Source of the DNA: Candidatus Pacearchaeota archaeon
GTDB taxonomy: Archaea; Nanoarchaeota; Nanoarchaeia; Pacearchaeales; GW2011-AR1
NCBI GenBank assembly: GCA_002690445.1
Contig: NZER01000413.1
Coordinates: 1 to 28,647, forward strand
Direction: 5' to 3'
DNA length: 28,647 nt
Shown piece after piece: positions 1 through 28,647 of the stretch. Within the stretch, counting starts at the first letter, position 1, and each line of letters begins with the position of its first letter. Made by a program: the position numbers and the translations under genes. The notes beneath the pieces were generated by a model. The model had not been told where the DNA came from, did not search any database, and saw only the letters and a program-made list of their open reading frames with translations.

Positions 1-72
1 GTGGGGGAGAGTGTGGCTTGTAATGTTGAAGAGGTGAAGACTAAAAAGAGAGGAATAAAAGGCGGTAGGTAA
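1..72 (+). CDS. 3' end of an upstream plus-strand gene (partial)
   Basis: An open frame enters from the left edge and ends at a TAA (70-72). That TAA shares its last base with the ATG of the next gene (TAATG), the usual sign of translational coupling. The visible 23 residues are charged (VEEVKTKKRGIKGGR) and carry no recognisable motif. The reading frame is seen directly. That it is a real gene rests only on the overlap and the continuity with the following plus-strand genes. Confidence 0.4.
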   Translation: MGESVACNVEEVKTKKRGIKGGR

Positions 73-266
73 TGACGCTGATTGAATATATTGTTGGGTT
101 AATCGGGCTTTGGTTATTCTCGGACGCTATTCTGAGTATCACCTTGTATCTCAATGCACCCAGTTATGACGGAAGCCCCAAGCAGTCATGGCGCAAAGAC
201 CACTGGGTTCGAGCAGTGAGAGCGTTATGTGGCATTGCTTTGATGGTAATAATTTGGTTTAATTGA
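72..266 (+). CDS. small two-helix membrane protein, unknown function
   Basis: This 64-residue protein has two hydrophobic segments, about residues 6-27 (YIVGLIGLWLFSDAILSITL) and 49-63 (VRALCGIALMVIIWF). They are joined by a polar, basic loop, so it is probably a small inner-membrane hairpin protein. The ATG overlaps the stop of the preceding frame (TAATG) and a purine-rich GGCGGTAGG lies just upstream. It is the second gene of a small plus-strand operon that converges on the phage late genes. No family is recognised. A holin-type role cannot be excluded, but a better holin candidate sits in the late operon. Confidence 0.6.
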   Translation: MTLIEYIVGLIGLWLFSDAILSITLYLNAPSYDGSPKQSWRKDHWVRAVRALCGIALMVIIWFN

Positions 267-283
267 AGGAGGAGGAAGGAATA

Positions 284-412
284 ATGGCACGTAATGAGAT
301 AGGGTTTATACCTAAAGTAGCTGTATCACGGGAACAACTTCTCAAGCGAGCACACCGAAACGACAACAGTGCATCCAAGAGAGTTTATTATGAGAAAGAA
401 AAAACTAGGTAA
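284..412 (+). CDS. 42-aa basic protein, unknown
   Basis: A short ORF preceded by a very strong ribosome binding site (AGGAGGAGGAAGGA, a few bases before the ATG). The product begins MARNEIGFIPKVAVSREQLL and ends in a lysine/arginine-rich tail. It overlaps the start of the next gene in another frame, so it is tightly packed in the same operon. The strong ribosome site argues that it is translated. No family is recognised; the charged C-terminus would fit nucleic-acid binding, but this is a guess. Confidence 0.55.
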   Translation: MARNEIGFIPKVAVSREQLLKRAHRNDNSASKRVYYEKEKTR

Positions 413-692
413 AGAGAAGCCCTTTAAGCTAGAGGGTAATGAAGGGAAAGATAACGGCTGTGAGATAGCCGACTCTTGTCTCGATTGTCCCTGTGAGTCC
501 CGGTGGGTTTGGGTAGAAATGCAGTGCAAGGAAGACTATACTCAAGGTAGCGGCAAGAGAGGGTTGATAATAGATATGAGGGGGTCTATCGCCCATTCCC
601 TAACTACACAAGGGATGTCTGTGGCTTTTTTAGGAGAAGTTTTTAATGTTACGAGTGAAACAATTAGACGGGCATTGCGTCAAGGGGAGTAG
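390..692 (+). CDS. small Cys-cluster plus helix-turn-helix protein, putative regulator
   Basis: A 100-residue protein starting at the ATG at 390; an in-frame GTG at 369 would add 7 residues but has no better ribosome site. A cysteine cluster in the first half (C-x6-C-x2-C-x-C, within NGCEIADSCLDCPC) could bind a metal. The last ~30 residues (GMSVAFLGEVFNVTSETIRR) read as a helix-turn-helix, with the 'SETIRRALRQGE' helix as recognition helix. This suggests a small DNA-binding regulator. It is the last plus-strand gene, and its stop lies one base from the stop of the convergent late operon. The HTH is seen as a pattern, not confirmed by a profile search. Confidence 0.7.
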   Translation: MRKKKLGKEKPFKLEGNEGKDNGCEIADSCLDCPCESRWVWVEMQCKEDYTQGSGKRGLIIDMRGSIAHSLTTQGMSVAFLGEVFNVTSETIRRALRQGE

Positions 693-693
693 A

Positions 694-840
694 TTAAGAA
701 CCTGAAACTTCAAAGTCTAGACCCAAGATAGCTGGTACAGTCACCGCAATTTGAACCCACACCTTGCCCAGTGGGGGAATGCCCTTCAACCAGAGTGTCC
801 ATTCTTGACTCACTAATCTCACTTTAATCCGAATCTTCAT
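694..840 (-). CDS. 48-aa protein at the end of the late operon, unknown
   Basis: A short ORF whose ATG overlaps the TGA of the protease-like gene (ATGA), so it is probably co-translated. The product is basic at the N-terminus (MKIRIKVRLVSQEW) and then largely hydrophobic and aliphatic (WVQIAVTVPAILGLDFEVSG), possibly one short membrane segment or a beta-rich mini-protein. It ends at a TAA one base from the stop of the convergent plus-strand gene. Its place directly after the candidate lysis pair would fit a lysis accessory protein, but that is inference from position alone. Confidence 0.5.
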   Translation of the reverse strand: MKIRIKVRLVSQEWTLWLKGIPPLGKVWVQIAVTVPAILGLDFEVSGS

Positions 841-1313
841 ATTATCACCATCCGATATTTTGTTCCCCACTCAGTTTCTAATTTATCTTTAATCTCATCC
901 GTCTGAGGTTCAAGAAACTTTACTTCACGTTCTTCCGTGACTAAGACATTCAAAGCGTGCTTGTCCGTCCAGCACATGCCAAATGCTAACGATGCCCACC
1001 CTGGTATACTGAATTGCCCCAATAGCCGGTAGGTAAAATCATCGCAATCAAGCCAGTCATCCTCGAATTCCATCTTGTTGGTCTTATCCTGCCCTATAAA
1101 ACGATAGATGTCGTCTATATTACATAGTTTATACTTACGGTCTGATAAGAATATCTGGGCATCTGGAAACCTAGCCTGAAGAAGATTGCGCAATCGGGTT
1201 ATATCTATCTCTTTGGTGGATGAGGGAGGCACTAGATATTGTGGGGTGGGCGTAGTCCTCCCCAACACTTTGAGTATGGCTGTGTATATTTTGCTCAGTA
1301 ACTGTCCCATCAT
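837..1313 (-). CDS. MOA-like papain-fold cysteine protease (agglutinin C-terminal type), candidate lysis enzyme
   Basis: This 158-residue protein resembles the C-terminal cysteine-protease domain of the Marasmius oreades agglutinin (MOA), a fold also annotated in phages as 'lectin MOA-related'. The expected Cys-His-Glu triad is present in order: Cys90 in WLDCDDF, His119 in DKHALNV and Glu135 in FLEPQTD. The lectin domains of MOA are absent. In MOA this domain is a calcium-activated papain-like protease. What the phage version cuts is unknown. It starts directly after a holin-like gene with no gap, so a role in host lysis is plausible. No signal peptide is evident, although residues 3-18 are amphipathic. 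Family assignment comes from remembered motif pattern. Confidence 0.65.
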   Translation of the reverse strand: MMGQLLSKIYTAILKVLGRTTPTPQYLVPPSSTKEIDITRLRNLLQARFPDAQIFLSDRKYKLCNIDDIYRFIGQDKTNKMEFEDDWLDCDDFTYRLLGQFSIPGWASLAFGMCWTDKHALNVLVTEEREVKFLEPQTDEIKDKLETEWGTKYRMVII

Positions 1314-1574
1314 TCATCCTCGTCCAGTTAGTCCCAAGATAAGTCCAACTACTATACCGCATAGAGTAATGCTACCGCCAATTATTTTCCATTGTAGCTT
1401 GATAGAGTTTCGGTTCACAGCGCAGCCTCTCAGAGCTTCGGCAATCCCATCATTTTGCTTCTCCTGATGCTTTTTTATTTCTGGTATATCGCCCTCATCA
1501 TCCTTATCCCCATAGAGACGTTTGAACTTTTCATCCAATCTAATTAAAAGCTCATCCCTATCTGTTTGTCTCAC
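1314..1574 (-). CDS. holin-like small membrane protein (XhlA-like layout)
   Basis: This 86-residue protein has an N-terminal charged, probably coiled-coil region (RLDEKFKRLYGD, then IPEIKKHQEKQNDGI) and one C-terminal transmembrane helix at about residues 62-83 (QWKIIGGSITLCGIVVGLIL). That layout matches XhlA-like phage holin or lysis proteins. The GTG start overlaps the stop of the upstream tail gene (GTGA) and is preceded by GGAGGTGGAG. The next gene is the MOA-like protease, which supports a lysis cassette. A purely structural membrane-anchored role remains possible. Confidence 0.6.
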   Translation of the reverse strand: MRQTDRDELLIRLDEKFKRLYGDKDDEGDIPEIKKHQEKQNDGIAEALRGCAVNRNSIKLQWKIIGGSITLCGIVVGLILGLTGRG

Positions 1575-3922
1575 GACAGCTCCACCTCCTGCATAACCAA
1601 GTTGAATCGTCTTTCTGGCTTGGTTGGGGCAGTCTCATTCTTGGTATATTCCCAAAGAGGGCTTGTGGGTAAGAGCCGAACATTTATGGTCGCCCCATCA
1701 GGGTCATAGAACTCCGTAGGGTAGGTCAGGTCAGCACTGGCTTCCTCAAGGACTGTTTTAATAGTGGCACTCTCATCTAATTGTTGCCCCAGTTTATCTC
1801 GGACATTATCACCTGCCACAACCGTACATTTAATTATCCTTCTTCTTGTAGTATAGAGGACGGCATGGCAGTTATAGTCTAATAGTATGGGGGTTTTAGT
1901 GGCATCGTCAGTGAAGGCGTTAATCTTAAATCGTACCATCTCCCTGGCAGGTTTGTTGCTAATATCAATAAACGCTGAAGGCTGGCGGTCTGTCGAGGTG
2001 CCCTTGAAATTCCCCACATCTACCCAAGTGCCTGTTTTCCACAACTCGTAATCAACATTGAAATAAATATCTGCGTCATAACTATGCCCTAACTTCAGGA
2101 ATAACTGGATAAATGCCTTCGTATCATCCCGATAACCGAAGTGCAACCAAGGAGTAATAACATAGGGGCGAGTAGAAGTGTCAAAGTCTCTATTAGTGTC
2201 GTTGGCTATATCGCCATAAGCATCCGGCAACGGGATATAGTAAAGGCTATCGGTGGAGTCGGTAGAAGCTATCCAGAGTCTTCTCTGATAGACATTGGAT
2301 ACCCACGCTGTCTCACAACCATCCAATGTTATCTCTTGGGTAGGATGCCATACCCATTGAGTTGTGCCGTCAATACTCTCGAACCTACCTGCTAATACTT
2401 CTACTTTGGTCCCATTATCTACAACAGCAAACAACCATCTCTCATCTCCAGTTACCGCAAACACCTGCCCGTCAAAGTCTGCAAGGTTGGTAATCCAATC
2501 TGATGGGTCTTTCCAATTGTAGGTAGCATTGGCAACATTATACTCTAGTAGAGCCTGCGTCCCATAGGGCATATAGAAATAACCTAACCAATGGAAAGAG
2601 TTCTTGCCTCCCGTAGTGCTGGTCATGTGCTCGGTTATATTAGTTAGCACCTTTACATTGCCAGTGGTATCAAGATAAAATGGTCTGTCTTCCTTTAGGA
2701 TATAGAATACGCTATTGACTGACCTCAGTCCTGTAATAGCATTATAGGTAGCATCAACTGTCGTCTGTGTCGACCAAGCTGTGCCCCCATTGAGAGGGTT
2801 AACTGTAGACCTTAGGGTATTCGTCCCATCATTACCATACATAGTAGGGGCAGTTGCGTCTAGAAGCTCAAAGTGTTCGTACTGTTTATCTGTAGCTGTA
2901 CTTTCAGTAAAGGCCTCTGCTTCTGTCATATACCAGTAGTTTTGTGATGTGCCGAAAGCTATGAATAAATAGTCTGCCCCACCAACCTGCATTTGCTTGA
3001 GGGAGGTGATACTGTGAAGAAAAGCCCCCCTGATAGTGATAGCCCCCGCTGAACTCATAGCCAATAGAATACTGCCACGTGAGAAATACATCTCATCACT
3101 AAAGTCCTGTCGTACTTTTATAACCCCAGAAGCGGGTATCTGGCAGTCATCTACATAAGCTACCTTGTTTGCGCCAGGGGTATTGGCATATACACCTACC
3201 CGTATTCTTGTAGCAGAAGAATCTAACTGCCTGGTGCAGGTTAGAAGCTCATAAGAACCCCCGCCTGTATGAGCAGTACCATTAGTCTCCCCCACACCAT
3301 CGTTTATACGCACTTTCCACATATTAGCATCAGTAGCCTTGACATAGAACCCAACCGTCCATGTAGTAGACCTGAAGGCATTACTCCAATTAGCCAGGTC
3401 TTGATAGATACCAGTAGATTCGCTGGTCCCTTCTGTGTTTAGGGCAGCGGAATAAGTCCCAGACCTTTCATTCGCTGAGTCCTGAGTCACACCGTTGGTA
3501 GTCCCTGGCTCAACCTGTGTCCAATTGGTAGGGGTGGTGCCATCATCCCAAGCCTCAAAGCCAGCATCATTCACAGTGGGCGTTGTCGGTAAAGTAGCCG
3601 CTGAGGGTTTATAGCTCTGTATAGCCATACCCCGATGCCTCATATCCATACCGTAAGAAGAGTTATATCTTTTAGGGTCATTTTCATCATAGACTTCAAG
3701 TCCAAACCCGGAACGCCAGTCGTGCTGTTCGGCTACCAGCTCTTTCCCATAGGGTAAAGCACCATAACCAGCTTCACTTACTTGCTGGCTGGCAAATGGC
3801 TCATCATCATCTACTTGATATAAATACTCGCCATCATTACCCCTGGCAAGCATCAGACCAACCTTAGTCGAGCCATCTGACCTTAATATCCCACAATCGT
3901 GATGTTCTTTATTATAAGGCAT
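1571..3922 (-). CDS. large beta-rich tail protein with carbohydrate-binding-module-like domain
   Basis: This 783-residue protein begins at an ATG that overlaps the stop of the 435-aa gene (TAATG). After a ~115-residue N-terminal part, residues about 118-262 look like a CBM4/9-type jelly roll: it starts NDAGFEAWDDGTTPTNW and ends with an RVGVYA...AYVDDCQI strand pattern. The rest is repetitive short beta-strand sequence with many Trp and aromatic residues (WLFAVVDNGTKVEVLAGRF, RLWIASTDSTDSLYYIPLP), reading like a beta-propeller. No enzyme motif is seen. Position between an adaptor-like protein and the lysis genes suggests a tail nozzle, hub or receptor-binding protein. The propeller and CBM calls are pattern-based. 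Confidence 0.65.
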   Translation of the reverse strand: MPYNKEHHDCGILRSDGSTKVGLMLARGNDGEYLYQVDDDEPFASQQVSEAGYGALPYGKELVAEQHDWRSGFGLEVYDENDPKRYNSSYGMDMRHRGMAIQSYKPSAATLPTTPTVNDAGFEAWDDGTTPTNWTQVEPGTTNGVTQDSANERSGTYSAALNTEGTSESTGIYQDLANWSNAFRSTTWTVGFYVKATDANMWKVRINDGVGETNGTAHTGGGSYELLTCTRQLDSSATRIRVGVYANTPGANKVAYVDDCQIPASGVIKVRQDFSDEMYFSRGSILLAMSSAGAITIRGAFLHSITSLKQMQVGGADYLFIAFGTSQNYWYMTEAEAFTESTATDKQYEHFELLDATAPTMYGNDGTNTLRSTVNPLNGGTAWSTQTTVDATYNAITGLRSVNSVFYILKEDRPFYLDTTGNVKVLTNITEHMTSTTGGKNSFHWLGYFYMPYGTQALLEYNVANATYNWKDPSDWITNLADFDGQVFAVTGDERWLFAVVDNGTKVEVLAGRFESIDGTTQWVWHPTQEITLDGCETAWVSNVYQRRLWIASTDSTDSLYYIPLPDAYGDIANDTNRDFDTSTRPYVITPWLHFGYRDDTKAFIQLFLKLGHSYDADIYFNVDYELWKTGTWVDVGNFKGTSTDRQPSAFIDISNKPAREMVRFKINAFTDDATKTPILLDYNCHAVLYTTRRRIIKCTVVAGDNVRDKLGQQLDESATIKTVLEEASADLTYPTEFYDPDGATINVRLLPTSPLWEYTKNETAPTKPERRFNLVMQEVELS

Positions 3923-5229
3923 TATATGTTAATCACCCTCATAGTTTGTCTCTCGGCCGGCATCCCCATTTTACTTAATAAGGCCTTATATTTACTAAAC
4001 CAATAGGCGGATAAGTTGATAAACTGGCCTCTGTCTTCGCCAGAAGCTCCCCCAATACCCCTTTCATACAAAAGATAAGCCGTATAAGCCAGAAGCAGGT
4101 TTAACTTATGACCATCAAGGCTGATAGTATCCGTTGCAGCACTTAAAGACTCCAATGGCTTGGAACCGATTAGTCTTATTTTCCTTTCATTGCTGGTTAG
4201 GTCGGGTATCCAAAGATAGTTATATGTTCCATCATTGATAATCCGCCTAGTGTGAAGCGGTGCCCAATCTCTGGGCAGAATATCATCACAAATCTCATCT
4301 GAATATCCTAGCGTCTGGATGTCAACCGTATCAACATTCCCATCTTGAAAGTCCTCCGGCAACAGATACTCTCGAACAGTTGTGCCAATCAATCTAGGTG
4401 CATCGAAGTAGACAAACTTAGTATGAGTAGCTACATTCAATCGTATCTCTACTGTTTCCAAGTCATCGTTAAGAACTTGGTTTTTTAATTCAAGCAGAGT
4501 CCACCTATTAGCAGGACAAGCAGTGGTAGAGGTTAATGTCTGTGTTGTCCCATCAGATTGCACAGTATGGATTATGATAGACGCATTATTGGTAACTTCT
4601 GGCTGCGCCCAACACTGTAGGGTCATTGTCTGGTTCATTATATCTAACAGGCGAGGGTAATCATCAGAACTAATATAAAGATAATCATCCGCCCCATCGG
4701 CTACTACTCTAGCTGAGGCTTGTGCGTTTCGGGTTAATCCGGCAGTGGTCGTTTTAGTAATACCTCCGCTATTCTCCGTGTAGATACGCAATGCAGTGGA
4801 AGATGAGAAATTAAACGGGGGTAGAATATTACCAGTGATTAACTGCATATCGTCTAATGGAACACGCAGACTAGGGTAAAGTTCACGCAAAGCATCGTTA
4901 ATGGCATCCTCCCTACTTTGATATTGGTGCCGACTCAATCTAAAATTAGCCAGATTAGAGCTATCGCTACTGAAGTTATCACCAAGAACAGTCAATGTAT
5001 TCGTGCCGTCATCATCGCTAACATATCTATCCTCATTAGCGTTGGCTTGGTCTTCAATGTAAACCCACCATCTATTGAAGTAATCAGCCGTTGAACGATG
5101 CCTCTGTAGATTAGTGGAAACGACACTCTTGTTTGTAGTCAGGGCCGTTGTAACAGCGTGACGATATTTCCACTCACCTAATAGCGTGAGTAATCTTTCA
5201 TCTGCTACTAATAAGGTTGTAGTGCCCAT
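3922..5229 (-). CDS. head-tail adaptor/tail structural protein with CBM-like insert
   Basis: This 435-residue protein starts at the ATG at 5229, six bases after a GGGAGG site that lies inside the preceding radical SAM gene (32-base overlap). Residues 105-121 (SREDAINDALRELYPSL) and the helical C-terminal part (KLNLLLAYTAYLLYERG, then LSAYWFSKYKALLSKMG) resemble connector or tail-tube-A type adaptor proteins of short-tailed phages. About residues 142-282 look like an inserted carbohydrate-binding-module-like jelly roll ending in FVYFDAPRL. It is the first virion gene after the metabolic cassette. Structural role is likely; the exact position in the particle is inference. Confidence 0.6.
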   Translation of the reverse strand: MGTTTLLVADERLLTLLGEWKYRHAVTTALTTNKSVVSTNLQRHRSTADYFNRWWVYIEDQANANEDRYVSDDDGTNTLTVLGDNFSSDSSNLANFRLSRHQYQSREDAINDALRELYPSLRVPLDDMQLITGNILPPFNFSSSTALRIYTENSGGITKTTTAGLTRNAQASARVVADGADDYLYISSDDYPRLLDIMNQTMTLQCWAQPEVTNNASIIIHTVQSDGTTQTLTSTTACPANRWTLLELKNQVLNDDLETVEIRLNVATHTKFVYFDAPRLIGTTVREYLLPEDFQDGNVDTVDIQTLGYSDEICDDILPRDWAPLHTRRIINDGTYNYLWIPDLTSNERKIRLIGSKPLESLSAATDTISLDGHKLNLLLAYTAYLLYERGIGGASGEDRGQFINLSAYWFSKYKALLSKMGMPAERQTMRVINI

Positions 5230-6418
5230 CTTGAACCTCCCTTGGATTCCATCCCAGCATTTCTTTTATATGTTCTGTACCCATTATACCAAATTGCGTT
5301 TCTATCATACGAAGATACTGCCCATCGGAGAAGTATTCCCTAAACGCTTGGTCTCTAAACCTCACCACTTCTGGTTCAGCGCATATATTATCAGCGAATT
5401 GGTCGTAGCTTGACCAATCAGTGGGCTTATCTTTTAGGGAATCACACCACTCTGACCCTGGATAGGGTAAGGCAACATAAAAATTAACATACTCACACTG
5501 AAGCTCACTAGCTAATTGTTTCGTATTTCCCATATCTTCCATAGTTTCTTCTGGTAGCCCGAACATAAAATTGCCCATGACATTTATCCCTGCCTCACGA
5601 GTCATCTCTCTCGCCTTGAAAGGGTCAGTCGCATACTTATCTAAGCTAGAAGCCTCAAACCCGTAAGCTAACCAATTAAACCCAGCCCGCTTCATCTTCT
5701 CTAAGAGTTCGGGGGTTACAGTATCCACCCTAGCATAAGCCCAAATGTTAAGATTGTAATCCCTTTCAATTAACAAATCGCAGATTCGCCCCACATGGTG
5801 GTGGTTTAGCACGAATAACTCATCACAAACCTTTAGATTTTGAACTGAGTGCGTCTCAACAAGGGTCTCCACCTCGGCTATAACATCTTCGGGTTTCCGA
5901 TAAGCCACCTGTCTCCCACCATAGAGAGTATGAATATTGCAAAACAAACAATTATACGGGCATCCGAAGCTGGTATAGATAACTCCGTAATTCCCCCTGC
6001 TATTCAAGTCGTGAAGACAATGCCAGTTATGGGCACGATATTTAGAGAAGTCTACTAAGTCCCACCGGGGTGTTAACCTGCATAGCTCCGCCCGATGCAA
6101 CCGTAATCTTCTTTTGTCAGGGCGTGAGGCCTGTGGATGAAGCCCTGAGATATGATAGAACTTCAAAGAACTTGCCAGCTTCCCTATAACATTCATCTTA
6201 GGGGTAGAGGAAGCCGATGGATTAGCACCCATCGCCACGAGAACACAAGGCTCGTTCCCTATTCTGGAGACCGTTCCGTCCACTGTTAATGCCTCCGCCT
6301 CGGCATCAAGTATGGTTGTGTGTCCCGGATACTTTCTTGCCCAATAAGCGCACCATATCGGAGGCTCTACCGCTGACATCGGACTGGGGTTTCGGTTATT
6401 GGGGTTAACTATTATCAT
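5198..6418 (-). CDS. radical SAM enzyme with B12-type N-terminal domain
   Basis: This 406-residue enzyme carries the radical SAM cluster motif at Cys153, Cys157 and Cys160 (FGCPYNCLFC). About residues 1-110 match the Rossmann-like N-terminus of B12-binding radical SAM proteins, including the typical GANPSAS stretch, but no DxHxxG cobalamin-ligand motif is seen. B12 may therefore bind base-off without a protein histidine, or be lost. The core continues with IVASVETL-type and GFEASS / MFGLPEET motifs typical of the family. It would use a [4Fe-4S] cluster and S-adenosylmethionine; the substrate is unknown. It overlaps the cupin gene by 14 bases and the downstream tail gene by 32. The ATG follows AAGGGAGTCGG. 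It is the last gene of the metabolic cassette. Confidence 0.85.
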   Translation of the reverse strand: MIIVNPNNRNPSPMSAVEPPIWCAYWARKYPGHTTILDAEAEALTVDGTVSRIGNEPCVLVAMGANPSASSTPKMNVIGKLASSLKFYHISGLHPQASRPDKRRLRLHRAELCRLTPRWDLVDFSKYRAHNWHCLHDLNSRGNYGVIYTSFGCPYNCLFCNIHTLYGGRQVAYRKPEDVIAEVETLVETHSVQNLKVCDELFVLNHHHVGRICDLLIERDYNLNIWAYARVDTVTPELLEKMKRAGFNWLAYGFEASSLDKYATDPFKAREMTREAGINVMGNFMFGLPEETMEDMGNTKQLASELQCEYVNFYVALPYPGSEWCDSLKDKPTDWSSYDQFADNICAEPEVVRFRDQAFREYFSDGQYLRMIETQFGIMGTEHIKEMLGWNPREVQDGHYNLISSR

Positions 6419-6737
6419 CCGACTCCCTTAATCTGACTACATCTAAATCATCGTGGCAGGTAGACACCTCTAGTAAGACTGCATCCGTAACCCCCTCAAA
6501 GCTATGACAAAAGCCGACAGGGACAGTTATTGGCTCGCTACCCTTAACTAGCGGATACAGTCTCTCTTCAAACATCAAATCCACTACTCCCTCCAAACAG
6601 TAAAAGGTTTCCTTCTTTTCTTTATGGTAGTGGTAGGATGATATCATCCCCGCCTTTAGATACAGCAGTTTGCCACAATACTCATGGCAATTCACTATCC
6701 ACTCCTCTCTTCCCCATCTCTTTTCAACTATCTTCAT
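6405..6737 (-). CDS. cupin, sugar-phosphate isomerase/polysaccharide-biosynthesis type
   Basis: This 110-residue single-domain cupin has the metal-binding pattern His36-x-His38-x4-Glu43 (YHYHKEKKETFY) and a late His78 (VGFCHSF). The opening MKIVEKRWGREEWIV and the CGKLLYLKAG stretch resemble the C-terminal cupin of mannose-6-phosphate isomerase/GDP-mannose pyrophosphorylase-type proteins and small cupins found next to heptose kinase genes. A role in isomerising or binding a sugar phosphate is likely; the substrate is unknown. It overlaps the kinase by 14 bases and the next radical SAM gene by 14. The AGGTGA ribosome site is inside the kinase gene. Confidence 0.8.
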   Translation of the reverse strand: MKIVEKRWGREEWIVNCHEYCGKLLYLKAGMISSYHYHKEKKETFYCLEGVVDLMFEERLYPLVKGSEPITVPVGFCHSFEGVTDAVLLEVSTCHDDLDVVRLRESDDNS

Positions 6738-7527
6738 ATATCACCTGACTCCCACTTTTATCAAACTTAAAAGGAACATGTTTTAATTTCATGGCATCAC
6801 TTACTTCAGCCTGCTTTTTGGGTTCTACCACCAAAAGGATAACCCCACCACCACCAGCACCCAATAGTTTCCCGCCTATAGCTCCAGCCCTTAATGCCTT
6901 ATCGTAAATCTCATCAGTAAAGGGAGTGGTAACATCATCAGCCAGTTCTTTTTTTAATGCCCACGCCTCACCCATGGCCAACCCAAAATCCCTATAGCTC
7001 TTATAGTCTCGTATCGCCAGCATTTTCAGGCGATGTAGCACTTCTTGATTCTCATCTATTCTCGCTAATTGATGTTCCACCACTTCCCCTGCCTTTCTAT
7101 ATTGCCCTGTATCGAACAACATCAGATAAGGCTCTAGCCAACTGTAACCTACAGGCTCATCCACTATACCCGAAGCGTAGAACCTCAATCTATGAAAGCC
7201 ACCCACTGCGCATATATATTGGTCTTGATACCCCACATGGTCATCGAGTTTATCTCTCTCCCATATAGTTGCCAACCCAGCTATTTCCTCATTAGGTTTA
7301 TCCGTGCAAGCCTTCAGCAAACCAACGGTAAAAGCAGAACTAGTAGCCATCCCACTTCTTACTGGCAGGTCAGAGTGTGTCCACATCTGCCCCTTGCTCA
7401 CTCCTACATAACAATACTTATCTATGGAGGTGGCTAGAACTACCCCTCCATGCTCGTTAAAGTATTCAGGGTAATCAGTCCCTCCGCCAAGTAAACTTAC
7501 CCTCAATGGGGTTCTTGTGATAATCAA
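6724..7527 (-). CDS. GHMP-family sugar kinase, D-glycero-D-manno-heptose-7-phosphate kinase (HddA)-like, compact
   Basis: The three GHMP kinase motifs are present: RTPLRVSLLGGGTDYPEYF at the N-terminus, the ATP-phosphate loop SGMATSSAFTVGLL, and the C-terminal GGKLLGAGGGG. A YQDQY stretch is the expected catalytic-base region. This pattern matches HddA-like heptose-phosphate or fucokinase-like enzymes. At about 267 residues it is shorter than the roughly 330-340 usual for HddA, mainly between the first two motifs. A TTG at 7527 is preferred as start: it overlaps the upstream stop (TTGA), sits six bases after AGGAG, and gives the family-typical N-terminus M-IITRTPLR. A TTG at 7542 would add five residues. 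The substrate is inferred, not proven. Confidence 0.85.
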   Translation of the reverse strand: MIITRTPLRVSLLGGGTDYPEYFNEHGGVVLATSIDKYCYVGVSKGQMWTHSDLPVRSGMATSSAFTVGLLKACTDKPNEEIAGLATIWERDKLDDHVGYQDQYICAVGGFHRLRFYASGIVDEPVGYSWLEPYLMLFDTGQYRKAGEVVEHQLARIDENQEVLHRLKMLAIRDYKSYRDFGLAMGEAWALKKELADDVTTPFTDEIYDKALRAGAIGGKLLGAGGGGVILLVVEPKKQAEVSDAMKLKHVPFKFDKSGSQVIYEDS

Positions 7528-8579
7528 GGGAAACTCCTGCAAAGTCTATCCTCAACTACGCACTCAGAAATTTGCCGATTATATTCTGACCAAGTGCATC
7601 TGGCACATTCTTTCTGAGGGTTGATACCTTTAAGTAATTCTCTGTGCTTATCGCTACCCCACTCATCAAATTGAAACCTCTCCTCCATCCGGTGGTCAAC
7701 ACAAACATATTTCTGTTTATCAGTGCATATCTGGACTACAAGGGGAGAAGCCAAGCATTTATCGAAGTCGTGCTTAATGTGAAAACCCTCATCATATTTA
7801 TGGGTTACTGTATAAACATGGAAATCATCATCCTCTAAGTCATGTAGCCCCTCAAATATGCTTTCTATATTCGCTTTGTTAAAGTCAGCCCTGCTCCCTG
7901 CAAAATCCTTCCTTTCCAAATCCACTGGTCTAACATGAAAATCATCTACCCCTAGAACCTTGGCAAGCATCCCACAATTCACCAAATCACCTACATTCTC
8001 TGGTAACACCAAGGCCTTTAATGAGATGTCGCACTTCTTCCCACGGGAAGCCTTCGTGTCCACAAGCCTCTTAATGTTCTGCACCACAGTATTAAAATCA
8101 TCCCTACCCCTTATCCGCTTATATAATACAGGGGAAGACGCATCCAGTGATATTCCAATCCATCTACAGAGTAAGAGTTCATTTATATAATCCTCACCCA
8201 GCAGAGCACCATTAGTAATAATGGCGCACTCCATACCCTTACTTATTCCATAGGCTGTCATCCCTCTTATGTTTTCGTTTAACAATGCCTCACCACCACC
8301 ACCCCAACAGAACGCCTTTACGCCCCAATCAGCCAGATAATCTAGTGTGTCCTTGATATATTCTCTGCTCCATTTCATCTTGGCAGGCAGGTATCTCTGA
8401 GAGTTACAGTAATAACAATTCTGATTACAAGCACTTATCGGGTCTAGCGAAGCCTCGATAGGAGGAGGTAACTCGCCATTCCCATCTAACCAAGTCACTA
8501 TCTTCTTATAGTGCTCATAGTAAGTTAGCCCTTTATATGAATTAAAACTGTTGTATTTGTTGCACTCAGCCCATTCCAT
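7524..8579 (-). CDS. radical SAM enzyme with SPASM-like Cys-rich C-terminus
   Basis: This 351-residue enzyme has the radical SAM motif Cys51-x3-Cys55-x2-Cys58 (ACNQNCYYCN) and a GGE-like segment (WGGGGEALLN) that binds the methionyl amine in this family. The C-terminus holds seven cysteines (275, 285, 293, 325, 328, 340, 347), as in SPASM or twitch domains that carry auxiliary Fe-S clusters. It belongs to the MoaA/PqqE-like branch, whose members include peptide-modifying and dehydrogenase enzymes such as the DOI dehydrogenase BtrN. A redox step on a sugar or polyol would fit the neighbours, but the substrate is not readable from sequence. The start overlaps E1-beta by 14 bases and has no clear ribosome site of its own. 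Confidence 0.82.
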   Translation of the reverse strand: MEWAECNKYNSFNSYKGLTYYEHYKKIVTWLDGNGELPPPIEASLDPISACNQNCYYCNSQRYLPAKMKWSREYIKDTLDYLADWGVKAFCWGGGGEALLNENIRGMTAYGISKGMECAIITNGALLGEDYINELLLCRWIGISLDASSPVLYKRIRGRDDFNTVVQNIKRLVDTKASRGKKCDISLKALVLPENVGDLVNCGMLAKVLGVDDFHVRPVDLERKDFAGSRADFNKANIESIFEGLHDLEDDDFHVYTVTHKYDEGFHIKHDFDKCLASPLVVQICTDKQKYVCVDHRMEERFQFDEWGSDKHRELLKGINPQKECARCTWSEYNRQISECVVEDRLCRSFP

Positions 8580-9180
8580 ACATATCAGCCATTTCTATTA
8601 TCAAGGTGCTTTTATCACTGCGCAAAGCCTTTCGGTATTCAGGTATAATATCTTTACTCCCGCATAACTTGACCACATTTACATTCTGCAAGATGGTTCT
8701 CATTGCTGCTGTATAGTCTTGGCAGTGTTGTACACCTGGATAAAGAGGGTCCTTGCTTCCCACCACAGTCCTGACAATAACTTTAGGATTAAACTCCCCG
8801 TTAGTCATCTCCTCGCATTTGTCGAGATGATTTACCAATTGGTTAAAAGCTAGAAGCAAGAAGTCAAACCTAGGGAAGATACTTATCGGGATATAACCCA
8901 TAAGGCTCAACCCGATGGACACACCCATTTGCATTTCCTCTGCAACGGGGAATTCTATAATCTTACCTTTGGGCACATTCTGCATCGTGCCATAGACCGC
9001 ATTCCCCGAATAAAGAACTGATTGCCCCAAGAAGATAGTTCTCTTATCCTGCGCTAACAAAGCCATAGCTTGGGTTAAGCATTCTTTATAGTTCAAGATT
9101 GGCTCGCTTTTCTTGCCTATAATGTAACTCCCATGTCTCACTAGCCCCCGCATGCAAGGCCTTCCATTAACATATGGCAT
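8566..9180 (-). CDS. thiamine-diphosphate enzyme, E1-beta (pyrimidine-binding) subunit, short form
   Basis: This 204-residue protein matches the pyrimidine-binding domain of 2-oxoacid dehydrogenase E1-beta or split-transketolase subunits. FPVAEEMQMGVSIGLSLMGY contains the ThDP-activating glutamate (Glu81 or Glu82), and PGVQHCQDYTAAM matches the family's G..HSQ histidine region (His152). The C-terminal transketolase domain of full E1-beta (about 325 aa) is missing. It should pair with the E1-alpha-like protein encoded just upstream to form one ThDP site at their interface. The ATG at 9180 has only a modest AGAGAG site. A second ATG sits at residue 10. A run of ten Cs on the coding strand lies just before the gene. 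Confidence 0.82.
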   Translation of the reverse strand: MPYVNGRPCMRGLVRHGSYIIGKKSEPILNYKECLTQAMALLAQDKRTIFLGQSVLYSGNAVYGTMQNVPKGKIIEFPVAEEMQMGVSIGLSLMGYIPISIFPRFDFLLLAFNQLVNHLDKCEEMTNGEFNPKVIVRTVVGSKDPLYPGVQHCQDYTAAMRTILQNVNVVKLCGSKDIIPEYRKALRSDKSTLIIEMADMYGMG

Positions 9181-9364
9181 CTTCCGCTCTCTGCACCAGT
9201 TAGGGGGGGGGGCATATTACCGGCGGTAAAACCTGTGAACCTGTTAACACCCCTCAAAAACACACTCAAAAAAGGTTAACAACCTCGTTAACACCTGTTA
9301 ACGGTATTACCCTAGATGAACTGGCAGAGGCCAAGCGTCTATAGTTAGGTAAATATATCGAGTT
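9181..9364 (-). promoter_or_regulatory. 184-base gap between E1-alpha and E1-beta with palindromes, hairpins and a C10 tract
   Basis: Four perfect GTTAAC palindromes lie at 9243, 9275, 9287 and 9297, with a degenerate GTGAAC at 9235. The last two form the 18-base palindrome CGTTAACACCTGTTAACG (9286-9303). TTACCGGCGGTAA (9217-9229) is another inverted repeat, and TATTACC occurs twice. On the coding strand AGGTTGTTAACCTTTTTT can form a small hairpin with a T tail that competes with the larger palindrome. Every other junction in this cassette downstream overlaps, so the gap stands out. It may be an operator array, an attenuator or both. No clear -35/-10 pair is seen. Confidence 0.55.
9203..9212. 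repeat. run of ten Gs (C10 on the coding strand)
   Basis: A homopolymer of ten Gs on the plus strand sits 22 bases upstream of the E1-beta ATG. On the coding strand an ATG directly precedes it. With one more C that ATG would be in frame with E1-beta and add a 12-residue N-terminal extension; with one fewer it would stop at once (TAA). This is either slipped-strand variation or a sequencing/assembly uncertainty. Confidence 0.85.
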
Positions 9365-9943
9365 TTAGAAAGTCACGAAGACTCCCGACCCAACATGGGG
9401 GTAGGTTCTCTCGTAATTATATCGGATAACGTTCTCTTTATCATGCCCTCCCCATACTTCCTGAGTCGGTGTATTAACACTCAACCCGTTATCTTCAATA
9501 ACAAAGGTGATTGGTAAATTATTTCGCCTGGCATACTTATGGCACTCATGGAATATCCCTGTCTCAGCACCCATATCCCCGACAAAACACCATACCCTAG
9601 CCCCTGCCATAGCTACTCCCAGTGCAATCGGCAAGCATCCTCCAACTATGGCAGAGGTGAAGAACTTATACTTTGCATTATTCAGGTTAATACTGTGGTT
9701 ATTCAGGATTTCCTTCTTAATCCATTCTGGCGGTATGCCTTTCAATAGGGCATGAAAATGACTACGATGTGTTGAGAATATCCAGTCGTCTTCTTTCACA
9801 TTTTGAAATATCTCAATCAACCGTTCCTCATTCCCTCCGCACAAATGCACAGGAGAACGTAGATTGCCAACCTCAAATAATTCTTTTATCTCCTGTTCAA
9901 ATTGACGCAGTGCCCGTATAATTGTTTCACTCTTACGATACAT
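9365..9943 (-). CDS. thiamine-diphosphate enzyme, E1-alpha (pyrophosphate-binding) subunit, short form
   Basis: This 192-residue protein has the diphosphate/Mg-binding motif of E1-alpha subunits: VGDMGAETGIFHE (Gly122-Asp123, with Met where Gly is usual) through to EDNGLSVNTP (Asn152). FSTHRSHFHALLKG (57-70) matches the SxHRxH loop of pyruvate and branched-chain E1-alpha. Full-length E1-alpha is about 320-360 aa, so this is a minimal domain, but both ends look natural (EQEIKELFEVG start, YERTYPHVGSG end). Its partner E1-beta follows after the regulatory gap. The ATG has no ribosome site of its own; a 14-codon ORF with a good site ends eight bases inside it. Likely reaction: 2-oxoacid decarboxylation or two-carbon transfer. 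Confidence 0.82.
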   Translation of the reverse strand: MYRKSETIIRALRQFEQEIKELFEVGNLRSPVHLCGGNEERLIEIFQNVKEDDWIFSTHRSHFHALLKGIPPEWIKKEILNNHSINLNNAKYKFFTSAIVGGCLPIALGVAMAGARVWCFVGDMGAETGIFHECHKYARRNNLPITFVIEDNGLSVNTPTQEVWGGHDKENVIRYNYERTYPHVGSGVFVTF

Positions 9944-9977
9944 AAATATCAGCCATAGTGGCAGAGAATAAAGTCAT
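9933..9977 (-). CDS. 14-aa leader-like ORF, possible E1-beta 3'-end remnant
   Basis: It has a strong ribosome site (AGGAGGCAGTAG before the ATG) and encodes MTLFSATMADIYVS. Its stop overlaps the first codons of E1-alpha, so it could feed ribosomes to that gene. The ending TL..MADIY resembles the E1-beta C-terminus TLIIEMADMY, and the DNA matches at 15 of 16 bases (9941-9956 versus 8577-8592). In both places the match ends with the start codon of the next gene. Confidence 0.4.
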   Translation of the reverse strand: MTLFSATMADIYVS

Positions 9978-9994
9978 CTACTGCCTCCTACTCC

Positions 9995-10267
9995 TTATGT
10001 TTCCCGCACAGAGCCGTCATCTTCTTCTTGTAGGTCAAGACGGTCTTCCCTTTGCCTTTGAGTCTCTTGTAACCAGTTCTCCGGTAATTCCCCCGTACAA
10101 CCAATATTTTGAGTTATTTTCTCCGTATCGTGGAACTCTATTTCTCGCCATATGTAGAAGTCATCATCAGGGAACACAACGACAAATTGGATTAAGCCCG
10201 GATGTGGCTTGCGTATCTCCCATGTACACCTTGTCCCGCTCCTTTTACTTCTTGGGCTAACTTCCAT
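9995..10267 (-). CDS. 90-aa acidic protein, unknown
   Basis: A short protein with a basic N-terminus (MEVSPRSKRSGTRCTWEIRK), a central beta-like stretch (LIQFVVVFPDDDFYIWREIEF) and an acidic, glutamine-rich tail (QREDRLDLQEEDDGS). The ATG overlaps the stop of the upstream structural gene (TAATG) and follows CAGGAGGTATA, so translation is well supported. No family is recognised. It is the last gene before the metabolic cassette, separated from E1-alpha by about 50 bases. Confidence 0.65.
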   Translation of the reverse strand: MEVSPRSKRSGTRCTWEIRKPHPGLIQFVVVFPDDDFYIWREIEFHDTEKITQNIGCTGELPENWLQETQRQREDRLDLQEEDDGSVRET

Positions 10268-10896
10268 TATACCTCCTGTGCGAAGATGTCTACTGTTCCG
10301 TCTTGAAATACTGCCGCTAAATCGGTCAAAGACCCACCATCTACTACCGCATAAATCCGCACTTTATCCGTTGCACCTGCACCGGGAGCAGATATTTCTT
10401 TCATTTCAAGAAACCCAGAAGTACCTTCTATAATTATAGTCCCAGTTGAGTTTACTCGTACACAATCAACGAAATCACCAACAGCATCGGCTCCGGAAGC
10501 ATTAGAAGCATAAGTAATACGGAATTGGTCACTTTCTTGCCAAAGGGCAAATGTAGCATTATTACTTGCTCTCTTGAATAAGACACCACCGAAAGCATCA
10601 CCACTCGGTTGTTTTATATCTATTGGGGAACGAGGAGTGATGTTCGCCCCAAGCCCCTTACCGCTGGCAAGAATCCAATCATGTGACCAAGATGCCGCAT
10701 CTTCACTCTCATCCCAAAGTAATTTAGGCGACCCAGTTACATCAATCGTTATTAGGTCAGTATCTGTATCCGAGCCTGGTTTATAGTCTATTCCGCTAGT
10801 TGTTTTGATAGTAACGGAACCACGAAATATAGAGTTGGTGAACACACGTTCCCCATTCACCAACACCAAGGGAAGAGAACCATCGTTAAAAGTCAT
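10267..10896 (-). CDS. probable virion structural (tail/fibre-like) protein
   Basis: This 209-residue protein is rich in short beta strands, Gly, Asp, Ser and Thr. The C-terminus ISAPGAGATDKVRIYAVVDG followed by LAAVFQDGTVDIFAQEV is a pattern I associate with phage fibre or capsid-surface proteins. There is no signal peptide, membrane segment or enzyme motif. The ATG overlaps the upstream 60-aa gene (ATGA). Structural role is inferred from composition and position among other small beta-rich late genes. Confidence 0.6.
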   Translation of the reverse strand: MTFNDGSLPLVLVNGERVFTNSIFRGSVTIKTTSGIDYKPGSDTDTDLITIDVTGSPKLLWDESEDAASWSHDWILASGKGLGANITPRSPIDIKQPSGDAFGGVLFKRASNNATFALWQESDQFRITYASNASGADAVGDFVDCVRVNSTGTIIIEGTSGFLEMKEISAPGAGATDKVRIYAVVDGGSLTDLAAVFQDGTVDIFAQEV

Positions 10897-11075
10897 TTCT
10901 TCTTTACCTCCTCAAAGACACCTTTCTCGATATTTACATTCCAATTACCCTGTAACCCCAACCCGTGAACACATCCTTGTATGTAGGATTGTAGCTCCCT
11001 CTGGGCAACCTCCACTTCCTTTAGCTTGAAACTAATACCGGTCAGTATCTCTGGCGTTAGTTTTACTTTCTTCAT
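10893..11075 (-). CDS. 60-aa protein, unknown
   Basis: A small, mostly helical and basic protein (MKKVKLTPEILTGISFKLKE). It has overlaps of ATGA type with both neighbours, which argues for a real, co-translated gene. No motif or family is recognised. It sits between two beta-rich probable virion proteins, so an assembly or minor structural role is possible. Confidence 0.6.
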   Translation of the reverse strand: MKKVKLTPEILTGISFKLKEVEVAQRELQSYIQGCVHGLGLQGNWNVNIEKGVFEEVKKK

Positions 11076-11530
11076 AGTAACTCATATACAGTGCGAGTGG
11101 TGATAGTGTTGTTTTCGCTATTAGTAAAACCTAAATCAACATCATCATCAGCCTCATACTCATATCCTTTCCCGAACGGAATGGATATATTTGTTGCCGC
11201 AAGAGCAGACATACTTTCGCTGTAAATTAACGAATCGTAATTAGCCCCATCTCCCGCATCTATTGTAACGGTAAAATTCTCCGCTGCTGTTGCAGCCGCA
11301 CTAAACTTAGCTTCTACCCTCAATAACCTAAACGTACCTGTTGGGTTTACAGCCTCGGCAACCGCAGCCGTTGACGCTGTTCTCACAGCGAAGGTGGGGC
11401 TTTGAGTTGCGACAGCAGCCCCATTAGCATCTACTTGTGTAACCCGTAGCGCAGTTGCCGCTGTAGAGGCTAAATCACCCCCATCCTTATCTACGATTAC
11501 TCGGTCTGGATACTTTCTAAAGTTTGCCAT
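11072..11530 (-). CDS. beta-rich probable virion protein
   Basis: This 152-residue protein has an Ala/Thr/Val-rich beta composition (AATALRVTQVDANGAAVATQ, and later FTVTIDAGDGANYDSLIYSE), typical of phage head or tail surface proteins. It starts after an ideal ribosome site (ATAGGAGGTAAGTA-ATG) and its ATG overlaps the upstream stop (TAATG). There is no enzyme motif. The strong ribosome site suggests high expression, which would fit a structural protein. The family is not recognised. Confidence 0.6.
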   Translation of the reverse strand: MANFRKYPDRVIVDKDGGDLASTAATALRVTQVDANGAAVATQSPTFAVRTASTAAVAEAVNPTGTFRLLRVEAKFSAAATAAENFTVTIDAGDGANYDSLIYSESMSALAATNISIPFGKGYEYEADDDVDLGFTNSENNTITTRTVYELL

Positions 11531-11877
11531 TACTTACCTCCTATCGGCCTATAAAAAGCCTGTTTCCATTTTTTATTCGCAACGCTCATGAGTTTCCCTC
11601 CCTGCTTGCGTATTTGCATGAGCCTACGAAGTTCCTTGCGGGCTTCTTCGACCTTAACCCGCTCCTCATATTGCTTCTCCGCCTCATCAACTAATTCCTG
11701 CACGCTGGCTTCGTCAGTTATGCCCTGCTCTGCTAAATGCGCCCTCGCTATCTCGTCTAACTCGCTTCTGTCTATTTTATAAAGAGGGACAACAATAGAG
11801 GGGTCTAACTTTGTACCACCCATCGGAAGATATAACGCTTTTCTTTGATTGCGCCTCGCCACAAATAGATTAGCCAC
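11530..11877 (-). CDS. 115-aa helical, charged protein, unknown
   Basis: The middle part (DEASVQELVDEAEKQYEERV, then KVEEARKELRRLMQIRKQGG) is a long charged helix, probably a coiled coil. The ends carry similar short motifs: YLPMGG near the start and YRPIGG at the end. It starts with GTG, overlapping the preceding gene by eight bases. It is probably a phage assembly or minor virion factor; no family is recognised. Confidence 0.6.
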   Translation of the reverse strand: MANLFVARRNQRKALYLPMGGTKLDPSIVVPLYKIDRSELDEIARAHLAEQGITDEASVQELVDEAEKQYEERVKVEEARKELRRLMQIRKQGGKLMSVANKKWKQAFYRPIGGK

Positions 11878-12136
11878 TCTTTTTCTTCGCTGCCCTAGCC
11901 TTGGCCATGTTAGCTACTCTCTTCTCATAGACTTCTCTGGCTCGTTCCTTTTCGTTATCTAAAGGCATATCAATGTGAGCCTCAATTTCAGGCTGGTTAT
12001 GCTCCTTCCGCATCTCCTCCAGAAAACCCTTTGTCTGCCCATATATAGGATTGATAACAACCCTCGTAGCAGCTTTCAGTCTCCTCACTTCAGCTGCCGG
12101 TAAATCCCTTATCTTTCGATTGAAGAATTTGCCCAT
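11870..12136 (-). CDS. 88-aa basic helical protein, unknown
   Basis: A small, strongly basic protein ending in KARAAKKKSG, with a helical middle (KERAREVYEKRVANMAKARA). The ATG overlaps the upstream stop (TAATG) after AGGGGGTAGTATA. The basic C-terminus could contact DNA or RNA, but no domain is recognised. It is co-translated with its neighbours. Confidence 0.6.
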   Translation of the reverse strand: MGKFFNRKIRDLPAAEVRRLKAATRVVINPIYGQTKGFLEEMRKEHNQPEIEAHIDMPLDNEKERAREVYEKRVANMAKARAAKKKSG

Positions 12137-12597
12137 TATACTACCCCCTGCTTTATTTTAGTGGACACCCAAGTCTCACCATTCCATTCTTTGCTGTATT
12201 CTTCCTGCATGGCAAAAGCCAACCATAATTGACGTATGGTATCGTATTGACCTAATCGGGGACTCATCTGAATCCCCTCGTTTAGTTGAAGTATAGAAAC
12301 GAAGTTATCAAAACGATTCAACAAAACCCTCATCCCCTGCGAGTTCGAATAATAATTACCAGCAAAATCAATCCGCTCAAACTCTCTGGGTGATTTGTGA
12401 CCGGCTATTATTTGCAAATCCTCTTGGTATGGTATCCAAATAAGGTGATTGATTGACTGCTTAAACCAGATTCTTCCATATTTATCCCAACCAGTGCGAA
12501 GATGATTAAAAGACAACCCCACAGGCTTATCCATCAACGATTGGATTTCGGGAGCTTCGGCACACATCCTTACATCCCCCAGTGATAGTATATCCAT
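12136..12597 (-). CDS. 153-aa protein, unknown
   Basis: A mixed alpha/beta protein (MDILSLGDVRMCAEAPEIQS; WDKYGRIWFKQSINHLIWIP; a C-terminal IRQLWLAFAMQEEYSKEW). No catalytic motif, signal peptide or membrane segment is seen. The start overlaps the stop of the zinc-motif protein (TAATG). It is part of the run of small late genes. I do not recognise the family. Confidence 0.6.
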   Translation of the reverse strand: MDILSLGDVRMCAEAPEIQSLMDKPVGLSFNHLRTGWDKYGRIWFKQSINHLIWIPYQEDLQIIAGHKSPREFERIDFAGNYYSNSQGMRVLLNRFDNFVSILQLNEGIQMSPRLGQYDTIRQLWLAFAMQEEYSKEWNGETWVSTKIKQGVV

Positions 12598-13049
12598 TAT
12601 CCCTCACTCTTTAATGCCTGTGTTAATTCGTAAATCATTCCCTTTAATTCTAACACTTCGGTTCTCAATTCTTCCGTTTCTTTGCGCTGTGTCTCTTCTT
12701 CCTCTGCCCTCTCTTTCTTGGCATATTCCTCCCATTTCTTAACCCTCTCCTCCTTCTTGGCTATACACACAGTAACCTCTTCCTGGGTATCGTGCCACTT
12801 ATCACAACCTGCACAATAGGGCAAAGGGTCTTTAGGGGGGACAAGTGCCCACCCTTTATCTAAATTAGCATCTCTAGTCCCAGACCCTATTACATTCCCT
12901 TCCTTATCCTTTCTATGATATCCCCTCCAGCTAGGGATAGCCTCAATCTCTCTCCCGTCTGGTGTGTAATACATTGTGCGGGGTATCCCCCCTGTGCGAG
13001 AAAAGCCCTGCTTTTTAATATCCTTCTTTTCTTGAACTGTGAGACTCAT
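12597..13049 (-). CDS. 150-aa protein with zinc-binding motif and C-terminal coiled coil
   Basis: Residues 79-95 hold Cys-x2-Cys-x3-His-x8-Cys (YCAGCDKWHDTQEEVTVC), a plausible zinc site. From about residue 97 to the end the sequence is a long charged heptad-like helix (KWEEYAKKERAEEEETQRKE, then LRTEVLELKGMIYELTQALK), probably a coiled coil. The start overlaps the radical SAM gene (ATGA). The combination suggests an adaptor or multimerising protein; whether it partners the radical SAM protein encoded just upstream is unknown. Confidence 0.6.
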   Translation of the reverse strand: MSLTVQEKKDIKKQGFSRTGGIPRTMYYTPDGREIEAIPSWRGYHRKDKEGNVIGSGTRDANLDKGWALVPPKDPLPYCAGCDKWHDTQEEVTVCIAKKEERVKKWEEYAKKERAEEEETQRKETEELRTEVLELKGMIYELTQALKSEG

Positions 13050-14632
13050 ATACCCCCCTTTATATGTATTTTAATTTTTTTATGACAATGCTGGCAACCA
13101 GTTCCCAAATACAAAACTGGTGATTCCCTGCTCCATATCTCCCTATACATACTCTCCTCTCCGCAGAAAGTGCAAGTGGCAAATACTTGGTAGACATGCC
13201 GACCATTGCCCAGCAAAACCTTACCATTCCGCCTTTCCTCTATAACCTTTGTGGAATCTACCGATGTAGCCATCATCCAAGTTCCTTCCAATGTCATAAG
13301 GAAAGTCATCCACTTTGCGAACTGCTCATCAGACATTTCGGTCATATTATAAGTGACATCACCAATAGACTCGTAGTATCGCTCTTTATCTTGGATAATA
13401 CCCTTCTCTACACAATAATCGAATATTTTACAACCCGGATAAGGAGCCAGCATCGCCAAGAATATCAACGATTGCTGGCAATGCTGGGCAAAGAAATCCA
13501 GTGTCTCTAAAATGGTTTCTTCGGTCTCTACGGGGTCGCCGAATAAGAGGTTCCCTCCAAAACCCATCCCTACTTCTTTCGCCAATGCAATAGTTTCTAC
13601 GTATTGGGCTGGTCTTGTCTTTTTATTCATGCTCTGCAACACCTTTTGAGAGGCACTCTCCAATCCATAGGAAAAGAAATAACATCCAGCTTTCTTGGCT
13701 AATTCCAGAGTCTCTTTATCTAGTTTAGCATTAGGGTGGGTCTGAAACATCCAATCAAAATCCCATCCATATTCCTCCCTTTCCTCAATCAGTGCCACGC
13801 AGAACTCCCTCATCCGCTTCTTGTTAACAGCAAACAACTCATCCCCAATGATAAGAATATTGAACTTATATTTCCTGTAAAGTCTCCGTATCTCCTCCAT
13901 GATATTAGGGATAGAACGAGCACGATACTTCGGTCCGCCTTGATGGACACAGAATGAGCAGTTGAAAGGACACGACCTCGCTGTATTTATTGTCATCGGC
14001 CTAGGATGAGAACGGGAATACTTATATAGAACCCTAGTTGACAACGAGAATTCATTAAGCATCTCCTTAACCCCAAATGGTTCATAGTCAGGAAATGCCC
14101 TGTCATCTAAATCCCCATAGTCGTAATTCGTCTGATTAAATATCGCACCACTCTCGGTCCAGTAAGCCAGATTATCTATATCACCAGGGTGTTCCTCTTT
14201 TTCCAAAGTGTCCGCTAGTTTAACTATCGCCTCCTCTGCCTCACCCCAAATACAAAAGTCAGGTTTCAAAAGATTAAATACAAACTCTTTATCATTATTT
14301 ATAATCCCTCCCCCCATGACAATTGGTGCTTTGGTATATCGCCTGATAACCCCTATAGCATCTTTAATAAACGCATAATCGGTGCATAATCCCCCAAGCC
14401 CAATCAAATCAGGCTTCTCCTTTTCGAGTGTTTCGTGTATCCCATTAGCTATCATCACATAAGCGGACTTGTATCTGGTACTGTTATTAAGATTTAATCC
14501 AATCACTTCATGCCCTGCTTTCTTTAACGCAGATGCCAAGTAAGCTAACCCTGTAGGGAAATCACTCACTGACAAATAAGTAGCCGTGTGTCCCTTGTAA
14601 TGAAATGTCGGGACGAGAAGCAAGACCTTCAT
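13046..14632 (-). CDS. B12-domain-type radical SAM enzyme with C-terminal zinc ribbon
   Basis: This 528-residue enzyme has an N-terminal Rossmann-like domain of the B12-binding type (MKVLLLVPTF..., GLAYLASALKKAGHEV, IVMGGG), without a DxHxxG cobalamin ligand. The radical SAM motif is Cys221-x3-Cys225-x2-Cys228 (RSCPFNCSFC), followed by family landmarks DELFAVN, YGLESAS and NLLFGDPVET. The last ~45 residues add a zinc-ribbon-like Cys487-x2-Cys490 and Cys513-x2-Cys516, which may position a macromolecular or cofactor partner. It overlaps both neighbours by four bases (ATGA) and follows a GT2 glycosyltransferase and an unknown protein. It resembles radical SAM proteins of surface-polysaccharide loci; the reaction is unknown. 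Confidence 0.83.
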   Translation of the reverse strand: MKVLLLVPTFHYKGHTATYLSVSDFPTGLAYLASALKKAGHEVIGLNLNNSTRYKSAYVMIANGIHETLEKEKPDLIGLGGLCTDYAFIKDAIGVIRRYTKAPIVMGGGIINNDKEFVFNLLKPDFCIWGEAEEAIVKLADTLEKEEHPGDIDNLAYWTESGAIFNQTNYDYGDLDDRAFPDYEPFGVKEMLNEFSLSTRVLYKYSRSHPRPMTINTARSCPFNCSFCVHQGGPKYRARSIPNIMEEIRRLYRKYKFNILIIGDELFAVNKKRMREFCVALIEEREEYGWDFDWMFQTHPNAKLDKETLELAKKAGCYFFSYGLESASQKVLQSMNKKTRPAQYVETIALAKEVGMGFGGNLLFGDPVETEETILETLDFFAQHCQQSLIFLAMLAPYPGCKIFDYCVEKGIIQDKERYYESIGDVTYNMTEMSDEQFAKWMTFLMTLEGTWMMATSVDSTKVIEERRNGKVLLGNGRHVYQVFATCTFCGEESMYREIWSRESPVLYLGTGCQHCHKKIKIHIKGGI

Positions 14633-15015
14633 TTCCGCACCTTTTTATACCAAACGTAAGGCGTAAAATATTTCCAAGAGAATGTCTCAGTAGGCGACAC
14701 TTCCTTAAACATGCGAGCATTATCATATAACCACCATAAGGCATTCCAATAAACCCGCAATACAAATTGCATTATTTTTATCTGAATATAAGGTATTGGG
14801 AACTGAGCATATAAATCACTTCGATAACGCATGTCTCTACCAACCCTTTTGAAACCCATCGCCTTAATAGCTTGCATGATATGAGCCTCCCTGCGTATGA
14901 CACAATCCGAAATCCTATGAACAGAGAATCCGCCAATAGTATCATCGGCCTCAAGAATGCGAATATTGGTAATGAAGTCCACGCCATCAACTGTTTTGAT
15001 TGCTGTTTCTATCAC
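14629..15015 (-). CDS. 128-aa protein next to GT2, unknown (possible glycosyltransferase-related)
   Basis: A GTG start overlaps the GT2 stop (GTGA). The product has a basic, aromatic C-terminal half (IQIKIMQFVLRVYWNALWWL, then SWKYFTPYVWYKKVRK) that could lie on a membrane. IRILEADDTIGGFSVHRISD faintly resembles a glycosyltransferase core segment, but no complete domain is seen. Translational coupling to GT2 suggests they act together. Function is unassigned. Confidence 0.55.
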   Translation of the reverse strand: MIETAIKTVDGVDFITNIRILEADDTIGGFSVHRISDCVIRREAHIMQAIKAMGFKRVGRDMRYRSDLYAQFPIPYIQIKIMQFVLRVYWNALWWLYDNARMFKEVSPTETFSWKYFTPYVWYKKVRK

Positions 15016-15833
15016 GATGCCTCCTCCTGACTAGGCATATAATGGATTAGGTCTTCCACAGTAAGACCTCGATACTCTTTCTGGAAAAGTTCCCACAGCC
15101 CCCACCTTTTATAAAATATCTCCATATTCTCTGCGTTCAGTCTTTTCCCGTTAATGGAGGCATCTCCCCTAGTAGCTTTAGGCTGGTGATATCCTACACC
15201 ATACCCACAGAAATATAGTTCCCACCCTTTAGATTTTACCACAAAACAATTATCTATATCATCCACACCCTTGAATCCATTGAAAATGTCTTCATCCAGA
15301 TTACCCGCCACCGCTTGTTTTCTTAATAGTGCGAAAGCCCACTGAACAGCCTCAACCTCATAAATAGAAGTTAACCTATGACTTGGTAAATCCCGCCCAA
15401 TATCACACGGAAGGTATTTGAACATCCTTATCCCGGCACTTTCTATGAGACCATTGGGGAACAAACATTTCAATCCCACAACACCTACTCTGGGATTTTC
15501 CTTCATCAGTTCCAACGCACGAATTTCCCATGTAGGTTCTACACTCATGCTATTCATAACAGTAGCTACATAATCAGTACGGGCTTGTTCTAATCCTATG
15601 TTGAAAATCTGATTCCCCGATTTGTAGGGTACGTCGGAATGTATGTATGTAACATTACTGTGGATTCTCTGGAAGTCAGCCATCCAAAGGGGGGTTAAAT
15701 CTGTGGAATCATCAATGACAATGAGATGAAATGGCGAGACTGTATTGACATAGAGAATATCCAGACATTTCTCCAATAAGCCTAGCCTATTATGCGCAGG
15801 AACGATTATATCTAACTGATACTCCCCCGTCAT
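15012..15833 (-). CDS. family 2 glycosyltransferase with altered DxD motif
   Basis: The GT-A fold starts with QLDIIVPAHNRLGLLEKCLD and continues with LIVIDDSTD, then a WbbL/rhamnosyltransferase-like core (VGVVGLKCLFPNGLIESAGI) and a late acidic motif GVDDIDNCF. The usual metal-binding NxD/DxD at the end of the nucleotide-binding half reads VMNSMSVEP: the Asp is replaced by Met (residue 96). Activity may therefore be metal-independent, altered or lost. The ATG at 15833 is chosen because GGAAGGAGGGG lies just before it; a longer frame from 15887 would begin inside a strong hairpin. It would transfer a sugar to an unknown acceptor, possibly a virion protein or cell-surface glycan. Confidence 0.8.
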   Translation of the reverse strand: MTGEYQLDIIVPAHNRLGLLEKCLDILYVNTVSPFHLIVIDDSTDLTPLWMADFQRIHSNVTYIHSDVPYKSGNQIFNIGLEQARTDYVATVMNSMSVEPTWEIRALELMKENPRVGVVGLKCLFPNGLIESAGIRMFKYLPCDIGRDLPSHRLTSIYEVEAVQWAFALLRKQAVAGNLDEDIFNGFKGVDDIDNCFVVKSKGWELYFCGYGVGYHQPKATRGDASINGKRLNAENMEIFYKRWGLWELFQKEYRGLTVEDLIHYMPSQEEAS

Positions 15834-15852
15834 TCCACCCCTCCTTCCTATG

Positions 15853-15887
15853 ATGAGGGGGGAGCGAAAGGTCGCCTCCCCCCTCAT
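15853..15887 (-). terminator. very strong hairpin after the capsid genes
   Basis: TGAGGGGGGA (15854-15863) and TCCCCCCTCA (15877-15886) form a perfect ten-base-pair, G-C-rich stem, extendable by one pair. It lies between the decoration gene stop and the GT2 ribosome site. There is no T run after it on the transcribed strand, so it may be a weak terminator, an mRNA-stabilising 3' hairpin or a processing site rather than a classic intrinsic terminator. Confidence 0.6.
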
Positions 15888-15891
15888 ATGT

Positions 15892-16686
15892 TTACTCTAG
15901 TTTAAGATTAGTGAGGGCATACTCTGCACTAGCAGATACACCTGAAGTGCCTCCACCGATATACTGGCCAATGGTGTATTTACTTTTACCCACATCCGTA
16001 GAAGCGGTGTTGGAAATAGGTCCGACAGCACCAGCCACAGTAGTTGATGCTTTCACGGGTTGCCCAATGACAAGAGTAGTAGCATCAACAAAAACGGCAC
16101 ATTCGCCTGTTCTCTGCAACCACACATAGTCACTAGCAGCAGCCGAAGCCGCTGCAACACCAGCTATCGCATTGGTAAACACTGTGTTAGCCGTAGTCAG
16201 AATCACCTCATCGTATGGACTCTTTCTCAAGGCCACTCTAGTTGTCCCAGCCTCCAATGCTACCGCTAGTTTATCGTTGCCCGCAAGCGTTAGTGTAGTC
16301 GTAGACCCTGCGGCACAGGAGTTGTTGGACGCAATTTTATAGGTATGCCCAACACCTGTCCCTACACTAGAAGAAACAGTCAGGTAGCCGTCAGCGAACA
16401 CATCAGCTGCTAAAGCAGTACCAGCAATAGTAACCACTGGCTTCCTTGAGTTAATAGCGACACTACTGGACGGAACAACAGCAGCCTTGGCTAATGAGGT
16501 ATTGGCCTCCTCGCCTTTACCTTGATAGAGCTTGCCAGGCACCAGAGCCGTGCCGCCAGCACGAGCATACCTAAAAGTTCGCCCGTCTGGGAGTTCCATC
16601 GCATGCCCTAACTCATGGAGTTTAGTGCTCCCAACGACCTTTTCGTCCCCATAGTCTCCGTAAATTTTATTCGGGAATGAACCCAT
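15892..16686 (-). CDS. probable capsid decoration/head surface protein
   Basis: This 264-residue protein starts at the ATG at 16686, directly after an ideal ribosome site (AAGGAGGATAAA). An in-frame upstream start at 16716 would lie inside the capsid gene and is not preferred. The sequence is Ala/Gly/Thr/Val-rich with many short strands (LYQGKGEEANTSLAKAAVVP, VTIAGTALAADVFADGYLTV), typical of head decoration proteins that follow major capsid genes. No enzyme motif is present. Ends with the stop just before a strong hairpin, closing the capsid unit. Confidence 0.7.
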   Translation of the reverse strand: MGSFPNKIYGDYGDEKVVGSTKLHELGHAMELPDGRTFRYARAGGTALVPGKLYQGKGEEANTSLAKAAVVPSSSVAINSRKPVVTIAGTALAADVFADGYLTVSSSVGTGVGHTYKIASNNSCAAGSTTTLTLAGNDKLAVALEAGTTRVALRKSPYDEVILTTANTVFTNAIAGVAAASAAASDYVWLQRTGECAVFVDATTLVIGQPVKASTTVAGAVGPISNTASTDVGKSKYTIGQYIGGGTSGVSASAEYALTNLKLE

Positions 16687-16696
16687 TTTATCCTCC

Positions 16697-17599
16697 TTAC
16701 GCAGGCGTGGCAGCATCCATGTAAAGCTCGACTATCCAGCCCGGCAGATACTCACCAACTCCGTATTCTCCAACGATATTGAGTTCCCACCCTCGTAGGG
16801 ATGCATCCCTCTCAGGTTCGACCGACCACTCATTTGCAGTTGCTAGTATAATGCTTCCACCTACTCCAGTGGCAAACACCCCACCCTTCGCATCGTCACT
16901 GGCATCTATTGAAAGGTTACCATCTTCCATAATAGGCATACCGAACAACTTGCCAATTCCATAGTTACGAAGAATGTCATCCGTCACACTTCCGCCCATC
17001 GCCTGAACTTGACTTGAAGAGGCAGCGGTTCCCGGAGGAACCAATGGGGTTAAAACATCCACCAAGTCAAGCAAAGTGAATGGGTGATGAACACAGGCAT
17101 AAGGCATGGGGGCAGGTCCGCCATTCACAGGTTTATTACCTGCTAACAACGCCCTAGCTGCTGCCACAACACCCATAGACATAGTTGTGCCTGCGCCTCC
17201 TAGTGAATTAGTACCATCGTCAAGTTGCCCCAGCAGGTCTTGGTCACGCTTTTTTTCCATCGCAGAACCAAGTATCTTCCCTGCAGCAGCCTTAACATCT
17301 TCTTGGTCATCTCTGATTAGCTTGTCAGTCAGAATGATTTTAACACCAACCTCGGCAGGAGTTATCTGAACATTCGTGTCATCCATAGCCGAGGAAGCCG
17401 TCATATCAACACCTTCAGTCAAGCCAACAGCAGTGACTTCTCCCCAGTAAGGCACGTTTACTTTCTTACCGTCTCCTTTTTGCTTGGTGATTTTCCACGA
17501 CAGCCCAGCCATAATAGCTAAAAACTGCGAGGTAAACCGAGCTTCCTCGATAACCGTTGGGATAGTATCACCAAGTTCAGCAGTTGTGGTAATCGGCAT
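16697..17599 (-). CDS. major capsid protein (HK97-fold type)
   Basis: A 300-residue protein of the length and composition of compact HK97-fold capsid proteins. It shows the expected N-terminal part (MPITTTAELGDTIPTVIEEA), a beta-hinge-like stretch (VNVPYWGEVTAVGLTEGVDM), a long spine-helix region (KLIRDDQEDVKAAAGKILGS) and an A-domain with PMPYACVHHP and FGMPIMEDGNL segments. It sits between a scaffold-like gene and a decoration-type gene, the usual capsid order, and has a strong ribosome site (AGGAGGTAATCATAT). No protease domain is attached. Assignment is by pattern and gene order. Confidence 0.8.
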   Translation of the reverse strand: MPITTTAELGDTIPTVIEEARFTSQFLAIMAGLSWKITKQKGDGKKVNVPYWGEVTAVGLTEGVDMTASSAMDDTNVQITPAEVGVKIILTDKLIRDDQEDVKAAAGKILGSAMEKKRDQDLLGQLDDGTNSLGGAGTTMSMGVVAAARALLAGNKPVNGGPAPMPYACVHHPFTLLDLVDVLTPLVPPGTAASSSQVQAMGGSVTDDILRNYGIGKLFGMPIMEDGNLSIDASDDAKGGVFATGVGGSIILATANEWSVEPERDASLRGWELNIVGEYGVGEYLPGWIVELYMDAATPA

Positions 17600-17624
17600 A
17601 TATGATTACCTCCTATTTTATTTT

Positions 17625-18386
17625 TTATCTTCCTTGTTCCCTACGCATTGCCAGGTAGGTATCCCTAATTTTAGGGTTATCAGGGTTTTTAATGTAAGCC
17701 TCTTGTGCTTCCTTCCACCCTGTATTACCAGCAGGCGTAGCCCCGGTGTCAGTCTTGTAAAGGTTGGGGCGTAGCTTCTTTTGAAGGCGGAGTAATTGCT
17801 CCTCTTCGCTCTCCATTTGCCCCTCTCCCTTTAGTTTATACGACTTGATTGCTCTATTAGCCTCTCGATATGCCCTCTCAAACAAACCGCTATCAGACTT
17901 TTCCTTCTCCCACTTCTTAAACACATTCTCAAAGTGGGGGTTGGTAGGGTCAGCCCCAGCTTCTCTAATATCCTGCTCAAGCTCCTCACGCACTTCTAGT
18001 GCTACGGAATCAAGCCGAATGTTTTGTGTTCGCTGTTGCTCCTTTGCCTTTTCAATCCTGATTTGCCGTTCTAGGTGGGCTATTGCGGGGTTCGTATCAC
18101 CATACTCACTAGTCTGGGTCGCCTTTAATGCCGCTAATGTTAGTTCAGCCATCTGGCTTCCATCCTGTGGTTGGTTAACTTGCTCTCTCAGCCGTCTAAT
18201 TTCAGCCCCTTGTGAAGACAACTTCGCATTCTGCTTATCGAATTGCTCTTTTGCAGCTGCCGCACGGGCTTCTTCTAGTTGCGCTACATGCTCTGCCTCG
18301 GTGTAGGTCTTCGTGGTGTATTCAACCTCTTTTTCATTTTCGGGGCTTTCAACAACCTCTTGCTCCTCTACCTTATCAGTAGTCAC
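17625..18386 (-). CDS. capsid scaffolding-like protein
   Basis: An acidic, highly charged, mostly helical protein of about 250 residues with a coiled-coil core (EHVAQLEEARAAAAKEQFDK, then LSSQGAEIRRLREQVN). It ends in a basic tail (RDTYLAMRREQGR), the layout of phage scaffolds, and lies directly upstream of the major capsid gene. The start is uncertain. A GTG at 18386 is preferred because GGAGGTGA lies just before it; the ATG at 18398 has AAGGA with no spacing, and a GTG at 18392 is also possible. Confidence 0.72.
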   Translation of the reverse strand: MTTDKVEEQEVVESPENEKEVEYTTKTYTEAEHVAQLEEARAAAAKEQFDKQNAKLSSQGAEIRRLREQVNQPQDGSQMAELTLAALKATQTSEYGDTNPAIAHLERQIRIEKAKEQQRTQNIRLDSVALEVREELEQDIREAGADPTNPHFENVFKKWEKEKSDSGLFERAYREANRAIKSYKLKGEGQMESEEEQLLRLQKKLRPNLYKTDTGATPAGNTGWKEAQEAYIKNPDNPKIRDTYLAMRREQGR

Positions 18387-18428
18387 TGTCACCTCCATTC
18401 CTTTTTGCTACAAAGGGGCATCTCCTGC

Positions 18429-18478
18429 AAAAAAGAAAGAGGGGTTCCAACTCTTCTGCAAGAGCTTACCCCCCTTTT
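18429..18478 (-). terminator. intrinsic-terminator-like hairpin ahead of the scaffold gene
   Basis: On the minus strand a stem of ten pairs with one A-C mismatch (AAAGAGGGGT 18436-18445 with ACCCCCCTTT 18468-18477) encloses a small inner hairpin (CTCTT-CTGC-AAGAG). It is followed by CTTTTTT. It lies downstream of the 1,372-aa gene and a promoter-like site, and only about 40 bases before the scaffold start, so it could act as an attenuator for the capsid genes. Confidence 0.65.
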
Positions 18479-18507
18479 GTAGTCTTTGTTATTAAAGTGC
18501 TACCCTC

Positions 18508-18519
18508 TAGTATACCATA
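18508..18519 (-). promoter_or_regulatory. extended -10-like site before the capsid genes
   Basis: The minus strand reads TATGGTATACTA, containing TGGTATACT, close to an extended -10 (TGnTATAAT). No convincing -35 is seen. The same 12 bases occur just before the portal gene. Confidence 0.4.
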
Positions 18520-18528
18520 TTTGCCTTT

Positions 18529-21500
18529 TTATAGTTTAGGGCGGGTATAGAATAATTGTATATAATACGCTACCATTGGGTTAGTCCGCTTCATTCGTTT
18601 ATGTATTCTATTAACTAAAGTCTGCAATCTTCGAGCCTGCCACTCTGTTTGAGGCTCGCCCCTTATTTTAATTAACTCATCCCTAACTTGCCAGTATTCC
18701 CTGAGAACTTCCCTCGCTTTCCTAAGCTCAAGATATGCTTTTGGTAAATCCCGCCCAGCCAATGTTCTTTCTCGCTCAGCATAATTAAGCGCCTCTACCC
18801 CAAACTTATCCCTGAACCAATCCCTGAATTTCTCCACATTAGTCCATTCGGGTTCACCAAACTCATTATACATTCTACCCCAAGGAGTCTCCTTTTGGCT
18901 ATACCGATAAGTTGACCAAACATTATAAGCAGCATCAAGATATTGCATCTCCGACAATTGTTCGATTGTTTTCGGTTCTTCCAATGCTTCCATAACAGAT
19001 GCGTATTCCTTATTTTTGCCAATATGGTCTAAAACTGCCCCATAATCACTCTCTATATCCTGAACACGCAAGCGGAACCGATAGTAGTCACCGTCTTGCT
19101 CTGCCGCAGAAGCTGCCAAGTTAATTCTATCATCCCGCTCATCCTTATTTGTATCTATTTCATCTTGCCACCTATTAAATAAAATATCTTGGGGCTTGCC
19201 CCGCTGGATATTAAACTTAATTATTTCATCATCAAACCTATCAAGAATAGGATTATCAGCTTCAATCTCTCTTTGTTCCACTCTTGTAAGCTCCTGCCAT
19301 GCCTTACCTTTTATCTCACGAGCAAGATTGTCCCTATACATATCACGAGCTTCCCAAGCACTTTCAGGGAATGCCCTCAAACCGCCGAATTCGGCTGCAA
19401 ACCTTTCAGGACTAAAAGCACCATCCTGCCAAGGCTTTCTTTCCCAAGGCATAACGGTTTGGAGAGCGATTGGTAACACCTTATCCGCCATAAAGGCTGC
19501 ATAATCGGCAGGAGACTCGAACGGTTCCCCAAAATAATTCTTCTGTTCTATCGCTAACCCAAAGGTCAACCCTGTAAGAGGAGCAGTCCTACCATAAATA
19601 AATTTGTAGAAAGGATTGTCCACACGGGAGAAATTGAGCGGGGATAGTTGTCCAGGCTCCTCTGCCATAGTAGTGGTAACATTCGCCAACATCCTCATCG
19701 CCGCATAGTATATCCCCCCAACTCCTACGTGAGTATCACCTATCTTTATAGTCATAAACCTTGAGGAACGAGGGTCAAGGTTTGGCTGTTGCTCTAGCGC
19801 CGAAGTTATACCCATATACATTGTAGTGCCCCCCAAAAGGACACCAACCAGAGCCTTCCGAGCCTCTGCACCCGTAAGCCCGCCCCGTATCATGTCGCCC
19901 ATAAACATAAGTCCAGCCCTTGTATATCGAGGAGAAAAGAATAACCAAGCTGATTCCACTTGTTGCTGGCTCAAACCTATCCCTAACGCCGTTGGTGAGA
20001 CTACGCCAGTCATCTTATCCAACGTGCTAGCAAGCTCCTTAAATTCCTTACTACCCGCCACAATACCTTTTTTACTTAGCATAAAAGTTCCTGCTTTCCA
20101 AAGTTCATCTCTTGCTATCTCCCCAAACCCCAAGAAGGCAGCTTCAGCCCGCCCATAAGTCTGAGCCACTATCGGCGCTCCTCGCTGCCCAGCTATTCGT
20201 CTAAGCAAAGGCATGGCTTCAAAGTAATCAATTGTTGCGGTTGACCCCCCATGCAACACTCTTTCGAGACGAGAGGCTTTTCTTTTGGCTAATTCTAAAT
20301 AAAGTTTATGCGGTTGATGGGCAATACTATACATCTTTAATGTGCTTCTCGCCCATGCCACTGGGTTCCTACCAAACACCATCAACCCCTGTATCCAAGG
20401 TGCCGAAAGGTCAAGAGTTGCCACCATCATTCTACTAAGCCCCGACACTTGAGCCATATTTCGCACCCAGGCGTTACCCCGTTCAGTTAAGAAGGGTTCA
20501 AGAACCCTTATTACCTCAGCGGGGAAAATGCGTTTATTAAAAGCTGGATGGGCACGGAACTTCGCCTCAAACAATTCCTCTTTGGGGATACGAAGGTTTC
20601 TCTTTAACCTTGCCACCTCTCTCCCCACAGGTTTTAATAACTCTTTTTGAGTATTAAGGGTTTTAACAACATCATCCACTACTATACGATATTCCTTAAT
20701 ACTTGCTTTTATATTCTGCTTATATATCCTCTCTGCTAATCTTATCGCTATTTGTTCATTTTTAGTAAACTTTTTTACTGTTCGTATCGTATCGTAGAAA
20801 GTAGTCCTACGAGGCAACGCTAAAAGTTCCTCAACTAAGGGTCTGAGGTTCTTCCCAAGAATAAGCTGAGAGGTCTTGGACATTTTAGTAATCTGCCCAG
20901 CAATATCCTGTGGAGTAACTCTCGTAGCACCCGAAATACTACGAGCCAATCGGGGGAAATACTCCTCAAGGGTAGACAAGGTAGTCGGATTAACCAGTTT
21001 ATTCTTTTGCATAGCTAATAAAGCTCGCCCCAACACGGCAACCTTATCCGCTTGAGAGGAAAGTTTCGCCACTGCTTCCGGGGCCACCATCTCTAGCCTC
21101 TCTAGTAACGTTTTCCCCAAAGGCTTCACGGCATCATCAAAATGCTTACTTGCAACACTACGAGCTATAGCACGAGTCATCAACTCAACACGTTCTGCTA
21201 ATGTTCCGCCATACTTCACACCAGATTCAACACCCTCAACCATTAAATCATGCACCATTTCCATAAAGGGGTTAGTTCTTTTGAACGGAGCAAATAATCC
21301 CTCTGGGGAAGTAGCTCCCTTAGCCATACGAGGGATATGTTCCTGTATCATGTCTCCCACTATCTTTAACCCCTTTTTCGGAGAGGCTATTTTCACTCCG
21401 TTAGCTTCTGCCCATTGCATAAACCATCCAACTGTTTCATGCGCTTGCTTCACATATTCAAACGCAGCTTTATCAGTCCAAGTATATGCGTTAGGGTTCT

Positions 21501-22620
21501 GCCACACATCATCAATAAAAGTGCTACCCTTTAATTCCTTTGTATATTGGGGTTTCAACTTCACAACCCCAACCTTAGCATTGAGATTTTGCCCTGCAAC
21601 TTTCTCAATATCTAACAACTTAAATAAATCGTCCTCGGTCTTAAAAACCTGCTTACTCCCCTGCGAAACAATACGTTTAAGCGGTAAGTCATTCATTTGG
21701 ATACGCACTATATTCTCACCCATATCCCGCTGTATGCCTAGAAAGTAAGCATAGTTTTTTGATTTTTGTGCCACAGTAATAGGATTTTGGCGAGTGAAAA
21801 CACCCCTACCCCCAATCGCTTGCATCATCTTACCAAACACAGGAACATTCTCCATCCTTAAAGCAGCACGTTTAGTTAAATTATTAGGGATAAAAGCAGC
21901 TAACTGGTCATAAGTAGGGAGTAATGCTTGCTCAGGCAATTTAGGGAGAATAGATGCCATCTTCGCTGTTTTGCCTGCGCCTATCAATGACCTAGCCCCT
22001 AGCTTTGCCCACCCAAACCAAGGAAGCCACCAAAGAGGCATGACGAATTCTGCTATCCCTTTCACATAAGTGGGAGCTTTCCACGCATCATATTCTCTTT
22101 TTTCATGCTCAAGCCAACTTTCCCCTGCCTTATAGGGCAAACTAGGAGACCAAAGGGATGTTACAATCGCAGCGAACGGCTTTTCTAACTTCTCGTGTAT
22201 CCATTCAAAGACAGGAGCAACAAACTTTAATACATCAGGAAGAATTGGAACTTCTGACATTCCTTCCCCAACAGTTCCCATAACACCTTCAGCCCATTCC
22301 TTCGGCTTCTCCCACCCCGCAGTAGGAGATTCTATGGGTTCTACGGCAGGTGGCGGCGCTTGAGGGGCAGTTACATCGGATGGAGCTAGTCTAGCACTAG
22401 GCAACCACTGCCTAGCTGGCTCAAACTCTTGTATCCTCTCTGGTTCTTCGAAAAGGATAGGTTCTGGCGGTGGAGGAGCTTCCCTCTCTACCGTACGTTC
22501 TACAATCGGCTCTGGGGGAGCTTGCAATCTCTGTTCCCTTAAAGCCGCTTCTTTAGCTATCTCCTCGGCTATTTCTTCTTCAAGCACTCTGCGTTTTGGT
22601 AACCAACTGACTGGCATCAT
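18529..22620 (-). CDS. very large probable internal virion / DNA-ejection protein
   Basis: About 1,363 residues, the largest protein here. The N-terminus is Pro/Glu-rich and likely disordered (PPEPIVERTVEREAPPPPEP). A hydrophobic region at about residues 196-225 (FVMPLWWLPWFGWAKLG) and another later (ARKALVGVLLGGTTMYMGIT) could be membrane-active. The middle is long, basic and helical. VESAWLFFSPRYTRAGLMFM and nearby text resemble very large internal proteins of uncultured phages. No polymerase, protease or lysozyme motif is recognised. The position after portal suggests a core or ejection protein. The ATG at 22620 overlaps the upstream stop (TAATG) and follows AAAGGGG, so it is preferred over one at 22647 with no ribosome site. 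Confidence 0.65.
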   Translation of the reverse strand: MMPVSWLPKRRVLEEEIAEEIAKEAALREQRLQAPPEPIVERTVEREAPPPPEPILFEEPERIQEFEPARQWLPSARLAPSDVTAPQAPPPAVEPIESPTAGWEKPKEWAEGVMGTVGEGMSEVPILPDVLKFVAPVFEWIHEKLEKPFAAIVTSLWSPSLPYKAGESWLEHEKREYDAWKAPTYVKGIAEFVMPLWWLPWFGWAKLGARSLIGAGKTAKMASILPKLPEQALLPTYDQLAAFIPNNLTKRAALRMENVPVFGKMMQAIGGRGVFTRQNPITVAQKSKNYAYFLGIQRDMGENIVRIQMNDLPLKRIVSQGSKQVFKTEDDLFKLLDIEKVAGQNLNAKVGVVKLKPQYTKELKGSTFIDDVWQNPNAYTWTDKAAFEYVKQAHETVGWFMQWAEANGVKIASPKKGLKIVGDMIQEHIPRMAKGATSPEGLFAPFKRTNPFMEMVHDLMVEGVESGVKYGGTLAERVELMTRAIARSVASKHFDDAVKPLGKTLLERLEMVAPEAVAKLSSQADKVAVLGRALLAMQKNKLVNPTTLSTLEEYFPRLARSISGATRVTPQDIAGQITKMSKTSQLILGKNLRPLVEELLALPRRTTFYDTIRTVKKFTKNEQIAIRLAERIYKQNIKASIKEYRIVVDDVVKTLNTQKELLKPVGREVARLKRNLRIPKEELFEAKFRAHPAFNKRIFPAEVIRVLEPFLTERGNAWVRNMAQVSGLSRMMVATLDLSAPWIQGLMVFGRNPVAWARSTLKMYSIAHQPHKLYLELAKRKASRLERVLHGGSTATIDYFEAMPLLRRIAGQRGAPIVAQTYGRAEAAFLGFGEIARDELWKAGTFMLSKKGIVAGSKEFKELASTLDKMTGVVSPTALGIGLSQQQVESAWLFFSPRYTRAGLMFMGDMIRGGLTGAEARKALVGVLLGGTTMYMGITSALEQQPNLDPRSSRFMTIKIGDTHVGVGGIYYAAMRMLANVTTTMAEEPGQLSPLNFSRVDNPFYKFIYGRTAPLTGLTFGLAIEQKNYFGEPFESPADYAAFMADKVLPIALQTVMPWERKPWQDGAFSPERFAAEFGGLRAFPESAWEARDMYRDNLAREIKGKAWQELTRVEQREIEADNPILDRFDDEIIKFNIQRGKPQDILFNRWQDEIDTNKDERDDRINLAASAAEQDGDYYRFRLRVQDIESDYGAVLDHIGKNKEYASVMEALEEPKTIEQLSEMQYLDAAYNVWSTYRYSQKETPWGRMYNEFGEPEWTNVEKFRDWFRDKFGVEALNYAERERTLAGRDLPKAYLELRKAREVLREYWQVRDELIKIRGEPQTEWQARRLQTLVNRIHKRMKRTNPMVAYYIQLFYTRPKL

Positions 22621-24002
22621 TAACCCCTTTGGAGAAATGGCATCCATCTTTTGGTAGTTAGGGGTGCCATCTGGGGCACCATACTACTTGTTCGTTCTAG
22701 TATATCAACCATAGGCTCGGCACCTACGAAGTCAGCATACCCCGCCAAGCCTTCTCTAACTGAGTAGGGGGTTCTAGCCAAGTGTTGCGCACTAGGAGTT
22801 ACAATCTTCTCTGGAGTAATGGGTCTTCCTGAAACCTGGCCACGGGCAAATTGTGATAGCCACTCTGGGGCAGGGGGAGTTTCTGCCTTGGGAATGTCTT
22901 GTTTCCCTGTAAATTGCATACCTTTTTTCAAACTCTGTCTAATTTTTTCAAGGTCACTTATCTCTTTTAATGACGCTTCAAACTCTTGAGCTCGAACATC
23001 AGTTGGAACCCGGCTAACAATCTCGGTTGGTGACATACCTAGTGGGATTGGAATCTGCCCATAAGTTGCTGATATTTGCGCAGATGGCGATTCCATAGTA
23101 GCAAGATTCGACACTTGCTTGGGGCTTACGCCAAAATTAGTCATTAAGGAAGTCTCAAGTTCCAAGATGCGGTCAGTTATATCCTGAATTGATTGCTGTC
23201 TGCCCGCTCCTTCTGCCTGTATCTGAAGAGCCGTAGGAGCCATATTCTCCCAAGGGTTGGGCATATTCTGCGTCTGCCATCGGGTAATCCAATCTCTAGG
23301 ACTGGTGAATTTAGCTAATTGTTGCTCACGCCATAACTCAAATTCAGTAGCCTGTTGTTCAAACTCCTGCTCCTCTCGTGCCCGCCTGGTAAATATATCC
23401 TCTTCTCTTTCCTGTAAGGCTAATTGCCTTTCCTGAATGCCTAGTTGAGCTTGCTGAAAAGGAGTGATATCGTCACTCCTCAAGGATTTATAATATTCGT
23501 TTTTTCTATACTCGAATTCCTCATCTGACAACACTTCCTCTGAAACAGGGTCTACAAAAGCCCCATCGCTTATTCTACGCAGAACCGTATCCCCATACAT
23601 AACCTCATACTTATCAGTAACAGGAGGTTCTTCTACTTCCTCCAATGTCCACTTGCCTTGAGGCAAAGAGGGATCAAACGCACTTTCAGGATTAACTACC
23701 CATTTATACTCATAACCTTCTGGAGCAGTAGCCAATAATCCCTTCTCTAACGCTAAGGGGTCAGTGATACGAGTTTGGCGTTCCTTTACAGGAAGGTCAA
23801 TATCAAATGGCGCAGGAGGTTTAATATGAGTTTCCCAGAACAAAGAAATTTCATCCAAATTTTTAATCCAGTTCATATCCAACAGAGAGTAGTCGCCATA
23901 TTGTTGCTTGGACCAATCCCAAAATTCGGGTGGGTATTTATCTTTTCTACGGGACTCCCATCTTCGCTTCGTAGCCATAGTAGCCCCAACTATATCCGCC
24001 AT
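22620..24002 (-). CDS. 460-aa helical virion-associated protein, unknown
   Basis: The ATG overlaps the 67-aa gene's stop (TAATG) after AGGAGGGGAGTATA. The N-terminal ~170 residues are mixed, and YKWVVNPESAFDPSLPQGKW resembles a small beta domain. Residues about 190-245 are strongly coiled-coil (QLGIQERQLALQEREEDIFT, then EEQEFEQQATEFELWREQQL). The C-terminal third is Pro/Ser/Thr-rich. It lies between the portal and the 1,372-aa protein, where head-completion or ejection proteins are usual. No enzyme motif is seen and the family is not recognised. Confidence 0.6.
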   Translation of the reverse strand: MADIVGATMATKRRWESRRKDKYPPEFWDWSKQQYGDYSLLDMNWIKNLDEISLFWETHIKPPAPFDIDLPVKERQTRITDPLALEKGLLATAPEGYEYKWVVNPESAFDPSLPQGKWTLEEVEEPPVTDKYEVMYGDTVLRRISDGAFVDPVSEEVLSDEEFEYRKNEYYKSLRSDDITPFQQAQLGIQERQLALQEREEDIFTRRAREEQEFEQQATEFELWREQQLAKFTSPRDWITRWQTQNMPNPWENMAPTALQIQAEGAGRQQSIQDITDRILELETSLMTNFGVSPKQVSNLATMESPSAQISATYGQIPIPLGMSPTEIVSRVPTDVRAQEFEASLKEISDLEKIRQSLKKGMQFTGKQDIPKAETPPAPEWLSQFARGQVSGRPITPEKIVTPSAQHLARTPYSVREGLAGYADFVGAEPMVDILERTSSMVPQMAPLTTKRWMPFLQRG

Positions 24003-24205
24003 TATACTCCCCTCCTTCTCAATTCTTCTATTTCAGCACCACCCAATCCCTGCTGTAAGTAGTAATCCGTCTCATCTTGGGATATCTCCTCTTTGTCAAA
24101 GGGTGATTTCCCTGTGAACTCTTTAGCAATCTCATTAGATACTGACTCTAATATATCCTCAATCCCCGACAAAGCACTATCATACAAATTATCTTTAGCC
24201 ATCAT
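24002..24205 (-). CDS. 67-aa acidic protein after portal, unknown
   Basis: A small acidic helical protein (YDSALSGIEDILESVSNEIA) with a more basic C-terminus (EELRRRGV). The ATG overlaps the portal stop (ATGA) and follows AATAGGAGCAG; a second ATG comes directly after the first and has better spacing. Tight coupling to portal suggests a portal-associated or assembly factor. No family is recognised. Confidence 0.6.
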   Translation of the reverse strand: MMAKDNLYDSALSGIEDILESVSNEIAKEFTGKSPFDKEEISQDETDYYLQQGLGGAEIEELRRRGV

Positions 24206-25881
24206 CTGCTCCTATTAAACGCTACAGGGGGTCGCCGTTGTCCCCTACCCGCAACAACACCTGCCTCCTGACCTTGTAAAGTTTCCGTCTCACCCATAAT
24301 GCGTTCCAATCCTGTTTGAGTTAGAGGTTTTTGAATCCCGCCACGCTCTAATTGCTGTCTGCGTTCTTGAATCAGCCGTAAATCTTCCGCCATACCTGAT
24401 TTCTCCGCAGCCCTTAACCCTATCAGCTCAGCAATATCAGGGCTATGTAGCAATACCTTCCACTTCAAAACATCAATTAAAATCTGTCTGGCCTTATCTT
24501 GTGTATACCCCTTATATTGAGTCAGGTTAGTCATTGGGTCTATTTCGTCTTGAGCCAGATAGCGGCTACCCATTGTAGCCAACCTATCATCTTCAATCGG
24601 GTCGTCTGCTTTCAGCCTGACATCGCACCTAAAAGTAGCATCTAAATCAGCTTTTTGCATCCCCTTGGGCACGAGTGTCGGAATTGCCTTGCAAATCTCC
24701 CATGCCTTCTCCATCGCAATCGCCCAAGCGTTAGCTGAGTTCTCAATAACAGTGACATATCGTAACATCGCCTCGCTACTGGTTAAATCCTGCTGTCGCC
24801 CACTTCCACCCTTGGCAAAACCCGACAGCATAAAAGGATGCCGTCTTAGTATCTGCGACATCGTATTGGCATGATGCTGGTAGGTTTCGTTAGATGGTTG
24901 TTCGAGTTGCGTATTCTCTATTAGGTCTTTAGTTATATCCCAATTTTGGATAACATTATAAGCATACGGTCCAAAATCTTGGGCTTCAACAAATTTCGTT
25001 GCATCTATCTCACCATGTACAAAAGCAGTCTTCACAGGATAGGCTGTAAGCATCAGAATAGAAGCGATATTACTACGCTGGATACATTCATCTTTTATCA
25101 AATCCCTCGAAAACCTTATATCGCTAACTATTAAACTTGAAAGGTCGCCAGACGGAGATTGTCTCCCGAACCCTGAATACTGCCTTACGAAAGGGGTAAA
25201 TCCATAAGGGTTGTCCTCCCAAAGCACCTGCTCCCCATCAGCCTCAAAATACCTTTTTCCCCCACTCCAGTATTCCATCCACTTAACCAATCTATTGAAT
25301 GGTCTTTTAACCCCCAACTTTGCAGGGTTTGTCCACTTAGGATAACGAGAGATGACTTCTTGTGGTAATCTGTCATACCAAACAATCACCTCCTCAGGGA
25401 TACCATAGTCCATCTCTTGAGGGCTTGCATAAACAATCATTGGCTCCGGGACTAAAAACAAAACAGGCATACCGCTCTTATCCCCATTAACCCACGCCTC
25501 ATTATGGAGTATCTTAATAAACGCTTCGCCACGTCCCAGCTCGTTTTTTACAAATTCCTTAAGGGGATTAGGATTTTGTCTTTTTATTTGCTGAAACCAG
25601 CCATTAAAGAGTTCACTAAATCTATTATCAGCGTCCCTGCTTCCTTTCAGAATTGTGGGAAACGCTTGGGGGTTAGAAGTCACAATCGCTTCGGCAGAGG
25701 AGTTAACAATCTCATTGCCCAGCCCAGACCGTATCGGTTTATGAGGAACTTTTATTTCTGGAACAGAAAAGGTATCGTTAATATATTCTAAGTCCTTTTT
25801 TTGCTCCAAACGAACCTTTCCGTAAACATCATTTTCATAGTACTCTCTGAGTTCACGGATTTCCTTGATACTTCTAACCAT
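24202..25881 (-). CDS. portal protein
   Basis: This 559-residue protein follows TerL, as portals usually do. The N-terminal LREYYENDVYGKVRLEQKKD, the segment IRSGLGNEIVNSSAEAIVTS, the WVNGDKSGMPVLFLVPEPMI beta region and the long C-terminal helices (SSEAMLRYVTVIENSANAWA) match the general portal pattern of dodecameric head-tail connectors through which DNA is packaged. The size is normal for the family. The start follows GGGGAGGACTGG-ATG. A promoter-like TGGTATACT lies in the 33-base gap after TerL. Called by length, order and pattern. Confidence 0.82.
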   Translation of the reverse strand: MVRSIKEIRELREYYENDVYGKVRLEQKKDLEYINDTFSVPEIKVPHKPIRSGLGNEIVNSSAEAIVTSNPQAFPTILKGSRDADNRFSELFNGWFQQIKRQNPNPLKEFVKNELGRGEAFIKILHNEAWVNGDKSGMPVLFLVPEPMIVYASPQEMDYGIPEEVIVWYDRLPQEVISRYPKWTNPAKLGVKRPFNRLVKWMEYWSGGKRYFEADGEQVLWEDNPYGFTPFVRQYSGFGRQSPSGDLSSLIVSDIRFSRDLIKDECIQRSNIASILMLTAYPVKTAFVHGEIDATKFVEAQDFGPYAYNVIQNWDITKDLIENTQLEQPSNETYQHHANTMSQILRRHPFMLSGFAKGGSGRQQDLTSSEAMLRYVTVIENSANAWAIAMEKAWEICKAIPTLVPKGMQKADLDATFRCDVRLKADDPIEDDRLATMGSRYLAQDEIDPMTNLTQYKGYTQDKARQILIDVLKWKVLLHSPDIAELIGLRAAEKSGMAEDLRLIQERRQQLERGGIQKPLTQTGLERIMGETETLQGQEAGVVAGRGQRRPPVAFNRSR

Positions 25882-25901
25882 CCAGTCCTCCCCTTTATCA
25901 A

Positions 25902-25913
25902 TAGTATACCATA
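25902..25913 (-). promoter_or_regulatory. extended -10-like site before portal
   Basis: TATGGTATACTA on the minus strand is identical over 12 bases to the site before the capsid genes, and sits in the only intergenic gap between TerL and portal. It contains TGGTATACT; no -35 is evident. Confidence 0.4.
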
Positions 25914-25914
25914 C

Positions 25915-27414
25915 CTACCCACGATACTTAAAACTGGCTACCTTGATATTTCCAGCAGGCATCATTTTTCTTACTTGTCCCAGTATAGCTTCTGCCATAA
26001 CCCAATCATCGTGTGCGCCCCTTATTGCCTGTGGCTTCCCGTCTACCCAGCTAAAGGATAGAAACTCATCCAATGCGCCCCGCATCGGTATCCGCTTCTG
26101 CCTTTCAGATATATCATCACCAAGCTCCCCCAGCATCATTAACCTCGTCCCGCCTCCGCTTTTAGTACCAGATGTCCACCATCCAGGCTTCTGCTTCCCA
26201 TTATCACAATAATACCAATTATCCACACCCATATCAAGGAGTTTTTCAATTAGCAAAACTCCCGCAGCATTCCTCTCAACGGCAATAAAGGCGTTATTGT
26301 ACTCCTCGTATAGTTCAAATAAGAGCCGGGCTAATTGGTCGGTGGGTATTCTGCCATATACAGTAGCAACATCTTCATTCGTCTGCCAATCCGCAACGAT
26401 ACTGGCACTAGGGTCATATTGCCCGGTAGACGCATCCACAGCGAACACATACCTTCTCCCAGCCACCGAATTCCTATATATTTTGACCAACCCTCCGTGC
26501 CGTACTTCTATTGGCTCATAACATTCCTTTATCATCTCGGCAATGGCATCTCTGTTAAAAAAGCAAGTAGATTTTGGGGATGAGAAAGCCTCATCCTCAT
26601 TTCTAGGATACTCACCTTCCTTTTGCCAATCAGCCAGACCCTTGGTATCCTCCTCCCAAGTCTCCTCAGTTCGCTCCGGCACAACAAAATACCACCATCC
26701 TAATCTGTGGAAATTATTTTCGCCATTCTTTGCCTCTCGCCATATTTTCTTGGGAAAAGAATCCATCTTAGTTTTATCTACGGTTGTCGCCCCGATAAAA
26801 ATACCACCCTTATCAATAGTTGGTTTCACCGCAGCAAAGTTGCCTTCAGCGTAATCATGGGGGAAAAACTCCCACTCGTCAGTTACAACCAGCGTAGCAT
26901 CCGTTGACCTGCCTGCGTGTTCTGTGGAGGGATGTGCCCGTATTCTGCTGTGTGTGGCCGGAAAACCCAATAGACTGGCTTGGTCCGGGTCTAATTTTAA
27001 TCTTAAAAAATCAGGGAGCATCTCATTGATAAACTTTGACTTACCCAAAAAATCACTGGCATCGTCTTCTTTCTTAGACAATTCCAGCACCCTGGTGCTT
27101 TCAAAGAAACTGCTTAACCAACTAGCAATACCGGCTAATGTCGTAGTTGTATAAACCTGCCTAGACTTAACGATTAGAATATATAGAGGCTTACGAGGCA
27201 AAGCTTGGTCAGACCACCCTTGAACAAGGTTAACAAGTTCTAGCAGGTGGGGATGTACCCGCCATTTAATTATTCGTTGCGAGACCGCATCCTGAATCGA
27301 AACATAGTTACTCAGATAATACAGAAGGCTCTTCTGGCACTTCCTCCATTCTATATCCGCCTTCTCTGAGCTGGCGGTCAGCTTCGAGATTGCGTCTAGT
27401 TCTTTCGTCTGCAC
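25915..27414 (-). CDS. terminase large subunit
   Basis: The packaging motor: ATPase plus nuclease. The N-terminal adenine-region helix (ADIEWRKCQKSLLYYLSNYV) is followed by a deviant Walker A KSRQVYTTT (83-91), Walker B ATLVVTDEWEF (Asp179-Glu180), and an RNase H-like nuclease with Asp327 (VFAVDAST), Glu380 (FIAVERNAAG) and Asp469/470 (AHDDWVMAEA). The 499-residue length is normal. It begins at a GTG and overlaps the terminase small subunit by 107 bases in another frame. The overlap looks real, because the conserved N-terminal helix lies inside it and no later start would keep it. Confidence 0.92.
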   Translation of the reverse strand: MQTKELDAISKLTASSEKADIEWRKCQKSLLYYLSNYVSIQDAVSQRIIKWRVHPHLLELVNLVQGWSDQALPRKPLYILIVKSRQVYTTTTLAGIASWLSSFFESTRVLELSKKEDDASDFLGKSKFINEMLPDFLRLKLDPDQASLLGFPATHSRIRAHPSTEHAGRSTDATLVVTDEWEFFPHDYAEGNFAAVKPTIDKGGIFIGATTVDKTKMDSFPKKIWREAKNGENNFHRLGWWYFVVPERTEETWEEDTKGLADWQKEGEYPRNEDEAFSSPKSTCFFNRDAIAEMIKECYEPIEVRHGGLVKIYRNSVAGRRYVFAVDASTGQYDPSASIVADWQTNEDVATVYGRIPTDQLARLLFELYEEYNNAFIAVERNAAGVLLIEKLLDMGVDNWYYCDNGKQKPGWWTSGTKSGGGTRLMMLGELGDDISERQKRIPMRGALDEFLSFSWVDGKPQAIRGAHDDWVMAEAILGQVRKMMPAGNIKVASFKYRG

Positions 27415-27787
27415 TTATCTTTAACTCCACCTTAGTTTCAGATTTTTCCACCAACTCGCCCAATAACTGCTTAACTAATTTTATCGCAAGGACATTACCA
27501 TTTTTGCAGGATTTCAAAAGCCCCTCGGTTATTTCCCTATTATTAGCTTCTAAGTACGCTTTGGGGTCAAATACCTCTTCCTTAAATTCTCTCTCTGCGC
27601 TCTTAACGTCCTCGTATTCCCTCTCCCATCGTATAAATGTTCGCTCACTAACGCCAACTGCCTCTGCCTTCCCCCGTTGGGTTGGGGCTATCCCCTGTGC
27701 ACCTAAAGCAGGCGGGGTCATCCCCATTAACTTAAAAGCAAACTCTTTCTGGTTTACACGCCTTAGTTTTGTTTGTGTGTCGGTCAT
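27308..27787 (-). CDS. terminase small subunit
   Basis: This 159-residue protein has an N-terminal helix-turn-helix at about residues 38-58 (RGKAEAVGVSERTFIRWERE) that should bind the packaging site. An acidic, helical oligomerisation region follows (ITEGLLKSCKNGNVLAIKLV, KQLLGELVEKSETKVEL). Its position directly before TerL confirms the call. The ATG overlaps the TGA of a tiny upstream frame (ATGA). The C-terminal third is encoded in DNA shared with the start of TerL. Confidence 0.85.
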   Translation of the reverse strand: MTDTQTKLRRVNQKEFAFKLMGMTPPALGAQGIAPTQRGKAEAVGVSERTFIRWEREYEDVKSAEREFKEEVFDPKAYLEANNREITEGLLKSCKNGNVLAIKLVKQLLGELVEKSETKVELKISADERTRRNLEADRQLREGGYRMEEVPEEPSVLSE

Positions 27788-27867
27788 TTCTTCTTAATCC
27801 CTTGTATCGTCCCCTTATTTAAGGATAAGACCCGCTCCCACTTTTGACTCCCACAGGTCTTCACCAT
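27784..27867 (-). CDS. 27-aa ORF coupled to terS (uncertain)
   Basis: A tiny frame, MVKTCGSQKWERVLSLNKGT onward to IKKK, ends in a TGA that overlaps the TerS ATG. It is also in frame with the 71-aa gene upstream, separated by that gene's TAA and ten codons. Its ribosome site is weak (AAGAAAGAG). It may be a coupling leader, a decayed gene end or chance. Confidence 0.25.
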   Translation of the reverse strand: MVKTCGSQKWERVLSLNKGTIQGIKKK

Positions 27868-27897
27868 AGAACGCTTGCTCTTTCTTGTTAAGAGGTA

Positions 27898-28113
27898 TTA
27901 TTCTAACCCCTTCGGTAATGGATAATGCTTGTCCATATATTCCGACCTTGCTCGCTTTAAGGACTCAAGAACTCCATCAAACACATCAAAAGATGAAAAT
28001 GCTATTAAAGGAACCGGTTCCCAATATGATTCGCCCATTAGCACAAACCGACCCCCGTATTCCACTATGGAAAAGGAACCCCACAAACTATTATCCATCT
28101 CCCATCCGTTCAT
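27898..28113 (-). CDS. 71-aa protein, unknown
   Basis: A small acidic protein (MNGWEMDNSLWGSFSIVEYG, then a helix VFDGVLESLKRARSEYMDKH). The ribosome site is weak. It belongs to the packaging operon by position and strand, ahead of the terminase genes. No family is recognised. The frame stays open for another 37 codons beyond its TAA, up to the TerS start. Confidence 0.5.
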   Translation of the reverse strand: MNGWEMDNSLWGSFSIVEYGGRFVLMGESYWEPVPLIAFSSFDVFDGVLESLKRARSEYMDKHYPLPKGLE

Positions 28114-28125
28114 CTAAATCTCTAG

Positions 28126-28266
28126 TTAGTCCACATAAATATATGAATAGTCAGTTAATCCACAGCAAGTACAAACCCAACAAGTGTTGCCCCATATATC
28201 CCACTCTATTGTGATAATCCCATCACAGCTAAGACAGCGGTAGCTATCACTAATTGTACCTCCCAT
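28126..28266 (-). CDS. 46-aa zinc-ribbon-like protein
   Basis: Two cysteine pairs, YRCLSCDG and TCWVCTCCG, form a likely four-Cys zinc site about 20 residues apart. The rest is short beta strands, so it is probably a tiny zinc ribbon. The ATG at 28266 is chosen because TAGGAGA lies seven bases upstream; a TTG at 28323 would add 19 residues without a good site. It is the first gene after the promoter at 28362. Its role is unknown; zinc ribbons of this size are often regulatory or protein-binding. Confidence 0.6.
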   Translation of the reverse strand: MGGTISDSYRCLSCDGIITIEWDIWGNTCWVCTCCGLTDYSYIYVD

Positions 28267-28361
28267 CCCCTCTCTCCTAAATAACTGAATGCCTAGTACG
28301 TTACAAAGATTATGATTATCCAAATGACCCGCCTTGAGGACTAATTGAGAGTGTCCCCCCT

Positions 28362-28370
28362 ATTATAACA
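28362..28370 (-). promoter_or_regulatory. extended -10 promoter for the late operon
   Basis: The minus strand reads TGTTATAAT, a perfect extended -10 (TGn plus consensus TATAAT). The -35 region is poor, which is normal for extended -10 promoters. Transcription would start near 28355 and run left into the zinc-ribbon protein and terminase genes. Confidence 0.6.
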
Positions 28371-28647
28371 TATGTGAAAATATATGCTGGTTTACATAAC
28401 CCTTGCAGAAAAACTGGCATTTTGTCAGAATTGAGTTAAACTATTAGTAGTATACAATCTCGACCTTTTTAACCTTCGTAATCCGGACTAATTCAGCCAG
28501 GGAAGTGTTGTGCCAGGCAGCTCTTCACCATGGCTGTGAGGGGTGTAGCATTATGTAAAGCGCAATAGAGACTTAACAAAAAGATTCCCCTGTGTCCCTG
28601 CCCGGTTTCACCGCTTACCAAGTAAAAGCATCTAATAAGATAAAGGA
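28371..28647. other. noncoding stretch at the right edge with hairpins
   Basis: No ORF of useful size is found on either strand. It contains a GTATACTA (minus, 28448-28455), the short palindrome TGCCAGGCA (28511-28519), and a hairpin of eight pairs (CTCTTCAC 28521-28528 with GTGAGGGG 28536-28543, two G-T pairs). It could hold regulatory sites, a small RNA or a packaging signal near terS. Nothing is identified firmly. Confidence 0.4.

Follow-up and report, generated by a model that had tools for sequence, protein, structure and literature searches.

Why would a tailed phage carry, among its late genes, two radical SAM enzymes, a ThDP-type E1 pair, a sugar kinase and a cupin? The question is raised by a phage fragment that we refer to as the window, the whole 28,647-nucleotide stretch of DNA that was analysed. 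An earlier note, made from the letters alone, had placed a six-gene pathway for a modified or branched sugar here, and phage sugar genes are often taken to act on the host surface. We propose, with about even confidence, that these genes form a tailoring cassette of radical SAM and ThDP enzymes for a heptose-type nucleotide sugar, which a GT2 glycosyltransferase would deliver, most likely to the capsid. The assignment to a sugar pathway is well supported; the donor, the acceptor and every reaction are what we infer from it.

Gene layout of the late region

The six genes of the families named in the earlier note are present as open reading frames on the late (minus) strand of the tailed-phage fragment, with matches in Pfam, PHROGs and the HddA model, and they are given here with their surroundings.

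1571 to 3922, minus strand: p1571, conserved late gene, probable virion protein (homologues in the related contigs G001, G005, G006, G007 and G008)
3922 to 5229, minus strand: p3922, conserved late gene downstream of the set, probable virion protein (homologues in G001, G005, G006 and G008)
5198 to 6418, minus strand: rSAM2, radical SAM enzyme (Pfam Radical_SAM, 3.8e-12; AprD4 chain 6fd2, 4.3e-25 with a family profile)
6405 to 6737, minus strand: small cupin, sugar-isomerase-like (Lyx_isomer, 6.9e-6; Cupin_2, 3.6e-5, under the cut-off of the latter)
6724 to 7527, minus strand: short HddA-like GHMP sugar kinase, 267 aa, TTG start at 7527 (HddA model, 2.8e-30)
7524 to 8579, minus strand: rSAM1, radical SAM enzyme (Radical_SAM, 3.6e-17; C-terminal cysteines conserved)
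8566 to 9096, minus strand: E1-beta-like ThDP subunit (Transket_pyr, 8.3e-6; phrog_34187, 2.2e-36)
9097 to 9364, minus strand: gap between the E1 genes, apparently non-coding, containing a stretch of some 10 C
9365 to 9943, minus strand: E1-alpha-like ThDP subunit, 192 aa (E1_dh, 2.3e-13; phrog_34187, 6.5e-50)
13046 to 14632, minus strand: rSAM3, B12-binding radical SAM enzyme (Radical_SAM, 6.2e-20; B12-binding, 2.1e-12)
15012 to 15887, minus strand: GT2 glycosyltransferase, candidate transferase of the product sugar (Glycos_transf_2, 4.2e-11; conserved in relatives)
15892 to 16716, minus strand: predicted capsid-decoration protein
16697 to 17599, minus strand: major head (capsid) protein, MCP (phrog_267, 6.6e-8)
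25915 to 27414, minus strand: TerL, terminase large subunit (phrog_5989, 3.1e-10)

From E1-beta onward the genes overlap by 14, 4, 14, 14 and 32 bases as read from the sequence, with translation of the kinase taken to start at TTG 7527 in agreement with its homologues. These are the overlaps that had been claimed when the six genes were described as co-translated, and they apply to all but E1-alpha, which is separated from E1-beta by 184 bases between the open reading frames (that of E1-beta is open from an ATG at 9180) or by 268 bases with the start of E1-beta placed at TTG 9096, near which its homologues begin. The set is also larger than six, as the same stretch carries the B12-type rSAM3 and the GT2 gene. 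Neither promoter-like sites (32, vs 26.1 with an sd of 5.3 in shuffles) nor terminator-like sites (5, vs 10.0 in shuffles) gave a signal between 4800 and 18600.

Structural genes had been said to lie on both sides of the set. Upstream this holds, with matches for MCP, TerL and, in the flank, the terminase small subunit TerS (1.3e-4). Downstream, family model searches gave no match for p1571 and no convincing match for p3922, and these two are called virion genes solely because their order is conserved in related contigs. That both sides belong to a single genome is borne out: an assembly chimera is ruled out by the even GC content over the whole window and by the presence of the same flanks together in independent contigs, of which G006 has TerL, the cassette, MCP, GT2, p3922 and p1571 on a single contig, and G008 has the same gene set minus TerL and E1. 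A blastn search of phage records with the six-gene set gave no match, nor did single-sequence patterns in which the terminase served as the lineage probe.

Enzyme families and the chemistry they suggest

The E1 pair is related to pyruvate dehydrogenase-type enzymes but is shortened. E1-alpha matches PDH E1-alpha (3.9e-15 with a family profile), and alignment to the PDH E1 alpha and beta chains shows that the E1-type ThDP residues are kept, namely the Arg of the alpha HR loop, the GD...N motif (with GDM for GDG and EDN for ENN) and the Glu and His of beta. The E1-beta match to Transket_pyr, at 26 bits, falls just below the cut-off of 27, and the product is not a full-length E1-beta in that it stops after the pyrimidine-binding domain and lacks the C-terminal domain of a true E1-beta, the family match to 1ni4_B spanning chain residues 8-189 of 341. 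No lipoyl E2 or E3 partner was found among the 30 products of this fragment scanned with Pfam. An E1 pair that is shortened in this way and has no E2 partner in view may use ThDP to transfer or take off a small carbon unit, and the sugar would thereby become branched or altered in its chain.

A frameshift that split one fused E1 gene was considered because phrog_34187, a 405-position model, spans both E1 halves and because the gap contains the C10 run. It was rejected as the main view, since E1-alpha and E1-beta are separate as a rule in the IMG/VR loci, where only two cyanophages have a fused form. Neither the window nor four related loci (L004, L009, L040 and L060) gave an Rfam match at gathering score that would point to an RNA element or intron in the gap. 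In another locus, L052, the gap is occupied by a 158-aa open reading frame, which has no convincing counterpart in the E1 gap of the window.

The kinase contains both GHMP domains (N-terminal PF00288, 3.5e-7; C-terminal PF08544, 2.4e-10) and matches the structures 3k85 (2.4e-56) and 4n3o (1.7e-50) by profile, and in alignment it is without a segment of about 40 residues found in longer relatives. It scores 105.9 bits vs a cut-off of 600 for the NCBIfam equivalog of HddA, the D-glycero-D-manno-heptose 7-phosphate kinase, which acts at C1, and a cellular relative (L071) is also under that cut-off at 144.7 bits. The cupin matches phrog_7851 (3.3e-22), which is labelled cysteine dioxygenase. The kinase and cupin might act on a host-derived sugar or sugar phosphate.

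For rSAM2 the nearest solved relative by sequence is AprD4, the diol-dehydratase of apramycin biosynthesis, although at 55.6 bits it lies far under the cut-off of 500 of the NCBIfam AprD4 model. There is no match in rSAM2 to a B12-binding domain. The substrate of AprD4 is the pseudodisaccharide paromamine, according to the available part of its source, and in contrast to the apramycin system no AprD3-like reductase was recognised among the scanned window products. The predicted model of rSAM1 has the same overall fold as DesII and BlsE, which are its nearest matches, at 15-18% identity and with scores of 26.5 and 32.8 bits vs cut-offs of 450 and 400, respectively. DesII is given as a deaminase of the TDP-desosamine pathway in the accessible part of the literature, and BlsE is recorded in the database as a cytosylglucuronate decarboxylase. 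Likeness of a predicted fold to these enzymes settles neither the substrate nor the reaction of rSAM1. Together, rSAM1 and rSAM2 could carry out a radical change of the sugar, of the dehydration/deoxygenation, deamination or decarboxylation type. The matches of rSAM1 to PADLOC pVip (1.5e-16) and NCBIfam viperin (1.1e-13) would also fit a viperin-like nucleotide enzyme in defence or counter-defence; the NCBIfam score is 51.1 bits vs a cut-off of 180, and we regard this reading as very improbable.

Relatives in cells and other viruses

This phage is not alone in having the E1/kinase/radical SAM set. The earlier note had proposed to look for the same gene order elsewhere. Homologues of the E1 pair turn up in phage contigs as well as in loci of bacteria and archaea, and the kinase and the AprD4-like rSAM2 often accompany them. 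Among 80 cellular loci found through E1-beta and retained from 168 confirmed relatives, E1-alpha is present in 72 and, within 10 kb, the kinase in 58 and rSAM2 in 45 (at least 150 bits), with all three in 34; a strong rSAM1 match occurs in only two. In viral E1-beta loci, with a threshold of at least 100 bits, 20 of 40 have E1-alpha, kinase and rSAM2, or 11 of 26 after dereplication. Twelve whole genomes, hand-picked from loci where rSAM2 (12 of 12) and the kinase (11 of 12) had already been seen, each have one kinase match at E <= 1e-30, which falls at the E1 locus in 11, and in all 12 that locus also gives the strongest rSAM2 match; these figures show single strong copies at the site rather than the frequency of linkage.

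The cellular homologues are placed among nucleotide-sugar genes and not in central metabolism, the ordinary role that the earlier note had named as the one to check for. Neighbours include SDR, DegT aminotransferase, NTP transferase, RmlC, SIS and HAD families (one representative each), and representative neighbours match GmhA (3.5e-49), GmhB (3.2e-58, above its cut-off) and HddC (2.7e-48). One cellular locus, L071, combines members of the SIS, HAD, kinase and NTP-transferase families with the E1 pair and rSAM2. The proposed sugar pathway inside a phage late operon, with its heptose character, is supported by this comparison. The same E1a-E1b, rSAM2 and kinase families lie close together in many of these loci, but the cells have a full-length kinase and an rSAM2 of about 500 aa, along with GmhA-, GmhB- and HddC-like, SDR and DegT genes, none of which was recognised in the window. 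That rSAM2 accompanies sugar genes in cells, and that DesII and BlsE score higher for rSAM1 by model, both speak against the radical SAM enzymes being maturases that modify a virion or host peptide, with the sugar genes as separate cargo, and we consider that explanation improbable.

The set of E1, AprD4-like radical SAM and HddA-like kinase is found in Nitrospira, Verrucomicrobia, SAR11, Pacearchaeota and Methanophagales, which suggests an undescribed cellular pathway in these bacteria and uncultured archaea as well. Our literature search found no description of a phage radical-SAM/ThDP cassette or of the matching cellular set, and the available part of a report of 15 radical SAM enzymes in a huge virus mentions no such cassette (PMC9723712).

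The closest described phage systems are those of the cyanophages S-SM2 and P-TIM68, whose E1 homologue is 41-44% identical to the E1-alpha of the window and whose genomes encode a product 39% similar to its cupin. The E1 genes of these phages lie among others annotated as carbohydrate kinase, nucleotidyltransferase, phosphoheptose isomerase, epimerase and glycosyltransferase. In contrast to the window, these are large T4-like phages in which the E1 halves are fused into one protein of about 400 aa, and in 30 kb of each no relative of rSAM1, rSAM2 or the GHMP kinase was detected and no MCP-decoration-GT2 block was seen. The sugar clusters of the cyanophages are large and include several glycosyltransferases, and S-SM2 has a capsule-type gene; together with the SDR, DegT and NTP-transferase neighbours in cells and the ABC-2 transporter genes in 17 of the 80 cellular loci, this would fit a sugar made in late infection for LPS, capsule or S-layer glycan on the host surface, where GT2 would act on a lipid-linked or surface glycan in superinfection exclusion or receptor change. 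Such a role is possible but rather doubtful, as no flippase, polymerase or transporter was seen among the 30 window products of this fragment and as GT2 has capsid genes for neighbours.

The capsid-linked glycosyltransferase

The order MCP-decoration-GT2 is present in all nine contigs, the window and eight others, that have a close MCP relative and in which this stretch is visible, with GT2 immediately after the two capsid genes; a glycosyltransferase is thus linked to capsid genes, as would be expected for virion glycosylation by a phage. The first reading of the window had overlooked the GT2 gene. The middle gene is read as a capsid-decoration protein because of a second look with VIA-align, a few viral models and the gene order, and Foldseek gave no match for it in the PDB at E <= 0.001. 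From its place beside the MCP and decoration genes, GT2 may attach the product of the cassette, most likely to the capsid surface.

Three targets had been suggested for the sugar, and the linkage to MCP adds to the case for virion glycosylation while nucleobase decoration loses ground. Phage glycosyltransferases that modify DNA are known (available part of PMC12619734), but GT2 is tied to capsid genes, and no base-hypermodification gene was found among the 30 scanned products of this fragment, which is without the early region. A sugar for phage DNA therefore has, in our estimate, only a very slim chance of being correct.

Virion glycosylation in mycobacteriophages was reportedly described by Freeman et al. 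in 2023. Glycans have been reported on their capsid protein, and the accessible parts of these sources mention no sugar-making radical SAM/ThDP set (PMC12619734, PMC11256854). Glycosylated virions are also reported for some actinobacteriophages, in the part of the literature available. The window, which is known from its genes alone, shares with the mycobacteriophages the phage-encoded glycosyltransferase. Glycosylated virions and clusters of sugar genes in phages are both known already, and the cassette would add a variant. If our reading is true, some phages build their own virion sugar, with radical SAM and ThDP chemistry joined to a capsid-linked glycosyltransferase.

The radical SAM pair and GT2 occur together in all seven contigs with strong rSAM1 relatives (42-69%) as well as in the window, and GT2 is found without either radical SAM enzyme in one 22-kb contig and three shorter contigs. 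Among the six of those eight contigs that have the MCP block, the cassette is upstream of MCP in G004, G006 and G008 and downstream in the window, G001 and G002, and the link between cassette and GT2 has therefore outlived rearrangement. The accessory genes (E1, kinase, cupin and nucleotidyltransferase) vary among the relatives, so that each phage may show another capsid sugar. Our more tentative suggestion is of a phage lineage that has made a swappable cassette out of radical-SAM and ThDP chemistry otherwise seen in cellular loci of the nucleotide-heptose type. Its product, a deoxy- or branched sugar of the heptose type that is rare or not yet described, would be placed on the capsid by the capsid-linked GT2. 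The third radical SAM enzyme, rSAM3, has a BchE-type match (1.3e-38) under the cut-off of that model, and its close relatives are in G001 and G002 (67-69%) and, in two pieces, in G004 (51-56%).

The cassette genes and their phage setting

The six genes that an earlier note had described from sequence within a phage late operon, namely E1-alpha, E1-beta, rSAM1, an HddA-like kinase, a cupin and rSAM2 (an AprD4-like radical SAM protein), are real, and the description holds apart from some corrections. The kinase has 267 residues, counted from the TTG at 7527, and by alignment is missing a ~40-residue segment of longer relatives, a shortening common to relatives in loci L046, L048, L049 and L052. 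E1-beta is probably 176 residues long, with its start at TTG 9096. Family-conserved residues are kept in the cassette proteins, and Pfam searches of 30 window products identified two further genes of the same kind:

13046-14632, B12-binding radical SAM protein
15012-15887 (minus strand), GT2 glycosyltransferase

Nearly all of the large ORFs of the window are on the minus strand, and PHROGs matches comprise TerS, TerL and the major head protein (MCP). GC content per kilobase is 0.41-0.51, the skew of the late operon is one-signed throughout, and a tRNA search of the window found none. The window is an IMG/VR virus record of 28,647 bases, classed as linear, and is probably a fragment. At the late operon end, 837-1313 encodes a small protein with a weak Agglutinin_C match (2e-4, below cut-off) that is possibly a lysis protein, a role that is a guess.

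A 34-base repeat (91% identity, opposite orientation) is present at 650-683 (+), the end of a small ORF (369-692) with a weak helix-turn-helix match, and at 9902-9935 (-), where it forms the 5' end of E1-alpha and accounts for the unusual N-terminal sequence SETIIRALRQ. An ORF of 14 codons that has a ribosome-binding-like site overlaps the start of E1-alpha. The gap between the E1 genes (9097-9364) contains a run of ~10 C and several GTTAAC words; unlike in the window, the two genes overlap or adjoin in most relatives, and in L009, L040, L052 and L060 the gap is filled by other ORFs.

Distribution in viruses and cells

Relatives of E1-alpha occur in eight annotated phage records, two for each of four organism names. 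Those of S-SM2 and P-TIM68 lie within sugar clusters, whereas one of the two Acinetobacter records, the one examined, shows a different context, with an E2 gene in an acetoin-dehydrogenase locus. With E1-beta as the sole query, 40 IMG/VR loci were retrieved, and the E1 genes are separate wherever both are present. Counted at ≥100 bits on the longest non-overlapping ORFs, rSAM2 is found in 31/40, the kinase in 23/40, and E1-alpha, kinase and rSAM2 together in 20/40 (19/26, 13/26 and 11/26 after dereplication).

A single scan of genome contigs yielded 168 cellular relatives, the best 80 of which were taken for counts: 72 have E1-alpha and 58 the kinase; rSAM2 is present in 45 at ≥150 bits (51 at E ≤ 1e-5), and all three genes in 34, or in 23 of the 43 loci that reach 18 kb. 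Twelve whole genomes, selected from loci already known to carry the genes and thus informative on single strong copies rather than linkage frequency, each have a single kinase match at E ≤ 1e-30, which in 11/12 falls at the E1 locus (that of the L070 genome is elsewhere); the strongest rSAM2 match is at the E1 locus in 12/12, with weaker extra matches in four.

Neighbor clusters in the best 80 of 168 loci, each named from a single representative, are SDR (59), DegT aminotransferase (53), NTP transferase (44), a second SDR (41), RmlC (19), ABC-2 transporter (17), SIS (13) and HAD (7). Representatives match GmhB (3.2e-58, 196 bits, above the 178 cut-off) and, below cut-off, GmhA (3.5e-49) and HddC (2.7e-48), and a nucleotidyltransferase-like protein of phage locus L019 matches RfaE domain II (5.9e-18, below cut-off). 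These are steps in the known nucleotide-heptose route, which is why we use the label 'heptose type'. The SDR representative resembles GDP-fucose synthase (1.8e-117, below cut-off), an enzyme outside the heptose route.

Seven SAR11 loci (L078, L080, L088, L089, L091, L093, L108) have a second E1-like gene (~280 residues) beside the short pair, several with a Transket_pyr partner of ~305 residues; this longer pair is perhaps a split transketolase. Only two of the best 80 of 168 cellular loci, L068 and L070 from uncultured archaea, have a strong rSAM1 relative; it is full-length and close to rSAM2 and the E1 genes, and the two loci may hint at the host range of the phage group or the source of the gene.

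Dereplication reduced 110 E1 rows with both genes to 99 (65 from cells, 34 from viruses), and a quick maximum-likelihood tree of these requires nine virus/cell changes, at least five forced by starred branches, so the genes moved several times between cells and viruses. The starred set that contains the window has 16 rows, the others being five viruses, eight archaea, a member of the Chloroflexi and one further bacterium.

Site of use and novelty

The cassette lies before MCP in three phage contigs and after it in three, yet remains within ~10 kb of GT2, and mainly for this reason the capsid is preferred as the site of use. Against the capsid, the phages compared are related to one another, and contig G003 has E1, kinase and cupin without a match to rSAM2 or GT2 (nor to rSAM1 within the 20.8 kb examined), showing that the E1-kinase-cupin part also exists elsewhere. 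E1 is accessory within the phage group. Shortened and with no lipoyl partner in view, the pair, we infer, cannot run an ordinary dehydrogenase cycle and more likely carries out carboligation or a simple decarboxylation.

Capsid glycosylation in mycobacteriophages has been reported, as cited in PMC12619734 and PMC11256854, and sequences already deposited include phage sugar clusters that contain an E1 homologue. Viruses of methane-cycling archaea have been surveyed, and an excerpt of that study (PMC9723712) mentions, in its virus set, a huge virus encoding 15 radical SAM enzymes as well as O-antigen-type genes. Our literature search, with most subscription papers outside its reach, found no description of this gene set.

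The related contig G001 (L162-L165, 66 kb) has two MCP genes far apart, 30% and 76% identical to that of the window, the former accompanied by head and tail genes of its own; the contig is two phages joined together, a phage of composite make-up or a chimeric assembly. Two database relatives of rSAM1, P0019 and P0082, have the same N-terminal Nudix domain fused to different rSAM1 sequences, possibly a real fusion, which would point to a nucleotide-linked substrate, or possibly a chimera.
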